Positions 1-64,000 of a stretch of 64,000 nt of DNA are shown piece after piece; the first letter of the stretch is position 1, and each line of letters starts with the position of its first letter. The position numbers and the translations under genes were made by a program. Location: contig NC_018227.2 of NCBI RefSeq assembly GCF_000304355.2, positions 2,170,001 to 2,234,000 on the forward strand. The letters are read 5' to 3'. The DNA comes from Methanoculleus bourgensis MS2. Its GTDB lineage: Archaea; Halobacteriota; Methanomicrobia; Methanomicrobiales; Methanoculleaceae. The notes beneath the pieces are model-generated. The model searched no databases, had not been told where the DNA came from, and saw only the letters and a program-made list of their open reading frames with translations.

Positions 1-508
1 TCCGGTGGTCGAGGGCTCCGGGCAGAGACTCTTGCAACACAGGCCCACGCTTTGCACCTGTTTTCAGCGCGTTGCAGCCGGTGATGCCACTCCAAGGGTT
101 GCTTTGAGGCGTTCGATCCTGATTTCCACCCCTTGATGGTAGTATCGTGAGATCTTTTCCGGCATTCCGGATTTCGCACACACCCGCACATCCATCCACC
201 CCGGCACCGGTACCGGAGGCTGTGTGCGTGTTCTGCTGTACTTCAGTACTAAGAGAGAGAGGCATCTCTCTATCTGTACAAGTACTGCCGGATCCGGCGC
301 CTTCCCCGGCCGTTCGATCTTCGCGGCCGGTGCTGGAATCCTGCGGTAAACCTGCTGCAACGTTGCAACGCGCACCTCCGGTGCTCGACCTCCGTTCCTG
401 CGGAACATCGCAACCATCGGTGCTCCCGCTCCGGCCCGGAGCCCGTCGCGAGCTGTAATCGTCGGACTTGGGTTTGATAACCTATTGTCCTCTGGGAGGG
501 TTACCAGG
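1..508. other. Intergenic region with dispersed repeat
   Basis: No convincing gene is seen. ORFs exist on both strands, but they are GC-driven, overlap each other and have no family signature. Around 366-436 there are two copies of a motif of the form GCACCTCCGGTGCTCGA / CGGTGCTCCCGCTCCGG. In inverted orientation these match repeats near 16.63-16.73 kb, on the far side of the polysaccharide island. Confidence 0.5.
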
Positions 509-754
509 ATGACCGATGCAAAGACCACCCGGGAGCTCGTTTACGAGACGAACCGAGATGTGAAATGGATCTGCAAAATGCTGCAGAGAATGGAGGCGCA
601 GGACGAAGAATTTGAGGCCCGGATACGGGCGCTCGAGGGCTGGCGGGCGGAGAAAGTGGGCGAGGAGAGGAGGATCTCGACGGTCAGTGCCGGGGCCGGC
701 GGGGTCGTGGGTGGGGTGGTGGCGGTGCTGGTGAAGGTGCTCGGCGGGGGGTGA
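509..754 (+). CDS. Small coiled-coil protein with C-terminal membrane anchor (XhlA/holin-like?)
   Basis: An 81-residue protein if started at the ATG at 509, which follows a good purine-rich ribosome site (GGGAGGGT, 494-501); an upstream in-frame start at 485 is less likely. Residues 10-50 are charged, Glu/Arg-rich and predicted helical. Residues 55-81 form a Gly/Val-rich hydrophobic segment (TVSAGAGGVVGGVVAVLVKV) that could span a membrane. A charged helix followed by one membrane helix recalls XhlA/haemolysin or holin-accessory proteins, but the likeness is only architectural. No phage genes are nearby. The gene is probably real because its start and RBS fit well; function unknown. Confidence 0.6.
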   Translation: MTDAKTTRELVYETNRDVKWICKMLQRMEAQDEEFEARIRALEGWRAEKVGEERRISTVSAGAGGVVGGVVAVLVKVLGGG

Positions 755-930
755 GAGGAAAGCCCGCCGCCCCGCTTCACCATCCATATGCCGCCAAATT
801 TACGCAATACTTTGCCTCATCAAAACCGATCAAAAGTTCAGCGATGTACCGTGGCATATTGGCTCGAAGAGAGATGCGCCGGAGGACCAGATCGCACAAA
901 TTATCATTGGTCACAGGAAAACATGGATCA

Positions 931-1629
931 ATGAACAGCTACTGGCCGGGTTTCTTCCCTGAGCCCTCCGTCCGGACCCTCAACGACATGTGCTGCGTGC
1001 TGGCCAACCCAGACCAGTCCGGCGACACGCCCCTGTATTACATGTACCGCGACCTCGCTCTCACTGCGGAGGATCGCGCATACCTCAACGAGCAGAACCT
1101 CCGGTTCGACATCACCATCATTCATCCGGGAACCGTGGACGGGGAGTACGTCAAGACCAAAGGGCACTATCATCCGCTCAGCCCGTCAGGCATCGGCTAT
1201 CCGGAACTCTACCAGGTGCTCGCCGGGGAGGCGTTCTACCTCCTCCAGCGGAGCGATCTCCATGACGTTGTCGCTGTCACGGCAAAGGTGGGGGAGTTCG
1301 TCCTCATACCCCCGGGTTACGGGCACGTGACCATCAACCCCGGGAAGGAGAAGCTCGTGATGGCGAACCTGGTCTCGGCCGGTTTCGCGAGCGAATACAC
1401 GTTCTACGAGCAGATGCAGGGTGGGGCATACTACCTGATGGAGGAAGGCGGGTGGATCCGGAACCCGCGGTACCCGGCAATTCCCGGGATGAGGGTGATC
1501 CCTGCAGGGGAGGTGCCTGAACTGGGCATCCGGCATGGCAGAGAAATCTACAGGATGGTGTCTGGAAGGGAGGAACTCCTGTATCTGAATTTTCCAAAAG
1601 GGAGCCCAGAGTGCCTCTACCAAATGTAA
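931..1629 (+). CDS. pgi: Cupin-type glucose-6-phosphate isomerase
   Basis: Interconverts glucose-6-phosphate and fructose-6-phosphate in gluconeogenesis and sugar-nucleotide supply, using the metal-dependent archaeal cupin fold rather than the classical PGI fold. From the ATG at 931 the product is 232 residues, in the usual range for the family. Cupin metal ligands are visible: H79 and H81 in KGHYHP, E92 in GYPELYQ, and H132 in PPGYGHVTINPG. The frame is open further upstream (an ATG at 844 would give 261 residues), but the extra N-terminus is basic and unlike the family. The neighbouring nucleotide-sugar gene remnant fits supply of sugar precursors to the adjacent glycan cluster. Confidence 0.88.
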   Translation: MNSYWPGFFPEPSVRTLNDMCCVLANPDQSGDTPLYYMYRDLALTAEDRAYLNEQNLRFDITIIHPGTVDGEYVKTKGHYHPLSPSGIGYPELYQVLAGEAFYLLQRSDLHDVVAVTAKVGEFVLIPPGYGHVTINPGKEKLVMANLVSAGFASEYTFYEQMQGGAYYLMEEGGWIRNPRYPAIPGMRVIPAGEVPELGIRHGREIYRMVSGREELLYLNFPKGSPECLYQM

Positions 1630-1840
1630 TCCAACGCCCTCTGCGTGGCTAGATAAAGAAAAGGGTGGCAACGCCGTTCGGGGTAGGCAGATTGACATCA
1701 ACTCCTGCGAAAAATCGAGACAAAAACACGATCCTCGTCGCGGGTCCGGAAAAGGCGCCCTTGAGGGGACGTACAGTGGCCATTGCCAGGCGCATTCAGA
1801 AAGCACTTATCAGAGGCACCACCATAAATTCTTCATACAC

Positions 1841-2400
1841 TACATCGTCACCGGCGGGGCGGGTGAACATCGAGCACCTCCTGGACCACCCCCGGGTGAC
1901 GTTCATCGAGGGGAGCACCATCAGGTGCGACTCCTTCCCGGGCGCGGGCGGCATCTTCCACCAGACGGCCATCCCCTCCGTGTTCCGAGCGATCGGGAGT
2001 CCTCTACACCCTCGCCCGTGGGCTCAACGACTTCATGCCCGAGCACATGCTGCATCTCGCGGAATCGGCGCTCGCTGCCGGTGCGGAGGTTGCCGTCCAC
2101 GACCCCTGGGTGGACCCGGCGACGTCGCCGGACGCCGCCCGGGCTCTCGCGGGACCTCGAGGGGGTGCTCTCCGGCGCTGACGCAGTGGTGGTCTTTGCC
2201 GGGCACAAGGAGTACCGGGGGCTTGAGCCCGCGCGGGTGAAGGAACTCTGTGGGTCTGCCGCACCCGGCGGTCGTCGACGGGCGGAACGTCGTGGACCCG
2301 GACGCGTGGATCGGTGCGGGATCCGTCTACCCTGGCATCGGCTAGGAGATAAGAACCGGCACTCGATCGCAGGGAGAGTTCCGTCTAATCTCCCAATATT
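1841..2400 (+). pseudogene. Chimeric remnant: NAD-dependent epimerase 5' part joined to UDP-ManNAc dehydrogenase 3' part
   Basis: Two decayed nucleotide-sugar enzymes are stitched together. At 1841-1863 the frame reads YIVTGGAG, the start of a Rossmann fold, and then jumps by deletion and frameshift into VNIEHLLDHPRVTFIEGS and GGIFHQTAIPSV, typical of GalE-like UDP-sugar epimerases. Near 1997 it switches to VLYTLARGLNDFMPEHM, then, with frameshifts, VAVHDPWVDP, GADAVVVFAGHKEYRGL, VVDGRNVVDPDAWIGAG and finally DKNRHSI. Those are the C-terminal domain of a UDP-N-acetyl-D-mannosamine 6-dehydrogenase (WecC type). At least three frameshifts and the loss of both catalytic cores show that neither enzyme is functional. 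It marks the left edge of the AT-rich polysaccharide island and suggests deletion between two formerly adjacent genes. Confidence 0.8.
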
Positions 2401-2444
2401 TTAGCATGTCTACGAACCTAATAGTAAATAACTGAGGTTGCAGA

Positions 2445-3728
2445 TTGAAGATCCCGTTGAGCAAGGCAATGATAGACGTGCAGTGGGCTTTCATCAGCAT
2501 TGCCACGGCATCCCTAGCTCATTTCATTCTCAGAATCGTCCTCGGCAGGGAGCTTGGACCTGAAGGGTTGGGAATTTACACTCTTGTCTTCACACTTTAT
2601 TCTTTTGGAATACAGTTCGCTGCATTTGGAATACATGCAGCATTAACGAAATATGTAGCAGAATTCCTTGATGACCATGCTACGATCCGGAATTACGTTT
2701 CATCAGGGATGACCTGTTCGATAATCACCGGTGCAACTATGGGAATTGCACTTTATTTTCTCGCCCCATATCTCGCGACCACATTTTTCAAGATCCCTGA
2801 AATGGAGCTATTGATCCAGCTCACTGCACTTTGTTACCCTTTCATTGCCGTCCAGAAAGCAGTACTCGGGACACTGAATGGTTTTCGCAAAATGCATCTG
2901 TATGCGTTTTTAAATATCATCCAGAATGCCTCAATCGTGACCTTATCTGTCATTTTGGTCCTGTCGCTGGGAATGAACATACTTGGAGCTGTGATGGGAC
3001 TCGTCGTGCCGACAGTACTCATCAGTGTTTTAAGCCCATTTTTGATCAGAGGATGGATCGAACGGGGCATTGCTCTCTGGAATACAAAAGTTCTAAGGGA
3101 AACAACTATCTTTGGGGTCTACTTTGTACTTGGAAATTCATTTTATTTCCTCCAAACTCAAGTTGATAGCATTCTCATCGGGTATTACCTTGGTTCTGTT
3201 GAAGTAGGTATTTATGCTGTAGCTGTCCTCCTCACACAGTCTCTCACACTTATCCCAAACGCTACACAAAGGGTGACAGCACCATCAACAGCGACTCTCT
3301 ACGGGAAGAGAGATGTCAAGGCAGTCCGCAGATTGATAACTTCAACAATGAAGAAGATTTTCATTATATCAGTGGGTATTGCAACAATTATTGCAATCTC
3401 AGGTCAATACTTTATCACACTCATATTTACCGATGAGTTTCTATTGTCTTACGTTCCATTGCTCATCCTCCTTATCGGTCACACTATTTTTGCACCATTT
3501 GAGGCTGTTGGATCTACGCTTGCGAGTATTGGAAAGATAAACATCGCCTTCTATATTCATGCGGTTTGTGGAGTTCTGAATGTGTTACTAAATATCCTTC
3601 TCATACCCCTATTTGGAATAAATGGTGCAGCAGCTGCTACAACGATTACGCTAATACTTGATTTCGCAATGAATACAATCGTAATACATAAAATACTTCA
3701 TAGATCACAATTACTCGATATACATTAA
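2445..3728 (+). CDS. Polysaccharide flippase, MOP/Wzx family
   Basis: A 427-residue membrane protein with about 12-14 hydrophobic helices, matching the oligosaccharide-flippase (Wzx/RfbX) branch of the MOP superfamily, which moves lipid-linked glycans across the membrane. Family-like features are the N-terminal RIVLGRELGPEGLGIYTLVF segment, the central LQTQVDSILIGYYLGSVEVG segment that begins the second half, and a C-terminal FGINGAAAATTI. The chosen start is TTG at 2445, preceded by GAGGT at 2435-2439; an ATG at 2469 would lose eight residues. It is the only + strand gene of the AT-rich island and diverges from the repeat-rich left flank. Assignment to the family is firm; the substrate is unknown. 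Confidence 0.9.
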   Translation: MKIPLSKAMIDVQWAFISIATASLAHFILRIVLGRELGPEGLGIYTLVFTLYSFGIQFAAFGIHAALTKYVAEFLDDHATIRNYVSSGMTCSIITGATMGIALYFLAPYLATTFFKIPEMELLIQLTALCYPFIAVQKAVLGTLNGFRKMHLYAFLNIIQNASIVTLSVILVLSLGMNILGAVMGLVVPTVLISVLSPFLIRGWIERGIALWNTKVLRETTIFGVYFVLGNSFYFLQTQVDSILIGYYLGSVEVGIYAVAVLLTQSLTLIPNATQRVTAPSTATLYGKRDVKAVRRLITSTMKKIFIISVGIATIIAISGQYFITLIFTDEFLLSYVPLLILLIGHTIFAPFEAVGSTLASIGKINIAFYIHAVCGVLNVLLNILLIPLFGINGAAAATTITLILDFAMNTIVIHKILHRSQLLDIH

Positions 3729-3812
3729 TTCAGGAGCGATTAACCTAGCATACCTTCTCTTTCCAGATGCTTCGATGGGATGACAATACCTGGACAAAAA
3801 TTAAAACTAACT

Positions 3813-5396
3813 TTATGCAGACTCCGTATAAAAAATACTTATCAAATCAGATGATTGATAGATTTGATTGATGTTATCATTACTAGTGATAATTTGCCGA
3901 TAGCTAGCGAAGGATTCCACCATCCTCCAATTGGTTATCGAAAATCTTCGAAGGTCATAGTTAATAAGATATAATAGATCGCCAGACTTCATCTTAGAAG
4001 TATCTTTACTTGTGAGCATCAGAATATCACTCGTTGAAAAATGTGACGGCGCTCGCTCAGGTTCATGATATATTCTTTCAGAGATATAGTACCCCCAAGT
4101 TAGAACATCAGTTTTTAGCTCGGTCGTGGCAGGTACTTTATCAATATACCAGTAACAACTCGGAGATATATACGAGAAATAGTTTCCATCTCGGGGTGGA
4201 ATGTCATTTTCAATTACAATACTATCATAGGAAATATTTAAACAAAGTAGAAAAACCAATAGTAAAATTACAATCGGTTTGTAGTGACTGGCATTATGAT
4301 ATAAATATGCGATAGATAAAAGGCCCGGAAGAGATAAAAGGCCAATATCAAATAATCCAATAAATGAATATATCGTCGTGTTAATTACCACAACCATGAC
4401 TAGTGAGGAAAGTACAACTCCACAAAAATCGTTGCAAGTATGCAATTTTTTGTTATGCCAGAGATTCTTGAAGATGTAGTACATAGCAACAACATTTATC
4501 AGACCGAATATTGCCAAACGAGTTAATTGAATATATGTTACCAACTTCGGGGAAGAGTATAGCAAGCCATAAGGGCTGAGAGGATCATTTGTTTGCCCTC
4601 CAAATAAAAGAAAGATCTTTTCTATACCGCTACTATACTCCAATGATTGTACAACGTGCAACTTTGGTATGAAGGTATCAAAGAAAAATTTATTCAAGCC
4701 GAGTACAGTACTTAGTCCAATAAGGGTTACGAATACTAACTTAACACTTTTTTTATCAAAAAGTCTGTTTCCCATGATAAAAAGACTAAAGGCTACAGTT
4801 AGTATGAGCAAACAGAGTATCCACAAAGAAGATTTATACGAAATATCACCCATAATCAAAACACAAATTGACATTATAATAAGCGCAGGGTTCAGAGAGT
4901 GTGAAGAGTTCGAGTCGTGAAATAGTAATAGAGAATATATCACTAAATAGAGCAAAAGAACCCCAAAGTTATGCGGTGTAAATGCGAAGATCGAATTCCA
5001 AGCGTACGTAATCGACACGAGGACTAACAGTGATGCTATAAGTCTGTCACAAATAAATTTCAAGTAAAGACAGTACGAAACTGGAATAAGTACTAGCGTC
5101 AGTACTGGCATCAATATAATTTGACCCGCTTCTATTCCAGTAACTTGACAAATAATGATTAAAAAAGAGTAAAATCCACTGAGCCCCAGAGTATACTCAC
5201 CAAGTAATTGTTCTTCATTGGGTATGTATCCAGTAAGAGCGTACTTTTCCGCATATCCTGCATGTTGAAACATAAAATCATCAATGGTCCCAAAAAATAA
5301 CAGCAGATAAGCAGAATAGCAGAGTATTAGTAATATTATGGGTGTTTTTGTTCTCGATATCTCTCCAAAAACCGATTCATACTGCATTTTAATCAA
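3813..5396 (-). CDS. Polytopic membrane protein of the glycan cluster (GT-C or Wzy-like candidate)
   Basis: A 527-residue protein with roughly ten or more hydrophobic helices in residues 20-400 and a soluble C-terminal tail of about 125 residues. The first loop after helix 1 contains GTIDDFMFQHAGYAEKYA; acidic residues there resemble the catalytic loop of GT-C glycosyltransferases, but I cannot confirm the family. It is the last gene of the minus-strand operon, 26 bp after a GT4 gene, so a polymerase, GT-C transferase or ligase role is a reasonable guess. The base composition is strongly AT-rich. A start at the next Met (three residues in) is equally possible. Specific function unknown. Confidence 0.75.
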   Translation of the reverse strand: MIKMQYESVFGEISRTKTPIILLILCYSAYLLLFFGTIDDFMFQHAGYAEKYALTGYIPNEEQLLGEYTLGLSGFYSFLIIICQVTGIEAGQIILMPVLTLVLIPVSYCLYLKFICDRLIASLLVLVSITYAWNSIFAFTPHNFGVLLLYLVIYSLLLFHDSNSSHSLNPALIIMSICVLIMGDISYKSSLWILCLLILTVAFSLFIMGNRLFDKKSVKLVFVTLIGLSTVLGLNKFFFDTFIPKLHVVQSLEYSSGIEKIFLLFGGQTNDPLSPYGLLYSSPKLVTYIQLTRLAIFGLINVVAMYYIFKNLWHNKKLHTCNDFCGVVLSSLVMVVVINTTIYSFIGLFDIGLLSLPGLLSIAYLYHNASHYKPIVILLLVFLLCLNISYDSIVIENDIPPRDGNYFSYISPSCYWYIDKVPATTELKTDVLTWGYYISERIYHEPERAPSHFSTSDILMLTSKDTSKMKSGDLLYLINYDLRRFSITNWRMVESFASYRQIITSNDNINQIYQSSDLISIFYTESA

Positions 5397-5422
5397 GGTA
5401 CCTAGTTAAATCCTGAAGCCCA

Positions 5423-6589
5423 TTAATTATCTGTGGATGCCGTTCCATGAAATAGTATCTTATATTTCATTGTGCTGGACGCCAAATCAAAATGTGATGC
5501 TCTCTCCTTTGCTTTTAAGGACAACAATTTTATTTGTGGATCATCATTCAATAATGAAATAATCTTATTTGCTAACTCGTATTCATAAACATCAAGAGGA
5601 CCACTTGCACAATAGTCTCCACTCAGACAGGATACAAGAATCCCATATTCGTTCTCTCCAATAATTTCTCTTGGCCCATATTTACAATCAGTAGCGATCA
5701 CAGGGCACCCACAGGCCATCGCCTCAATAAGTGCATAGGGAAGGGCCTCCCACAGGGAGGAGAATACAAACACGGTAGCCTTCGAGATATATTTATACGG
5801 GTTTTCAACCCACGGAAGGAATAAAACATCCTCACTGAGTCCCAATAGAGTCACTAATGATTGCAAATCCTCTTTTAGTTCACCATCCCCACGGATGACA
5901 AGCTTACACTCCTGCTGCTCTCTTACCTTTGCAAATGCACGGATCAAATGCCATTGTCCTTTTTGCTTCGTTAACCGCCCCATATTGAATATTATTGGTA
6001 TTTCACCAGAAAACCAAGGGTGATCAACTGACTCTTGGGCTTGGAGTTGGATCTTTTCAATGTTATTGGGATTGTGAATTACAACCACCTTTTCGCTCTG
6101 TATTCCATAACACTCAATAAGTTCTTCCTTAACTCCTTCTGAAACAGCGATAATCGTATCAGCACGATTGTATATACATTGAATCATTTTTTTAATAATT
6201 TTGTGAAACGGATTTTGAGAAAATTTCATAGACAATGCAATGTGCACTTGCAAAATAACACGAGTATTCTTATTGCCAACGTTTGAGATGACATTGATAA
6301 TATTATCGAGAGTAAGAAAACTCATCGAAATATCGGGGTTATTGGCTTCGATCAGTTTACGATATTTATATGCACAAATTGGAACCGCAAAGAGCATGCT
6401 TAGCCATTTCGGTTCAAAGAAATTATAATTTATAGAGATTGGAGGTTTATTGGACGGATAGGACACCGTATCGACCAATGTTACAATCCTCCTATCTATT
6501 CCAGAATCAAGGTGAAGACTTAATTCTGAAGCGACTCTTTCTGCTCCACCCCCAGCCAACGAAGTAATCAACATCAATAGTTTTACCAT
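5423..6589 (-). CDS. Glycosyltransferase family 4
   Basis: 388 residues, a GT-B fold transferase of the GT4 (glycos_transf_1) type, expected to add a sugar from a nucleotide donor to a growing glycan at the inner membrane face. The N-terminal domain begins with SLAGGGAERVASELS, the usual acceptor-side glycine motif. The C-terminal donor domain has NMGRLTKQKGQWHLIRA and the EX7E motif in EALPYALIEAMACG, followed by CPVIATD. Length is normal for the family. It lies 27 bp downstream of another GT4 gene and 26 bp upstream of the membrane protein, in the same operon. Donor and acceptor cannot be read from the sequence. Confidence 0.9.
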   Translation of the reverse strand: MVKLLMLITSLAGGGAERVASELSLHLDSGIDRRIVTLVDTVSYPSNKPPISINYNFFEPKWLSMLFAVPICAYKYRKLIEANNPDISMSFLTLDNIINVISNVGNKNTRVILQVHIALSMKFSQNPFHKIIKKMIQCIYNRADTIIAVSEGVKEELIECYGIQSEKVVVIHNPNNIEKIQLQAQESVDHPWFSGEIPIIFNMGRLTKQKGQWHLIRAFAKVREQQECKLVIRGDGELKEDLQSLVTLLGLSEDVLFLPWVENPYKYISKATVFVFSSLWEALPYALIEAMACGCPVIATDCKYGPREIIGENEYGILVSCLSGDYCASGPLDVYEYELANKIISLLNDDPQIKLLSLKAKERASHFDLASSTMKYKILFHGTASTDN

Positions 6590-6616
6590 TTAAATCTCTC
6601 CATTAATTAGTCATCG

Positions 6617-7888
6617 TCAATGCTGCTCTTTTATTGCGACTTCATAACGACGAGAAATATTGCTCCAGTCGTATTTTAGGCTGCTCTTCAGAGCGTTCAT
6701 TTCGATATTACGTTGGATCTCTAAATTATTCATTAGCAGCATGATTTTTTCGGCGATTTGTTCGGGCTTTTTCTGCTCAACGAGAAATCCATTGTATCCA
6801 TCTTGAATGGCGTCAGATGCGCCACTAACATTACTGGCGATGATCGCCTTCCCCGCTGCCAGACCCTCTAAGATTACAACAGGTAAACCCTCGGTTTCCC
6901 CGGAGTCCATTATGATTGAGGGTACCACAAGGATATCAGCCATTGATAGGTACTCATTTTTCTGATCATTGGTGATAAACCCTTTAAATTCAACCAGTTC
7001 AGTTAAATTATGTTGTCTAACAAAATCCTCCAAGTCATGCCTCAACGGCCCGTCACCGCATATAATTAAACGCAATCGCGCTGCGAGAGGCTTTAACTCA
7101 ATCATAGATTTGATCAAGTAAATAGCTCCCTTTTTCTCGTTTAATCGGCCGAGGAACAGGACAATGAAATCCCTCCCACTTGGGTAGGTTCCTTCCTTGG
7201 CATTTGAGTTCTTTTGGTAGATCTCTGTATTAACCCCCATTGGCAGTATTTCGAGTTTACGGCTATATTCTGAAATCGCCCTTTTTGGAAGCATATCACA
7301 GAGACTCTGACTGACATAGTTACTCACAACGAAGATCTTCGTGCTATTCATAACAATAAAATGTGCAAAAAGTCTACCAAATGGCATTTTTTTCAATGTA
7401 AAGACATCAGCGGCGTGGACAGTTAGAATATGGGGCTTTTTAAAAATACTATACATAATTGCTCCGATAAATCCTTGTGGCATCATCCAATGGGTGTGAA
7501 TAATATCAACTTTTTGCGAAACAATTATTTTTATAGTAGAGTATAGTTGAACAGCCACAAAAAGGGGCAGTTGTATCTTTGCCAAATAACTACTTCTCAA
7601 GTTATGGACGAAGCCGCCATCGCGATATAGTCGTTGGTATCGTACCGGGTAGAAATATCTAAATCGATGCACCTCTAGGTTCCCCATTTTTTCAGAAATC
7701 TTGGTGTATTTAAAACGCTGATCGATGAATAAAGGAGCTAGAACCAGAGTATTAATGTTGTGTTTGTTTAGTGCATTTGCTAATTCGTAAACGAATATGC
7801 CTGCATGATCCCCAATAAAACGTGGGAAGGAACTAGTTAAAACTAGCAGTTGAATATCTTTATTGCTTTCTAATGTCATTGATTGCAC
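6617..7888 (-). CDS. Glycosyltransferase family 4
   Basis: 423 residues of GT4/GT-B type. The N-terminal half has VLTSSFPRFIGDHAGIFVYE, as in WcaC/WbaZ-like transferases, and THWMMPQGFIGA. The donor-binding half has FLGRLNEKKGAIYLIKSM, the EX7E motif EGLPVVILE, and the downstream loop AAGKAIIASNVSG. Likely catalyses one step of surface polysaccharide assembly. It follows the damaged acyltransferase gene by 9 bp and precedes the next GT4 by 27 bp, consistent with one transcript. Sequence composition is AT-rich like the rest of the island. The sugar specificity is unknown. Confidence 0.9.
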   Translation of the reverse strand: MQSMTLESNKDIQLLVLTSSFPRFIGDHAGIFVYELANALNKHNINTLVLAPLFIDQRFKYTKISEKMGNLEVHRFRYFYPVRYQRLYRDGGFVHNLRSSYLAKIQLPLFVAVQLYSTIKIIVSQKVDIIHTHWMMPQGFIGAIMYSIFKKPHILTVHAADVFTLKKMPFGRLFAHFIVMNSTKIFVVSNYVSQSLCDMLPKRAISEYSRKLEILPMGVNTEIYQKNSNAKEGTYPSGRDFIVLFLGRLNEKKGAIYLIKSMIELKPLAARLRLIICGDGPLRHDLEDFVRQHNLTELVEFKGFITNDQKNEYLSMADILVVPSIIMDSGETEGLPVVILEGLAAGKAIIASNVSGASDAIQDGYNGFLVEQKKPEQIAEKIMLLMNNLEIQRNIEMNALKSSLKYDWSNISRRYEVAIKEQH

Positions 7889-7897
7889 CCATTTAAT

Positions 7898-8188
7898 CTA
7901 GGTGAAATTCCTATCACCCAACATTCTAAGCTGCATCCTCAGGTCGAGTTCCTTTACAACCTTCGCCGGTATCCCGACAGCCAGACAGTTCGCCGGGATA
8001 TTTTTCGTCACGACAACTCCGGTCCCAATAACTGAGTTCTCTCCGGATTTCCACACCTTGGATAACGATGCAACCAGAAGCAATACAGACGTCGCTCCCG
8101 ATCGTGATGGCCCGGGCAGTCCTCGATCAATCGGCCAGACTATACTTGATTTTCTACCAAATGCAATCATATCTTTCTTCAATATCAT
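7898..8188 (-). pseudogene. Frameshifted left-handed beta-helix (hexapeptide) acyltransferase
   Basis: The open frame encodes 96 residues, but only its C-terminal half, GENSVIGTGVVVTKNIPANC then AVGIPAKVVKEL, looks like a hexapeptide-repeat acyltransferase. The missing preceding repeats are present in another frame (about 8050-8130): ITIGSDVCIASGCIVIQGVEI. Restoring two shifts would rebuild a typical C-terminal beta-helix of maltose or serine O-acetyltransferase type. The N-terminal catalytic part is absent, so even the repaired gene is short. It overlaps the upstream intact acyltransferase by an ATGA, so the pair may be a broken duplicate. A sequencing error is an alternative for one of the shifts. 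Confidence 0.65.
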
Positions 8189-8736
8189 ATCCGTATCCTC
8201 TCATCGGCTTCAGTGGGCTCCAATTTCTTAATTACCTTCGCAGGATTCCCAGCAACGACAGAATGGGGAGGCACATCCCATAGAACAACAGATCCCGTAC
8301 CCACTACAGCCATCTCCCCAATGACTACGCCTTGTATAATGATCGAACCTGGAAAAATATTGACGCCCCTTTCTATTTTAACAGGTTTTACCGTTCTTGG
8401 ATACTGATCTCTCAGAAGTGTGTTTCCTCGTTGATGGGCACTGATTATACAACGATCACCAATTTCAGCATAATCACTAATTGTAATGCATTCAGGATGT
8501 ATTCTATCAAAGATTACATCATAGCCTATATAGACATTTTTACCAATATTTATTCCCCTCATCTTGTGGAAACGAACTCTCCAAGAGGGAATAGGAAAAT
8601 TTGAAGCTAATCTTTCTAGAAGCCAATTTTTAAGAAACCTTAACCCATATAGTAAGGGATTTTGATGTTCAATTCCACTTATTTCCCTCAGCGCTAATTT
8701 TTCCGTCTCTGAAATCAACTTAATCCCTTCTGGCAA
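8185..8736 (-). CDS. Hexapeptide-repeat O-acyltransferase
   Basis: 183 residues of the maltose/galactoside acetyltransferase-like family with a left-handed parallel beta-helix. Repeats are visible from about residue 65 on: INIGKNVYIGYDVIFD, ITISDYAEIGDRCIISAH, VKIERGVNIFPGSIIIQGV, VIGEMAVVGTGSVVLWDV. The tail PPHSVVAGNPAKVIKKL is the family's conserved C-terminus. Such enzymes acylate sugars of cell-surface glycans from acetyl-CoA or another acyl donor. Here the adjacent ACP/LuxE/LuxC/SDR genes raise the possibility of an unusual acyl donor, which is inference. It starts 10 bp after the SDR gene and overlaps the damaged copy downstream. Confidence 0.85.
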   Translation of the reverse strand: MPEGIKLISETEKLALREISGIEHQNPLLYGLRFLKNWLLERLASNFPIPSWRVRFHKMRGINIGKNVYIGYDVIFDRIHPECITISDYAEIGDRCIISAHQRGNTLLRDQYPRTVKPVKIERGVNIFPGSIIIQGVVIGEMAVVGTGSVVLWDVPPHSVVAGNPAKVIKKLEPTEADERIRI

Positions 8737-8745
8737 AGCAAGTAT

Positions 8746-9486
8746 TCACATTACCTGGCCGCCATCTACACCGATGATCTGACCATTAATATAGTCTGAA
8801 TACGATGAAGATAGCATGACCACCACTTTTGCAACATCTTCTGGAGAACCCATTTTGCCCAGAGGAATTGTTGAGACGACTTGATCTCGGATTTCAGGTT
8901 TAAATCCTGCAGTAAGATCAGTATCTATAAATCCAGGAGCAACAGCATTTACAGTAATTCCGTATTTCCCAAGTTCTTTAGCGGAAGATTTTGTTAGTCC
9001 TATTACAAAGGACTTTGTTGATGAATATGCGACGTAGCCGATACATCCTTGAACCCCCATAATTGATGAAACATTGATAATCTTTCCCCTCATCTGTCTC
9101 ATCATCATTTTTGCAGCCTGTTGAAGACAAAAATATGTCCCCTTACAATTAATATTAATCATATCATCGGCATCCTCGGTTTTTGTCATTAACAACAGAC
9201 TGCCTTTCATTATTCCTGCATTATTCACTAGAACATCAAGATGACCAAAGTCCGTTTTTATTTGTTTGAACATCTTCTTTACTTCATCTTCTTTAGAAAC
9301 ATCAGCTTTAATCATAGTAGCTTTATAGCCCTTACTTACTATGCAATCTATCAGATCGGATGCAGCACGTTCACTATTGTTGTAGTTTACAATAACCTGT
9401 GCATGGTTCTCCGCGGCGAGAAGCGCCGTTGCTCTGCCGATACCCCTGCCTGCCCCAGTGATGAGTATAACTTTATCCTTTAACAT
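8746..9486 (-). CDS. Short-chain dehydrogenase/reductase, FabG-like
   Basis: 246 residues, classical SDR length. It has the cofactor motif TGAGRGIGRA (residues about 9-18), NNAG, the catalytic Ser in NVSS, the YSSTK catalytic Tyr/Lys pair, and a PGFIDTDLT segment after the active site. It is closest in look to 3-oxoacyl-ACP reductases. In context, directly after the LuxC-like reductase and upstream of an acyltransferase, it may reduce an acyl-ACP or an aldehyde/ketone made by that enzyme. The true substrate is not deducible. It is 5 bp downstream of LuxC and uses the same AT-rich codon style as its neighbours. Confidence 0.88.
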   Translation of the reverse strand: MLKDKVILITGAGRGIGRATALLAAENHAQVIVNYNNSERAASDLIDCIVSKGYKATMIKADVSKEDEVKKMFKQIKTDFGHLDVLVNNAGIMKGSLLLMTKTEDADDMININCKGTYFCLQQAAKMMMRQMRGKIINVSSIMGVQGCIGYVAYSSTKSFVIGLTKSSAKELGKYGITVNAVAPGFIDTDLTAGFKPEIRDQVVSTIPLGKMGSPEDVAKVVVMLSSSYSDYINGQIIGVDGGQVM

Positions 9487-9491
9487 ACTCG

Positions 9492-10790
9492 TTACACCTC
9501 AGGTTCATTTTTGAGAATAACCCACCGAACAAGACGATTCATAGGAAGAATGCCGTCCCATGGCTGATCATAGTCATGTGTTGCTCCTGGGATGACAATG
9601 CGGTCGACACCGCAGTATGTCGCCTCTCGAGCGAATGCTCGCCGTTTCTCGTCGTCACGGATGCATAACGTGACCGCCTGAATTTTCCGGGTGATTAAAT
9701 TGAATATATCACTAATCGATTCGATCTCCTTGATGAAGATGCATTTCCCATGAACGGGATCTTCCAATCGGGGATTTGTATCCATTAGAATTGTCCAGCT
9801 CAAATCCGGGGGCGTAATGATGTTTTGATGATCCGAGAGCAGATATCTTGATCTCATGTTGATGATATTGGCCAAAATCGCAGGGTCCATACCCTGATGT
9901 CGAAGAACTTGAGGGAGCTGCTCAAAATAGCCTTTCATCTTTAATCCTATCTCCTCTAATGAATACCTGCTCTTCTCGAAGAAGAGCACTTGCGGAGAGG
10001 AACAGGCCATCTGGTTAAAGATCGCAATATCTTTGACAGAGTTTTCCAGCGCCTTCTCAAAGCGCTCGCCCTCGATGTACTCTCTGTCAAAAACGCCAAA
10101 CGAGTACTTTGGGCCGAAGACAAGAGTCTCACAGTGCTCCTTTTGGGGAAGTGCAAGAATTGAGCGGATCGCTTCCGAACCACCGTAGACCACTTTACAA
10201 TCTGCAGTGAGGGAGAACATTCTGCTGACTTCAGCGTTTCTTCCCTCAAATGACACTAGAGAGATGGCCTTGACGATATCCTCGCCTCGGTAGGTGATGC
10301 CATCGTAGGATATCGTTATGTTGCTCAACTCCTTCAAGAGTGCAGCGATAAATGCACAGTTCTCTTCGGGGACTTTTGCAATGCTCCCATTCTTTGAGAG
10401 AATCGCCTGTGCGAGTGAGAAGAACGCGAGAGTGGGAATATTTGCAGCGACCCACTGGCAGACAATACCCCGGGGCTGTGCGGCCATAGCAACGTGGTTG
10501 TCGACAGAAACGAACGTATCGAGGTATTTACAATCCCCATAATTCGTCTTACAGATCCGCTCAAGATTTTTCCGGCGCAGCCAGATGGAAATGTAACTGA
10601 CTCCCTGTAAACTATTGATCTCGGGGTTTTGAATAAGTTTCTTCCCTAGTTTTGAGAGAAGTTCGATGATGACATCAAACGGCATCTCCTGGAGAACCCG
10701 CCTGTTACGCGTGACGACATCGGCAATAGTTGTGAAATCGTTGAATCCCCGATCGACAAACTCCCCGTTTAACAGATGGCACGTGATCAT
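9492..10790 (-). CDS. Acyl-CoA/acyl-protein reductase, LuxC family
   Basis: LuxC reduces an acyl group held on LuxE, CoA or a carrier protein to an aldehyde with NADPH. The product is 432 residues from the ATG at 10790. I chose this start because GGAG of the upstream stop region (GGAGTAATTCTATG) sits at ideal distance; a longer frame to 10892 would run deep into LuxE. The catalytic cysteine is visible in FNQMACSSPQVLFF, and the N-terminal PRGIVCQWVAANIPTLAFFS segment is typical of the family. Only 4 bp separate it from the LuxE-like gene. LuxC-LuxE pairs outside luminous bacteria occur in some bacterial biosynthetic loci; in an archaeon this is unusual. Confidence 0.85.
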   Translation of the reverse strand: MITCHLLNGEFVDRGFNDFTTIADVVTRNRRVLQEMPFDVIIELLSKLGKKLIQNPEINSLQGVSYISIWLRRKNLERICKTNYGDCKYLDTFVSVDNHVAMAAQPRGIVCQWVAANIPTLAFFSLAQAILSKNGSIAKVPEENCAFIAALLKELSNITISYDGITYRGEDIVKAISLVSFEGRNAEVSRMFSLTADCKVVYGGSEAIRSILALPQKEHCETLVFGPKYSFGVFDREYIEGERFEKALENSVKDIAIFNQMACSSPQVLFFEKSRYSLEEIGLKMKGYFEQLPQVLRHQGMDPAILANIINMRSRYLLSDHQNIITPPDLSWTILMDTNPRLEDPVHGKCIFIKEIESISDIFNLITRKIQAVTLCIRDDEKRRAFAREATYCGVDRIVIPGATHDYDQPWDGILPMNRLVRWVILKNEPEV

Positions 10791-10794
10791 AGAA

Positions 10795-11901
10795 TTACTC
10801 CCTGAACGTATCTCCACAGCCCCGGACCTCAACCTTCTCAATTCTCGATTGGAACCTGAAATAGACGCCTTTTCGGCCACATGGACAGTCATCGATGCCG
10901 ACGCGATAGCCCATGTCTTCGGTCAGGATAGCCTGGCAGTAGTAGCTGTCCGAGAGAATACTCATCACCTCGATCATTCCGACCTCGCTATTGCTGCAGG
11001 GCTCGAGGGTATAGGGATCCCGGATGATTACCTGAGCAAAGTTTGGGACGTGCTTGTTTCCGCATTCACAATCAACAAATATGATGCCAGTCTGCTCGGC
11101 CATGCCATAAAAATCGAGCACATCCTCTCGGCCCGTACCGAATATTCGAGCAATTTCATCCGAGAAATACTCTTTCGATACCTGATCAGCCTTCAACTTT
11201 TTCCAGCCGCCGCTGTGGAAGACCTTTACATCCTTGAAACTGAATCGGATATTTTTCTCTCTAATCTGGTTGTAGAACGTCGACCAGATGATATAGGTAA
11301 AGCCGAAGACATAGACTTCTTCACCCTGATACCGCGAGAGTAATTCTTCGATAACAGGCAAATTAAGTACAAGTTTGCCATCTTCTTCCCGCATCAGGTA
11401 AAAGACTCTTTTCGCATAGATGCTCAGGCCACGGACCCCCGCTGTCCGCGCCGAGAACTCCAGCATTGGATTATTAATGCCTTCGTGGTCGATGACGAGG
11501 AATATTCTTCGTTTCTCACCAAGATAATCCTTCAGAATGCCCTTAAGCGCTTTAATCTGGTTAATGGTTGTATTTTTGCTGAGTGGCACTCTGCTCGTAA
11601 TCCCGGTCGTTGTCCCGCTCGATCGCAATACCTTCTCAATTTGGTCTTCCGGACATGTCCTCAGATCAAAATACTTGAACATCTGAACCGGCATAGGAGG
11701 AACATCTTCCAGGCGCTGAATCTCATCAGGAGAGAGATGCAATTTCGAGAAGAAATTGGCCAGACAGTGATTATTTGCTATTGCACAGTCTAATTGATTC
11801 CGGATTATAGGTAGTAGAACCTGGTTTTTCTCATCGTCGAGAAGGGAATAGGCAGGCTGTTGCAACAGGTCGTTGAGATCACCCGCAGGAGTCGGCGTCA
11901 T
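10795..11901 (-). CDS. Acyl-protein synthetase, LuxE family
   Basis: LuxE-type enzymes adenylate a carboxylate with ATP and hold it as a thioester for reduction by LuxC. The 368 residues are about normal for the family. Recognisable parts are the N-terminal FFSKLHLSPDEI, the ATP-binding stretch VLRSSGTTTGITSRVPLS, VFHSGGWKKL, DFYGMAEQTGIIF (an A5-like motif of the adenylating superfamily) and a Cys-rich segment CECGNKHVPNF / DDCPCGRKG that could bind metal. Its start overlaps the stop of the AMP-ligase gene by ATGA, and LuxC follows immediately. Together they form an ATP- and NADPH-dependent carboxylate-to-aldehyde unit. Confidence 0.87.
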   Translation of the reverse strand: MTPTPAGDLNDLLQQPAYSLLDDEKNQVLLPIIRNQLDCAIANNHCLANFFSKLHLSPDEIQRLEDVPPMPVQMFKYFDLRTCPEDQIEKVLRSSGTTTGITSRVPLSKNTTINQIKALKGILKDYLGEKRRIFLVIDHEGINNPMLEFSARTAGVRGLSIYAKRVFYLMREEDGKLVLNLPVIEELLSRYQGEEVYVFGFTYIIWSTFYNQIREKNIRFSFKDVKVFHSGGWKKLKADQVSKEYFSDEIARIFGTGREDVLDFYGMAEQTGIIFVDCECGNKHVPNFAQVIIRDPYTLEPCSNSEVGMIEVMSILSDSYYCQAILTEDMGYRVGIDDCPCGRKGVYFRFQSRIEKVEVRGCGDTFRE

Positions 11902-13382
11902 CTCTGTGACCTCCGATCCATAACTATCGCTTTCAGCCGGCTTCTATCTACTTTATTCGAGGAGTTCAGAGGGTACTCACCAATAAACTCGATGCCCATC
12001 GGGACTTTGTACGATGGGAGAGTGGTGTTGCAGAGAGACATTATCTTCGCGGAGGTGCCCTCTCGATCGGCACCTGGGGATTGCACAACTGCAATGACTG
12101 CTTCCCCCATCACGTCATCAGGCACCCCGACAACAACGCATCCGGATACTTCTTCGAGTGAAAGAATCAGATCTTCAATTTCATTTGGTGATATCCGGTA
12201 GCCGCCAGATTTGATTATATTTTTCGAGCGGCCGACGACATAGATGTAGCCGTCTTCGTCAACGGTGGCGAGGTCTCCCGTATAGTACCTGCCATCCCGC
12301 ACCGCTACGGCCGTACCTTCCGGGTCGTTGTAATACCCCTTCATGATGTTGTCTCCCATGGCGGTGATCTCCCCGATCTCGCCGGGTTTGATCGGAAGAC
12401 CATTTGGATCCAGAACCTCAAGCGTAACACCGGGAATGCCCTTGCCGATCGACCCCATCTTCTCTTCAACGAGATGGGGAGGTAGATACGAGAGTCGTGC
12501 TGTCGCCTCCGTGGCGCCATACATCACAAAAAATTCTTTTTGTGGAAATGCATTAACGATCATCTCGATATATTTATTCGCCAGCTGGCCTCCCGCCTGT
12601 GTGAAGTACCGGAGGCTGGGGAGCTCTTCGCTGAGGAAATGAGTCTTATTGATAAGAATCTGGAAAGTGCTTGGAACCCCTGCAAACCCGGTGCATTTGT
12701 ACTTATTGATATCACTAATAACGGATCCAAGGAAGATCTTGTTATTCAGTACTACACTTCCGCCTGCGCGAATATGTGTGTGGAGCAGCGATGCACCGTA
12801 GCAGTAGAAAAACGGGAGCACAACACAGACTCTATCTAATTCAGTCAGATGGAGGTATCCAAGTATCGATTCCGTATTGGCTATCAGGTTCTTATGTGTA
12901 AGCATCACGCCTTTTTTTGCGCCCGTGCTCCCGGAGGTGAAGATGATAACCGCTACATCACATGGGTGGACAGGGATAGAAAGCTCAAACGTCCCATTAG
13001 ATAAGGACTCAAGAGAGTTCTCGGTGTATGTATCAGCCGGGGTACCTTTGAAGAGATCAAGTAATTTTTCCTGAACAAAGCATGCAACCAGAGGGCAGCT
13101 ATGTACTACCTGTGCTAAGTCTTTCTCACTAATCCTTGTCTCTATGAGTACAGCAGTATTTCCACTTTTGATGATCGCGAGATAGCTGACAATAAAGAAG
13201 TAGTTGTTTTCGGATATCAGAAGGATCTGATTCCCCGATCCATATCTCTCAAACAAAGCGCAAGCGATCTCATGCACAGTATCGTACAACTGTGCATGGG
13301 TGACTACCATATCTGATTCTAGCAGAAAAGGCCTGCTAGAAAGCCTAGAATTCTCAAATAAGTAATCAACGAAGTTAATCAT
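11898..13382 (-). CDS. AMP-forming acyl-CoA/acyl-ACP ligase
   Basis: 494 residues of the ANL adenylating superfamily. Core motifs are complete: the phosphate loop FTSGSTGAKKGVMLTHKN, YGATE, YYTGDLATVDEDGYIYVVGR, the hinge region SKNIIKSGGYRISPNEIE, and the C-terminal catalytic Lys in NSSNKVDRSRLK. It should activate a carboxylic acid as acyl-AMP and pass it to CoA or to the phosphopantetheine of the ACP encoded directly upstream. The gene begins 5 bp after the ACP stop and overlaps LuxE by 4 bp. The dedicated neighbour makes ACP the likelier acceptor, which is inference. The acid itself (fatty, hydroxy or amino acid) cannot be deduced. Confidence 0.9.
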   Translation of the reverse strand: MINFVDYLFENSRLSSRPFLLESDMVVTHAQLYDTVHEIACALFERYGSGNQILLISENNYFFIVSYLAIIKSGNTAVLIETRISEKDLAQVVHSCPLVACFVQEKLLDLFKGTPADTYTENSLESLSNGTFELSIPVHPCDVAVIIFTSGSTGAKKGVMLTHKNLIANTESILGYLHLTELDRVCVVLPFFYCYGASLLHTHIRAGGSVVLNNKIFLGSVISDINKYKCTGFAGVPSTFQILINKTHFLSEELPSLRYFTQAGGQLANKYIEMIVNAFPQKEFFVMYGATEATARLSYLPPHLVEEKMGSIGKGIPGVTLEVLDPNGLPIKPGEIGEITAMGDNIMKGYYNDPEGTAVAVRDGRYYTGDLATVDEDGYIYVVGRSKNIIKSGGYRISPNEIEDLILSLEEVSGCVVVGVPDDVMGEAVIAVVQSPGADREGTSAKIMSLCNTTLPSYKVPMGIEFIGEYPLNSSNKVDRSRLKAIVMDRRSQR

Positions 13383-13387
13383 GATAT

Positions 13388-13627
13388 CTACTTTGTATAC
13401 TTGGCTACAATCTCCTTTACCAGACCAAAGTTTTCCATTGCTATAATGTCATCCATCTCAAACTCGATATCAAATTCATCTTCATACATAGACACGAGTT
13501 GGAGATGCTTCAGCGAATCCCAGGGCCGGAATGAATTATACGACGTATTATCGTCGACATCAGATTCATCTACACCGAGTACTTCACAAAAAATTCTTTT
13601 AACTGTAACGCTTTGGTTGTCGGACAT
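13388..13627 (-). CDS. Acyl carrier protein
   Basis: 79 residues from the ATG at 13627, one base after the stop of the holo-ACP synthase gene (TAA-C-ATG), with GGAGA just upstream. A TTG 15 bases earlier is open but falls in that RBS. It is acidic throughout, as ACPs are. The phosphopantetheine site is the Ser of the DSL motif in FRPWDSLKHLQLV (about residue 38), followed by the acidic helix-II region YEDEFDIEFEMDDI. It probably carries the activated acyl group between the AMP ligase, LuxC/SDR and the acyltransferase. ACPs are rare in archaea, so this gene was probably acquired with its cluster. Confidence 0.9.
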   Translation of the reverse strand: MSDNQSVTVKRIFCEVLGVDESDVDDNTSYNSFRPWDSLKHLQLVSMYEDEFDIEFEMDDIIAMENFGLVKEIVAKYTK

Positions 13628-13628
13628 G

Positions 13629-14003
13629 TTAATCGTCTCCAAGAATTATTACAAATGCAGTTGCTTTGTCTTCGCAGTGAGCAAGACTTATTTCTAATTT
13701 CAAATTTTTATACATATCTTTTTTGAGTCTTGCAACAGGGACTCCATTTCGTTTATTTAAAATTTCAATATCTATATACCACACGTCCTGGATATCACGT
13801 GAATAGAGAGCCTTTATTATTGCCTCTTTGCCAGCAAACCTTGCAGCAAGATGAGGCTCGACTGCACCTTTTGAAAAGCAGTAGTCCAGCTCGTCCCGCG
13901 TGAAGATCTTCTTAAGAGCCGGATGATTAATGTCATGGACGAACTCTTGAAACCGATGAATGCTAACAATATCTGCCCCAACCGTAATGCGCACAAATAT
14001 CAC
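13629..14003 (-). CDS. acpS: Holo-ACP synthase (4'-phosphopantetheinyl transferase, AcpS type)
   Basis: Transfers phosphopantetheine from CoA to the DSL serine of the ACP encoded next door. The 124 residues match the AcpS family length. Both diagnostic motifs are present: the N-terminal VGADIVSIHRFQEF with the Mg-binding Asp, and RFAGKEAIIKAL with the catalytic Glu and Lys. The C-terminus has the family-like ISLAHCEDKATAFVI. The gene overlaps the deacetylase stop by ATGA and ends one base before ACP, so the three are translationally coupled. A cognate AcpS next to the ACP implies that the carrier is used in its active form. Confidence 0.92.
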   Translation of the reverse strand: MIFVRITVGADIVSIHRFQEFVHDINHPALKKIFTRDELDYCFSKGAVEPHLAARFAGKEAIIKALYSRDIQDVWYIDIEILNKRNGVPVARLKKDMYKNLKLEISLAHCEDKATAFVIILGDD

Positions 14004-14905
14004 TCCAACATCTCTCTAAGCGGCTTCACTGTGACATCCTGACTTCTCAATCTTTCAATAACGCGCAGTATTCTATTCTCCACCATTCTTCCCTTTATCA
14101 TCCAGTAGAATGGTCTTTTGTTTCCAATATTAGGGAACACTTCATCAGCGATGTCGATACAATGGAAGTAAAAGACAGTGTGTCCACGCCTGAGGCTTTG
14201 CTGTATACCTTGTAGGATTATGTGAGCACCCAGAAACCGCAACATCGGCCCCCCGCCCGTGGGGATCTTGAAGCCGAGGTCATAGTACGGCCACGGGAAC
14301 TCCACAAAGTCCCGGTACTCCACTGGTTCCAGCCCATGATACATCGGGTGATACGGGGCAGACGACACGCCCTTCAATTCCGAGTCGGACTTATTGTAGA
14401 GGGAGTTGACACTGACCGAAGAATCATATTTAAATCCCAGATCTTCCAGAGCATCGATCATCCACCCGGCAACGAGTGCGTTGGGAGCGCGGTAGCCGAT
14501 CACCTTCTCCCCGGAGATCTTCTCCAGATCTCCTTTGGCCTTTGCCGTCACTCTCCTGAAATCATCAGAGCTTATGAGAGGCTTCTTTGTCCGGGAATCG
14601 ATCGCGCAGGAGTGGTGCAGGCCATGGCAGGCAATCTCATGCCCGTGTTCCACGATCGATTCCACCAGGCCGGGATAATGCTCGATAACATCTGCCACGA
14701 CGAAGAACGTGGCGGGGATCTTGTACTGATCGAGGATCTTCAGCACTCTCTCCGTGGAGTTAGTGAGGTAATCGTACCGGCCGTCCCATTTCTCAAAAAA
14801 CTCATCCACGTCCCGGAAACGGGAGAAGGTTGAGCCACAGACTGAGGGGATATGATACCAGTCTTCGACATCAACTGTCAGGGATGCAGTTGTTTGAGAT
14901 GCCAT
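14000..14905 (-). CDS. Polysaccharide deacetylase, NodB domain with DUF3473-like tail
   Basis: 301 residues of carbohydrate esterase family 4, of the kind found in exopolysaccharide clusters (XrtA/PEP-CTERM-type deacetylases). Motif 1 is SLTVDVEDWYH with the metal-binding Asp pair, motif 2 is HGHEIACHGLHH with the two metal His, and motif 3 is YRAPN. The C-terminal part (VFYFHCIDIADE and onward) resembles DUF3473. It would remove N-acetyl groups from a glycan. No signal peptide is seen, so it may act on cytoplasmic lipid-linked intermediates. It is 18 bp downstream of the GT2 gene and overlaps acpS. Confidence 0.9.
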   Translation of the reverse strand: MASQTTASLTVDVEDWYHIPSVCGSTFSRFRDVDEFFEKWDGRYDYLTNSTERVLKILDQYKIPATFFVVADVIEHYPGLVESIVEHGHEIACHGLHHSCAIDSRTKKPLISSDDFRRVTAKAKGDLEKISGEKVIGYRAPNALVAGWMIDALEDLGFKYDSSVSVNSLYNKSDSELKGVSSAPYHPMYHGLEPVEYRDFVEFPWPYYDLGFKIPTGGGPMLRFLGAHIILQGIQQSLRRGHTVFYFHCIDIADEVFPNIGNKRPFYWMIKGRMVENRILRVIERLRSQDVTVKPLREMLE

Positions 14906-14923
14906 GTAACTCCTCGATGTAAA

Positions 14924-16486
14924 TCAGACAACGCCCCGTTCGGACTTCTCCACCTGCATATCAAACAGCATCGCAAACAGCAGAAACTGCATCCCCATCA
15001 TAAACACCAGGAACGACAGCACCCCGTGCACAAACAGCACCGGATACCCCATCACGAACTTCTCCCAGAGCGCGATCAGCCCCCCGAGCACCCCGATCGG
15101 CGCGAGCACCGCCCCGGCGGCGTAGAAGAACGCAAGGGGGTGAAAGCCCATCTGGATGTACTTCGTCTTCAAGCGGAAGAGGAAGTTTCCCAGGAGGAGC
15201 TTGGAGACCCGCGGGATGTAGGTCGAGTAGCGGATCTTCGACTTCTCCCGGCCGTAGCGGGCCGGGATCGCGACGTCCGAAACCCTGCACCCGCAGATGT
15301 TCAACCATATCAGGAGGTGGTTGCAGTAGCCGTAGCCCTGGTAGACCTCGGTGAGCGGGAGGGTCCGGAGGGTCTTTATCGAGACCGCCGTGTAGCCGTT
15401 CTGGGGATCCATCATCTGCCAGTAGCCCGAGGCGACCTTGGTGAGGAAGGTGAGGAGGGAGTTCCCGAAACTCCGCCACGGCGGCATCCCCTTCCGGTAG
15501 GCCTGGTTGATGAGACGGTTGCCCTTGGTGTAGTCGGCCCGCCCGTCGATGATCGGGTCGAGGAGGTCGGGGAGGTAGGCCGGGTCCATCTGGTTGTCCC
15601 CGGCCATCACCGCGGCGATGTCCATCCCGTCCTCGACCGCCTGGAGGTAGCCGGTGGTGATCGCCGCCCCGACGCCCCGGTTCGGGTTGTGGTGGATTGC
15701 GACGATCCGTGGGTCGCGGTGGGCGTAGTCGTCGATGATCGCCCCGGTCATGTCGGCCGAGCCGTCGTCCACCGCGTAGACCTTCGCGACGTAGTCGGGG
15801 ATGCCGTCGAGCACCTCCCCGATCAGTTCCTCCTCGTTGTACGCCGGGACGACCACGGCGATCCGCTTCCCGCGGTAGCGGGGCTCCGCGGCCGGGCTCC
15901 CGGAGCGTACTCCGGCGACCTTCAGGCCGGGATCGGCGACGAGGACCCCGGCGTCGAACGTCCCGCCGGCCAGGACCGCCTCGATCGCCCTCTTCCCGTA
16001 GGCCCCAAACCCGCTCTCCGGGTCGGCGGCCGGGAGGACGACGTCGTTGCCCTTCCTGAGCTCGGTAAGCAGCCGGGGGATCTCGGCCGGGTCGTGCCGG
16101 GCGTCGATGATGACGAGCTCTTCCGCGCCGAGGTCCCGGGCGGCAGAAAAGATGGTCTGGAGCGCCCCGCCGTAGCCCTTGTTGGTCGTATGCCGGATGA
16201 CCATAGCACCAAGCGCCTCCGCGATCGGGACGGTGTCGTCCGTCGAGCCGTCGTCGACGACGAGCACCGCATCCGCGTGCCGGGCGGCGCCGAGAACCGT
16301 CTTTGCGATGTAGGCCTCCTCGTTGTAGGCCGGCATCGCGACGAGGGTCCGGACGGGCCGCCGGGGCCTCGCCCGGCCGGTGAGGTCGTCGACGAGAAGG
16401 TGTGCGTCCCCGCCGTTGCCGCCGTGCTCGACGACCCTGTCGGCCTGCCGGGTGGGGGTAGAAGGAGTGCGGGTCCGGGTGGTCAT
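14924..16486 (-). CDS. Tandem-domain glycosyltransferase family 2 with C-terminal membrane helices
   Basis: 520 residues with two GT2 domains. Domain 1 (about 47-185) has VAMPAYNEEAYI and VDDGSTDDT but ends early, and the usual acceptor-side DXD-like region reads IDARHDPAEI. Domain 2 (about 205-420) is complete and DPM-synthase-like: AVVVPAYNEEELI, VDDGSADMT, NPNRGVGAAITTG, MAGDNQMDPAYL. It is followed by two or three hydrophobic helices (about 435-505). It likely transfers a sugar to a polyprenyl carrier; domain 1 may be degenerate or regulatory. GC content is clearly higher than in the downstream operon genes, so it seems to belong to the host backbone. The ATG at 16486 follows GGGAGGG. Confidence 0.9.
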   Translation of the reverse strand: MTTRTRTPSTPTRQADRVVEHGGNGGDAHLLVDDLTGRARPRRPVRTLVAMPAYNEEAYIAKTVLGAARHADAVLVVDDGSTDDTVPIAEALGAMVIRHTTNKGYGGALQTIFSAARDLGAEELVIIDARHDPAEIPRLLTELRKGNDVVLPAADPESGFGAYGKRAIEAVLAGGTFDAGVLVADPGLKVAGVRSGSPAAEPRYRGKRIAVVVPAYNEEELIGEVLDGIPDYVAKVYAVDDGSADMTGAIIDDYAHRDPRIVAIHHNPNRGVGAAITTGYLQAVEDGMDIAAVMAGDNQMDPAYLPDLLDPIIDGRADYTKGNRLINQAYRKGMPPWRSFGNSLLTFLTKVASGYWQMMDPQNGYTAVSIKTLRTLPLTEVYQGYGYCNHLLIWLNICGCRVSDVAIPARYGREKSKIRYSTYIPRVSKLLLGNFLFRLKTKYIQMGFHPLAFFYAAGAVLAPIGVLGGLIALWEKFVMGYPVLFVHGVLSFLVFMMGMQFLLFAMLFDMQVEKSERGVV

Positions 16487-16628
16487 CGCGGTCCCTCCCG
16501 GGGTATGCTACGGATCGCCGGCTCGGCGGCAGGGGTGCTCTCCGGGCAGGAGAGGGGCTGGGGGGTGGCGGGCTGCATCATGGGTATGCCGGAATCTGGG
16601 TCGTCGGGGAGTCGCCAGAGTGCGACGT

Positions 16629-16735
16629 TCCTGTGGAATGCGACGGTTCGCGAGAACCGGAGCTTGAGCACCGGTGGTGCGAAGTGCGATGGGCCAGGGG
16701 GCCGGAGCTCGAGCACCAGCAGGTGCGAACGCGGC
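16629..16735. repeat. Dispersed GC-rich repeat pair (CCGGAGCTyGAGCACC...GGTGCGAA)
   Basis: Two copies of a unit beginning CCGGAGCTTGAGCACC (near 16657) and CCGGAGCTCGAGCACC (near 16701), each followed by GGTGCGAA and able to fold on GCACC/GGTGC arms. Reverse-complement relatives occur at 366-436, so the family flanks both sides of the polysaccharide island. The region lies just upstream of the GT2 operon start. Confidence 0.55.
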
Positions 16736-17706
16736 CCCGCTGCTTCTAATATCAAATACCATAAATGAAAGTAAAAAGGTGCCGGTATGATTCCTGGCGA
16801 GTTAACGATAAATCATGAAAAACCACCCGGTTCCAGGGAGGGAAAGGCGGCGTCCGACACGGAGGGGCGAGAGGTTTTCCGGAGGGAAATCCCAATGCGG
16901 CATATAAAGATACCTAAAAACGATCGTTTCGCAAATCCCCCGAATAGGGATAATAGCGGTTAAAACGTTGCCTTCCGGGAAATATCATTCATCTCGTGTG
17001 AAATTTGAGCAGGGCCGGATCGGGGCGCAGGAATCCCCCCGAAAGCGATCCGGGGGCGTACTGGAGTTTTTCCGGCGGCCGGGATCGGCACCCCGGGAGG
17101 CCCGGGGCCGGGAGGGAAAATGCACACGAAACGGCCCCTATTGCCGATGCGCGCAACGAAAACAACCATAACAGAAAACAGAGCGACCAGAGAGCACCCC
17201 CGCGGCCGGCCGAGAGCCTCCGGGCCGGCAGACAGGACGAAAGAGCCGTCCCGCACCCCCTCGTGCCCGCGGAGCGGGTGAAGGCCCCGCCGGCAGACGG
17301 TCATCGCTCAAGGTCTGGCCGGCGTACTCTGAGGAGTCTCGCCGGCACCGTGCTGCCCGGCAGAACCTGGAGCGGCCGGGGATCCCGCCGGGACGACTCC
17401 ATCCCCGACAGAGGTCGGGGCATTGTTACCCGGGTGCAAAACCGACGGTATTCTATGGCATCAGAGGAGTATATTGAGAGAATGCAGGAGACCGGATAAA
17501 GAGAGACGCCGCGGTGTTGCCGCATAATGCTAGTATTCCCATTCTCCAGAGCCCGCCATGAGTCTTCAGATCATAGATGAGCACGAAACGGGGTGGTCGA
17601 CACGATCCTCCGCCAGCCGAAAGCGACCTCCGTTCACGTTTCATGAACCTATTGTTCACGGATCGAAAACAACATCGCCCCCCACCACAAACAACCTCTC
17701 TGGATC
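16736..17706. other. Intergenic region without a supported gene
   Basis: Around 16740-16790 a short AT-rich stretch could hold a promoter for the minus-strand operon; on that strand it reads TTTATGGTATTTGATATTA. ORFs of 100-160 codons between 16960 and 17500 on both strands show only GC-driven composition and no family motif. A 14-codon reading MASEEYIERMQETG at 17455-17499 resembles the start of a regulator gene but ends at once. No RNA gene is recognised. Confidence 0.4.
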
Positions 17707-17835
17707 ATGCTCAGAGAGATCTTCAAGACGGAAGAACGCATCCTCCGCCACATCAGCCTCAGGCAATCGGCCACGGTCGGAACAGTCGCCCTCGCCACCG
17801 GCGTCTCCAAAGGGCTTGTCTCCGGCTACCTCAAT
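17707..17835 (+). pseudogene. N-terminal fragment of a winged-helix (HTH-nucleotidyltransferase-type) protein
   Basis: From the ATG at 17707 the frame reads MLREIFKTEERILRHISLRQ, then ATVGTVALATGVSKGLVSGY, a typical wHTH start with its recognition helix, like methanogen proteins that combine an HTH with a nucleotidyltransferase domain. The match ends near 17835, where the sequence runs into the 3' end of the convergent RelE gene. The rest of the protein has been lost, so this is a truncated remnant. Confidence 0.55.
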
Positions 17836-18103
17836 ATTTCCGATAGACGTTGCTCCGGTTGCCGACATCGATCACGGCAATAACCATCACATTGTCCTCG
17901 AACACAAGAATGATCCGGTACTGTCCCACACGAAAAGAATACAACGGACTATTCGGATGTCCTTTCAGTTTTTTGGCGTACAGGCGAGGGTACGGCTCGT
18001 CTGCCAGGGCGTCGAGTTCGTCCTTGATTCGTTGGGCATCAAGGTCCGGGAGTTTATTGAGTTTCCGCTCGGCCCCTGGCAGGAGGTGAAGCCGCCAGAT
18101 CAT
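17831..18103 (-). CDS. RelE/ParE-family toxin
   Basis: 90 residues, full length for a RelE-type mRNA interferase. The N-terminus WRLHLLPGAERKLNKLPDLD matches the helix 1-2 region, LYAKKLKGHPNSPLYSFRVG the central beta-hairpin, and YRIILVFEDNVMVIAVIDVG the core strands. The last residues NRSNVYRKY carry the basic/aromatic tail used in RNA cleavage. It overlaps the upstream antitoxin by 4 bp (ATGA), the standard antitoxin-first arrangement. Intact by eye, so probably a live TA module. It lies amid many broken TA genes. Confidence 0.88.
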   Translation of the reverse strand: MIWRLHLLPGAERKLNKLPDLDAQRIKDELDALADEPYPRLYAKKLKGHPNSPLYSFRVGQYRIILVFEDNVMVIAVIDVGNRSNVYRKY

Positions 18104-18330
18104 TTAAGGCCACGTTCCCGAGCATACTCTTCGAAGGGGCGACCCCGACCGGCCCGCATGTCCGCAATGCTTTCTTCGATCTCCTGCAGGGTCTCTTCGG
18201 AGAGCGGTTCCGGATCGAAGAACGCGTCCAGGATACGATTGAGTGTCTCGTCATAACTCTCCCGAGGATGCGTTTTCAGGGTATCCAGGCGGGACTTGGT
18301 CTCGGGTTGGAGCTGGATCGTCGTTGCCAT
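18100..18330 (-). CDS. Antitoxin of the RelE module (DUF7557-like)
   Basis: 76 residues from the ATG at 18330 (MATTIQLQPETKSRLDTLKT); a longer open frame to 18438 runs into sequence without protein character. The N-terminal beta strand plus helix resembles the ribbon-helix-helix-like, DUF7557-type antitoxins common in methanogens (QLQPETKSRLDTLK, SYDETLNRILD). The acidic C-terminal half (PLSEETLQEIEESIADM) would wrap the toxin. It overlaps the toxin gene by 4 bp. Expected to autoregulate its promoter. The family name is a best guess. Confidence 0.78.
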   Translation of the reverse strand: MATTIQLQPETKSRLDTLKTHPRESYDETLNRILDAFFDPEPLSEETLQEIEESIADMRAGRGRPFEEYARERGLK

Positions 18331-18397
18331 AACTACCCATAGGTTACCATAAGGCATAAAGATTTTGTCAGGGCTCCGTTCAAAATAACGGGCTGAG

Positions 18398-18428
18398 GAT
18401 TCCCGCGACTTGAGTCGTGGGAGGAATC
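18398..18428. repeat. Hairpin at left end of TnpB-type insertion remnant
   Basis: An imperfect palindrome, GATTCCCGCGAC-ttga-GTCGTGGGAGGAATC, about 80 bp upstream of the TnpB fragment. Such CGACT-TGAGTCG hairpins at subterminal ends are typical of IS200/IS605-family elements, so this is probably the old left end. The right end is not seen. Confidence 0.5.
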
Positions 18429-18506
18429 GGCCCTCCACATATCCCGATACACGTTCACCTCGCGGGGGTATTCTTTATACCGGGCGAGCGCCAATCGAGA
18501 CGGCGT

Positions 18507-18935
18507 ATGCAATCGGTGACGAAGTTGCGATTGTTTGCGTCTCCCGACGAACGACGGCTGCTGTTCGCCACGATGGAGCGGTACAATGCGGCCTGCAACG
18601 CCGCCTCGCCGGTTGCCTTTTCTGAGGGGCAGTTCTCTGACCGTGGGCTCCAGGCCAGACTGTATCATCGTATCCGGGGGACCTTCGGGCTCTCGGCACA
18701 GATGACCATTCTTGCCCTCCGCAAGGTTGCTGGGAGTTATCGGAGCACCCGGGAGGCGATCAAGGAGCAGAACAAGATGCTCGCCGCTCTCGGCAAACTC
18801 TTGAAGTCTCTCACCGAGATCTCGTTCCGGGAGCACGGGGCCATCTGTTACGATGCCCGGGTACTCTCCCTCGGTCGGAACCGGGTAAGCATCTGGACGC
18901 TGGACGGCCGGATCAACCTCCGGTGCAGCAGGCGG
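18507..18935 (+). pseudogene. TnpB (IS200/IS605 OrfB) N-terminal remnant
   Basis: From the ATG at 18507: SVTKLRLFASPDERRLLFAT, MERYNAACNAAS, QARLYHRIRGTFGLSAQMTI, and FREHGAICYDARVLSL with WTLDGRINL. This order of motifs is the N-terminal wedge region of TnpB RNA-guided nucleases. After residue 140 the frame runs into an antitoxin gene, so the RuvC and zinc-ribbon domains are gone. The protein is therefore inactive. The element seems to have been truncated by recombination with the following vapBC-like module. Confidence 0.75.
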
Positions 18936-18942
18936 TCTTCGA

Positions 18943-19163
18943 ATGACAAAAGTCCTGTTTGACGGCTCGGTCTTCCGGCCGTCCGGCCCCATCGATCTCG
19001 AAGCAAGAAATACACCATCACAGTACACCTCTCCCCGGAAGAGCCCGACAAGGATCCCGCCTTCGAGATCGCGTCGCTTGCCGTAGACACCCATATCCCC
19101 GACCTTGCAGCGGAGCACGACCACTATCTCTACGGATCGCCGAAACGGGTTGCTCACGAGTAA
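18943..19163 (+). pseudogene. Frameshifted DUF104-like (AF2212-like) antitoxin
   Basis: The ATG at 18943 begins MTKVLFDGSVFRPSGPIDLE, the N-terminus of the DUF104/AF2212-type antitoxins. Near 19003 one base is missing; in the next frame the protein continues KKYTITVHLSPEEPDKDPA, then FEIASLAVDTHIPDLAAEHD, and HYLYGSPKRVAHE to a stop at 19161-19163. Repairing one base gives about 73 residues. The stop overlaps the next ATG (TAATG), the normal coupling to a PIN toxin. Either a decayed antitoxin or a single-base assembly error. Confidence 0.65.
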
Positions 19164-19262
19164 TGACAGGTGTTTTGTCGATTCGGCTTGCTGGATCGCA
19201 CTCCTGAACAGGCACGATAACCTTCATGAAACCGCTAAAACCCTCCATAACCTCCTCGCGGG
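19163..19262 (+). pseudogene. VapC-like PIN toxin, 5' fragment with frameshift
   Basis: The ATG overlaps the antitoxin stop. With one T restored in the T-run at about 19171-19174 the product starts MTGVFVDSACWIALLNRHDN followed by LHETAKTL, the standard PIN-domain N-terminus with its first catalytic Asp. The homology stops near 19262, where the DNA becomes the 3' end of an oppositely oriented HicA fragment. The remaining acidic catalytic residues are lost, so the toxin is dead. Confidence 0.65.
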
Positions 19263-19398
19263 TGAGGCCTGCCTGCCGGATGATCGCTCGTAATATCCCT
19301 CTCCCAAGTTCTTCTCCCTGGTGGACAACGATACCTCTTCCATCAGAGTGCTGCAGAATGATGTGGCTGCCCCTCTGCCGGGTAAAAACCCGTATCAT
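19237..19398 (-). pseudogene. HicA-type toxin fragment
   Basis: In the minus frame: RQRGSHIILQHSDGRGIVV, HQGEELGRGILRAIIRQAGL, TREEVMEGF. This is the HicA core with the catalytic GSH histidine. Upstream an in-frame stop interrupts the expected N-terminal LIQ..MIRVF strand, so the gene lacks a proper start. No HicB is seen beside it. It abuts the VapC fragment, marking a recombination scar. Confidence 0.6.
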
Positions 19399-19503
19399 CT
19401 ACTGGATCAACCGGCGCGATCCAGGATCAACCCCTAACCGGCAAAACCTCATATCCTGTGATGGCAAAGAACTATCATCGGTAAGTCCCGGAGGTGAACG
19501 AGG

Positions 19504-19833
19504 GTGAAAGAATATCAATCCATCAAGTCGCAAGTTCTGGCCCTCCTTGAGCGTGAGCTTCCTGTCCTCCGGGAGAGATACGGCATTAAAACGATCGGTA
19601 TCTTCGGCTCCGTGTCGCGTGGGGAGGATACACCGGAATCAGATCTGGATATCATATACTCATTCCGCCCGGAAATGGACACGTATGACAATCTATTGGA
19701 TTTAGGGGACTTTCTTGAGGACCTCTTTCAGAGGAAAGTAGATCTGGTCCCCGAAGAGTGGATGAGTGAGAGGTTCCGTGCGAGTGTGATGACGGAGGCT
19801 ATTTTCTGTGCACGCGAGCGAGGTACGGCATGA
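19504..19833 (+). CDS. mntA: MntA-type nucleotidyltransferase antitoxin
   Basis: 109 residues starting with GTG at 19504 after GGAGGTGAACGAGG. The minimal nucleotidyltransferase signature is clear: [20 protein letters not shown], with the GSX10DXD arrangement, and a third acidic site in [10 protein letters not shown]. In known HepT-MntA modules, MntA AMPylates a tyrosine in HepT and so neutralises it. The stop overlaps the next ATG (ATGA), so the two are translationally coupled. This module appears intact, unlike the neighbouring HEPN/MNT pairs. Confidence 0.88.
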
Positions 19834-20168
19834 CCCGGTTGCGATCGTATCTTGCGGATATTTACGAGCAATCTGAAAATATCATGAAGGCGACCGGACG
19901 AATGAGTTATGAGGAGTTTCTGGAGGATGCACTATACAGCGCGGGTCTCATCAGATTTTTTGAGATTATCGGTGAAGCGGCGAAGCATGTTCCGGACGAC
20001 TTCCGAAGCGAACACCCGGAGATTCCCTGGAGAAAGATATCAGGGCTCCGCGACAGGCTGATCCACGATTACCCCGGCGTGAACTTGAAATACGTCTGGA
20101 CTCTGGCAACGGTGGAGATACCTGTTCTGCACCGGCAAATCGGAGAGATCCTCGGCGACCAGGAGTGA
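19830..20168 (+). CDS. hepT: HepT-type HEPN ribonuclease toxin (DUF86)
   Basis: 112 residues of the DUF86/HepT family. The HEPN RNase motif RX4H is present as RDRLIHDY near residue 86-93, including the Tyr targeted for AMPylation by MntA in studied systems. The helical remainder ([34 protein letters not shown]) is typical. Together with the upstream MntA it should form an active toxin-antitoxin pair, cutting RNA when free. The proposed regulation by AMPylation is from the family, not shown here. Confidence 0.88.
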
Positions 20169-20193
20169 ACGTTACTTTTACCGGCACTTCAGC

Positions 20194-20310
20194 AGTGAGG
20201 CCTGCCTGCCGGATGATCCCTCGTAATATCCCTTTCCCGAGTTCTTCTCCCTGATGGACGAGGATAACGATACTCCTTCCGTCGAGATGCCGCAGGATGA
20301 CATTTTCCAC
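20194..20310 (-). pseudogene. Second HicA fragment
   Basis: The minus frame reads MENVILRHLDGRSIVILVHQ, GEELGKGILRGIIRQAGLT. It is close to the fragment at 19237-19398 but lacks the GSH catalytic stretch. It covers only the C-terminal two thirds of HicA and then leaves homology. It sits back to back with the upstream region of the RelB-like remnant. Confidence 0.55.
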
Positions 20311-20375
20311 CCTGCGGAGCGAACGAAGGTTGATGATCCCTGCATCCCATGGAGAGGTGAGGAGGTTCGCAGCAG

Positions 20376-20536
20376 TTGGGTGCAGAGTATTACGTCGTCG
20401 ACGAACAGGGGAACCGGATCGCAGTCATTCTCTCCCTGCAGGAGTACGAACAGCTGCTGGAAGACATTCACGACCTCGCGGTGGCGGCGGAGCGGCGCGA
20501 CGAGCCGGCCATGGGGTTCAGCGATACGGGCGGTAA
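20376..20536 (+). pseudogene. Phd/RelB-like antitoxin with deleted C-terminus
   Basis: TTG start at 20376 after GAGGAGGTT (20359-20367). It encodes GAEYYVVDEQGNRIAVILSL, QEYEQLLEDIHDLAVAAERR, DEPAMGFSD, nearly the same protein as the intact copy at 24844. Comparison shows a short deletion around 20522-20525 that removes the normal FRKRYER ending, so the frame overruns the original TAATG junction. The upstream region is shared with the 24.8 kb locus. Confidence 0.6.
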
Positions 20537-20610
20537 TGGTCGGGCATGCGACTCGCACTGCAGAACAGAGCGAAAACGACATCCCTTGCAACAGGAGAAA
20601 CCATCCGCAT
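20536..20610 (+). pseudogene. RelE toxin remnant
   Basis: The ATG overlapping the old antitoxin stop (TAATG at 20534) begins MVGHATRTAEQSENDIP, which aligns residue by residue with MAGYTIRVKASVERDIA of the RelE copy at 25023. Similarity then ends. Only the first helix is left. Confidence 0.45.
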
Positions 20611-20653
20611 AACAGCCTCCGATCCCATCGAAATACATTTAATAGCGCTGACG

Positions 20654-20770
20654 ATGACTCCAGTCATGACCCCGGCTGTCACCATCGATGAACTCTATAT
20701 CGAGATCAAGAAGATCCAGGAGACAGCAGTCCGGCGGGAAGATCTCGGCGACGTCCGTCACGGGCTATGA
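20654..20770 (+). pseudogene. Antitoxin N-terminal remnant (VTIDELY type)
   Basis: Encodes MTPVMTPAVTIDELYIEIKK, IQETAVRREDL, then stops early. The form VTIDELYxEIKKIQ...VRREDL is typical of small methanogen antitoxin-like proteins that are usually about 70-80 residues. A second, shorter remnant with a similar upstream sequence (AATAGCGCTGACG) lies at 22508. Confidence 0.5.
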
Positions 20771-20891
20771 ACACGTCGTTGCCACGATCGCATGGGCATT
20801 TGAGAAACTGGCGGCGAAAAGAACCTATTGGGAGAAACGAGTGAAGACATTCCTGAGCCCAATGTATGCTGCAAAGATGGTGGGCCAGTAA
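20755..20891 (+). pseudogene. Unidentified C-terminal protein fragment
   Basis: Reads SVTGYEHVVATIAWAFEKLA, AKRTYWEKRVKTFLSPMYAA, KMVGQ and stop. The composition is protein-like, but no start or family is evident. It appears to be the tail of a lost gene fused behind the antitoxin remnant. Confidence 0.3.
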
Positions 20892-20905
20892 CTATACAAA
20901 GAGAA

Positions 20906-21196
20906 TCAGTATAACCCGTATCTGCTGTGCGCCTGGTTTATCCCCATCACATCATCTATGAGGACCCGCTTGTTTTCATCATCAATACGATAGAATGCGG
21001 TGTGTGTCATCGATATGTGAAGGCGGTACGTGCGTTTCTTAGAACCCTTGAGGAGTTTCTTGTTGCATCGCCTGGTTATCTTTTTCAGATATTCTCCGAG
21101 GCATAACGAGATGACCTCTTTCACATGCACCAGGTTTTTTTTTGGTATTTGCGACAGGTATTTGAGCGCTTCCTCACTGAAGATCAGTTTATACAC
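20906..21196 (-). CDS. RelE-like toxin (archaeal)
   Basis: 96 residues with GTG start at 21196. The layout is RelE/ParE-like: YKLIFSEEALKYLSQIPKKN in helices 1-2, KLLKGSKKRTYRLHISMTHT as the basic hairpin, then AFYRIDDENKRVLIDDVMGI, and a HSRYGLY tail. It overlaps the upstream antitoxin by 8 bp. The gene is AT-richer than its surroundings and resembles the single toxin at 23704 in layout (RLH, AFYRI/VFYTI, AHxRY). Probably functional. Confidence 0.8.
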   Translation of the reverse strand: MYKLIFSEEALKYLSQIPKKNLVHVKEVISLCLGEYLKKITRRCNKKLLKGSKKRTYRLHISMTHTAFYRIDDENKRVLIDDVMGINQAHSRYGLY

Positions 21197-21419
21197 CTTC
21201 GAATACCTCTTCGAAGGAGTAAAACGTAGACTTCTTCTCGATGAGATCTAGATCGGCATCCAGTTTTTCAACATCCCAATTCTCATCGTCGACCATCTGA
21301 GATATCACATCATCGTATGTCATCTTCCCCTTCTTCAGCTTCTTCAGTTTCTCCTGGGTCGCACGGCTAACACGGATACTCACCATATCAGAATTATTTG
21401 GACTTGCGCTCTGAGTCAT
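21189..21419 (-). CDS. Antitoxin of the RelE-like module
   Basis: 76 residues from the ATG at 21419 (MTQSASPNNSDMVSIRVS); a TTG at 21440 is also open. The N-terminal DMVSIRVSRATQEKLKKLKK resembles an archaeal VapB/RHH-like DNA-binding strand-helix, with MTYDDVISQMVD next. The acidic tail (DVEKLDADLDLIEKK, FYSFEEVFEGV) fits toxin binding. Its 8-bp overlap with the toxin start indicates coupling. Confidence 0.75.
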   Translation of the reverse strand: MTQSASPNNSDMVSIRVSRATQEKLKKLKKGKMTYDDVISQMVDDENWDVEKLDADLDLIEKKSTFYSFEEVFEGV

Positions 21420-21723
21420 AGCTATTGATGATCGCTGCAACGATATTATGTTTCTGCCGGTGACGTATTCGCTGACCTAAATCAAAAGGAGATCGTAATT
21501 TGGCGGCATGCTTCCCGGCGCAGATGTCAACCTCCGCCGCCCGGCGGGTTTGCCGTACTGGGATCGGCGCACGATCCCGGCAATAGCGCAGAGACCCGCC
21601 CGGGCATTCAATCGCGTGCGGGGAGAGCCCGCCGCCCCGGAAAGGCCGGAAGTTCTCGCGGAGGAGAATCACGGCGCAACGTATATCCTCAGGGCGACAA
21701 CCAGAGTGGTAACGGCAGAGACC

Positions 21724-22117
21724 ATGGACGCGAATATGAAGGAAGCGGACCGGTGGCTGCGGCAGGGGGAGCGAGATCTTGTCAGCGCACGGAACAGCTG
21801 CCGGTCGGGCGACTTTGAATGGGCCTGCTTTCAGGCGCAGCAGAGCGCTCAGAAAGCCCTGCTGTACGCTCAGGGGTTCCGGAGGATCCTGACACACTCG
21901 GTCTACGAACTGATCAGGGAGGTCGCTCGCATTCGAGCCCGCGTTCCAGGAGCTGAAGAGCGGAGCGAAGGCACTCGATAGCGCCTACATTATGACGCGT
22001 TACCCCGACAGCATCGCAGGGACCCTGACGCCGTCCTACGATAAGGAGGATGCCGGGGAATGCATCGAATACGCGGACTCGATCTGCAGCGCCGCGAGGC
22101 AAGCGCTCTTTGGGTGA
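21724..22117 (+). pseudogene. HEPN-domain protein with frameshift
   Basis: The first frame encodes MKEADRWLRQGERDLVSARN, DFEWACFQAQQSAQKALLYA, QGFRRILTHSVYELIREV, the start of a HEPN protein. Near 21930 the frame breaks; a different frame continues KALDSAYIMTRYPDSIAGTL, TPSYDKEDAGECIEYADSI and stops at 22117. Repair gives about 130 residues, normal for a HEPN partner of a MNT nucleotidyltransferase. It also seems to lack a few residues in the middle. Coupled by GTGA to the broken MNT gene. Confidence 0.7.
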
Positions 22118-22354
22118 TCGAGCAGGTCCGGGACCTTGCCCGGGGCGCGCCGGCGCATCTCCGCCATCATCCTGTACGGATCGTTTGCCCGCGGCGACTT
22201 CCACGAGGGGAGCGATATCGTCGGGGATTTCCGCGAGCGGCCTCACCGACCTCCCGATCGAACCGCTCTGCTACACTGAGGAAGAGTTCGCCGAACTGGT
22301 CCGGAGCGCGAACCCGTTCATCGCCAGGCACTGGCTGAAGGCATCCGGATGTAG
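22114..22354 (+). pseudogene. MNT nucleotidyltransferase, broken
   Basis: A GTG at 22114 overlaps the HEPN stop. Frames in sequence give VIEQVRDLARG, then ISAIILYGSFARGDFHEGSD, the MNT active site, then after deletion and frameshift LTDLPIEPLCYTEEEFAELV, RSANPFI and ALAEGIRM with a stop at 22352. The second acidic motif region is deleted. Together with the upstream gene this is a dead HEPN-MNT module. Confidence 0.65.
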
Positions 22355-22507
22355 GCGCGGGACCCGACGATCAGGCTCCCCCCGGATAATTCCATGAGAG
22401 AGAGCCGGCATCGGTTGCGATCAGCCCGGCACGGGAACAAAGACCATCCGCACAGCACACTCCAGTTCATCGAAGTTTTGAATAGCGCTGACGGTGGCTA
22501 CTGGTCC

Positions 22508-22570
22508 ATGACCCGGTCTGTCACCATCGATGAAATCTATCCTGGCGGGGCTCGTGGGCAGACATCGAGT
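22508..22570 (+). pseudogene. Second VTIDEIY antitoxin remnant
   Basis: Only MTRSVTIDEIY survives before the frame becomes unrelated. The upstream sequence with AATAGCGCTGACG matches the remnant at 20654, so both derive from the same kind of locus. Confidence 0.4.
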
Positions 22571-22623
22571 GGGAAGACCGCCTGCCCGGCGCCCCTTCTT
22601 CGGATCCGCCGCGCGGTCAATCC

Positions 22624-22914
22624 TCATAATTCACCCTTTCTCTCGGCCTCCTCGACATTTTTTTGGTTGAGTGTCATATACTCTGCAAGAGACCCATAAA
22701 ATTGCCTGGTCATCCGTATTTGGAAAAGAAACACTCTTTTTACCCCCGGGATACTGAGATTTCCTTCGTTATCGACTTCCGGCTCAATAACGTCACAGAA
22801 AAAGTCAATGGAGCCTGCTTGAGCGTTTAGCCAGGTATACGCCCCGTCTACACTGATAACTCTATAATCCGGTGCTTTTTCTGCGACAACCTGAACATTC
22901 CCTTCGTCCGGCAT
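22624..22914 (-). CDS. Hypothetical protein, possibly DUF3467-like
   Basis: 96 residues, with no signal peptide or membrane helix. The layout of a central DFFCDVIEPEVDNEG, a conserved-looking KRVFLFQIRMTRQFYGSLAE and a charged C-terminus recalls the small DUF3467 proteins, which pair an acidic beta strand with a RVxxxPxxAKxL helix; the match is weak. It is 2 bp downstream of a winged-helix gene, so the two are probably cotranscribed, and the regulator may control or partner it. Function unknown. Confidence 0.6.
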   Translation of the reverse strand: MPDEGNVQVVAEKAPDYRVISVDGAYTWLNAQAGSIDFFCDVIEPEVDNEGNLSIPGVKRVFLFQIRMTRQFYGSLAEYMTLNQKNVEEAERKGEL

Positions 22915-22916
22915 AA

Positions 22917-23411
22917 TTATACACCTACCGCCGTTGGTACTTTAGGCTTGGCCTTACCCCTGATGGTAGGCGATTTGACGGGCTTAGATCCCCCAAGTAC
23001 GTGCGATGCGGGATTCATGGGTGACGTGACTACCTGCCTGTGCTCAGGCGATCTCGTGCTGTAAGCAGGCGGTGCATTTCTTTTTTGGGGAATAACCAGA
23101 TCGAACATGGCGTTGTAGAAATGTTGACCGAGCATCGATAATTCGTAATAGGACCTGGCGTTATCATCGGCGTCTTTGAGACTTTTAGCACGCTTATAGA
23201 TAATTCCGCCTGCAACAAGCGATTTCAAAATTCTATCGATCTGAGATGGATTCATATCGAATAAATCCCTCAACTCGCTGAAACTCATTCTCTCATTTTG
23301 AAGAAGAGCAGCGTAGACAGCCCATTTTTCATTCGTGTTCAGGTTTTGCACCAACTCCCTGGCCTGCACGGGAATTTTATTGAGATAGGACTCAACCACT
23401 TCCTGGTCCAT
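22917..23411 (-). CDS. Winged-helix DNA-binding protein
   Basis: 164 residues. Residues 20-85 form a wHTH: LNTNEKWAVYAALLQNERMS, FSELRDLFDMNPSQIDRILK, SLVAGGIIYKRAK, ending with YYELSMLGQHFYNAMF. This is the ArsR/MarR-like arrangement seen in methanogen regulators. The remaining 70 residues are Pro/Arg/Lys-rich and probably disordered. It is divergent from the RelE-like gene at 23704, with a 290-bp AT-rich intergenic region between them that likely contains both promoters. Confidence 0.75.
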   Translation of the reverse strand: MDQEVVESYLNKIPVQARELVQNLNTNEKWAVYAALLQNERMSFSELRDLFDMNPSQIDRILKSLVAGGIIYKRAKSLKDADDNARSYYELSMLGQHFYNAMFDLVIPQKRNAPPAYSTRSPEHRQVVTSPMNPASHVLGGSKPVKSPTIRGKAKPKVPTAVGV

Positions 23412-23703
23412 CGTCTCAGCACCTCATCCCTGGTTTAGGATCTGTAACTTATTATACTTTTTTATCAGCAAAGTTACGATTTTTAAACTAACTGTCTTAA
23501 TGGTTTGTAGGGGACTATGATAGTAACATATGATACCTCCCGACAATTGCAGTAGAGAGGAGGAGTATACTACATTTTTAAGAACAATTCAGATCGGTAT
23601 TTTCGGTTATTTCTCTCAATCCCGTATAGATGAGTTGAAGTGAGTCAAAGAATCCTTAAGAATGCGTGGAGTGAGCCACCCATGATACAGGAGAGCAAAA
23701 CAG
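23412..23703. promoter_or_regulatory. AT-rich divergent promoter region
   Basis: Holds no gene. AT-rich stretches at 23450-23480 (on the minus strand AAAAAAGTATAATAAG) and 23570-23600 could serve as TATA boxes for the winged-helix gene and the RelE-like gene. The sites are by eye only. Confidence 0.35.
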
Positions 23704-24018
23704 ATGGGAAGATATAATATCGAATATACGGAGATCGCAGACAGGCACCTGAACATAATAAAGCGTAGAGATGGCGATTATCTCTCTAAAATTATTGATA
23801 AAATTGATTTCTGCCTGGGTGAACATTTATTCGATCATATTCAGCAGTGCAATAAAAAGAAACTGAAAGGTAAGAAAAATACGCATCGCTTGCACGTTCA
23901 AAGAAAATACACTGTTTTTTATACTATTTCGGATGCGGAACAAAATACGTCTGTTGTAGTTCACATGGTTATGGACTATAAAACGGCCCACAAAAGGTAT
24001 TCACATATAGATCTATAA
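23704..24018 (+). CDS. RelE-like toxin (archaeal)
   Basis: 104 residues of RelE layout: YNIEYTEIADRHLNIIKRRD, CLGEHLFDHIQQCNKKKLKG, KKNTHRLHVQRKYTVFYTI, and a final HMVMDYKTAHKRYSHIDL. It resembles the toxin at 20906 (CLGE, CNKK.LKG, THRLH or TYRLH). No antitoxin precedes it. Instead an antitoxin-like gene lies downstream on the opposite strand, overlapping its 3' end by 6 bp. Confidence 0.75.
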   Translation: MGRYNIEYTEIADRHLNIIKRRDGDYLSKIIDKIDFCLGEHLFDHIQQCNKKKLKGKKNTHRLHVQRKYTVFYTISDAEQNTSVVVHMVMDYKTAHKRYSHIDL

Positions 24019-24237
24019 CCCTAATCGTTCCTTCATCTGCTCAGATGAGTATCGTTTAGTCTTTTCACTCCTGGCTATATCCGCATCCAGTTTTTTAATA
24101 TCCCCTTCAATCTTTGATTGCATTAATTCGCGCTCTAAGGTCTTGCTTATTGGTTCCCTGCCTCTTCTACGCGAGAGAATTTCCTGATAAATCGTATCGG
24201 ATACCTCTATTATCCGCATGTGCATGTTGTTTACCAT
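24013..24237 (-). CDS. VapB-like antitoxin candidate, convergent with RelE-like toxin
   Basis: 74 residues at most; Met 5 or 7 (MHMRIIEVSD, MRIIEVSD) are plausible starts. The sequence MRIIEVSDTIYQEILSRRRG with SKTLERELM is the archaeal VapB-type N-terminal DNA-binding region. A charged helix (DIKKLDADIARSEKT) and SSEQMKERLGL follow. The KLDADI segment recalls KLDADLDLI in the antitoxin at 21189. Its convergent placement with the toxin is unusual for a TA pair. Confidence 0.65.
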   Translation of the reverse strand: MVNNMHMRIIEVSDTIYQEILSRRRGREPISKTLERELMQSKIEGDIKKLDADIARSEKTKRYSSEQMKERLGL

Positions 24238-24843
24238 TCAATATGATATAATTATCTTCTGGACACAATCATCCGGCTGAACCCATCAAATGCATGCTTC
24301 ACGGCGTGGATGCCCCCGTTACTCTGTCAGGTTGCTCTTTCTGATCTCCTCCCCAATTCCCGCTTCCTCCCCTCATGGAGGTTATCCCAAAAGTGTCCGC
24401 CGATAGCAGGTCCACAGAACCCAGAGCACTCTTACGCACGCTACCGGTGAATTGAACAATATTTGATATCAGATTGTTGACATGGCTTCCCACTGGGGCG
24501 CTCCTGCTATCTTCCTCCCGGCCGAGGCATTTTGGGACGACCTCGTTGTGAACACACGGCCATAATGGTTACTGATCGGGCCGTCCCCGGAGAAGAAGCA
24601 GACCCGGCGCCCTCGTGAATCGGGGGCCTTACGCCGCAGGATATCGCCAACGAACCCCCCAAGAGCCATATGGAGGAATTGATAGAGGCGATGCCGCCGC
24701 GGATATCATCGAGAGAGGACCCCGGCATAGATGACCTCGCCAGGGCGGCATCCCGGGTTGGTTGAGACCCCTCCCCACACCCGGCGGAGCGAACGAAGGT
24801 TAATGGTTCCTGCACCCCATAGAGAGGCGAGGAGGTTACAACA
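24238..24843. other. Intergenic region with gene debris and duplicated TA upstream sequence
   Basis: No intact gene is visible. Short protein-like stretches (for example IFLPAEAFWDDLVVNTRP near 24500, and MVTDRAVPGEEADPAPS near 24568 followed by SHMEELIEAMPPRI) suggest scraps of lost genes. The segment 24783-24843 (GCGGAGCGAACGAAGGTT, then GAGGAGGTT before the TTG) repeats the upstream region of the antitoxin remnant at 20376. Confidence 0.45.
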
Positions 24844-25023
24844 TTGAGTGCAGCAGGAGAGCAGTACATTGTCGATGAGCACGGGAACGGGGTCGCGGTG
24901 ATCCTCCCCCTGCAGGAGTACGAGCAACTGCAGGAAGACCTTCATGACCTTGCTGTGGTGGCGGAGCGGCGCGAAGAGCCAGCCATAGAGTTCAGCGAGT
25001 TCAGGAAGCGGTACGAGCGGTAA
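24844..25023 (+). CDS. Phd/RelB-like antitoxin
   Basis: 59 residues from the TTG at 24844, preceded by GAGGAGGTT (24827-24835). It encodes EQYIVDEHGNGVAVILPLQE, YEQLQEDLHDLAVVAERREE and EFSEFRKRYER. The DEHGNxVAVILPLQEYEQL pattern is the Phd/YefM-RelB type found in front of RelE genes. The stop overlaps the toxin start by one base (TAATG). Intact, but its toxin is frameshifted. Confidence 0.75.
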   Translation: MSAAGEQYIVDEHGNGVAVILPLQEYEQLQEDLHDLAVVAERREEPAIEFSEFRKRYER

Positions 25024-25291
25024 TGGCAGGGTACACGATTCGTGTCAAGGCAAGCGTCGAGAGAGACATCGCGGCATTGCCACGCGACATCATTCCACGT
25101 ATTCTCCAGAGTATAGGGGCTCTATCCGAGACGCCCGTCCCCTTTGGCGTGCGCAAGTTAAGCGGCGGCAAGAGCGTCTCTACAGGATCCGCGTGGGGGA
25201 CTATCGGATCGTTTACGCCGTGGACCATGCAGAGCAGAGAGTTATAATCCTCTACGTCCGCCACCGCCGCAACGTATACCGTGGGTTGTGA
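25023..25291 (+). pseudogene. RelE toxin with single frameshift
   Basis: Frame 1 gives MAGYTIRVKASVERDIAALP, RDIIPRILQSIGALSETPVP, FGVRKLSGG. About position 25170 the frame must shift to read ERLYRIRVGDYRIVYAVDHA, EQRVIILYVRHRRNVYRGL and stop at 25289-25291. Together these give a perfect-looking 88-residue RelE with the LYRIRVGDYRIVY core and RHRRNVYR catalytic tail. Either a recent inactivation or an assembly error. Confidence 0.75.
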
Positions 25292-25322
25292 CCTCGGGCG
25301 AGCTGCCCCGGTCCTCCCCGCT

Positions 25323-25588
25323 TCACCGGGAGAAGAGCAGGGTGCCGCTCTCCGCCGCCCGGCGGGCGAGGGGATGTTCAAGTTCGCTCACCGTGTAGGG
25401 AAAGAGATCGACACCGACCCCGGAGAAGTACGTGAGGTACGCGGAGACCCGCTCGATGAAGGAACTGCTCAATCGTGTGCAAGGACGATCATGATATCAA
25501 GATCGCTCCCGGGAACGGCCCTTCCTTCGGCAAACGACCCGAAGAGGACGACACGGGGGATGTTCGGATCGGACGCCAGCCTCTCCAC
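25323..25588 (-). pseudogene. MNT nucleotidyltransferase with internal stop
   Basis: From GTG at 25588: VERLASDPNIPRVVLFGSFA, EGRAVPGSDLDIMIVLAHD, with the complete GSX10DXD active site, then a stop at 25469-25471. A different frame goes on SSFIERVSAYLTYFSGVGVD, LFPYTVSELEHPLARRAAES and stops at 25323. One indel separates them. It follows a broken HEPN gene on the same strand. Confidence 0.7.
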
Positions 25589-25612
25589 CGCCGTTCATGG
25601 ACCAGATCCGTA

Positions 25613-26001
25613 TCAAGCCAGAAGACCGTCACAGAACCGAATGATTCTTTCCGCACCACTGATTGCATCGTCTGCATCCTCCCGGATGAAGTAGTCGGCC
25701 GGCTTCCCCCGGGAAAACCCGTTTGGGTAGCGTGCCGGGATATACAAGCGGTCGAGACTGCGTGCGACTGAAAAGAGGTCGGCAGGGATCTCCCGGCCGG
25801 CTGCCCGGAGACCTTCGAGGAGATCGAGAATGACCCCACGCGAACCGCCCCCAACCTCTGGTAGACGGCCACTATCGCCTTTTCAGCAGCCTGCTCCAAA
25901 ATAAAACAGCCCCACTCAAAGAACCCGGTATCCCGGGCCTGCCCGGCCATAGCGAGGTCCCGCCGCGCCTGATCCATCCAGTCCGCACTCCGCTCAGGCA
26001 T
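25613..26001 (-). pseudogene. HEPN-domain protein with frameshift
   Basis: The ATG at 26001 begins MPERSADWMDQARRDLAMAG, FFEWGCFILEQAAEKAIVAV, YQRLG. Near 25855 the frame changes, and the continuation reads GVILDLLEGLRAAGREIPAD, LYIPARYPNGFSRGKPADYF, then DADDAISGAERIIRF to a stop at 25613. This is the second HEPN-MNT pair in the region with the same domain order (HEPN first), also broken by indels. Confidence 0.7.
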
Positions 26002-26252
26002 ACTGCATGGGGATATAGGGACGCAATTATTTGAATGTAGGGTTACGGATGCCAAAATCGGGGCAGACACCACACCCTTCACCTGCTGCCCCACAAGCGG
26101 CAGGGACCGGTGGGGGAATACTTCGCCGTTACCGAAAGAGAGCGGGAGAGAGACAGGCCCCACCATGAGACGCAGGTACCCGAACGTATATTAACCGGAT
26201 GGGATACAGTGTACCGTAGCACGCCCGAAAACCACGCGGGGATGACCCTGAT

Positions 26253-26378
26253 ATGGCCCAAAAGATCGAGCCGGGTCTCTCTCTGGACGACTCCCGCCGC
26301 CTTGAGGAATACGTGGCAAAACCCGGTATAGGACGGGTGCGTGCCGGCGGAGAGAAACCGGTAAAATCCATACGCTGA
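26253..26378 (+). CDS. Small hypothetical ORF
   Basis: 41 residues, MAQKIEPGLSLDDSRRLEEY then VAKPGIGRVRAGGEKPVKSI and R, with GGGATGA upstream. It is 36 bp before the next gene. Charged and possibly a leader-encoded peptide or gene remnant; no family recognised. Low confidence. Confidence 0.3.
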   Translation: MAQKIEPGLSLDDSRRLEEYVAKPGIGRVRAGGEKPVKSIR

Positions 26379-26414
26379 AATATCCCCGCACCAAACAAGC
26401 GCCCGGTGAGTTCA

Positions 26415-27326
26415 ATGGCAAAAAATCCCCTGCTGAAATACTCCGTTGAGGTTCTCCTCGGAGAGGCAAACCCTGCCGGGGAGCCGTTCTTCCGCAAGAC
26501 CCATCTTTACAAGGCCTTGTTCCTGCTCCACCAGAACCTGAAGGGGCAGGGGGTCGATATCGGGCTGCCCTACTGCTGGTACCTCCACGGCCCCCTCATC
26601 GAGGCGACCACATTTGAAGAGCAGACCGGAACCCCCCTTGCCGGGTACCTGCAGCCCGATGGAGCGACCGCGCCGGTTCGCCACGTTCACGACGAGGGGC
26701 TGATGAACAGGGAAAAGCAGGTGGTTCTCCAGGAGGTCCAAAAGATCCTGAGAAAATACCGGAGCGGGACCTGGTGGGAGGAGGGATACGGTGACAGGCT
26801 AGTTGGGGATGCATACAAACTCGCCCCATTCCGGTATCAGAGAACCTTCAAAAGAGAATACCTGGACTACCTCTCCTCCCTCTCGGGCGAACCGCAACTC
26901 TATGATTATGCGTACGACCGGATCTCCTCAAACACCCTTCAATACCTGGATACACTGGTCAAGCAGTTCCCGGAGAACGAGATGAGCGAGCTCCTCGATA
27001 CCTACCTCGCGTGGGATGATACCGCCCGGCTCTTCGTTGAGATTCGAGATCCGCTCGATACGATCTCAAACCGGTACTGGGAGATCTTCTGCGGTCTCTT
27101 GCGGGTGAGAAAGAACGAAAACGTGCCCGAAGAGATCGTCGAGCGGTGGGAGCGTTCATTCGCACAGGAACTCCCCCTGTACGACCATGAGTTCGAAACC
27201 GCTCACGACGAAGCGCTGGGACGCCTGGAGCAGGATACCCACAATAGCGATATCGATCCAATTGTCCGCCGTCTCATGGCGTACGCGCGCGACGCATACA
27301 TACAGGTTCACCCCAGGGAGTTGTAA
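26415..27326 (+). CDS. Uncharacterised protein, possible Panacea/SocA-like partner of a PIN-like gene
   Basis: 303 residues from the ATG at 26415 (a GTG at 26406 is also in frame). Soluble, with no signal peptide. Residues 25-60, FFRKTHLYKALFLLHQNLKG then LPYCWYLHGPLIEATTFEEQ, resemble the helix plus W/Y..GP layout of the Panacea (SocA/DUF4065) antitoxin domain, which is a structural guess. The rest is alpha-helical and acidic (LVKQFPENEMSELLDTYLAW and similar). It lies 5 bp upstream of a PIN-like gene, as antitoxins do. Neither gene shows damage, in contrast to the surrounding debris. Confidence 0.7.
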   Translation: MAKNPLLKYSVEVLLGEANPAGEPFFRKTHLYKALFLLHQNLKGQGVDIGLPYCWYLHGPLIEATTFEEQTGTPLAGYLQPDGATAPVRHVHDEGLMNREKQVVLQEVQKILRKYRSGTWWEEGYGDRLVGDAYKLAPFRYQRTFKREYLDYLSSLSGEPQLYDYAYDRISSNTLQYLDTLVKQFPENEMSELLDTYLAWDDTARLFVEIRDPLDTISNRYWEIFCGLLRVRKNENVPEEIVERWERSFAQELPLYDHEFETAHDEALGRLEQDTHNSDIDPIVRRLMAYARDAYIQVHPREL

Positions 27327-27331
27327 GACAT

Positions 27332-27985
27332 TTGCCGTATTTTCTTGACTCAAACGTTATTATCGGCTACATCTTTCATACGACCGATCACTGGGGCAGG
27401 GCCGCTGTTTTGGCATTCGAAGACCCTGAGCCCAACCACTCCGGCTTCGCCGTCCAGCGTGAATGCTTCGGGTTGTGCGATACCGGCACGGGAAAGGTCA
27501 GGACCATTCAAAAGACTGTTGTACGCGCACTGCGGCGCGTGATCTATAACCTGAAGAGAGGCCGGACCCTCAGTCAGATCGCCACCAATTTTGATGGTGA
27601 CGACCACTTTCGAGAGATTCTTGCAGAGATCAGGGTGGTTGCAACAGGCAAACCGAACCGGACGACCGATGCCGTGGTGTTCGAATCTCTGCAGGCCTTT
27701 GAAGTCGAGGTCATCCGACGGCAGGAGGCTGTGAAGAACAACTGTTCATGGCACAGGCGGATCGCTTATTACCCGGAGATCTCCGCGGTTCTCAATCGGG
27801 ATATCTCCGATGGTGATGACGTCACGGTGGTCCTTGACGCGCACGATATCGCTCTGACCGTTCCTGACCTTGCTTATGTCTCCGGCGACTACAACCACAT
27901 CGTCCGCCACACCGACACGATTCTGGCTCATACGCGGATCGTGAGGGTGCTTCCTCTGGGACGGTTCCTGCCCGGGTCGTCCTGA
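27332..27985 (+). CDS. PIN-domain-like nuclease candidate
   Basis: 217 residues, TTG start at 27332, 5 bp after the preceding stop and near GGGAG. The N-terminus PYFLDSNVIIGYIFHTTDHW has the first PIN Asp (LDSNV) and a typical first helix. The C-terminal part VVLDAHDIALTVPDLAYVSG with DYNHIV supplies further acidic residues, as in PIN domains that end DxxIAxxA...SGDxDF. A long insert (about residues 50-150) makes it larger than VapC (about 130). Likely an RNase acting with the upstream gene. Confidence 0.7.
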   Translation: MPYFLDSNVIIGYIFHTTDHWGRAAVLAFEDPEPNHSGFAVQRECFGLCDTGTGKVRTIQKTVVRALRRVIYNLKRGRTLSQIATNFDGDDHFREILAEIRVVATGKPNRTTDAVVFESLQAFEVEVIRRQEAVKNNCSWHRRIAYYPEISAVLNRDISDGDDVTVVLDAHDIALTVPDLAYVSGDYNHIVRHTDTILAHTRIVRVLPLGRFLPGSS

Positions 27986-28260
27986 ACTGCAGTCTCGGCC
28001 GCATCGAAGCAGGTCCAGTCGCCCGCAAACCCCTCAAACATCCGGCATAGGAACAGATGGCGGCGCGGAGAGCCTCAGTGCATCGATTCCGAATTACCGG
28101 GCCCTGTTGAACCCCTGTGCCGGGCTGCGCACCTCGCTCTCCCGCAAATGACAAACCCGGGAGATCATCTGCAGAACGCGCGGCAAACCCCGCCGCCCCC
28201 AAAACCCGGCGACAAAAATTCCAATACCATTATTTGCCGCAATGGAGAATATACGGTAGG

Positions 28261-28527
28261 ATGGCAAGTGCGAAGAAGTATTATGCGGCGGCCGTACTTG
28301 CAGTCTGGCTCATCATCGTCACATTCTTCATGATCCTCAACCGCACCCTCGACCTCGAGGTCTTCTTTGTCCTCTCCCTCATCGGCCTCCTCGTCGTCGC
28401 GGTCCTCATCGACGGAGCCTTCTCGCGGCCGCGCTACATGCGGTATATCGGCTACCTCATCGCCGCAGGGGTTGCCCTCTTCGCCTACATCGTCGTAGAA
28501 AAAATCCTGGAGATCATTGCCGCATGA
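28261..28527 (+). CDS. Small membrane protein of the MoxR locus
   Basis: 88 residues from the ATG at 28261, with three hydrophobic helices: AAAVLAVWLIIVTFFMIL, VFFVLSLIGLLVVAVLI and YIGYLIAAGVALFAYIVV. Positively charged loop residues (SRPRYMRY) lie between helices 2 and 3. The stop overlaps the next ATG by 4 bp, so it belongs to the following operon. No catalytic motif is visible; function unknown. Confidence 0.75.
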   Translation: MASAKKYYAAAVLAVWLIIVTFFMILNRTLDLEVFFVLSLIGLLVVAVLIDGAFSRPRYMRYIGYLIAAGVALFAYIVVEKILEIIAA

Positions 28528-30122
28528 GACCCCGGGTATCGCATATCATTCTCGTGGCCGCAGCCCTCGCAGCGCTCATCATCCTCGGAGCCCACGCAAC
28601 CACCCCGGTCCTCTATACGGCAGAGAACACATCGACCGCCGCCCACGCCGACCCAGAAACCGTCCTGAAACGCTCCCCCGGCAACGCCGCAGCTCTCATC
28701 CCCCTGATGGACGAACTCCTGGGCCAGACCGGAACCCTCGCCCTCACCATCAAGGTCAAGGACTACGAGAGCGCCGAGCGGGACCTCGCCCGCTACACCG
28801 AACTCTCAGGCCAGTTCAGCAACCTCGTCGTCAAACTGGACGTCTCGGAGACCGACATCGGCGAGTTCCAGCAGAAGACCCGGGCGAACCAGGAATCACT
28901 CACGGCCCTCCTCAACGACTCCCGGCGGTTCGACGAATTACAAAGGCTCGAGATCGAGGTAGAGGACGACGACGGCCAGCGCATGGCCATCGCCTACGAA
29001 GGAGAGGCTCTGCGGCAGAAGATGCAGAAGACCTTCTCCGCCTATCGGGAGAGAGAACCCGCGGTGACCCGGATCGCCCAAAACTACGACGTCAACACCA
29101 CCCCCTACCGGGAGAGCGTCGAGCACTTCGCCGAGGTCGCCGACGCCGCGGATGACTGGCGGGAGAAGACCGGCGGCGATACACCCCTCTCCCCCCTCAG
29201 CATAGGGCTCACCCCAACCGAGGGCTACTACGGAGACGAGATCTGGATCGCCGGGACCTGCGCCGACGCCCTCCCCGGGACCCCGGTTGAGATCTACGTC
29301 GACAGCAGGCTCGCCGGGAACGCCACCCTCGATAGCGAAGGGTGGTACGCCTACCCCTACCGGGTCGGCAGGCTCCTTGCCGGGCCGCACCTCGTCTACG
29401 CGACCGCAGACAACCTCTACTCCGGGGTCAGGACATTCACCGCCCTCCCGGGGAACACCACCCTCACCCTCGCCCTCGCGGAGGTGAACCGGACGACCGT
29501 CGCCTGCACCGGGACCCTTAAGACCGGCGACCGGGCGGTCACGGACGCCCCGGTCCTCCTCAGGGTCGACACCACCACCCTTGTCGGGACCGAAACCGAC
29601 AACAACGGGACCTACGCGGCAAACATCACCCTCCCGGCAGGAAAACACACCATCAAGGCTGAGTTCCACGCCGCAGGCTACCCCCTCAACTACTCGGAGA
29701 GCGAGACCAGGACGATCAGCACCAGGGGCGAACTCCCCTCCCTGCTCCCCATCATCGCCGCACTCGCAGCCCTCCTCGGCACCGGGTGGTACCTCAGGCG
29801 GCGGCACCAGGGGAAGGTCCCGGCGAGGGCACCGCCGGAGACCGTCTGGGAGGAGGAACCACTGGTGGAGGAGAGAGAGATCCCGCCGGTCGAGATCGGT
29901 GACCTCCCGCCCCGGGAGGCAGCCACCCTCCTCTTCCGCGCGCTCCGGGCCAGGCTCGGCATCCCGGAGACAAAGACCCCGCGGAACTGCGCCCGCATCG
30001 CCCCCGACCACGCCGCGTTCTTCGAGCGCTACGAGTTGATCCGGTACGCGGGAGAGGTCCCCACAGAAGAAGAACTCCAGTGGATGAAAAAAGAAGCCCG
30101 GGGTGATGAGCATGCAGCGTGA
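28524..30122 (+). CDS. Membrane-anchored Ig-like protein with DUF4129-like C-terminus
   Basis: 532 residues. An N-terminal signal or anchor helix (HIILVAAALAALIILGAHAT) is followed by a helical extracytoplasmic region (about 45-220). Ig-like/carboxypeptidase-regulatory repeats come next (about 228-410; GYYGDEIWIAGTCADALPGT, TTLVGTETDNNGTYAANITL), then a membrane helix (LLPIIAALAALLGTGWYLRR). The cytoplasmic tail (about 470-525; AATLLFRALRARLGIP, TPRNCARIAP, FERYELIRYAGEVPTEEEL) matches DUF4129 of MoxR-linked proteins. It overlaps the next gene by about 20 bp. Predicted component of a MoxR-assisted envelope assembly or maturation complex. Confidence 0.82.
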   Translation: MRPRVSHIILVAAALAALIILGAHATTPVLYTAENTSTAAHADPETVLKRSPGNAAALIPLMDELLGQTGTLALTIKVKDYESAERDLARYTELSGQFSNLVVKLDVSETDIGEFQQKTRANQESLTALLNDSRRFDELQRLEIEVEDDDGQRMAIAYEGEALRQKMQKTFSAYREREPAVTRIAQNYDVNTTPYRESVEHFAEVADAADDWREKTGGDTPLSPLSIGLTPTEGYYGDEIWIAGTCADALPGTPVEIYVDSRLAGNATLDSEGWYAYPYRVGRLLAGPHLVYATADNLYSGVRTFTALPGNTTLTLALAEVNRTTVACTGTLKTGDRAVTDAPVLLRVDTTTLVGTETDNNGTYAANITLPAGKHTIKAEFHAAGYPLNYSESETRTISTRGELPSLLPIIAALAALLGTGWYLRRRHQGKVPARAPPETVWEEEPLVEEREIPPVEIGDLPPREAATLLFRALRARLGIPETKTPRNCARIAPDHAAFFERYELIRYAGEVPTEEELQWMKKEARGDEHAA

Positions 30123-30918
30123 GGCCTGGGCGGTCCTCATCCTCCTCCTCATCGCCACCGGTGCGGTCTATGCCCACGCAACCACCACCACTGAGGAGTA
30201 CAGCCGCCACAACACCGGCTGGAACGGCACATCAAACCTCGCCGCAGGGGAGATCCACAACCTTGCGGACCTCACCCCCGGCGCGACCCTCCTCATCCTC
30301 GCACCCGACAAACCCTTCACGCGAGAAGAGGTCGGCTACCTCCGGGCGTTCCTCAACAGCGGCGGCAACGTCATCCTCGCCGACGAGGAGGGCGCCGCAA
30401 ACACCCTCCTCGCCGACCTCGGGAGCAGAATACGGATCCAGCCCGGGAACCTCTCAAGCCTCGAGCGGGACCACGCTGATCCCGGGCTCTTCCGCGTCCA
30501 GGTCACCGGGAACGCCACCCTCTTTGCCGGGATCGAGACCATCCTGGTCAACCGGCCGGCAGAGGTGACCGGCGGCGAGCCCCTCCTTGAGGCGCCACCC
30601 CTCACCTGGGAAGACACAGACGGCGACGGCCGGGTCAGCGACGGCGAGACCTTCAGGAGAACAGCCGTCTGCGCGAGCGAAGGCAACCTCATCGTCCTTG
30701 GCGACCCAAGCCTCTTCATCAACGCCATGCTCCCCGCAAACCCGGGGTTCATCGAGAACCTCACGGTCCTCATCGACGCCGCCCACAGCAGGACCGGCAC
30801 CAAAAACCCGATCATCAACACCCTGACATGGATCAGAGAGACGCCACCGGCCGGGGCCGCGTTTGCCGCCCTCGCCATCCTGCCCGTGGCCTATCACTTT
30901 GGGAGGAAGAGAGAATGA
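30106..30918 (+). CDS. DUF4350-like membrane protein
   Basis: 270 residues (starts at 30103 GTG, 30106 ATG or 30112 ATG are all in frame). An N-terminal signal/anchor (VLILLLIATGAVYAHA) precedes a GATase-like extracellular domain: TLLILAPDKPFTREEVGYLR, AFLNSGGNVILADEEGAANT, NLIVLGDPSLFINAMLP. A C-terminal helix (AAFAALAILPVAYHFGRKRE) ends the protein. This is the DUF4350 pattern linked to MoxR/DUF58/DUF4129 clusters. It overlaps its neighbours at both ends, the MoxR gene by ATGA. Confidence 0.8.
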   Translation: MSMQREAWAVLILLLIATGAVYAHATTTTEEYSRHNTGWNGTSNLAAGEIHNLADLTPGATLLILAPDKPFTREEVGYLRAFLNSGGNVILADEEGAANTLLADLGSRIRIQPGNLSSLERDHADPGLFRVQVTGNATLFAGIETILVNRPAEVTGGEPLLEAPPLTWEDTDGDGRVSDGETFRRTAVCASEGNLIVLGDPSLFINAMLPANPGFIENLTVLIDAAHSRTGTKNPIINTLTWIRETPPAGAAFAALAILPVAYHFGRKRE

Positions 30919-31886
30919 GTGACAACCTAACCGAGCGTATCGAAGCGGTCAAAAACGCCTACGAAGATATCGCGCTTGTCGTCCAGCAACTCGTGGTCGG
31001 CAACCAGCCCCTCATCGAGGAGATCTTCATCAGCATGATCAGCGGCGGCAACCTCCTCATAGAAGGGGTCCCGGGAACCGCCAAGACCACCATCTGCAAG
31101 GTCATCGCGCGCCTGATAGACTACGACTTCAAGCGGGTCCAGGGAGCCGTGGATACCCAACCGGCGGACATCATCGGCGTCCGGGTCTACGACCGGAACA
31201 TGAACGAGTTTGTCCTCCAGAGAGGACCCATCTTCACGAACTTCCTGATGGTCGACGAGATCAACCGCCTCACCCCGAGAACCCAGAGCGCGCTCCTTGA
31301 GGCCATGAGCGAAGGCCAGGCGACGATCGACGGGGTCACCTACCCGCTCGCCGACCCCTACTTCGTCATCGCCACCCAGAACCCCTACGAGTTTGAGGGG
31401 ACCTTCCCCCTCATCGAGGCCCAGCGCGACCGGTTCATGTTCAGCGCCATCCTCACCCACCTCGACGCAGAGAACGAACTCGAGGTCCTGCGGCGGGAGC
31501 GTTCCGGGGAGCTGGACTGGAAGGTCTACCGGGACCGGATCACCCCCATCCTCGGGCCTGAAGATACCAGGGCCATGGCCGCGACCGTCCGGGAGGTCAG
31601 GGTCGACGAGACGGTCCTTGAGTACATGCGCGACATTGTCCTTGCCACGCGCGCCCACGGTGATATCAGGCTCGGCGCAAGTTCCCGGTCCTCCATATCG
31701 TTCCTCAGGGGCTCGATGGCCCGGGCGGCCATCAAAGGCCGGACCTACGTCATCCCCGACGACGTCCGGGCCCTCGCCCTCCCGGTCCTGCGCCACCGCC
31801 TCCTCCTCACCCGGGAGGCCGCGATCACCGGGGTCACCCCTGATGCGGTCATCGCCGGGATCCTCGAGAGCGTCGGGGTGTCATAG
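30915..31886 (+). CDS. MoxR-family AAA+ ATPase
   Basis: 323 residues from the ATG at 30915, which overlaps the previous stop. Walker A is LIEGVPGTAKTTIC, Walker B is FLMVDEINRLTPRTQ, sensor 1 lies in VIATQNPYEFEGTFPLIEAQ with the RDRF arginine region, and the C-terminal lid carries ALPVLRHRLLLT. MoxR ATPases act as chaperones for insertion or metal loading of partner proteins, usually with a DUF58/VWA partner; here the DUF58 gene follows. The nearby membrane proteins suggest an envelope task. Length and motifs are complete. Confidence 0.93.
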   Translation: MSDNLTERIEAVKNAYEDIALVVQQLVVGNQPLIEEIFISMISGGNLLIEGVPGTAKTTICKVIARLIDYDFKRVQGAVDTQPADIIGVRVYDRNMNEFVLQRGPIFTNFLMVDEINRLTPRTQSALLEAMSEGQATIDGVTYPLADPYFVIATQNPYEFEGTFPLIEAQRDRFMFSAILTHLDAENELEVLRRERSGELDWKVYRDRITPILGPEDTRAMAATVREVRVDETVLEYMRDIVLATRAHGDIRLGASSRSSISFLRGSMARAAIKGRTYVIPDDVRALALPVLRHRLLLTREAAITGVTPDAVIAGILESVGVS

Positions 31887-31995
31887 TGGGCCATGTCACC
31901 GTGTCATGTGGGTCCTGGTGCAGATCGCCGCCTCCCGCGTTGCCGCGAAGGGGCAGTACCCCCACAGGAATCAAGGCTTCGCGGCAACGCGCAAA
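31884..31995. repeat. Palindromic MITE-like element, copy 1
   Basis: Fills the gap between the MoxR and DUF58 genes. It contains GTGGGTCCTGGTGCAGATC, shared with copies at 36.65 and 37.1 kb, and a 14-bp perfect inverted repeat, GCGTTGCCGCGAAG at 31937-31950 with its complement at 31977-31990. The element would interrupt an otherwise gap-free operon and could form a strong RNA hairpin. Confidence 0.7.
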
Positions 31996-32028
31996 ACAAC
32001 TCCATGAGAGCCGCCCCGGAGCACCGGT

Positions 32029-33267
32029 ATGATCAGACCGACCAGGATGGCCGGCGGAGTCGCGGCACTCGCCCTCGCCCTCACCGTCACGGCGCTCCTC
32101 ATCGCAAGCCCCGCCGCCGCCCTTGCCGCAGGCTCCCTCGCGATCTTCCTCCTCTGGCGGGGCTGGCGGTTCGAGCGCGACCTGGCCGCCGTCGCCGCCT
32201 CCCTCACCGTCAACCGTGCGGTCGACCGGACGATCCTCAGGCAGGGCGCGGCAACGACCGTCCGGGTGACGACCACCCTCACCCTCCTGCCCGGGATGGA
32301 GGTCAGGATCCGCGACGTCCCGCCGGCGGTCGCGGCGGGCGAGGCTCCCCTCTGCAGGCCGGGGGAGACCGCGACCTACACCCTCAGGCTCATGGCCCCC
32401 GGCAGGACCATGTTCGGCGGGGTCATCCTCGAAGCGAACGACGCCTTCTTCTCCCGGGCTCTCCTCGTCAGCCGCCTCAACGCCCCGTCCCTCCAGGTCT
32501 TCCCGGCCGGGACCACAGCGACCGGCGGCGGAAGAGGGGCAGGCGTGGGCGAGACCGAGATAGACCGGAAGACCACCCTCGACGGCCAGAGCGTTCGCGG
32601 GTTCCGGCCCTACCAGTCCGGGGACGACCCCGGGTCAATAGACTGGAAGGTCTCGGCAAAACGCGGCACCCTCCATATACGGCAGCTGACCGGACTTGAG
32701 GGCGGGACCCCCCTCATCGTCGTCGACCTCCCGGCCCGGGACGGGGACCCGACGACCTTCGCCCGGTTCTCGATGGCGGTCTCGGGCGCCGTGGAAGGCG
32801 CGATCCGGTCCCGCGACGGCTGCTCCCTCCTGGTCGTCACCAGCGGGGAGGTCGTGCGGTTCATCCCCAAAACCCGGGACCTCAGGGAAGCCCTCCAGGC
32901 CCTCGGCGGGCTTGCCCCGGTCGAGCCCCGCAATCCCCTCTACCGGGCGCCGGGACCGGCCGTCCTTGCCGCACGGGCCCGACTCCCCGCCGGTTCAGGG
33001 GACCGGGAGAAGGCCTGCCTCGCACGACTCGGCGGTGTGCTCGCATCCTTTGCCCGCGAGAGCAGATCGCCCTTCACCGCTGCGATTGCAGCGGCCCTCA
33101 CCCGGGTGGAGGCGACCGAGGTCCGCCTCTACACCCTCGCCAGGGGCGACGGGAGCCACATCGTCCAGGTCATCCACCAGGCAAAGGCCCTGGGGATGCG
33201 GGTCGTCGCAAGCGCACCGGACGGCGCCCCCATCCTCCCGGGAGTCGACGCTGTGGAGGTGATCTGA
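32029..33267 (+). CDS. DUF58 (MoxR-associated) protein
   Basis: 412 residues. Two N-terminal hydrophobic helices (AALALALTVTALLIASPAAA; LAAGSLAIFLLWRGW) are followed by a beta domain and the DUF58 signature RGFRPYQSGDDPGSIDWKVS (about residues 195-215). A vWA-like region (PLIVVDLPARDGD, SLLVVTSG) comes next. It is the usual partner of MoxR and should sit in the membrane facing the cytoplasm. It starts 142 bp after the MoxR stop because a repeat element lies between; its stop overlaps the next ATG by one base. Confidence 0.88.
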   Translation: MIRPTRMAGGVAALALALTVTALLIASPAAALAAGSLAIFLLWRGWRFERDLAAVAASLTVNRAVDRTILRQGAATTVRVTTTLTLLPGMEVRIRDVPPAVAAGEAPLCRPGETATYTLRLMAPGRTMFGGVILEANDAFFSRALLVSRLNAPSLQVFPAGTTATGGGRGAGVGETEIDRKTTLDGQSVRGFRPYQSGDDPGSIDWKVSAKRGTLHIRQLTGLEGGTPLIVVDLPARDGDPTTFARFSMAVSGAVEGAIRSRDGCSLLVVTSGEVVRFIPKTRDLREALQALGGLAPVEPRNPLYRAPGPAVLAARARLPAGSGDREKACLARLGGVLASFARESRSPFTAAIAAALTRVEATEVRLYTLARGDGSHIVQVIHQAKALGMRVVASAPDGAPILPGVDAVEVI

Positions 33268-33557
33268 TGACCGACCGGCGGTTCCTCCTCCTCTGCGCGG
33301 GCGAAGTCCTGGTCGTCGCCGCAGGCAACCTCGCAGCGGCGCTCATCCTCCAGGTGATCGTCCTCGGTGCGTTCCTCGATGACCGGCGGGGCTACTGGGC
33401 CTTCATACCGGCCGCCGCCCTCTACGCTGCGGTCATTGCGGCGAGCGGCACCATCCTCCTCCCGCTGCTCGCCCTCGCGGCCGCCCTCGGGTGCGGTTAC
33501 CTCGCTCTCACCCTCCAGGACTACCGGCTCACCCTCCGGGCAGGAGGAGAGGCATGA
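33267..33557 (+). CDS. Small membrane protein of the MoxR locus
   Basis: 96 residues with three hydrophobic helices: LLLCAGEVLVVAAGNLAAAL, YWAFIPAAALYAAVIAAS and TILLPLLALAAALGCGYLAL. It overlaps DUF58 by one base (TGATG) and the next gene by 4 bp. It has no recognisable motif, so it is probably an accessory subunit of the MoxR-DUF58 membrane complex. Confidence 0.78.
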   Translation: MTDRRFLLLCAGEVLVVAAGNLAAALILQVIVLGAFLDDRRGYWAFIPAAALYAAVIAASGTILLPLLALAAALGCGYLALTLQDYRLTLRAGGEA

Positions 33558-34345
33558 GGGCAAACAGCCCCTACCGGGGAGCATTTCTCCTCATCATCGC
33601 GGCTGCAGCCCTCCTCGTCATCGCGGCCATAACCGGCCGGGGGGACATCACCACCGCGACCCTCGTCCTCGCGGGCGCGGCCTGTTTCATCACCGGGGTC
33701 TTCTTCCTCGCGCTCCACAAGGGCGAACCCCTCGACCCGGACCTCGTCGCCCTCCTCCCGGCCCAGGGGACCATCGGTATCGCGACCCTCTGCGCCGACC
33801 TCGGGGTCCAGGGCGACGGCCGGTTCATCCCAAACGGAGAAACGGTCATCGAGGTCATCCCGGTCGCAGACGCCCTCCCGGAGAACCCCAATGACGACTA
33901 CTCCTTCATCACCGCGGGCGGCGCATGCGCTGTCCGGCTCACCCCGACCTGCGCCCCGCTCCTCGCACACCTCCAGGAGAAGCACGCCCTCGAGGTCCCG
34001 GGGGAGGACGAAGCCCTCCTCGCCTGCATCACCGAGGTCTGCGACGACCTCCTCGAGATCGCAGAGAAGACCGAAGCGGTACGAGACGGCGAGAACATCA
34101 TCGTCACCCTCCACGGCTACCGGCTCCTCCCCGGCTGCCGGGCGGTCAGGGCGGCCTCACCGAAGTGCTGCACCATGGTCGGCTGCCCGGTCTGCAGCCT
34201 CATCGCCGCGATCACGGCGCTCGGGACAGGGACACCGACGAAGCTCGAGCACATCAGTGTCGACGAAAAAAGAGGGGTTCTCCGGGTGATCGTTAGACCG
34301 GACGGACCCGGACCCAGAGGTGCAGGTCCCGGTAACTTGCGTTGA
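33554..34345 (+). CDS. Membrane protein with cytoplasmic domain, MoxR locus
   Basis: 263 residues from the ATG at 33554 after GGAGGAGAGGC. Two helices (GAFLLIIAAAALLVIAAI; LVLAGAACFITGVFFLAL) are followed by a soluble alpha/beta domain of about 200 residues. Several cysteines occur near its end (SPKCCTMVGCPVCSLIAAIT), which could bind a metal. A homologous type is common in archaeal MoxR clusters, but I cannot name a characterised family. The last 53 bp overlap the 3' end of the convergent DUF1616 gene. Confidence 0.78.
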   Translation: MRANSPYRGAFLLIIAAAALLVIAAITGRGDITTATLVLAGAACFITGVFFLALHKGEPLDPDLVALLPAQGTIGIATLCADLGVQGDGRFIPNGETVIEVIPVADALPENPNDDYSFITAGGACAVRLTPTCAPLLAHLQEKHALEVPGEDEALLACITEVCDDLLEIAEKTEAVRDGENIIVTLHGYRLLPGCRAVRAASPKCCTMVGCPVCSLIAAITALGTGTPTKLEHISVDEKRGVLRVIVRPDGPGPRGAGPGNLR

Positions 34346-35267
34346 TCCGGTCAGCGCCCGTGACCGCAGGCCCCGGCACCGTCTCGTTGAAGAGCAGGAA
34401 CTCGACCCGGTTGTAGTCGGGCGACGGGACCGTGAAGTTCCAGACCACCTCCCTGGTCTCGTTATGGGGCACCGCGAGCGTGAACTGGTCCAGGGGCTCG
34501 GCCGCGTGGATCGTCGAGGTGTTCGTCCGGGCATCAAACGTCTGGTTGAGGAGGAGCGCCTCGACCGTGTAGTTGATCTCCCGGTACTCGTGGTTCCCGA
34601 CCCCGACGATCAGGGTCTGGGTTGAGTTGGCCGCAAAATCGGTCGGGTAATCGGCGGCCTTCCCGCCCGGCCCGAGGATGTAGAACTCGGTGAAGTGCTC
34701 CCCCTCTTTTGGCACCGCGATGACGTAGGCGGTTGTGGCGACCGCCACGACGATAGAGACCAGGAGCAGAGCCGAGAGCCCCCGGTCGAGCGGGGTGGCC
34801 TCAGGGTCGAAGAGTTCATTCCGGGCGGCGCCGAGCATCTCCCGGGCCGGGACCGAGAACCGCTCGCCGGCCGGGAGGAGGAGACGCCGGTACCACGCGA
34901 TCCCGACCATCGCGAGGGTGAAGAGCGTGAGCGAGGTAAGGATGGGGTCGAGCCTGATCCCCCAGGGGGTGTAGTTCAGCGCAAGCCCGATGAGGGGGCT
35001 GACTGCGATCGAGAGCCCGAACGAGAGCGCGACCCGCTCGATACCGTCGAGGTCGTCCCGTGCCGGAAAGAGTGCGGCGATCAGGGCGTAGCCGGGGATG
35101 AAGAGGACCATCGCCACGCCAAAGAGGATCCGGAGGAGACTCTCGTTCAGTACCGGGACGTAGACACACGAGATGGTCGCGATTGTTGCGAGCAGGATCG
35201 CGATGAGGTCGCCGGGGCGGTCCCCGGCGGCCTCCGCGATTAGCGGTCGTTGATCGTGGGCATCCAT
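34293..35267 (-). CDS. DUF1616 membrane protein
   Basis: 324 residues from the ATG at 35267 (a GTG at 35297 overlaps the upstream gene). Four hydrophobic helices in the N-terminal half, with the DUF1616 signature GVAMVLFIPGYALIAALFPA, RVALSFGLSIAVSPLIGLAL, NYTPWGI. After a fifth helix (GLSALLLVSIVVAVATTAYV) comes an extracytoplasmic beta domain with FTEFYILGPGGKAADYPTDF and N-glycosylation-like sites (NQT, NET, NFT). DUF1616 proteins occur near archaeal surface-glycan and surface-protein genes; role unknown. Confidence 0.85.
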   Translation of the reverse strand: MDAHDQRPLIAEAAGDRPGDLIAILLATIATISCVYVPVLNESLLRILFGVAMVLFIPGYALIAALFPARDDLDGIERVALSFGLSIAVSPLIGLALNYTPWGIRLDPILTSLTLFTLAMVGIAWYRRLLLPAGERFSVPAREMLGAARNELFDPEATPLDRGLSALLLVSIVVAVATTAYVIAVPKEGEHFTEFYILGPGGKAADYPTDFAANSTQTLIVGVGNHEYREINYTVEALLLNQTFDARTNTSTIHAAEPLDQFTLAVPHNETREVVWNFTVPSPDYNRVEFLLFNETVPGPAVTGADRINASYRDLHLWVRVRPV

Positions 35268-35278
35268 GGGTTGGTCTG

Positions 35279-36448
35279 TCAGGCTCTTCTCCCCCACGCA
35301 AGCATCAAGATTGCGCAGGCAAGGACCGGGAGGAGGGGGGCTAGGGGGGTTGCCGCCGGCGTCGTCGCCACGGGAGTGGTTGTGGTGGTGGTCGTGGTGG
35401 TGGTCGTTGTCGCCGTCTGGGTCGGCACCTGGGCCGGGACAAGGACGACGTAGGACCCGCCCCGGGAGATCGTGGCCGTGATCCGGTCGCCCTCGATCCT
35501 CGATGGGACCGCCGACCAGGCCCCGTTCTCGTACTGCGCGATCGTCGCCGCGGTCTCGGCCGACGGGAGGGAGAAGGAGAGGACCGCAGGAGAGCCGAAG
35601 ACCCGGTCAGCGGGGGTCACGGCATAGATGCGCCCGGCCGCGGACCAGCCGGGAGGGATAGCGCCCTCGAAGGGGCGCGAGAGGAGCCCGGCCCCGTCGA
35701 TATCGGTCCCGGTGAGGGAGACCTTTCCGTCGACAGAGGAGGTCGTCGCGGGGGCGGGGGTGGAGGAGCCGGAGGAGCCGCTGCTGCCGCTGGAACCTGA
35801 GGAGTCGCCGTTACCGCCGTTCCCACCGTTACCGCCCGGGGAAGGGGTCTCGGTCTCCACCGGAGCCGACCCGATGGCGATCTTCTGGGAGAGCGCTTCG
35901 GACCCGTCGATATAGACCGCGACCGTCGCGGTGCCGCTCTCAACACCATCGAGGGCAAAGGAGATCGTGCCGTTGTCGGGCCCCTTCTTCTTGCCCGTCA
36001 TCTCCACCTTGGTGACGATGCTCCCGGCTGCAGCCTTCCCGGTGAGGGTGACGGCATCGAGGGTTCCACGGGGGAGGTTGCGGGGCTGGCTGATCCAGAG
36101 TTCGCCGTCCTTATTTGCGGTATAATTCATGGAGACAGAACCCCCGTCCGGGAGCTCTGCCGCGAGCATGGTCCAGTTTGTGCCCTTTGTGTACGCGTTC
36201 ACCTCTCCCTGGTCGAGGGCGAAGGGAAGGGTGAGGTCGCGGGCCCTGAAGGAGAAGGTATCCCCTGCGGTTACGTCAAACTCCGCGCTGATGCCGAGGG
36301 TGAATGTAGCATTCTCAGAGAGGTCCTTTACGTTCACGGTGACCGTATCCCCCGGATCGATCGTTGTGGGGGTTATGGTGACCGAAGCCGCTGTCGCGGC
36401 CGGGATCATGAGGAGGAGCAGGATTAAAAGTACACTGGATTTGTTCAT
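35279..36448 (-). CDS. Exported surface protein with Ser/Gly and poly-Thr linkers
   Basis: 389 residues. Signal peptide 1-20 (SSVLLILLLLMIPAATAA), a beta-rich domain 22-190 with TITPTTIDPGDTVTVNVKDL, a Gly/Ser linker (about 205-235), a second beta domain, a run of 12 Thr encoded mostly by ACC (about 345-360), and a C-terminal helix LAPLLPVLACAILMLAWGRR. The tail looks like an archaeal sorting or anchor signal but lacks the PGF motif. The likely role is a glycosylated cell-wall-anchored protein; the Thr-rich stalk would be O-glycosylated. It ends just before DUF1616 on the same strand. Confidence 0.8.
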   Translation of the reverse strand: MNKSSVLLILLLLMIPAATAASVTITPTTIDPGDTVTVNVKDLSENATFTLGISAEFDVTAGDTFSFRARDLTLPFALDQGEVNAYTKGTNWTMLAAELPDGGSVSMNYTANKDGELWISQPRNLPRGTLDAVTLTGKAAAGSIVTKVEMTGKKKGPDNGTISFALDGVESGTATVAVYIDGSEALSQKIAIGSAPVETETPSPGGNGGNGGNGDSSGSSGSSGSSGSSTPAPATTSSVDGKVSLTGTDIDGAGLLSRPFEGAIPPGWSAAGRIYAVTPADRVFGSPAVLSFSLPSAETAATIAQYENGAWSAVPSRIEGDRITATISRGGSYVVLVPAQVPTQTATTTTTTTTTTTTPVATTPAATPLAPLLPVLACAILMLAWGRRA

Positions 36449-36645
36449 AGTAGGAAATCTCCTGTTGTTGGGTAGGATATAGTGATTTCTGGAAATAAAA
36501 AAGGTTTATGAAACGATTGGCATGATCCGCGCCGTCAAAAACGGCATGGTTTCTCCGGAGAACATGGGGCAAGATGTTGGGGTGTCGTCTCCACCGGCCT
36601 GAAGGGCTGTTTCCACCCCCGGCGCAGGCACCATCTGATGGGGTT

Positions 36646-36770
36646 GGTGGAGCATTGCACCTAATCTCTGCGGGTCCTGGTACAGATCACCACCTCACGC
36701 GCTCTCGCGCGAAGGAGGGCATAACAATCCCACGGGCTTCGCGAACTTCCGCGCGAGAGCGCGTGAGGCA
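36646..36770. repeat. Palindromic MITE-like element, copy 2
   Basis: Begins GTGGAGCATTGCACCTAAT, continues TGCGGGTCCTGGTACAGATC, and contains a 19-bp perfect inverted repeat at 36693-36711 and 36750-36768 (CCTCACGCGCTCTCGCGCG and complement). The same family as the copies at 31.9, 36.9 and 37.1 kb. Confidence 0.75.
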
Positions 36771-36904
36771 TTATCCCCTCCCTGTACTGAAGACTGACGC
36801 GGAAGTACGTGGGAGAATTCGTGGGGCGGAGCCTTACGCTGCATGAGTGAAAACAACCTGATCCCCGGGTGAGCCGGGCAGGGGACCGTGGTGGGAATCG
36901 CCCT

Positions 36905-37081
36905 AGTGGAGCATTTCATCTAATATTGTCCATGCAATACCATCTCACGCGAAGGGCGCGAAGCCGCGAAGTTCGGTTGCTGGGTGGCATAGTCCCCTTC
37001 GCGTTCTTCGCGTCTTCGCGTGAGGTGGCGATCGCTCACCCCGCATCAGGACCCGCACCATAAGGTGAAACGGTCCGCTAG
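36905..37081. repeat. Palindromic MITE-like element, copy 3 (complete)
   Basis: A 177-bp element with 16-bp imperfect terminal inverted repeats, CTAGTGGAGCATTTCA at 36905-36920 and TGAAACGGTCCGCTAG at 37066-37081. Internal arms CTCACGCGAAG (36946-36956) and CTTCGCGTGAG (37016-37026) match perfectly. The outer CTAG is palindromic and could be the insertion target. No coding capacity. Confidence 0.75.
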
Positions 37082-37140
37082 TGGAGCATTTCACCGTATC
37101 TTGCGGGTTCTGGTGCGGATCACGCGGAAGATCGCGAAGG
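37078..37140. repeat. Palindromic MITE-like element, copy 4 (left half)
   Basis: Shares its first CTAG with the right end of copy 3, then reads TGGAGCATTTCACCGTATC and GCGGGTTCTGGTGCGGATCA before homology fades near 37140. It seems to be a left half only. Confidence 0.65.
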
Positions 37141-37454
37141 AGTGTGGAGCGTTCATGGAGCAGAGCGAGAGGCTGTACGCATGAAAACAGCCTGCTCCCC
37201 ATGCTGTGGACTGTGGTGGCTATCGCCCTGGGGGTGGGGGCGAGCCTCCTCCCCGGACCCGGGGTGCGATGGAACTGAGCAGGGGAGCCCGCCCCCTCCC
37301 GAACGGGAACCGCGGACCCCGTTCTGATCTTCTCTCGGGGGTTGCGGGCGCTACCGCGCGAGTGGATGCGGTGGGCATGCCGCGCTGTTGCAGAGGTCGT
37401 CATGTACCAGATCCAAGAAATATCTTTTCCCGGGGGGTGCTTTCCGGTGGGAGC

Positions 37455-37692
37455 GGCCCGGGTCTGCTGGAGGTAAAGAGAAATGTTTTTCATAGCGCGT
37501 GGGTTAATGGTTCCCACGGATACCCGGTGCCGATCCGGTGTCCTGCGAGACTGATCACCCCAGACGAGAAGCATTCACCGACCCACGCCTGAAGTACTCC
37601 AGGTTTCGATATCACCCACTCAAACAACCTCTCTCTCGTTTTCCAGTCAGCGGGAGCGCATGACCCGGGACGGCATCATGGATGTGATGACT
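37455..37692 (+). promoter_or_regulatory. Conserved long 5' leader, copy A
   Basis: Region upstream of the NHL/dockerin gene, related to those at 48.44 and 56.43 kb. Block 1 AGAGAAATGTTTTTC is at 37477-37491; block 2 GAGAAGCATTCACCGACC lies within 37564-37583, about 110 bp before the start codon. The most divergent of the three copies. The 37141-37454 stretch before it holds no supported gene. Confidence 0.6.
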
Positions 37693-40038
37693 ATGAAGCA
37701 GATGATCTTTCTTGTAGTTGTTGTGCTGGCCGCGATGGTGCCGGCTGCGCTCGCCTCGGACGAGTACCTGGTTGAACAGGCGGACCCACCTGTGGTTCCC
37801 CTCCCCTCTGATACCCCATCGCTCCTGAACGTCCAGCAGGATTCGGGCACCCCGGAGTACACCCTCGTGATGAAGTGGGGCACGAAGGCCTACACTGAGG
37901 ACGGGGCTTTTGATACCCCAAAAGGTGTTGCGGTTGATGCTGCCGGCAACGTCTATGTGGCAGACAGAGGGAATAATCGCATCCAGAAGTTTGATAGTGA
38001 CGGAAACCTCCTCGCGAAGTGGGGGTCGCATGGCAAAGGGGATGGCGAGTTCCGACAGCCGTCAAGTATTGCGGTTGATGCTGCCGGCAACGTCTATGTA
38101 ACAGATGTAGGGAACAATCGCATCCAGATCTTTGATAGCGCCGGAAACTTCCTCATGAAGTGGGAGCCATGCGGTACCGGTGATGCGGAGTTCTGGGGGG
38201 TATGCAGTATCGCCGTCGATGTTTCCGGCAACATCTATGTAGTAAACGAAGACGATTATTACATCCAGAAGTTTGATCGTTCCGGCAAACTCCTCACGAA
38301 ATGGGGGTCACGCGGTACCGGCGAGGAGCCCTGGGAGGTGGCCGGCATCGCCGTCGATGACTCCGGGAACATCTATGCAACAGATTGGCGACATCGCTGC
38401 ATCCAGAAATTTAATAGCTCGGGCAACTTCCTCACAAAATGGGAATTACATGGTCTCGATGACGCAGTGTATGTTGCCCCGACCGGTATCGCAGTTGACA
38501 CTTCCGGCAACGTCTATGTGTACGACGTGTCTTACATCCAGAAGTTTGATAGTTCCGGCAACTTCCTCGCACAGCGGGAGTCGGGGGGATGGGTAGATGG
38601 GAGATTCCTGCCGTCTTCCTCCGCTGCCGGCATTGCGGTTGATGCTACCGGCAATATCTACGTGGCAAACAAAGACCATTGTTGCATCCAGAAGTTTGAT
38701 AGTTCCGGCAAATTCACAACGTGGGGGTTCAAAGATTCCAGAGATGGGGAGTTCCTGCGACCCTTCGATATCGCAGTTGATGCTGCCGGAAATGTCTATG
38801 TGGCAGATGAGATACATACGTGTATCCATCCGTGTATCCATAAATTCGACAGTTCTGGCAAATTTCTCACGAGGTGGGGAATACGAGGTTCCGGAAATGG
38901 GATGTTCTGGAAGGTGGCCGGCATCGCCGCCGATGACTCCGGTAACGTCTACGTAACAGATTGTCACAGTCCCCGCATCCAGAAATTCGATAGTGCCGGA
39001 AACTTCCTCATGAAGTGGGGATCATACGGTACCGGCGATGGGGAGATCTTGGGAGCATCTGGCATCAAGACTGACGCTTCTGGCAACGTCTATGTAGCAG
39101 ACCCGGGGAATGGCCGCATCCAGAAATTCAATAGTGCTGGAAATTTCCTTATGAAGTGGGGGTCATACGGTACCGGGAACGGGGAGTTCATGTGGCCGAA
39201 AGGTATCGCAGTCGATGCCTCCGGCAACATCTACGTAACAGATTATCACAGTAGCCACATCCAGAAGTTTGATAGTGCCGGGAACTTCCTTACGAAGTGG
39301 GGGTCGTATGGTAGAGGAGATGGGGAGTTCCGAAACCCATCAGGCGTTGCGATTGATGCTGCCGGAAATGTCTATGTAGCGGATAAAGAAAACCATCGCA
39401 TCCAGAAGTTTGATAGTGACGGAACCCCCCTCACGAAGTGGGGGTCGTATGGTGGGGGGGATGGCGAGTTCCGACAGCCGTCAGGTGTTGCGGTTGATGC
39501 TGCCGGCAACGTCTATGTAGCAGACCGGGGGAATGGCCGCATCCAGATGTTTGCACCACGGGCCCCAGCTCCAGTCGCTGCTTTCACCGCGAACATCACC
39601 ACCGGCACAGCGCCGCTCACTGTCCGGTTCACCGACGAGAGCATCGGTGATCCGAAGTCCTGGGCCTGGTCCTTTGGGGATGGCGGCACCAGCGACCAGC
39701 AGCACCCAACCCACGCCTACACCGCCCCCGGCAACTACACCGTCGCGCTCTCGGTGGACGACGGCCTCTCGACCGCCACAAAACCCGACTCCATCAAGGT
39801 CACCCCGGTCCTCTTCGGTGACGCCAACGGGGACGGCGAGGTCAACCAGGCCGACACCCTCCGCGTGCTCCAGCAGGTCGTGGGGATAGTGGAGCCCGAT
39901 AAGATGCCCAAACCCGGCACCGAAGAGTTCCAGAGGACCGATGTCAACCAGAATGGGGTGATCGAGGTCGGCGATGCCCTCTTCATCGCGCAGTACAACG
40001 TCGGCCTCCGGGACGTCTGGTTTGAACTGCTGGAATAA
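37693..40038 (+). CDS. Secreted NHL-repeat protein with PKD domain and type I dockerin
   Basis: 781 residues from the ATG at 37693 (earlier in-frame ATGs at 37660 and 37678 extend the signal peptide). Signal peptide: MIFLVVVVLAAMVPAALA. Twelve NHL repeats (about 60-620), each of the form GIAVDAAGNVYVADxGNNRI then QKFDS, make up two six-bladed propellers. PKD domain about 625-705 (FTDESIGDPKSWAWSFGDGG). Dockerin at 710-781 with two calcium-loop repeats, DANGDGEVNQADTLRVLQQV and DVNQNGVIEVGDALFIAQYN. The dockerin should plug into a cohesin such as those at 60.8-64 kb. The propeller probably binds a protein or glycan. Confidence 0.9.
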   Translation: MKQMIFLVVVVLAAMVPAALASDEYLVEQADPPVVPLPSDTPSLLNVQQDSGTPEYTLVMKWGTKAYTEDGAFDTPKGVAVDAAGNVYVADRGNNRIQKFDSDGNLLAKWGSHGKGDGEFRQPSSIAVDAAGNVYVTDVGNNRIQIFDSAGNFLMKWEPCGTGDAEFWGVCSIAVDVSGNIYVVNEDDYYIQKFDRSGKLLTKWGSRGTGEEPWEVAGIAVDDSGNIYATDWRHRCIQKFNSSGNFLTKWELHGLDDAVYVAPTGIAVDTSGNVYVYDVSYIQKFDSSGNFLAQRESGGWVDGRFLPSSSAAGIAVDATGNIYVANKDHCCIQKFDSSGKFTTWGFKDSRDGEFLRPFDIAVDAAGNVYVADEIHTCIHPCIHKFDSSGKFLTRWGIRGSGNGMFWKVAGIAADDSGNVYVTDCHSPRIQKFDSAGNFLMKWGSYGTGDGEILGASGIKTDASGNVYVADPGNGRIQKFNSAGNFLMKWGSYGTGNGEFMWPKGIAVDASGNIYVTDYHSSHIQKFDSAGNFLTKWGSYGRGDGEFRNPSGVAIDAAGNVYVADKENHRIQKFDSDGTPLTKWGSYGGGDGEFRQPSGVAVDAAGNVYVADRGNGRIQMFAPRAPAPVAAFTANITTGTAPLTVRFTDESIGDPKSWAWSFGDGGTSDQQHPTHAYTAPGNYTVALSVDDGLSTATKPDSIKVTPVLFGDANGDGEVNQADTLRVLQQVVGIVEPDKMPKPGTEEFQRTDVNQNGVIEVGDALFIAQYNVGLRDVWFELLE

Positions 40039-40303
40039 TCCCACCTTTTTTCCCGATCCCGGCCGGGAGGGGACCGGCAGGTGCATCCTCTCTACCGGTC
40101 CACGAGCCAGCAGTAGTTTGGCATTACGCCTGCCCCCGGTACCACGGGCCGGACAATAACGGCATGTTTATGATACCCGGCGCAAGACAGAACGTTTGCG
40201 CACGGGAGACGGCTTTAGTGTTCTCTGTCTCACGTTCAGACCCCTGCAGGCAGTATTCTGCGCAGATCCAGCCCCTTCCGGTAACGCACGAGAGGATACT
40301 CAT

Positions 40304-43300
40304 ATGATTTCAGAGCGAACGGCATTCCCGATGGTCGTCATCATGGTTCTCCTGGCTGCGCTGGTTGTTGCACCGGCAGCGGCACGGGTGGACATCAATA
40401 CCCTGGAGCCCGGTGACACGGTGTATGTAGGAGAAGAGAATCTGAACTTCGGTCCGGCCTTCGGCCCGGAACCGGTTACGAAGTTGGTCCATTTCAGCGA
40501 CCCGCCTTCAGGTCAGATTGATCGCATGATCGTGGTATCGCCCCCATTTGAACTGACCAGGAGCGATTTCGGCACAACCACTGGCACCTATTACGCCTTC
40601 AACCAGACCGCTGATGTAATCACACCGGAAAATGCCGCAGGGCACATATTCATCAATATTCCCAGCGTGACGCTCGATGTTGTGCTGAACGCATCGCGGA
40701 TGGACTCCGTGGACGGCAAATCCGTCACCCGAGATAACGTCCTGGACTTCAAGGTACTGAACAACCTCGTCGGGTTTGCAGGAGTTGCCGGTGCCCCCAC
40801 CATGAACATCGAGGTCACCCTGCCCGGTGGCGGCGTGACGGCCCAGTTCGGCGGCCTGGACCTCCGGAGCATCCCGGCGGACGGCACGACGATGCACCTA
40901 GGTGGTATCGACCTCAGGGATGCCGCGGCAGGAATCTACACCGCCCAGGCAAAATGGCCCGCTACCTCCGACTTCTATGGCAAGGGTTTTGACTCAAACA
41001 CCGTGGTCTTCGGGGTCGTCATCAGGGACCTCTCCATCTCAGCTAATAAGGATGTCGTCACACGCAGCAAGAGTTTCACCGTGACGATCACCGGGGAGGC
41101 AAAGAAGGACTACCGCCTCTTCGTCAGGGATGTCGAGGGCCTTACCCGGGGTGAGTACCCGGTGATCACGCCCGGCCAGCCGGGCATTCGTGACTACAGC
41201 CCCACCGATGTGACCGTTACAACCAACGCCGCCGGCACCCGGTCCATCCAATTTGACACCAACCAGAGCACCGGTGACTGGCGGTTCACCATCTGTGTCG
41301 AGGATCCCGATAAGCCAGGCACCTATGATGAAGTCGAGGTGAGAGTCACGAAGGGGAGCGTCACCATCACCGCCGCCGGCACCGGTGTCTACGCCATCGG
41401 CGAGGAGATCACGCTCTCTGGCACCTGCACCGAAAGCGACACCGTCTACCTCTTCCTGACCGGCCCGAACCTCCCGACCAACGGCGCTGCGCTCCTGGAC
41501 GTGACGGCCCCGGTGGAGGACGGCAAGACGGTGACCTTCACGAGAGTGGATGTCGAGGCCGACGACACCTGGTCTTACAAGTGGAACACCGCCAATGTTG
41601 GCCAGAACCTCGATGCTGGCGGCTACACGATCTATGCGGTCTCGGAGCCCCGTCGCAAGGACAACCTCATCGATGCCCGGTTCGCCACGACCTCCATCCA
41701 GTTGAGGCCCCCCTCCCTCACCGTCCGGACTTCCGGTACCACTCTTACCAGGGGCGACGACTACCAGATCGCCGGGACCGCAACGGGCGACCCGGATAGC
41801 GTCAGGATCTGGATTTTCGGTCCGAACTGCCAGAAACTCGGGGTGCTGGTGCTGGTGGAGAGCGACGGCTCCTTCGAGTACACCCTTACGGGTGCCGAGA
41901 CCAGTGACCTCATGAAAGGGCAGTATTATGTGATAATCCAGCACCCGGTGACCAACGGGTTTGACGTTATCGCTGACGGTACCATGATCAGCGGACCCGG
42001 CATAGTCTCAGTGGACCTCTCCCGCCTCCAGGCATCCGATGCGGCGATGGCGCTGACCAATGCCCTTGACTCTCCGAACGTTGATGACGTCTACATCAAG
42101 GTCACCTTCACGGTGGCGGATTCCTGGATCAGGATCGATGGGATTGGGGACCAGATCTATGGAGAAACCTTTACGGTCACCGGGACAACCCCCTATCCGA
42201 CAGGCACGGCACTGACCTACCAGATAACCGCAAAGGAAGACGGAGTAACCGTTCTCTCCGGTGAGACGGTCGTGGCCGAGAACGGAGACTGGAGTTTTGA
42301 GGTGGACACGGTCGTGATCGGGCCGGGAGTATTTACTATCCGGGTTATGTCCCTGGACAGTCAGGTCTCGACGACTGCACTCTTCGATGTCTACGACGAC
42401 ATGCTCCACCCGGTCACCCCGCCAGGGGCCACCTATCAGATAGAGAGCATCCGGGTGAACCCCCCTCTCAACGAACTCTCTCCCGGTGAGAGCCTCACCC
42501 TTGCTGGTACCATAAACGCTCCCAGGCTTGGACACCAGGGGTGCCTTGAGTTCTCTACCGATCTTGAGGATCCGGTATGGTCCTACTCGCTCGAGCGTGA
42601 TGGGGCGGTGATCTACTCTGGCTCCAGGAACTCCAGATCATTTACGTTATCGGCGTTTGAACTCGACTATGGGCAGGATATCCGAATCCTCCTCTCCCTT
42701 AACGGCATCGTGCCGCAGGGAGCAGAAGATCAGGCACTCCTCAGGATCCTTGAGCGCGACGCCGAGGGCAGGATCGTGCCGGAGAGCGAGTACCGCCTCT
42801 CGTTCACCCCATCAGGAGGCACGCCCCCATCTACTGATCTCACCCTCCACTCTGGCTGGAACTTCATCTCGGTCCCCCGGCCGCTTGTCGCCGGGAACGA
42901 CACTGCGTTGATCTTTACCTCCGTCGAGACCGGCGGCCGCTCGATCTTCCGGTATGATACCGCCGCCGGAGAATGGGTGGCACTCGCAGAAACCGATCAG
43001 ATCGCCCCCCTCGAAGGATTCTGGATATACTCAACCAAGCCCTCGACAGTCCCGCTCAACTTCTCGACTGATCCCCTGATCTCGCCGGCTAAACGCTCCC
43101 TCTCCACGGGCTGGAGCGCCATCGGGATCACCGGCACGGCCCCGGCAACAGCACGGGACGCCCTCCTTTCCGTCAACAGGGAGTGGACGACCCTGATCGG
43201 GTTTGACGCCGGAAAGCAGGCCTTCGAGACAGGGATCGTCAATGGTGGGAGCAACGACTACACCGACAGCAGGCTGGTCTACCAGGGCAAGGGCTACTGG

Positions 43301-43345
43301 CTCTACATGACCGAACCGGGCACGCTCTGCGCCATCGGGGTGTGA
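40304..43345 (+). CDS. Secreted DUF3821 surface protein
   Basis: 1013 residues from the ATG at 40304. Signal peptide 1-27 (AFPMVVIMVLLAALVVAPAA). A DUF3821 domain starts with DINTLEPGDTVYVGEENLNF (about 30-240). Next are Ig-like modules, one (about 245-390) with SKSFTVTITGEAKKDYRLFV that also occurs in the subtilase at 44.3 kb, and one (about 390-520) with TITAAGTGVYAIGEEITLSG. The C-terminal 170 residues (LHSGWNFISVPRPL and a second GWSAIGITG repeat) are a conserved tail module of methanogen surface proteins. No dockerin and no membrane anchor. Possibly an S-layer-associated protein. It is followed with 3-bp overlap or a small gap by the PKD-dockerin gene. Confidence 0.87.
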   Translation: MISERTAFPMVVIMVLLAALVVAPAAARVDINTLEPGDTVYVGEENLNFGPAFGPEPVTKLVHFSDPPSGQIDRMIVVSPPFELTRSDFGTTTGTYYAFNQTADVITPENAAGHIFINIPSVTLDVVLNASRMDSVDGKSVTRDNVLDFKVLNNLVGFAGVAGAPTMNIEVTLPGGGVTAQFGGLDLRSIPADGTTMHLGGIDLRDAAAGIYTAQAKWPATSDFYGKGFDSNTVVFGVVIRDLSISANKDVVTRSKSFTVTITGEAKKDYRLFVRDVEGLTRGEYPVITPGQPGIRDYSPTDVTVTTNAAGTRSIQFDTNQSTGDWRFTICVEDPDKPGTYDEVEVRVTKGSVTITAAGTGVYAIGEEITLSGTCTESDTVYLFLTGPNLPTNGAALLDVTAPVEDGKTVTFTRVDVEADDTWSYKWNTANVGQNLDAGGYTIYAVSEPRRKDNLIDARFATTSIQLRPPSLTVRTSGTTLTRGDDYQIAGTATGDPDSVRIWIFGPNCQKLGVLVLVESDGSFEYTLTGAETSDLMKGQYYVIIQHPVTNGFDVIADGTMISGPGIVSVDLSRLQASDAAMALTNALDSPNVDDVYIKVTFTVADSWIRIDGIGDQIYGETFTVTGTTPYPTGTALTYQITAKEDGVTVLSGETVVAENGDWSFEVDTVVIGPGVFTIRVMSLDSQVSTTALFDVYDDMLHPVTPPGATYQIESIRVNPPLNELSPGESLTLAGTINAPRLGHQGCLEFSTDLEDPVWSYSLERDGAVIYSGSRNSRSFTLSAFELDYGQDIRILLSLNGIVPQGAEDQALLRILERDAEGRIVPESEYRLSFTPSGGTPPSTDLTLHSGWNFISVPRPLVAGNDTALIFTSVETGGRSIFRYDTAAGEWVALAETDQIAPLEGFWIYSTKPSTVPLNFSTDPLISPAKRSLSTGWSAIGITGTAPATARDALLSVNREWTTLIGFDAGKQAFETGIVNGGSNDYTDSRLVYQGKGYWLYMTEPGTLCAIGV

Positions 43346-43350
43346 TACCG

Positions 43351-44115
43351 GTGAGACGGCTCCCCCTCATCCTCCTCATCGCCCTTATCGGGACGGCGTC
43401 CGCCGTCCCCCTCCTCCCCGCGGAGTTCCGGGGCTCGGTCACGATCGACGGGAGCCCGGCGCCGGCCGGGACCGTCATCACCGCCCGGATCAACGGTCAC
43501 GATTGCGGGTCGCTCACGCTCACCACTGCCGGGGTCTACGGCGGGGACGCCACGTTTGACAAGCGGCTGCTCGTCTGCGGCGGGGATGATGACATCGGGA
43601 AGACCATCGCGTTCTTTGTCGACGGCGCGAGAGCCACCGGGACAACGGTCTACACTCCGGGCACCTCGACCCGCCTCGATCTTGCGGCCACGTCAGGAGC
43701 GGGCTTCTCGGCGGATGTGACTGCCGGCCCGGCGCCGCTCACCGTCCGGTTCACCGACGAGAGCACCGGTGATCCGAAGTCCTGGTCCTGGAAATTCGGG
43801 GACGGCGGCACCTCCGCGGAGCGGAACCCGACCCACACCTACACCCTCCCCGGCACCTACACCGTGACCCTCACGGTCAGCACCGCAACCGACTCCGCCA
43901 CGCTCTCCCGACCGGACTACATCACCGTCACGATCAAGGGTGATTTCAACGGGAACGGTAAGGTCGATATCGGCGACGTCTCGAAGGTGGCCTACATGGT
44001 CGTCGGGAAAGAGCCAGCAGATCTTGCCGCCGACTTCAACGGGAACGGCGCAGTCGACATCGGGGATGCGGCGAAGATCGCCTACTACTTCGTCGGGAAG
44101 ATTGAAGCGCTGTGA
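43351..44115 (+). CDS. Secreted PKD-dockerin protein
   Basis: 254 residues from the GTG at 43351 (GTG at 43342 also possible, overlapping the previous stop). Signal peptide RRLPLILLIALIGTASA. Residues 25-110 form a small beta domain (FRGSVTIDGSPAPAGTVITA) seen in methanogen proteins linked to PKD/dockerins. PKD 113-190 (FTDESTGDPKSWSWKFGDGG). Dockerin 195-254 with DFNGNGKVDIGDVSKVAYMV and DFNGNGAVDIGDAAKIAYYF. The short domain could be a carbohydrate-binding or calcium module. Cotranscribed with the DUF3821 gene; the 3' flank (GAAGCCGATCTCCCGGAAAA) is repeated after 48.18 kb. Confidence 0.88.
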   Translation: MRRLPLILLIALIGTASAVPLLPAEFRGSVTIDGSPAPAGTVITARINGHDCGSLTLTTAGVYGGDATFDKRLLVCGGDDDIGKTIAFFVDGARATGTTVYTPGTSTRLDLAATSGAGFSADVTAGPAPLTVRFTDESTGDPKSWSWKFGDGGTSAERNPTHTYTLPGTYTVTLTVSTATDSATLSRPDYITVTIKGDFNGNGKVDIGDVSKVAYMVVGKEPADLAADFNGNGAVDIGDAAKIAYYFVGKIEAL

Positions 44116-44282
44116 GGGGAGAAGCCGATCTCCCGGAAAACATCCGTGAGGTGACGGCTCAGGCTGAACCGGGGGGGAGCACAAGGCCGGACCCGGGTCT
44201 TCTCCCCCCGGACCGCGGCAGATATCGGCCCGCGCGATCAATCCGGCCCCAAGGTGAAAACCCTACCCGGAGCACCCAACCG

Positions 44283-46610
44283 TTATAACTCACTGATCCG
44301 CCCCACAACAACGTACGCAACCTTTGCTGCATCCCCGATGTCGACCACACCGTTCTGGTTAAAGTCGGCAAGGAGATCCTCCGGCACATTCCCGACGACC
44401 ATATACGCGACGAGAGCCGCGTCCCCGATATCCACAAGATCGTTGTTGTTGAGGTCCCCCTTCACCCAAATCGTAAATGCACCGGGAAGCAGTGCTGTCT
44501 TTCCATCGGCATTCCGGACCACGACATCCCATCCCCCGGTCCGGGCCGCCGTGAGATCGAGGGTTGCGGAGACGGTGTTCGTATCGTTACCGCGGACTTC
44601 TGTTGCGATGACGTCCCGGTACCCTTCCCTCTCCAGAAGCACCGTCGCGCCGTCGAAAAACCCGCTGCCGGTAATCAGGACAGTTGCAGAACCATCGCCT
44701 GCAAATACCATATCCGGAGAAATTCCGGTTATGGCAGGGGCGGGCCACCCTGAGTTCAGCAGTTCGAGGGAGGCCGTTGCAGACGCGAACCCTTCGAGTT
44801 CATCCGCCGCCTTTGGCCCCGAGACCGCGTACAGGGTGTAGGTCCCGTTCTCAAGCACTCCTTCAAGGGCTCCGGTGTCCCATACAAACGACCAGTTCCC
44901 GTCCCCTGTAACCGGGACCCGCACCATGCCAGGATCGGCCAGGCCGGCTCCGCCTGCATCAAGACCGGGCCCGGTCATGTAGAGCCATGTGGACTCGTTA
45001 TCGGTGTTTATGCCGCTGAGCGTTACCTCTTCCCCGAAGAAGAAGCGGGCCCGGTCTCCGGCAGTTATGGTGACCGTCCCGGGATTTACAGACACGTTGA
45101 TCGTGTCAGAGAGCGACGGATCTTTCGGGTCGGTAACCGTGACGGTGAACGGCTGTGCGACGGTCGAGAAACCCGTCGCGTACCGGACCCGGGCAGTCCC
45201 CGATTCAGGCATGATCACCCTGCACGCCGTCTCATCAAAACCGGCACTCCCGCTTATCTCCCCGGGCAGAATACCCTGCTGGTCGGGGACGACCATAGGG
45301 TACATGCCGGGATCAGTGAGCCCCGTATCGTTGATAGAGAGCCGGTACTCGCGGTATCCTTCGCCGGTGAGGGTGAGGGTAATGTTCTCCCCGCGGACGA
45401 TGGCTTCGGCGTCGGACTCTATAGTGGGCGGGACAGCCTCCCCGCCGCCCAGGGCAGCGAAAACATTGACCAGCCCGTAACCATACTGAGGATCCTTCCC
45501 CGGAGAACCGAGGTCATCGGCAGTCTCAGTCAGTCGTTTTCGCACCTCAAGATTCGACATGCCCGGATAGCGGGAGAGGAGGAGGGCGGCAACACCCGCG
45601 ACGTGCGGGCAGGCCATTGAGGTCCCGCTCCGCAGGCCATAGGTGTTCCCCGGCGTCGTCGAGAGGATCGACTCCCCCGGGGCGACCAGTTCCAGGTTCG
45701 TCCCGTAGTTGCTGAACGGGCTGCGGAGACCGGTTTTTCCGACCGAGCCGACGGCAATCACGATGTCATACGCCGCCGGGTAGTTGATCAGGTTCGCTCC
45801 GCCGTTCCCCGAGGCTGCAACGAGGATACACCCCTTCTCCCATGCATACCGGCAGGCCTCTTCTACGATACGGGATGGTTCGGCAGCACCCAGGCTCATG
45901 CTGATGACGTCCGCTCCGTTGTCTGCGGCATGGCGGATCGCCGCGGCGGTTAGAGAACTGGTGCCGCTCCCCTTGAAGTCCAGCACCTTCTCCGCCATAA
46001 TGCCGGACTGCGAAATTCCCGCGACACCCAGCGCGTTGTTGCTCACCGCAGCGGCGATGCCTGCACAGTGCGTTCCGTGGCCGTGGTCGTCCATCGGGTC
46101 ATCATCGTTGTTGATCCAGTCGTATCCCCCGGTGATGTAGTTACCCATATCCGGATGGGTATAGTCGACCCCGGTATCGATGACGGCGATGATGACGCTG
46201 CTCTCCCCCCGCTCGATGCTCCAGGCATAATCCGCCCCGATCCCCCCAGGCCCCCACTGCTCGGCATACCGGCGATCGTCGGGCACATAGGCCGGCACAT
46301 CAAGGGCATAGACGGGGATATCGCGTTCGACGAACTTCACGCCCGGGCACTGCGAGACCTCTTCCATGAATCGATCCGGGTCGGAGACCGATACGACCAC
46401 CGCGTCAAGTCCGGTCAGCTCGTCGATGACCCGGACATCCAACGAGGAGAGATCGGCGTCGTCCAGGGTCTGCACCGAACCCTCCTGAAAGCCGATGATG
46501 ATGCGCTCATGCTGCCCGGGATCCGCCGATGCAGAAGTTATACAGAAAGCTATCAGCGTTAAAACCGCTATGAAGCGCAGTGAGAATTGTTTTCGTTCAG
46601 GATATTGCAT
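44283..46610 (-). CDS. Secreted subtilisin-like serine protease with TIG domain and dockerin
   Basis: 775 residues from the ATG at 46610. Signal peptide 1-28; inhibitor I9-like prodomain 30-100 (ERIIIGFQEGSVQTLDD). Peptidase S8 domain about 120-390 with the triad D in IIAVIDTGVDYTHPDM (about 144), H in GHGTHCAGIAAA (about 180) and S in RSGTSMACPHVAGVAA (about 330), all present. Next comes a beta region shared with the DUF3821 protein (about 400-600), an IPT/TIG domain (ITGISPDMVFAGDGSATVLI, about 620-715), and a dockerin (DLNNNDLVDIGDAALVAYMV, DFNQNGVVDIGDAAKVAYVV). The protease would degrade or process surface proteins while bound to a scaffold. Promoter repeats lie upstream. Confidence 0.92.
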   Translation of the reverse strand: MQYPERKQFSLRFIAVLTLIAFCITSASADPGQHERIIIGFQEGSVQTLDDADLSSLDVRVIDELTGLDAVVVSVSDPDRFMEEVSQCPGVKFVERDIPVYALDVPAYVPDDRRYAEQWGPGGIGADYAWSIERGESSVIIAVIDTGVDYTHPDMGNYITGGYDWINNDDDPMDDHGHGTHCAGIAAAVSNNALGVAGISQSGIMAEKVLDFKGSGTSSLTAAAIRHAADNGADVISMSLGAAEPSRIVEEACRYAWEKGCILVAASGNGGANLINYPAAYDIVIAVGSVGKTGLRSPFSNYGTNLELVAPGESILSTTPGNTYGLRSGTSMACPHVAGVAALLLSRYPGMSNLEVRKRLTETADDLGSPGKDPQYGYGLVNVFAALGGGEAVPPTIESDAEAIVRGENITLTLTGEGYREYRLSINDTGLTDPGMYPMVVPDQQGILPGEISGSAGFDETACRVIMPESGTARVRYATGFSTVAQPFTVTVTDPKDPSLSDTINVSVNPGTVTITAGDRARFFFGEEVTLSGINTDNESTWLYMTGPGLDAGGAGLADPGMVRVPVTGDGNWSFVWDTGALEGVLENGTYTLYAVSGPKAADELEGFASATASLELLNSGWPAPAITGISPDMVFAGDGSATVLITGSGFFDGATVLLEREGYRDVIATEVRGNDTNTVSATLDLTAARTGGWDVVVRNADGKTALLPGAFTIWVKGDLNNNDLVDIGDAALVAYMVVGNVPEDLLADFNQNGVVDIGDAAKVAYVVVGRISEL

Positions 46611-46655
46611 GGTTCTTCTCCCCGGGGCAGGGGAACTGATTATCTGGTATATTTG

Positions 46656-46765
46656 CGGATCATCGTATATAGTTTTAGTATGCAGAGCCGCACGGCTGGT
46701 GCTCTGGACAGGCGACGGCGCCCACATCGGATCATCGTATATAGTTTTAGTATGCAGAGCCGCAC
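46656..46765 (-). promoter_or_regulatory. Duplicated TATA-containing promoter region of the subtilase gene
   Basis: Two perfect 38-bp direct repeats, 46656-46693 and 46728-46765 (72 bp period). On the minus strand each holds TACTAAAACTATATACGATG, which looks like a BRE plus TATA box; the nearer copy is about 60 bp from the ATG at 46610. Tandem duplication may give two start sites or two regulator sites. Confidence 0.6.
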
Positions 46766-47103
46766 CTTACTCCTGGTGCCGAAGAAATGGGGATGGATGA
46801 GGCGCAAAAAAGGTTGCCGTCTCCAGCCCGGTTTCCCTCCGGCTACCGCCTCGCGGGAGCGACCGCTGTTTCGATGGGAACGTAAGAAACCGGAAGGGCT
46901 TTGGGGCGCGACCGGCCGAAGACAGAAAGTCTTTGAGCCGCTTCGGTTCGTTGGAACCGGAACGGGAGCCCCGCAAGGTGCGTGTTGACCGATCAGGACG
47001 CCGCCGGGGTTGGGGTTCTCGTTTTGCTAAAATAGCTCCCTGTCGTTGCCGCACCTCCAGGGCGTCCGAAAGGGTCGTACGGCACCGTCTGCGGAGATTC
47101 CTT
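46766..47103. other. Intergenic region
   Basis: No gene supported. It contains a GC-rich stretch with partial inverted repeats (GAAACCGGAAGG near 46882; CCGCTTCGGTTCGTTGGAAC near 46938), probably the upstream region of the following pseudogene. A terminator or structured leader is possible. Confidence 0.35.
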
Positions 47104-48184
47104 ATGTACGTGATCACCCGAAAGCAGATCGCCATAGTCGTTGCTCTCATTGTAGGCATAACACTTGCCGCACCGGCGGCCGCGATAGAGGGACAGAACA
47201 GCATTGCCGTCTCGGTTGCGCCGGTCAATCCGGATTTCCTCGCATACCAGAATGCCACGGGAGAAACCATGCTGGCCTCATCTGAGGAGGGAGGCGTGCG
47301 TCCGCCCGGTCCGGTTTGATACAAACACTTCGACCAAGGCCGGGACGTATACCTTCGAGGTGATCGACTGGGCCGATGCTTCACGGTCTGCCACTCCCGG
47401 TGAGCGTGGAGCAGGGGGCAGTCACCATCGTGTACTCTGCCGATGAAGAAATAATCTTCTCGGGTACAAATACCGACGGTGCGACGACATACCTCTTCGT
47501 TACGGGACCGGGGCTTGCCGCGAACGGCGTGAGACTCGATGACGTAGCCATACCCGGCGTAACCAAAGATGCCGGTACGTTTACACGGGTGGAGGTTGAA
47601 CTGGACGATACGTGGGAGTACCGGTGGGATACCGGTACCTGCGGCCTCCCCCCGGCGGAGGCACCTACACCATCTATGCCGTCGCGACGCCCAACGCCAG
47701 GGACGATCTGGCCGATGCTGTGTATGGAACTGCCTCTGTCACACTGAGGGGCGAACCGGGTCCGACAGCCGGCTTTACCGCGAACACCACCGCCGGCCCC
47801 GCGCCGCTCGCGGTGCGGTTCACCGACGCTTCGACCGGGGAGATCACCGCCAGGTCCTGGTCCTTCGGGGATGGGAACACCTCCAGTGAGCGGGACCCGG
47901 TGCATACCTACAGGGCGCCGGGGAACTACACCGTGAACCTCACGGTCAGCACCGGAAGCAGCTCGGACACGCTCTCCCAGCCCGGCTACATCACCGTCAC
48001 GGTCAAGGGCGACTTTGGAGGGGACGGTGAGGTCGATATCGGTGATGTCTCGAGGGTGGCCTACATGGTCGTCGGGAAGACGGCGGTCGACCCTGCCGCC
48101 GACTTCAACGGGAACGGCGCAGTCGACATCGGGGATGCGGCAAAGATCGCCTACTACTTCGTCGAGAAGATTGAAGCGCTGTGA
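47104..48184 (+). pseudogene. Degraded secreted DUF3821-like PKD-dockerin protein
   Basis: The ATG at 47104 starts a clear signal peptide (KQIAIVVALIVGITLAAPAA) and mature IEGQNSIAVSVAPVNPDFLA, but the frame stops at about 47318. Further parts in other frames read RFDTNTSTKAGTYTFEVIDW, then SVEQGAVTIVYSADEEIIFS, GGGTYTIYAVATPNARDDLA, followed in one open frame by PKD (FTDASTGEITARSWSFGDGN) and a full dockerin (DFGGDGEVDIGDVSRVAYMV, DFNGNGAVDIGDAAKIAYYF) to a stop at 48184. Three or more frameshifts and a large internal deletion show loss of the gene. The intact C-terminal dockerin is an open donor for recombination. Confidence 0.8.
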
Positions 48185-48439
48185 GGGGGGAAGAAGCCGA
48201 TCTCCCGGAAAACACCCATGCGGCCGCGTTCGGCCACAGGCTCAACTGATGAAGAGGGGGGCCCTGGCCTTAACCTGGAGCCGATGGAATCTCTTCTATT
48301 TTCAAGCAGTGCCGAGAAGCGGTGCGTTCCCGGACAGGCTGTCCCACAGGCAGGCAGCGCGCGCAGGCGGGGGCAGTGGAGTGGAGCCGGCCCGGGGGTT
48401 CTGCGGGGCTTCCCGGTGCCCCCTTCGAGCGAAAAGTCA

Positions 48440-48709
48440 TTTCATAAGGGCGGTTTTGGTCAAACAGGTTTGTCGCTCCAGTGATAAAAGGGAAACGTTT
48501 TTCACTGCTCGGAGATCAGTATCGTGCATAGTCAGATAGCCGATCCGGCATCGTGAAAGACTGACTTTCCCGAGCGAGAAGCGTTCACCGACCGTCACAG
48601 TCATCTTGACATCCAGGCATCTCGATACCGCTGTTTCACATATCCCCTCTCGTCTTTCAGGCAAGCAGGAGCTCGCCTGCAGGATCGACGTCATGGATAC
48701 GTGGTCGTG
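48440..48709 (+). promoter_or_regulatory. Conserved long 5' leader, copy B
   Basis: Similar to the leader at 56425-56714 over nearly its whole length. Block 1 AAGGGAAACGTTTTTC at 48488-48503; shared GATAGCCGATCCGGCATC near 48534; block 2 GAGAAGCGTTCACCGACC within 48574-48593, then GCAGGAGCTCGCCTGCAGGA near 48665 just before the start codon. A promoter plus structured 5' untranslated region is likely. Confidence 0.7.
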
Positions 48710-50410
48710 ATGATGAAGCGGATACTCCCTCTCGTGGTTCTTTTTGTACTGGTAGCGATGGTGCCGGCGGCGGTGGCGGCGGAAACACCGGTGGGCACAG
48801 ACTTCCCGGAGCGGGTTCCGGTCGATGTTCTGCTTACGGAGATCCCGGAAGAAGAACTCTCTGACTCGATACTGTCTTTCGGTGGCGGAGATTTTACCGG
48901 AAATTGGACGCAGGTCTATGCAGGCGACGGATGGCCGGGCCCCGATCACAGTAGCGTCGTGTTGCCCGACGGCAGCATCGTGGTGATGGGTGGTTGGAGG
49001 CAGACCTTCGACAGCTGGACGAATGATGTCTGGCGATCGACGGATAACGGCACAACGTGGACGTTGATGACCGACAATGCCGAGTGGAAGAGACGAATGG
49101 GCCACAGCAGCGTTGCTCTTCCCGACGGCAGCATCGTGCTGATGGGCGGGTGGAGCTACGGCTATGATAGTGACGTGTGGCGATCGATGGATAACGGCGC
49201 AACGTGGACACTGATGACCAACAATCCCGGGTGGGGGGGACGATATAGTCACGCCAGCGTCGCGCTCCCCGATGGCAGCATCGTGCTGATGGGCGGTTCT
49301 ACCAGCGGCGACAATAAAGACGATGTCTGGCGATCGACGGACAAAGGCGCAACGTGGACGCGAATGAACGCAAGTGCCGGATGGTCGGCACGGTACGAGC
49401 CCAGCGCCGTGGCACTCCCCGATGGCAGCATCGTACTGATGGGAGGTCGGGAAGGAAGTGACGAGAAGAATGATGTGTGGCGATCGACGGATAACGGCGT
49501 AACATGGACGCAGATGACCACAGGCGCCGAATGGTCCCCACGATGGGACCACAGCAGCGTTGTGCTTCCTGACGGCAGCATTATGCTGACAGGCGGTTAT
49601 AGCAGCGGCAGAAAGAATGATGTGTGGCGATCGACAGATAACGGCGCAACGTGGACGCAGGTGACCGCGAGCGCAGAATGGTCGCCACGAGAGGGTCACA
49701 GCAGTGTTGTGCTTCCTGGCGGCAGCATCGTGGTGATAGGTGGCTTTGACGGCGGTTCTGCAAATGATATCTGGCGATCGGCGGACAACGGCACAACTTG
49801 GTCGCTGGTATATCAGGGTGCCGGATGGAGGGGACGATATGGTCATAGCAGTGTTGCGCTCCCCGATGGCAGTATCGTACTGATGGGGGGGCTGAGCGGC
49901 GGCTCCAAGAACGACGTCTGGCGATCGACAGATAGAGGCACAACATGGACGTTGATGACCGCGAGCGCTGAATGGTCGCCACGATATAGACACAGTAGCG
50001 TTGCACTTCCCGACGGCAGTATCGTGCTGATGAATGGATATAGTGGATGTAATGACGTGTGGCGATCGACGGACAACGGTAAAACCTGGACTCAGGTGAC
50101 TGCGCATAGTGGCCTTGAGTGGGGCCACAGCAGTGTCGCGCTTCCCGACGGCAGCATCGTACTGATGGGCGGTTACTGTTCCAATGAAGTTCATCGTTCG
50201 ACGGACAAAGGAGCAACATGGAAGCAGATAAACGCGAGTTCCGGGTGGTCCGCCACGATATGGCCACAGCAGCGTTGCACTTCCCGACGGCAGCATCGTA
50301 CTGATGGGGGGGCGGAGCGGCGGCTCCAAGAACGACGTGTGGCGGTCGACGGACAACGGTGCGACATGGACCCAGGTGGCCGCGGATGCAGGGTGGTCGG
50401 CACGACATGA
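48710..50410 (+). CDS. Secreted kelch-like propeller protein, N-terminal part of a frameshifted giant gene
   Basis: 566 residues from the ATG at 48710 (next Met follows). Signal peptide RILPLVVLFVLVAMVPAAVA. Nine visible repeats of about 55-57 residues, each with HSSVALPDGSIVLMGG, NDVWRSTDNGATWTQM, similar to kelch/BNR-type propeller blades. At about 50250 the repeat sequence goes out of frame by one base, and the last 50 residues are nonsense. In the next frame the same repeat pattern continues at 50304, so the original gene probably ran from 48710 to 56294 (about 2500 residues). As it stands, this part would be secreted as a propeller without dockerin. Confidence 0.78.
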   Translation: MMKRILPLVVLFVLVAMVPAAVAAETPVGTDFPERVPVDVLLTEIPEEELSDSILSFGGGDFTGNWTQVYAGDGWPGPDHSSVVLPDGSIVVMGGWRQTFDSWTNDVWRSTDNGTTWTLMTDNAEWKRRMGHSSVALPDGSIVLMGGWSYGYDSDVWRSMDNGATWTLMTNNPGWGGRYSHASVALPDGSIVLMGGSTSGDNKDDVWRSTDKGATWTRMNASAGWSARYEPSAVALPDGSIVLMGGREGSDEKNDVWRSTDNGVTWTQMTTGAEWSPRWDHSSVVLPDGSIMLTGGYSSGRKNDVWRSTDNGATWTQVTASAEWSPREGHSSVVLPGGSIVVIGGFDGGSANDIWRSADNGTTWSLVYQGAGWRGRYGHSSVALPDGSIVLMGGLSGGSKNDVWRSTDRGTTWTLMTASAEWSPRYRHSSVALPDGSIVLMNGYSGCNDVWRSTDNGKTWTQVTAHSGLEWGHSSVALPDGSIVLMGGYCSNEVHRSTDKGATWKQINASSGWSATIWPQQRCTSRRQHRTDGGAERRLQERRVAVDGQRCDMDPGGRGCRVVGTT

Positions 50411-53400
50411 GCACAGCAGTGTCGCGCTTCCCGATGGTAGCATTATCCTGATAGGCGGAGAGCATAGCTCCAACTTCGGCTATCTAAATGACGTGTGGCG
50501 TTTTGAATCGCCCCTGGCGTTTTCTTATCTGAACGCCTTATTCGGATCGGACACGGAAACCGGCACAGCCCCGCTCACCGTCCGGTTCACCGATACCTCC
50601 ACCGGATCGCCGACCTCGTGGTCGTGGGACTTCGGCGACGGGGAGACAAGCACCGACCAGAACCCGGTTCATATCTACAAAAATCCGGGGGAGTACGATG
50701 TCAGCCTTACAGTGAAACGCGGCAGCGCATCGGACTCCATAACAAAAGCAGGATTGATTATCGTCAACGAACCGAATGCCGGGTTAAATATTGACCTTGA
50801 GTACCGGAACAGTATCCAGTTTAACAGTATGGATCCGGTGGAGGTCAGGGTTCGCACAACCGACAGCAACGGAATGCCTAAGGCATCAACCATCACTATG
50901 ATGGGAACCGGAGAGGCCTCGGTTAAGGTTCATGCAACCGAGTACACGTACTCATTTGTACCGGAGCATTCGGGTACCTATAGGGTCGCAGTGATTGCGG
51001 TCTCGGATGATGGTATAGAGTTGTCGAAGAGAGTGACGATTGAAGTCATCGACGACCTCTCGTTCGCCAAAAAGCGTGCTGATGATCTGAAATCCCTGGC
51101 AAACACCGAGATCGATCAGGCGGAAAGAATGGCGGCCGAGCGGTCGGTTGATCTTGCTAAAGACATGTTCCTAGATAACCTTCTTGATGCCGAAGGAGTC
51201 TCGTCGACAATAACCGTGTTCTTTGATGGGGCTTCTCTTCTTGTCACAGATGTATTCCGCAGCACCGTCGGAGACCTCTCCGGCGAGTATGCCAGGTATT
51301 TCTGCGGGTATCTGAAAAACCAGGTAGAGGGAAAATGCTCTGACATGATGGGAGATGCAATCTTCGGTGACGATGACTCGTATCTCGTAAACTCGGCATC
51401 GACAGGTATCGAAAATCTCTGCAAGGTTAAGGAAAGGCGTGACGCATTAGACCAAACGACAGAGAACTTCGTCGGGTACATCGAAGCGAACCCGGATCAA
51501 TTCAGAGACAACGACCAGGTCAATGCATACATCAACATGTACTCGTCCGGAATAAAAAGCGCCGTCGAAACCCACGATGTCGTGCACGTTACGATCTGGT
51601 CGAGATCTTTTGGCTATTCGTACCCGGAGGCATACTATCTCTATGACACATTCAGCAAGAACAGCAAAATCATGAAACTGGCGTTAGGCACGGCAATCGG
51701 TGTCGGAGCGGTTGTAGCGGTGACAACCGGAGTCGGTGCAACCGTCGTTGCGGCGCTCATCCCGGCGACCATGACCATCATCAAATCGGTCTCCTCATTT
51801 GACACCTTTGCCTCAGTAGCGTTATCGATCCTCTTGGTATCCAATGTCCCTATCATCGCAGATGATGTTGTACACGAGCACCAGAACAGTATTTCAGGAA
51901 TAGAACGTGCTCTCTCAGGCACATCTGCAGATTTTGTCGCGCTCTCCGTATCGGACGTCTCCGCAGGGGAGACAGCATCTATCACGTCTTCGGGAGATGT
52001 ATTTATCATCAGGCCGTCCGGGAGGGTTGAAACAATACTCCTGGGTGGCGGGCATTATACCCCAACGGGTTCGGGAATCTACAAGGCATATTCCTATAAC
52101 CATGGCAACGGTCTCTTCTCGCAGATCGAAGGATGTGACATCGCCGTCAAAGTCCCTGACGTAGAGGTCAATGCCACATACACCACCGCGGGAGACCTCG
52201 CGTCGATACGCGTCATGGCCGAAAACCACGAGGATTCTTCAATCGACGACATGTACCTGACCACGTCGGTATCGGATAGCGATGGAAACCTCATACATTT
52301 GTATGATGAGCCGTTCGATCTCGGTCCGCTCCAGAACGCAACATATGAGTATGAAATGGATGCTCCTGAACTCAATACCTTCTATGTTGCAGAAACCATA
52401 CTCTCGGTCAACTACTCGACGGTTCTCGACAGTGTAAGTTTCATCATCGAGACCGAAGGAAGCAACGAGGCTGAAAAGGCGGTCATCCTCTCTGTCGACA
52501 GTCCTCAGGTCTTCCTGTACGGCAAAGACATCTACATCAACCTTACCATCAGAAGCTTCAAGGATGCATTGCCGATAACCCTGGAGATTCCGGAGTTCAA
52601 GTACTCAACAACGGAATACATAACCGGTGAAGAGGTCGTTCAGGTTGTCCTGCCGGGACAGGAGCCGGACGACTATATAGCGCCGATATATCTCTACGGT
52701 AGCGACGGTAGCACGTGCGATGCCGACGTTATCAGGTTTACTGTCCAGGCTGAAGGAACAGGTTTTCTCTCGATAGAAGCCGGTGATGCTCTGTTCCCGG
52801 CAGGTGAGATCATCACTATCCCGCTCGTCTTTACCGATGCCGCGCTGAACAATCTGGATGGAGAAGTCTTTGTTCAGGTGAGAACCCCTGAGAATGAGGA
52901 CATTGATGCAACAGTTACTGGAAGCAACGGCAACTACCAATTCTCTTTCACCCCTCCCGTGAGCGGAACCTATAGCGCCATCGCTGAGGCCTATAAAGAT
53001 GGCTATTACGTCTATGGCGATCAGGTAACGTTCATTTCCGGGGAGATGAGTCCTCTTGAATTGGGTGTTGGAGCTGATGAGGAGAACCTCTATGTCAACG
53101 TAACGGCGAATGGTCTGCCAGTCAATGCGAATGTAACGATGACCTCAAATGGTACAGAGATTGCGAAAACGGCAGTATCCGGCATTGCAGCATTCCCGAA
53201 AGAAGGGAGCTACCGCCTGACGGCCGAAATGCTGTTCTTTACGCCGACTGAGTTCAGCCACATGACCCCTGAAGCCCGGTTGTCTTTAGAGAACAACCGG
53301 ACGATCCCGGATCGAGCTGTCGTCTTCAATGCATCGGCATCCCACGATCCCGACGGATGGATCGCGGAATACCGCTGGGACTTTGGTGACGGTCACCAAG

Positions 53401-56294
53401 AGACGACAACCTCGGGATATACGCTCCATCCGTTCAATGCCACCGGCTACTATACGGTGAATCTTACAGTCGTCGATAACGATGGATTGGGTTCATCGGT
53501 CACCCGGGATATTATCGTCATCGAAAGGAGCACCCCTGCGTTCGATATTTCGGAAAAGAGCATTTATGTGAATTATACAGGTGACGTTTCGATTCAAGCT
53601 ACTGACCTCGACGAGATCTCCTGGTTGAGAATGGTTATCGAATTTGATCCGAACATCGTAGAAGGAATTGATGTCGCTGAAGGGGATATTACACTTATTC
53701 CCTCTAGCATTGCAAATGGAGGGGTAATCATAGAATCCGGTGCCATCGAATCGCTCTCGGGATCTGCTAATCTTGCATCCATCACACTTAAAGGAGTGAA
53801 TGAAGGCTGTACAACAATCAATATCACTGCTGTCTGCAGAGATGTGGATGGCTGCTTAATCAGACCCATTGCTTCAGGGAATACAATACAGGTCTTATCT
53901 GGAACACCTCTCCTCGCAAATTTTACCACCAGTAACTCTATAGGTACTGCCCCGCTCGCTGTCCAGTTCACCGACACCTCAATCGGGGATCCGACCGCTT
54001 GGATATGGGACTTTGGTGATAATGGAACGTCAAACGAGCAGCACCCGGTTCATACCTACAAAACTGCAGGTAATTATACAGTAAGCCTGACTGCAAAAAA
54101 CGCCGATTATTCTAACACAATCCTAAAACAAGATTATATTACAATCAAAGAACCGCCAGCCTATGCATTTGTAAAATCGTGGGGGTCGGGTGGCTCGAGT
54201 GATGTGGAGTCATTCTCCTATCCTACTGGCATTGCAACTGATGCCACAGGGAATGTCTACGTGGCGGACTATTCGAATCACTGTATCCGGGTTTTTAACA
54301 GCACAGGTGATTATGTTGCAACGTGGGGATCGTATGGTTTCTGGAACGGACAGTTCGATAGACCGACCGGCATCGCGACTGATATATCCGGCAACGTCTA
54401 TGTCTCGGACTACTACAATCACCGCATCCAGAAATTCGATAGCACAGGTGCTTTCCTTACGACATGGGGAGCTTATGGGACCGGCAACGGACAGTTCGAC
54501 AAGCCATGGGGCATCGCGGTCGATGCTGCCGGGGATATCTATGTGGCGGACTATAACAATCACCGCATCCAGAAGTTTGACAGTGCCGGAACATTCGTCA
54601 CAGCATGGGGTTCGAAAGGCTCCGGCAGCGGTCAGTTCAATGGTCCAATCTGTATTGCCGTAGATGCAGCAGGCTATATCTATGTATCTGACGACTACAA
54701 TAATCGCGTCCAGAAGTTTGACAGTGCCGGAACATTCATCACCGCATGGGGATCAGAAGGAACCGACAGCGGTCAATTTAGTTCCCTTGTTGGTATTGCG
54801 GTTGATTCAGCCGGGCATGTTTTCGTTGTGGACCACCTGAACTGCCGTATCCAGAAATTTGATAGTTCTGGCACTTTCATCTCTACATGGGGGTCCAAAG
54901 GTTCCAGTGATGGGCAGCTCAACAATCCTTCAGATATAGCGATTGATACAGCAGGGAACATCTATGTAGCGGATACCTATAACAACCGCGTTCAGAAATT
55001 TGACAAGTCTGGAAATTTCATGAGAAGGTGGGAGTCGTGGCACACTGGTGAAATTAAGTTCCTTTACCCGGCTGGTATAGCGACTGATACGGTTGGGGAT
55101 ATCTATGTGGCGGACTATTACAATCACCGTGTCCAGAAATTCGACAGTTCTGGGGCTCTCATATCCATGTGGGGATCGTACGGTTCCGGCAACGGACAGT
55201 TCGATAGACTGACTGGCATCGCGACTGATATATCCGGCAACGTCTATGTCTCGGACTACTACAATCACCGCATCCAGAAATTCGATAGCACAGGTGCTTT
55301 CCTTACGACATGGGGAGCTTATGGGACCGGCAACGGACAGTTCGACAAGCCATGGGGCATCGCGGTCGATACTGCCGGGGATATCTATGTGGCGGACTAT
55401 AACAATCACCGCATCCAGAAGTTTGACAGTGCCGGAACATTCATCACAGCATGGGGTTCGGAAGGCTCCGGCAGCGGTCAGTTCAATGGTCCAATCTGTA
55501 TTGCCGTAGATGCAGCAGGCTATATCTATGTATCTGACGACTACAATAACCGCGTCCAGAAGTTTGACAGTGCCGGAACATTCATCACCGCATGGGGATC
55601 AGAAGGAACCGATAGCGGTCAATTTAGTTCCCTTGTTGGTATTGCGGTTGATTCAGCCGGGCATGTTTTCGTTGTGGACCACCTGAACTGCCGTATCCAG
55701 AAATTTGATAGTTCCGGCACTTTCATCTCTACATGGGGGTCTGAAGGTTTCAGCGATGGACAGTTTTACAGACCTTCGGGTATTGCGCTTGATTCGGCTG
55801 GAAACGTCTATGTAGCGGATACCTATAGTAACAGAATTCAAAAATTTTCACCCTCGCCCACCAAACTACCTGTAGCAAATTTCTCTGCTAACAAAGTGAG
55901 TGGTCCCGCCCCACTTACGGTACATTTCATTGATACCTCTGCAGATTATCCGAGTGCATGGTTATGGGACTTTGGTGATGGTACCAGCTCTATTGAGCAG
56001 AACCCGGTTCATACTTATCTGGCTTATGGAAACTATACCGTTAAACTAACTGTGAGCAACATCTTTGGCGCTGATTCGCTCTCAAAAGAAGGTTTCATAT
56101 TTGCAAAGCGTGTAAAAGGCGACTTCAACGGGAACGGCGCAGTCGACATCGGCGACGTCGCCCGGGTGGCCTACATGGTCGTCGGGAAAGAGCCAGCAGA
56201 TCTTGCCGCCGACTTCAACGAAAACGGCGCAGTCGACATCGGGGATGCGGCGAAGATCGCCTACTACTTCGTCGGGAAGATAGGGGAACTCTAA
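50304..56294 (+). CDS. Giant multidomain surface protein: kelch-like blades, PKD domains, cohesin-like domain, NHL propellers, dockerin (C-terminal part)
   Basis: 1996 residues, continuing the frameshifted gene upstream and therefore lacking its own signal peptide. Rough order: two kelch-like blades (1-65); PKD (75-157); Ig-like (160-250); a long helical region (250-560) with two hydrophobic helices (about 460-520); several beta domains (560-1000); PKD (1000-1072); cohesin-like domain (1077-1204; EISWLRMVIEFDPNIVEGID, SGSANLASITLKGVNEGC); PKD (1205-1283); 12 NHL repeats (1290-1850); PKD (1852-1935); dockerin (1937-1996). One protein thus holds both cohesin-like and dockerin modules, so it could chain complexes together. 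The NHL section is a duplication of six repeats. Confidence 0.8.
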   Translation: MGGRSGGSKNDVWRSTDNGATWTQVAADAGWSARHEHSSVALPDGSIILIGGEHSSNFGYLNDVWRFESPLAFSYLNALFGSDTETGTAPLTVRFTDTSTGSPTSWSWDFGDGETSTDQNPVHIYKNPGEYDVSLTVKRGSASDSITKAGLIIVNEPNAGLNIDLEYRNSIQFNSMDPVEVRVRTTDSNGMPKASTITMMGTGEASVKVHATEYTYSFVPEHSGTYRVAVIAVSDDGIELSKRVTIEVIDDLSFAKKRADDLKSLANTEIDQAERMAAERSVDLAKDMFLDNLLDAEGVSSTITVFFDGASLLVTDVFRSTVGDLSGEYARYFCGYLKNQVEGKCSDMMGDAIFGDDDSYLVNSASTGIENLCKVKERRDALDQTTENFVGYIEANPDQFRDNDQVNAYINMYSSGIKSAVETHDVVHVTIWSRSFGYSYPEAYYLYDTFSKNSKIMKLALGTAIGVGAVVAVTTGVGATVVAALIPATMTIIKSVSSFDTFASVALSILLVSNVPIIADDVVHEHQNSISGIERALSGTSADFVALSVSDVSAGETASITSSGDVFIIRPSGRVETILLGGGHYTPTGSGIYKAYSYNHGNGLFSQIEGCDIAVKVPDVEVNATYTTAGDLASIRVMAENHEDSSIDDMYLTTSVSDSDGNLIHLYDEPFDLGPLQNATYEYEMDAPELNTFYVAETILSVNYSTVLDSVSFIIETEGSNEAEKAVILSVDSPQVFLYGKDIYINLTIRSFKDALPITLEIPEFKYSTTEYITGEEVVQVVLPGQEPDDYIAPIYLYGSDGSTCDADVIRFTVQAEGTGFLSIEAGDALFPAGEIITIPLVFTDAALNNLDGEVFVQVRTPENEDIDATVTGSNGNYQFSFTPPVSGTYSAIAEAYKDGYYVYGDQVTFISGEMSPLELGVGADEENLYVNVTANGLPVNANVTMTSNGTEIAKTAVSGIAAFPKEGSYRLTAEMLFFTPTEFSHMTPEARLSLENNRTIPDRAVVFNASASHDPDGWIAEYRWDFGDGHQETTTSGYTLHPFNATGYYTVNLTVVDNDGLGSSVTRDIIVIERSTPAFDISEKSIYVNYTGDVSIQATDLDEISWLRMVIEFDPNIVEGIDVAEGDITLIPSSIANGGVIIESGAIESLSGSANLASITLKGVNEGCTTINITAVCRDVDGCLIRPIASGNTIQVLSGTPLLANFTTSNSIGTAPLAVQFTDTSIGDPTAWIWDFGDNGTSNEQHPVHTYKTAGNYTVSLTAKNADYSNTILKQDYITIKEPPAYAFVKSWGSGGSSDVESFSYPTGIATDATGNVYVADYSNHCIRVFNSTGDYVATWGSYGFWNGQFDRPTGIATDISGNVYVSDYYNHRIQKFDSTGAFLTTWGAYGTGNGQFDKPWGIAVDAAGDIYVADYNNHRIQKFDSAGTFVTAWGSKGSGSGQFNGPICIAVDAAGYIYVSDDYNNRVQKFDSAGTFITAWGSEGTDSGQFSSLVGIAVDSAGHVFVVDHLNCRIQKFDSSGTFISTWGSKGSSDGQLNNPSDIAIDTAGNIYVADTYNNRVQKFDKSGNFMRRWESWHTGEIKFLYPAGIATDTVGDIYVADYYNHRVQKFDSSGALISMWGSYGSGNGQFDRLTGIATDISGNVYVSDYYNHRIQKFDSTGAFLTTWGAYGTGNGQFDKPWGIAVDTAGDIYVADYNNHRIQKFDSAGTFITAWGSEGSGSGQFNGPICIAVDAAGYIYVSDDYNNRVQKFDSAGTFITAWGSEGTDSGQFSSLVGIAVDSAGHVFVVDHLNCRIQKFDSSGTFISTWGSEGFSDGQFYRPSGIALDSAGNVYVADTYSNRIQKFSPSPTKLPVANFSANKVSGPAPLTVHFIDTSADYPSAWLWDFGDGTSSIEQNPVHTYLAYGNYTVKLTVSNIFGADSLSKEGFIFAKRVKGDFNGNGAVDIGDVARVAYMVVGKEPADLAADFNENGAVDIGDAAKIAYYFVGKIGEL
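54345..55740. repeat. Internal duplication of six NHL repeats (846 bp offset)
   Basis: Sequence from about 54345-54893 recurs almost identically at 55191-55739. The offset of 846 bp is exactly six repeats of 47 codons. Differences are scattered single bases. The flanking NHL blades are less alike, which suggests a recent tandem duplication or gene conversion. Confidence 0.8.
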
Positions 56295-56424
56295 CCCCTG
56301 ACCTCCCCCGGCCGAATTCCACCCCCAAATACGGACTCGCCTGCATATCCCGCCGGGACCAGCAGGCAGCGCGCAGAGGAGAGGAGCCCGCCTGCTCTCC
56401 GGTGGGGCTCCCCGGTGCCTTCCT

Positions 56425-56714
56425 TCAAGCGAGGAGTCCTTTAGCGAGAGCAGTTTTGATAAAAACGGGTTCACCACTTCAGTGATAACAGAGAAAGGTT
56501 TTTCCCTACCTGAAGATTAGTATTGTGCACAGCCAGATAGCCGATCCGGCATCACGAGGGAATGACTTTCCCGATCGAGAGGCGTTCATCGACCATCGCA
56601 GCCATCCCGACATCCGGGCACCCCGACACCCCGACACCCCTGCTTCGCTTCCCCTTCTCGACTCCCGGGCAGGCAGGAGCTCGCCGGCAGGATCGGTGTC
56701 GCGGATGCGTGGTC
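56425..56714 (+). promoter_or_regulatory. Conserved long 5' leader, copy C
   Basis: Upstream of the SBBP gene. Block 1 GAGAAAGGTTTTTC at 56491-56504; GATAGCCGATCCGGCATC near 56537; block 2 GAGAGGCGTTCATCGACC within 56574-56593, 122 bp before the start. GCAGGAGCTCGCC near 56682 matches copy B. A CCCCGACAC repeat near 56620 is unique to this copy. Confidence 0.7.
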
Positions 56715-59700
56715 ATGATGAAGCAAATTCTCTCTCTCGTGGTTCTTATTGTACTGGCAGCGTTGCTGCCGGCGGCAGCGGCGGATACAGGAACAGGTGG
56801 TGCATCCCCGGATTCTCTTGAGATTGGTGACGGGGCGAACAACCGACTTCTCAGTTTGGGTTTCATCCCGAACGTCGGGCAATACGATCCCGGGGTGGAT
56901 TACGTCCTGCACTACCAGGACACGACGGTCTTCTTTATGAGAGACGGACTTGTGCTGGCCCATACCGCAGGGAGTGCCGAGAACGTCTCAAGAGACGTTA
57001 TCCGGCAGTCGTTTGCCGGTGCATCTCCGGAGACGCATCTTGCGGCAAGGGATCAGCGTGCGGGGGTCGTGAACTACTACGTCGGAAACGATTCGTCGAA
57101 GTGGCTGAGCGGTATCCCGGTCTACTCCGAGGTCGTATACGAAGACCTGTATCCCGGGATCGACCTCGTGTATGCCGAGAAGAACGGCAGGCTGAAACGG
57201 GAGTTCCGCATCTCCCCCGGCGCGGACCCTTCACAAATCGAACTGCTCTACGAAGGAGAGAGCGAGCCTTATGTGGATGGGGACGGCGTGCTGCGGTTCG
57301 CATCGCCGGCAGGGGAGATGCTCGAGAGCCCTCTCGTCTGCTGGCAGGTGATCGGCGGGGAGAAGGTCGACCGGGTCGCGGAGTACGTCGTCGATGACGG
57401 ATCGGTTCGTATCGCGGTGGCGGAGTATGACGCCGGGCATGAGTTGATCGTCGACCCCGAACTGGTCTACTCGAGTTATCTGGGTGGTGGAGAGGGAGAT
57501 TACGGATACGCCCTTGCGGGTGACGGTGATGGAGGGGTCTGGGTCACGGGGTATACGGCCTCTCCCGACTTTCCGGTCCTGGACGACTCCGATGGGAAAT
57601 CGGGTCACACTGCTTTCGTTTCCCACTTCGCATCAAACGGCACCCTCCTCTCATCGACCTGCCTGGGTGGAGCGCGTTCTCTGGGTGGAACGCGTTCTGA
57701 TTACGGACACGTCCTTGCGGGTGACGACGAGGGAGGGGTCTGGGTCATAGGGACGACGGGCTCTGACTTTCCGGTCCTGAACGCATCCCAGAGCGCCTAC
57801 GGAGGTGATGGGGATGTCTTCGTCTCCCACTTCTCGTCGTCCGGCACCCTCCTCTCATCGACCTACCTGGGTGGAGGAGGGATTGAACTCGACAATGCCC
57901 TTGTGGGTGACGGCGACGGAGGGGTATGGGTCGCGGGGCTTACGACCTCAACCGACCTCCCGGTCACGGAGGATGCATACCAGAGCACCTATGGAGGAGG
58001 TTCTGGTGATGCCTTCGTCTCCCACTTCTCATCGACCGGTGCTCTCCTCTCCTCGACCTACCTGGGCGGAGAGAATTATGATTACGGATCGGCCCTTGCG
58101 GGTGACGGCGCCGGTGGCGTCTGGGTTATGGGGGGTAACCAATATGGCGGTTTCCCGGTCCTGAACGAATACCAGAGAACCAACAGCGGGGGGTGGGATG
58201 TCTTCGTCTCCCACTTTTCGTCGTCCGGCACCCTCCTCTCCTCAACCTACCTCGGCGGATCGGATCACGATGACGGATCTGCCCTTGTAGGTGACGGTGA
58301 CGGAGGTGTCTGGGTCACGGGGGAGACCCTGTCATTGTACGTGCCGGACTCCTCCAAGGGCTTCCCGGTCCGGAACGCATCCCAGCGGACCAACGGAGGA
58401 GGGTACTTTGATGCCTTCGTCTCCCACCTCTCGTCGGAGGGCGCTCTCCTCTCATCGACCTACCTGGGCGGAGACGAACATGATTCCGGGTATGCCCTTG
58501 CGGGTGACGGTGACGGAGGGGTCTGGGTCACGGGACGTACACGCTCTGCCGATTTCCCGGTCCGGAACGCACACCAGAGCGCCTACGGGGGAGGATTCTC
58601 ATATGGCGATCGCTTCGTCTCCCACTTCTCGTCGGAGGGCGCTCTCCTCTCCTCGACCTACCTGGGTGGAGAGGCGGATGATTGTGATGGAGATAAAGGA
58701 AGAGAAGATGATCACCGGTATACTCTTGTGGGTGACGATGCTGGGGGGGTCTGGGTCACGGGAAGTACAGCCTCTACCGCCTTCCCGGTTCTGGACGAAT
58801 ACCAGAGCACCAACGGAGGAGGGTGGGATGCCTTCGTCTCCCACTTCGCGTCTGACGGCGCTCTCCTCTTATCGACCTCCCTCGGCGGAGATGGTGATGA
58901 TCATGGGCGTGCCCTTGCGGGCGACGGTCATGGAGGGGTCTGGGTCACGGGGTATACGGGATCTCCCGGTTTCCCTGTCCTGAACGCGTACCAGAGCAGC
59001 TACGGAGGGAGTAGCGATGTCTTCGTCGCGAAGTTCGGCATCGACGATCCGGTGCCGGTACATCCACCAACCGCAAACTTCACCGCGAACGTCACTGCTG
59101 GCCCGGCGCCGCTCGCCGTCCGGTTCACCGACACCTCGACCGGGGAGATCACCGCGTGGTCATGGGACTTCGGGGATGGGAACACCTCCAGTGAGCGGGA
59201 CCGCGTTCATACCTACACCACCCCCGGCACCTACACCGTCGCGCTCACGGTATCAAACAGCCATGCGGAGGACACGATGAGAATGGAGCACTACATCCAG
59301 GTGCAGAAACCGCTTCCAAGCGCCGAACTCATCTTCAACGTCAACTACAACCGCGGTACATCCAATGACAGTATTGCAAGCGGCACATCTCCCTGCAGCC
59401 TGGCGTACTACACAAGTGTTCACAACCCCCAGGAAAACCAGGAGAGTATCCTCGGCGACCTCGTGTTTGTCCTCGATGCGCAGGAGATTGTCAGCGTCAG
59501 CTCCGGGACGTGCGCGGAGATCAACGGGACGCAAGTAACCTGGACTATCCCCTCTCCGGCCGCGATCAGCCCGGGTACGGGGTCATCGACCTCGGCAGCG
59601 ACATCGGCGACTGCAGACCAGAGCTCAGGCGTGACGCTGGAACGCTCTTGCAACAGGACCGTCTTCACCGAGGCGGGCGTGCAGCAGGTCACCCTGAACA

Positions 59701-60557
59701 TCACCTTCGATACCATCGACCTCGACAACCTCTGGGGCAGGATCATGTGCACCGAGACCGACGACGTCCGGCCCACAATTGTCCCGGGCACGATCTCGAC
59801 CGACCTCCCTCTCCGCGGCCTCAGTGAAGAGCGTGCAGGAGTCTATTTTGGGGTCAACCAATCCGCGATTGAAACCGGCCGGCAGTATACCCTCTCCTGT
59901 GCAGTGGAAGTCGACCCCCTCCGACCGGTGGCCTTTGCACCCGCCTGTGCGATCTGGGAAGTCCGGAACTCGACGTCGGTGGCTGCCCCTGCGGGAACCG
60001 CAGTGACCATCCCTGCGGAGCTCCTCCCGGGGAACGTCAGCAGCGTTGCATTCTCCTCGGCGACCCCCTGTGAGTGGACGTGTATCCAGAACGAGCACAT
60101 CATCACCAGTCTCTATCAGCGGGCCGTCCCGGCGCCGTCAGCAAACTTCACCGCGGACGTCACGAGCGGCCCCGCGCCGCTCGCGGTGCGGTTCACCGAC
60201 GCTTCGACCGGGGAGATCACCGCCTGGTCCTGGTCCTTCGGCGACGGAAACACCTCGACGGAGCAGAACCCGGTCCACACCTACACCGCGCCGGGGAACT
60301 ACACCGTGAATCTCACGGTCAGCACGGAAGATGGCTCGGACACGCTCTCCCAGCCCGGCTACATCACCGTTACGGTCAAGGGTGATTTTAACGGGAATAA
60401 TGAGGTCGATATCGGCGACGTCGCTCGGGTGGCCTACATGGTCGTCGGGAAGACGGCGGCCGACCCTGCCGCCGACTTCAACGGGAACGGCGTAGTCGAC
60501 ATCGGGGATGCGGCAAAGATCGCCTACTACTTCGTCGAGAAGATCGAGGCGCTGTGA
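56715..60557 (+). CDS. Secreted SBBP-repeat protein with two PKD domains and dockerin
   Basis: 1280 residues from the ATG at 56715. Signal peptide 1-25 (ILSLVVLIVLAALLPAAAAD). A DUF7948-type N-terminal domain about 30-245 (LGFIPNVGQYDPGVDYVLHY). Eight SBBP propeller repeats about 250-770 (SSTYLGG, ALAGDGDGGVWVTGYT). PKD about 788-865; an unclassified beta domain about 865-1135 with several Cys; second PKD about 1140-1220 (FTDASTGEITAWSWSFGDGN); dockerin 1222-1280 with DFNGNNEVDIGDVARVAYMV and DFNGNGVVDIGDAAKIAYYF. No frame damage. The propeller probably binds polymer or protein ligands at the cell surface; the dockerin recruits it to a cohesin. Confidence 0.92.
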   Translation: MMKQILSLVVLIVLAALLPAAAADTGTGGASPDSLEIGDGANNRLLSLGFIPNVGQYDPGVDYVLHYQDTTVFFMRDGLVLAHTAGSAENVSRDVIRQSFAGASPETHLAARDQRAGVVNYYVGNDSSKWLSGIPVYSEVVYEDLYPGIDLVYAEKNGRLKREFRISPGADPSQIELLYEGESEPYVDGDGVLRFASPAGEMLESPLVCWQVIGGEKVDRVAEYVVDDGSVRIAVAEYDAGHELIVDPELVYSSYLGGGEGDYGYALAGDGDGGVWVTGYTASPDFPVLDDSDGKSGHTAFVSHFASNGTLLSSTCLGGARSLGGTRSDYGHVLAGDDEGGVWVIGTTGSDFPVLNASQSAYGGDGDVFVSHFSSSGTLLSSTYLGGGGIELDNALVGDGDGGVWVAGLTTSTDLPVTEDAYQSTYGGGSGDAFVSHFSSTGALLSSTYLGGENYDYGSALAGDGAGGVWVMGGNQYGGFPVLNEYQRTNSGGWDVFVSHFSSSGTLLSSTYLGGSDHDDGSALVGDGDGGVWVTGETLSLYVPDSSKGFPVRNASQRTNGGGYFDAFVSHLSSEGALLSSTYLGGDEHDSGYALAGDGDGGVWVTGRTRSADFPVRNAHQSAYGGGFSYGDRFVSHFSSEGALLSSTYLGGEADDCDGDKGREDDHRYTLVGDDAGGVWVTGSTASTAFPVLDEYQSTNGGGWDAFVSHFASDGALLLSTSLGGDGDDHGRALAGDGHGGVWVTGYTGSPGFPVLNAYQSSYGGSSDVFVAKFGIDDPVPVHPPTANFTANVTAGPAPLAVRFTDTSTGEITAWSWDFGDGNTSSERDRVHTYTTPGTYTVALTVSNSHAEDTMRMEHYIQVQKPLPSAELIFNVNYNRGTSNDSIASGTSPCSLAYYTSVHNPQENQESILGDLVFVLDAQEIVSVSSGTCAEINGTQVTWTIPSPAAISPGTGSSTSAATSATADQSSGVTLERSCNRTVFTEAGVQQVTLNITFDTIDLDNLWGRIMCTETDDVRPTIVPGTISTDLPLRGLSEERAGVYFGVNQSAIETGRQYTLSCAVEVDPLRPVAFAPACAIWEVRNSTSVAAPAGTAVTIPAELLPGNVSSVAFSSATPCEWTCIQNEHIITSLYQRAVPAPSANFTADVTSGPAPLAVRFTDASTGEITAWSWSFGDGNTSTEQNPVHTYTAPGNYTVNLTVSTEDGSDTLSQPGYITVTVKGDFNGNNEVDIGDVARVAYMVVGKTAADPAADFNGNGVVDIGDAAKIAYYFVEKIEAL

Positions 60558-60830
60558 GGGGAGGGTATCCCCGACCCCCTCCCTCCTGCGCAACAATCCC
60601 GGCGGCCCGGATTTCCACCGTGTTGTGGGCGGAGCTGTTGTACCCAAACTTCCGGATCTCTGCCCGGCCGCCGGGAGTGAGTCTACTCCCGGTTCGTCAT
60701 ATTATCACCGCTTTCCGTGTTCTTTGAATATTCCGTCGTATTACCGCCAGCAGGCTCTCTGATCCTGTACACACAAAACACAAGTATAATGGTGCATAAA
60801 ACCGAAAACGAACATCAGTGAGGTTGATAA

Positions 60831-61604
60831 ATGAGATTTCCCACCCTTCTAGCATGCTGCCTGGCGGTATGCATGCTGGCTGGAAATGCGAGTGCAGAAA
60901 CCCGGATTATGATCCCGGAAGGCTCCTTTGAGGGCACCGCCGACCTTCCCGTCATCATCTCCGGGATCACAGCGGCGACTGGTGTGTCGTTTGAACTGTC
61001 CTACGACAAAGACACTGTCCGTATTGAGAGCATCACCGCGAGCAGCGAGATCCCGGGCTCGAACGTAATACCCAGGATCGACAACGATGCGGGGTATGCG
61101 AAGGTAGCCGTCACCAACACGGAGGGGATCTCCGCCGCAGAGTCGGCCTCTCTTGCCGTCATCCGGTTCACCCGCGTCGGGTCCGGCGAGGGCACCGTGA
61201 CCATCCAGAACCCCCAGTGGAGCGATACGCAGTTTGTGGCGAACAACTTTGATGTCGTTCTCGACGGAAACATCGTCTCCCTGGAGATTGTGACGCCGGC
61301 GGAAACCGCCGCATCGTCTTCCAGCTCAGGGGGCTCCTCATCATCATCCAGCGCTTCTATAGCGACCCCGACCTCTGAGCGTACTGTGACTCCTGCGGTC
61401 ACCGCAACCGTCCCCCGGGCAACCACCGTGCTGCCGGTATCTTCGAATGATACCGCCGAAACCCCCCCTGCCGTATCCCCGGGTACAACCACAGAGAGTA
61501 CGCAACCGCCTGTCACCCCGAAGGCGGCTCCGGGATTCTGTATGGCGACGGTTTTTACAGCGGGGCTTTCAGGCATCGCGCTTCTGCTGTATCGCCGCTC
61601 CTGA
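60831..61604 (+). CDS. Single cohesin-domain protein with PGF-CTERM-like cell-surface anchor
   Basis: 257 residues. Signal peptide 1-22 (TLLACCLAVCMLAGNASA), cohesin domain about 24-150 (LPVIISGITAATGVSFELSY, YAKVAVTNTEGISAAESASL, LAVIRFTRVGSGEGTVTIQN), a Ser/Thr/Pro-rich stalk 155-230, and a C-terminus APGFCMATVFTAGLSGIALL with LYRRS, which has the PGF motif, helix and basic end of archaeosortase substrates. The RBS GAGGTTGAT precedes the ATG, with a TATA-like AAGTATAAT about 50 bp upstream. Likely the membrane receptor that holds dockerin proteins on the cell surface. Confidence 0.88.
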   Translation: MRFPTLLACCLAVCMLAGNASAETRIMIPEGSFEGTADLPVIISGITAATGVSFELSYDKDTVRIESITASSEIPGSNVIPRIDNDAGYAKVAVTNTEGISAAESASLAVIRFTRVGSGEGTVTIQNPQWSDTQFVANNFDVVLDGNIVSLEIVTPAETAASSSSSGGSSSSSSASIATPTSERTVTPAVTATVPRATTVLPVSSNDTAETPPAVSPGTTTESTQPPVTPKAAPGFCMATVFTAGLSGIALLLYRRS

Positions 61605-62038
61605 TCGAGGGCGGTGTGTGCAGCCCCCTGGAATCTCTTTTTTTGCCGGGAATTTCTATCGCTCGTGTGACGTTTATCTTCGGGAGTAGGGAGGCGTCAT
61701 ATTTTTTCACGATGGGATATTAAGCTCTATTTGAGAGAGATCTTTTTTTCGAAACGTAGATACTATAGCCTGAAAAAAATTGAATAAGTTTAAGTACTCA
61801 GAATAGAACTATTTCTGCATAGCCTGTTTGCAAGGAGGCTGACACAGAAGAGCGATGAGCCGGGTCTGAGCCACACCGCATCTGGAATAGTCGTTAAGCG
61901 CCTGCATGTGCGCAAGCGACTGAGATGTCCCGGTAGATGTTCCCGAAAAGCGGCGATAACAAACGCCTGATGAGACTCGTTTATCGAAGCAGATATGGAG
62001 AAACGCACAAACAGCTCTCGTGGAAGAGGTTGATTCCT
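61605..62038. other. Intergenic region before the multi-cohesin gene
   Basis: No coding region supported. AT-rich sequence at 61690-61800 with TTTTTTTCG and AAAAAAATTG could hold the terminator of the previous gene and the promoter of the next. Hairpin-like segments lie at 61850-61980. The next gene has the same GAGGTTGAT ribosome site as the cohesin gene upstream. Confidence 0.4.
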
Positions 62039-64000
62039 ATGAAGAAGTATTTACTGACATTGTTACTCTTTGCACTCTGCATGCTGGTTACGGCCGCAGG
62101 TGCTGCATGGATCGAGGCGCCGGGATCATACCCGAAGGTAGTCGTGCCCGCGGGCTCGACCGGGGTCTTTCCGGTCTCCGTCGGCGGTCTGACAAACGCT
62201 GAAGGGGTTTACTTTAACCTGACGTTTGACAACACCCTGTTGTCGGTCGAGAGTGTCTCGGCCAATGACGCAATCCCGGGTTCCAGAGTAACTGCAAACA
62301 TCAATAACGAAAGTGGATGGATGCAGGTGGCCGTCACGAACACGGAGGGCATAACCGTTGAGGAACGTACCCCGCTTGTCGATATCACGTTCCGTTCTAC
62401 CGGGATCGAGGGAGAGTCGCCACTGCAGTTTGTGGGGACCATGGGATACAACTCGACGTACAGTCAGGGGTTCGAGCTGGAGGAGTTTTATGGTGCATAT
62501 AGCGGAACGATCAGGGTTGTTGAATCTCCCTCAACGATCCGGGCCCCCTCCGGCACGCTGGCCTCGGGGCAGTCCAAAACCCTTGCCGTCGGCGTGGACA
62601 ATCTCACCGGTGCAAAGCAGATCTGGTTCGAACTGATGTATGACGGATCATACCTCATCATCGATGATATCCAGCCGGCACTGCTGGGGGCAGTGATAAC
62701 CGGGGCCTTCGCCAATAACGGCATTCACGAATTTGAACCGACCGCTCTTGAGTCCGTGCCCGAGGAGGTACGCCTGGAATTACAGCAGCATCCCCACATG
62801 AACATGATGTGGGTGGAACTGGAGATCCCGGGCGGCCTTACTACTACGGGTTACACCGATGTAGTTGATATCACGTTCCGACCAACCAACCGTACCGGTA
62901 CCGGCGATCTCGATTTCTACTACCGTTGTACGTACCAGGATGAAAATGAGTCGACACAACTCTTCGATATTCAGATCCCCGGCCAGATCGTAACCAACGG
63001 CGGCGGCAAGTATCCGGTCCTCGGCGAGTTCCAGGCCCCGTCGGGCACCATCGATGTCGGATCGCAGAAAGTGCTTCCCCTCATGGTCCGATCCCTGGAC
63101 AACGCAGAAGGAGCGTATGTCTGGGCTGGGTGGAACTCTGCCATAATAAATGTCACATCGGTATCCCTGAACGCAACCGCACAGGCTGCCGGCGTGACGC
63201 TTGAGGGGAGTGGCATCCATTCCGATGTGTATGACAACATCTCGACCGGGCGTCTGTATGCCTATGTCGAGAACCTGACGAAACTGAACACGGCGTCATG
63301 GACCCCTCTTCTCGACCTCACGGTGAGGGCAAACGCCAATTCTGGCCGGACCCCGGTGGACATCTGGGGGACTGCATACATAATTCCCCGGGAGAACGTC
63401 TCCATCGTTTACCCGCCCGCTTCGCTTGAGAACGGGCAGATCTCCATCACTGTTCCGGAGAAGGCGGACCTGAGAGGTAACCTTGTCCCCTGGCCCGATT
63501 ACGTGAAGAAGTATGCCGACGGCAGCCTGCATTTCACCCAGACAATGGTCATCGAGAACACCGGCAATAAGGCCGTCACCGAGGATTTCGACATCCGTGG
63601 GACATTCTGCTCGAAAGAGGCAGAATTCCCTGTCTCGGGCGGCATTGCTCCAGGGGAAAACATCACCTATCACGTGACGATGCACGTCAAACCCGACCAC
63701 GAAGGAGGTACACGCATCAGCATGATCGGCGGCCAGGAGCATGAGCGACGGTATGATGTCACCACACGCGGAGATGTCCAGACGGGTAACCACACCATCG
63801 CGCTCCAGATCGATGTCAACGACGTCATCGATGAGATTGATAAGGATAACAACTACGTGGAGGCAGACGTAGTGGTCACCTATCCGGACCTGGTTCCGGT
63901 CTGGAAGATGGAGTATGTCGGTGGACCATCGTCAAGCAACACCACCATCCTTGACACGTCACATGCCCCCGGCACCTGGAAGATCACGTTCGGGGCAGAG
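62039..64000 (+). CDS. Multi-cohesin scaffold-like secreted protein (3' end outside window)
   Basis: Open from the ATG at 62039 to the window end: 654 residues and no stop. Signal peptide 1-23 (YLLTLLLFALCMLVTAAGAA). Three consecutive cohesin-like modules at about 24-160 (LTNAEGVYFNLTFDNTLLSV, MQVAVTNTEGITVEERTPLV), 161-320 (APSGTLASGQSKTLAVGVDN, KQIWFELMYDGSYLIIDDI) and 323-474 (APSGTIDVGSQKVLPLMVRS). Then a CARDB-like adhesion module, about 476-615 (HFTQTMVIENTGNKAVTEDF), and the start of another (618 on, PDLVPVWKMEYVGG). The N-terminal module is closest to the cohesin at 60831. It would bind several dockerin proteins. Modules 2 and 3 are more divergent. Confidence 0.85.
   Translation, partial: MKKYLLTLLLFALCMLVTAAGAAWIEAPGSYPKVVVPAGSTGVFPVSVGGLTNAEGVYFNLTFDNTLLSVESVSANDAIPGSRVTANINNESGWMQVAVTNTEGITVEERTPLVDITFRSTGIEGESPLQFVGTMGYNSTYSQGFELEEFYGAYSGTIRVVESPSTIRAPSGTLASGQSKTLAVGVDNLTGAKQIWFELMYDGSYLIIDDIQPALLGAVITGAFANNGIHEFEPTALESVPEEVRLELQQHPHMNMMWVELEIPGGLTTTGYTDVVDITFRPTNRTGTGDLDFYYRCTYQDENESTQLFDIQIPGQIVTNGGGKYPVLGEFQAPSGTIDVGSQKVLPLMVRSLDNAEGAYVWAGWNSAIINVTSVSLNATAQAAGVTLEGSGIHSDVYDNISTGRLYAYVENLTKLNTASWTPLLDLTVRANANSGRTPVDIWGTAYIIPRENVSIVYPPASLENGQISITVPEKADLRGNLVPWPDYVKKYADGSLHFTQTMVIENTGNKAVTEDFDIRGTFCSKEAEFPVSGGIAPGENITYHVTMHVKPDHEGGTRISMIGGQEHERRYDVTTRGDVQTGNHTIALQIDVNDVIDEIDKDNNYVEADVVVTYPDLVPVWKMEYVGGPSSSNTTILDTSHAPGTWKITFGAE

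Follow-up and report, generated by a model that had tools for sequence, protein, structure and literature searches.

How is a small cohesin protein, encoded among the dockerin genes of a methanogen, held to the cell, and which proteins does it hold in turn? Cohesins and dockerins have been described from archaea, and the literature still asks what they do beyond cellulosomes (PMC5244752, PMC9012536). In the window, the whole stretch of 64,000 nucleotides analyzed here (positions 2170001-2234000 of a finished genome consisting of one contig of 2,789,774 bases), an intact ORF on the plus strand encodes such a protein of 257 aa. We favor, with a probability of about 0.65, a surface-anchoring cohesin that would display the dockerin proteins encoded next door. 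A small protein with a single cohesin, a stalk, and a membrane tail whose gene lies among those of its probable dockerin ligands is unusual, yet it is made of known parts.

A cohesin-dockerin gene cluster

Genome scans yielded three PF00963 (cohesin) matches, at 2230936, 2232135, and 2238783, along with seven for PF00404 (dockerin); all but one of the latter lie between 2209817 and 2237861. All three cohesin matches and these six dockerin matches fall within one cluster of ~30 kb (2209817-2238944). A local dockerin profile adds a subtilase to the dockerin set. This arrangement supports the original prediction that the cohesin adjoins the genes for its likely dockerin ligands. The genes concerned and the parts of the cohesin gene, in window coordinates, are as follows.

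37660..40038, plus strand: protein with NHL propeller, PKD, and a dockerin of a different class
43342..44115, plus strand: PKD and dockerin protein
44283..46727, minus strand: subtilase with C-terminal dockerin
47612..48184, plus strand: short ORF with PKD and dockerin
50304..56294, plus strand: dockerin protein with Kelch-like and NHL propellers and PKD
56562..60557, plus strand: dockerin protein with DUF7948, SBBP propeller, and two PKD
60820..60824, plus strand: GAGGT as ribosome-binding site, 6 bases upstream of the ATG, read from the sequence
60831..61604, plus strand: single-cohesin surface protein, 257 aa (ORF, PF00963 match above cutoff, orthologs)
60831..60896, plus strand: signal peptide, residues 1-22, expected cut after ASA (recognized by eye; residues 3-21 form a hydrophobic window)
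60897..61292, plus strand: type I-like cohesin, residues 23-154 (PF00963, AlphaFold model, PDB match 2XDH)
61293..61526, plus strand: Ser/Thr/Pro-rich stalk, residues 155-232, 78 residues (composition)
61530..61538, plus strand: PGF tripeptide, residues 234-236 (sequence; fails the PGF-CTERM models)
61539..61601, plus strand: hydrophobic helix and RRS tail, residues 237-257 (Kyte-Doolittle, orthologs)
62040..64000, continuing to genome position 2237909, plus strand: TED protein with cohesin, CARDB, alpha-2-macroglobulin TED with GCPEQ, and C-terminal dockerin

The TED protein (L005:1937-7909 in the genome) is a secreted protein of ~1956 aa, in which GCPEQ is a thioester-like motif. It is followed by a gene for a 260-aa protein (L005:7919-8701, genome positions 2237919-2238701) with a stalk and a membrane tail that lacks PGF. 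The N-terminal domain of this protein has no Pfam match; its model (pLDDT 78.8) has cohesins as the nearest structures (2XDH, Z-score = 11.3; Foldseek E-value 2.3e-4), and we consider it a predicted cohesin. Further downstream, a 1043-aa protein matches cohesin weakly at its N-terminus and likewise carries a membrane tail without PGF. With the 260-aa protein counted on the strength of its fold result, the cluster comprises at least four cohesin proteins, and membrane tails are present on three. The original description of a minimal receptor is too narrow, as the cassette encodes no fewer than three cohesin proteins besides the 257-aa one, of which two have membrane tails. In the genome G018, the same four cohesin-cluster genes are found in the same order.

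Domain architecture and predicted fold

The order of parts proposed at the outset, namely, signal peptide, single cohesin, Ser/Thr stalk, and PGF followed by a helix and Arg, was confirmed by the intact ORF, the PF00963 match (27.1 bits against a gathering cutoff of 24.1 in the protein scan and 29.8 bits in the genome scan), and composition. The stalk contains 44% Ser and Thr and 14% Pro and varies in length and sequence between orthologs. In the hydrophobic tail, CMATVFTAGLSGIALLLYRRS, the segment after PGF reaches a best 19-residue Kyte-Doolittle mean of 1.89 and terminates in RRS; the arrangement of PGF, transmembrane helix, and basic C-terminal end is thus present in the sequence. Pfam and NCBIfam scans of the 257-aa protein detected no match to an SLH domain or an LPXTG anchor. 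A possible lipobox (LLACC) in the signal peptide was rejected by eye, the n-region having five residues and a Leu standing two positions before the Cys. Scanning of the gene flanks for promoters and terminators, with a scan that lacks archaeal promoters, gave none above chance.

A sequence search against solved structures returned a weak cohesin match (E-value 0.42), so that fold comparison was required. An AlphaFold2 model of the cohesin, built from an alignment of 17 related domains, is all beta, with a mean pLDDT of 94.6 and a pTM of 0.87, and has the cohesin jelly-roll fold. The top Foldseek match in the PDB was 2XDH, a non-cellulosomal cohesin from Archaeoglobus fulgidus (E-value 1.6e-10, TM-score 0.82), and the remaining top matches were likewise cohesins; VIA-align superimposed the model on 2XDH with a Z-score of 17.5 and an rmsd of 2.3 over 125 residues. 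By profile and predicted fold, the domain at residues 23-154 is a real cohesin. It shares this archaeal cohesin fold with 2XDH at 18% sequence identity. The A. fulgidus cohesin was shown to bind its dockerin, whereas the window cohesin is a predicted binder; in A. fulgidus, the cohesin gene also adjoins a gene encoding both a cohesin and a dockerin.

Orthologs and selection

A search of 232 genomes of Methanomicrobiales with a cohesin profile identified 11 genomes, that of the window and 10 others, with scores of at least 146 bits; the next score, across a gap, was 98. Orthologs at 74% and 66% identity back the coding status of the gene, as do the pN/pS values of the cohesin. The pN/pS values against G013 were 0.33 for the cohesin, 0.61 for the stalk, and 0.44 for the tail, and those against G018 were 0.55, 0.52, and 0.31, respectively. 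Purifying selection acts on the whole 257-aa protein, tail included, which agrees with a working membrane anchor. Non-cellulolytic archaeal cohesins were once called an enigmatic vestige, in the title of Bayer 1999 as cited in PMC9012536. For the cohesin studied here, a vestigial or decaying domain devoid of function is highly improbable, given the intact ORF, pN/pS below 1 in all regions, and conserved neighbors.

All orthologs whose 3' end is intact have a stalk that leads into a hydrophobic tail with basic residues; the ortholog in G219 is cut off. The motif that precedes the helix varies, being PGFG in G035 and G060, PGFC in the window gene and G013, and SGFS in G018, and PGF is absent from the tails of five orthologs (G010, G030, G039, G064, and G105). 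The PGF motif is accordingly not conserved across the orthologs. In the cohesin tree, the orthologs lacking PGF form one group (support 99/98), and those carrying it fall in two places connected by long branches. We also observed that the contig G219:C288 (L134), binned to another family, encodes a cohesin and dockerins nearly identical to those of G018, a member of the genus of the window; it is perhaps a misbinned contig or a recent transfer.

The C-terminal tail and archaeosortase A

In substrates of archaeosortase A (ArtA), PGF occurs together with a hydrophobic domain and basic residues (PMC7157517). In the Methanospirillum hungatei PGF-CTERM S-layer protein, a proline-rich spacer is thought to reach the membrane (PMC11641113). 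With ArtA substrates such as the Haloferax S-layer glycoprotein and Methanospirillum Mhun_2263, the window protein has in common a stalk or spacer, PGF, a helix, a basic end, and ArtA in the genome, but its tail scores below both curated profiles and the motif is not conserved among its orthologs. The archaeosortase that the original prediction requires is encoded in the genome (TIGR04125, 314 bits, C1:2307343-2308125), as are genuine PGF-CTERM proteins elsewhere (e.g., 1680925-1681002, 38.6 bits). The expectation of a tail that passes the PGF-CTERM profile failed, there being no match to TIGR04126 or PF18204 even at permissive thresholds; the description "PGF-CTERM-like" is fair for the letters (PGF at residues 234-236, helix, RRS) and does not extend to these models.

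These models are themselves weak on clear PGFG tails. Both are short; TIGR04126, with a cutoff of 24.5 bits, gave 19.3 bits for G060 and 21.7 bits for G035, and PF18204, with a cutoff of 18.8, gave 10.6 and 15.2 bits for two orthologs whose PGFG tails are clear. Failure against the profiles is therefore compatible with ArtA processing. We built a local tail profile from 10 PGF tails, leaving out a misaligned PGL tail. On this profile, the window tail scored 10.1, G013 11.0, and G018 7.4, compared with -0.4 to 9.1 for tails lacking PGF and 26.5 to 32.9 for three other cohesin proteins with clear PGF tails. When the end of the stalk was shuffled and the helix kept, the score of 10.1 was reached in 522 of 20,000 trials. 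Of the genomes examined, all 13 with a completeness of at least 90% have ArtA, also where the ortholog lacks PGF, and ArtA is present in all five genomes with PGF-less orthologs; its presence is thus no predictor of the motif.

Two readings of the tail can be set against each other. If it were a true PGF-CTERM signal, ArtA would cut at PGF and a lipid would replace the helix. Apart from ArtA itself, this reading is favored by the correct placement of PGF before the helix and Arg, by its retention in G013 despite changes at other tail residues, and by the full PGFG tails of G035 and G060, which are distant orthologs from another family; in addition, a PF00963-matching protein in G077 has a PGF tail above the TIGR04126 cutoff. 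The missing matches to both curated models, a local score of 10.1 against up to 9.1 for PGF-less tails and 26-33 for clear PGF tails, the loss of the Pro in G018, and the five PGF-less orthologs in genomes with ArtA tell against it, and we consider ArtA processing of the 257-aa protein, judged from its sequence, a minority possibility. Alternatively, PGF is incidental, and the product would be a membrane protein of the ordinary kind that has a helix at its C-terminus and is never acted on by ArtA. The neighboring 260-aa and 1043-aa cohesin proteins, with their PGF-less membrane tails, fit this second reading, as do the substitution in G018, the absence of the motif from five orthologs, and the shuffling result; the position of PGF exactly at the border of stalk and helix, its persistence in G013, and the full motif in orthologs of another family do not. 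We give this second reading even odds.

The apparent sorting-enzyme tag of the 257-aa protein is degenerate, and this, together with the loss of the motif in orthologs, argues that ArtA is unnecessary; anchoring is apparently independent of it. Among orthologs with an intact 3' end, the stalk and the hydrophobic, basic tail are always present despite changes in the motif preceding the helix. This counts in favor of a helix-held anchor, and it is most likely the C-terminal helix that holds the protein. The ortholog tails, from PGFG through SGF to none, form a natural series for studying the requirements of ArtA and the circumstances in which it can be dispensed with.

A genuine combination of a cohesin with PGF-CTERM exists in Methanomicrobiales and is clearer elsewhere than in the window gene. 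The protein from G077 mentioned above (G077:C168:12632-12958, L090) matches PF00963 with 24.3 bits, and its tail scores 31.5 bits on TIGR04126. A literature search of incomplete coverage found no description of cohesin and PGF-CTERM in one protein.

Candidate dockerin ligands

Five dockerin proteins of the cluster (43342-44115, 47612-48184, 50304-56294, 56562-60557, and, on the minus strand, 44283-46727) have closely similar dockerins, with 66-90% identity to the first, which suggests that one docking module may have spread recently onto propeller, PKD, and subtilase proteins. The pattern of this upstream class is GDFNGNG-VDIGD-...-VDIGDAAKIAYYFVGKI. Searching the same 232 genomes with a profile of the class, we found scores of at least 70 bits in 17 genomes, comprising 10 of the 11 with an orthologous cohesin and 7 of the 221 without (Fisher p = 2e-12, a value that ignores shared ancestry and rests on a threshold drawn after the list had been seen). 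Within the genus of the window alone, the class was present in 4 of 5 genomes with the ortholog and in 4 of 30 without (Fisher p = 0.006, with the same post hoc threshold and kinship again ignored). In the exception, G030, the subtilase ORF runs off the contig, and the counterpart subtilase in G010 bears a dockerin of the class. In G035 and G060, dockerins of the class are spread around the genome, away from the ortholog. This co-occurrence supports a pairing of cohesin and dockerin class; the seven genomes that have the class and lack the ortholog count against it. Among the candidate ligands scanned, which are propeller and PKD proteins and the subtilase, there were no polysaccharide-degrading enzymes.

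The adjacent TED protein complicates the assignment, as its own cohesin might bind the same dockerins, and its dockerin could be the ligand instead. The latter case would give a chain running from the anchor cohesin to the TED protein and, through the cohesin of the TED protein, to the dockerin proteins. The TED protein is kept beside or near orthologs of the anchor cohesin in several genera (G018, G035, G039, G064, and G010), mostly with both cohesin and dockerin. Its dockerin, however, differs widely from one genome to another (30-82 bits on a single model), and the DAAKIAYY dockerin class follows the distribution of the anchor cohesin more closely; we regard the chain as rather unlikely.

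Proposed role and relation to known systems

As a surface anchor, the 257-aa protein would be exported by Sec with removal of its signal peptide, and the C-terminal helix and Arg, as judged from sequence and conservation, would halt it in the cytoplasmic membrane. The Ser/Thr/Pro stalk may carry the cohesin into the S-layer and out through it, or farther, where clustering and co-occurrence suggest that it would capture secreted propeller, PKD, and subtilase proteins bearing dockerins of the upstream class. The tail would either be kept as a transmembrane helix or be cut by ArtA and exchanged for a lipid. One compact cluster of a finished methanogen genome combines the anchor cohesin with its likely ligands and a dockerin class to match, which makes binding and display testable with few recombinant domains.

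The likeness to OlpA and ScaE of cellulosomes lies in an envelope-fixed cohesin that holds dockerin proteins. Anchoring cohesins of this type use SLH domains or sortase, whereas the window protein has a C-terminal helix and a degenerate PGF, no SLH domain, and no cellulases among its candidate ligands; by analogy, it may work like an anchoring scaffoldin that dispenses with SLH domains. ANME archaea, which are related to methanogens, likewise have secreted proteins with cohesins and dockerins, but their scaffoldin-like proteins contain up to five cohesins (PMC9012536), in contrast to the mostly single-cohesin anchors and the TED protein of the window cluster. More speculatively, Methanomicrobiales might possess an archaeal counterpart of cellulosome anchoring, in which interchangeable tails (PGF-CTERM or a plain helix) on a conserved single cohesin would display dockerin proteins of the same class and the TED adhesin-like protein, perhaps for contact with syntrophic partners; we hold this as a tentative idea.

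Shorter single-cohesin membrane proteins also occur. The contigs G180:C202 and G046:C9 (L093, L096) encode stalkless proteins of 182-196 aa that adjoin dockerin or cohesin genes, and one of these has PGL where PGF would be expected.
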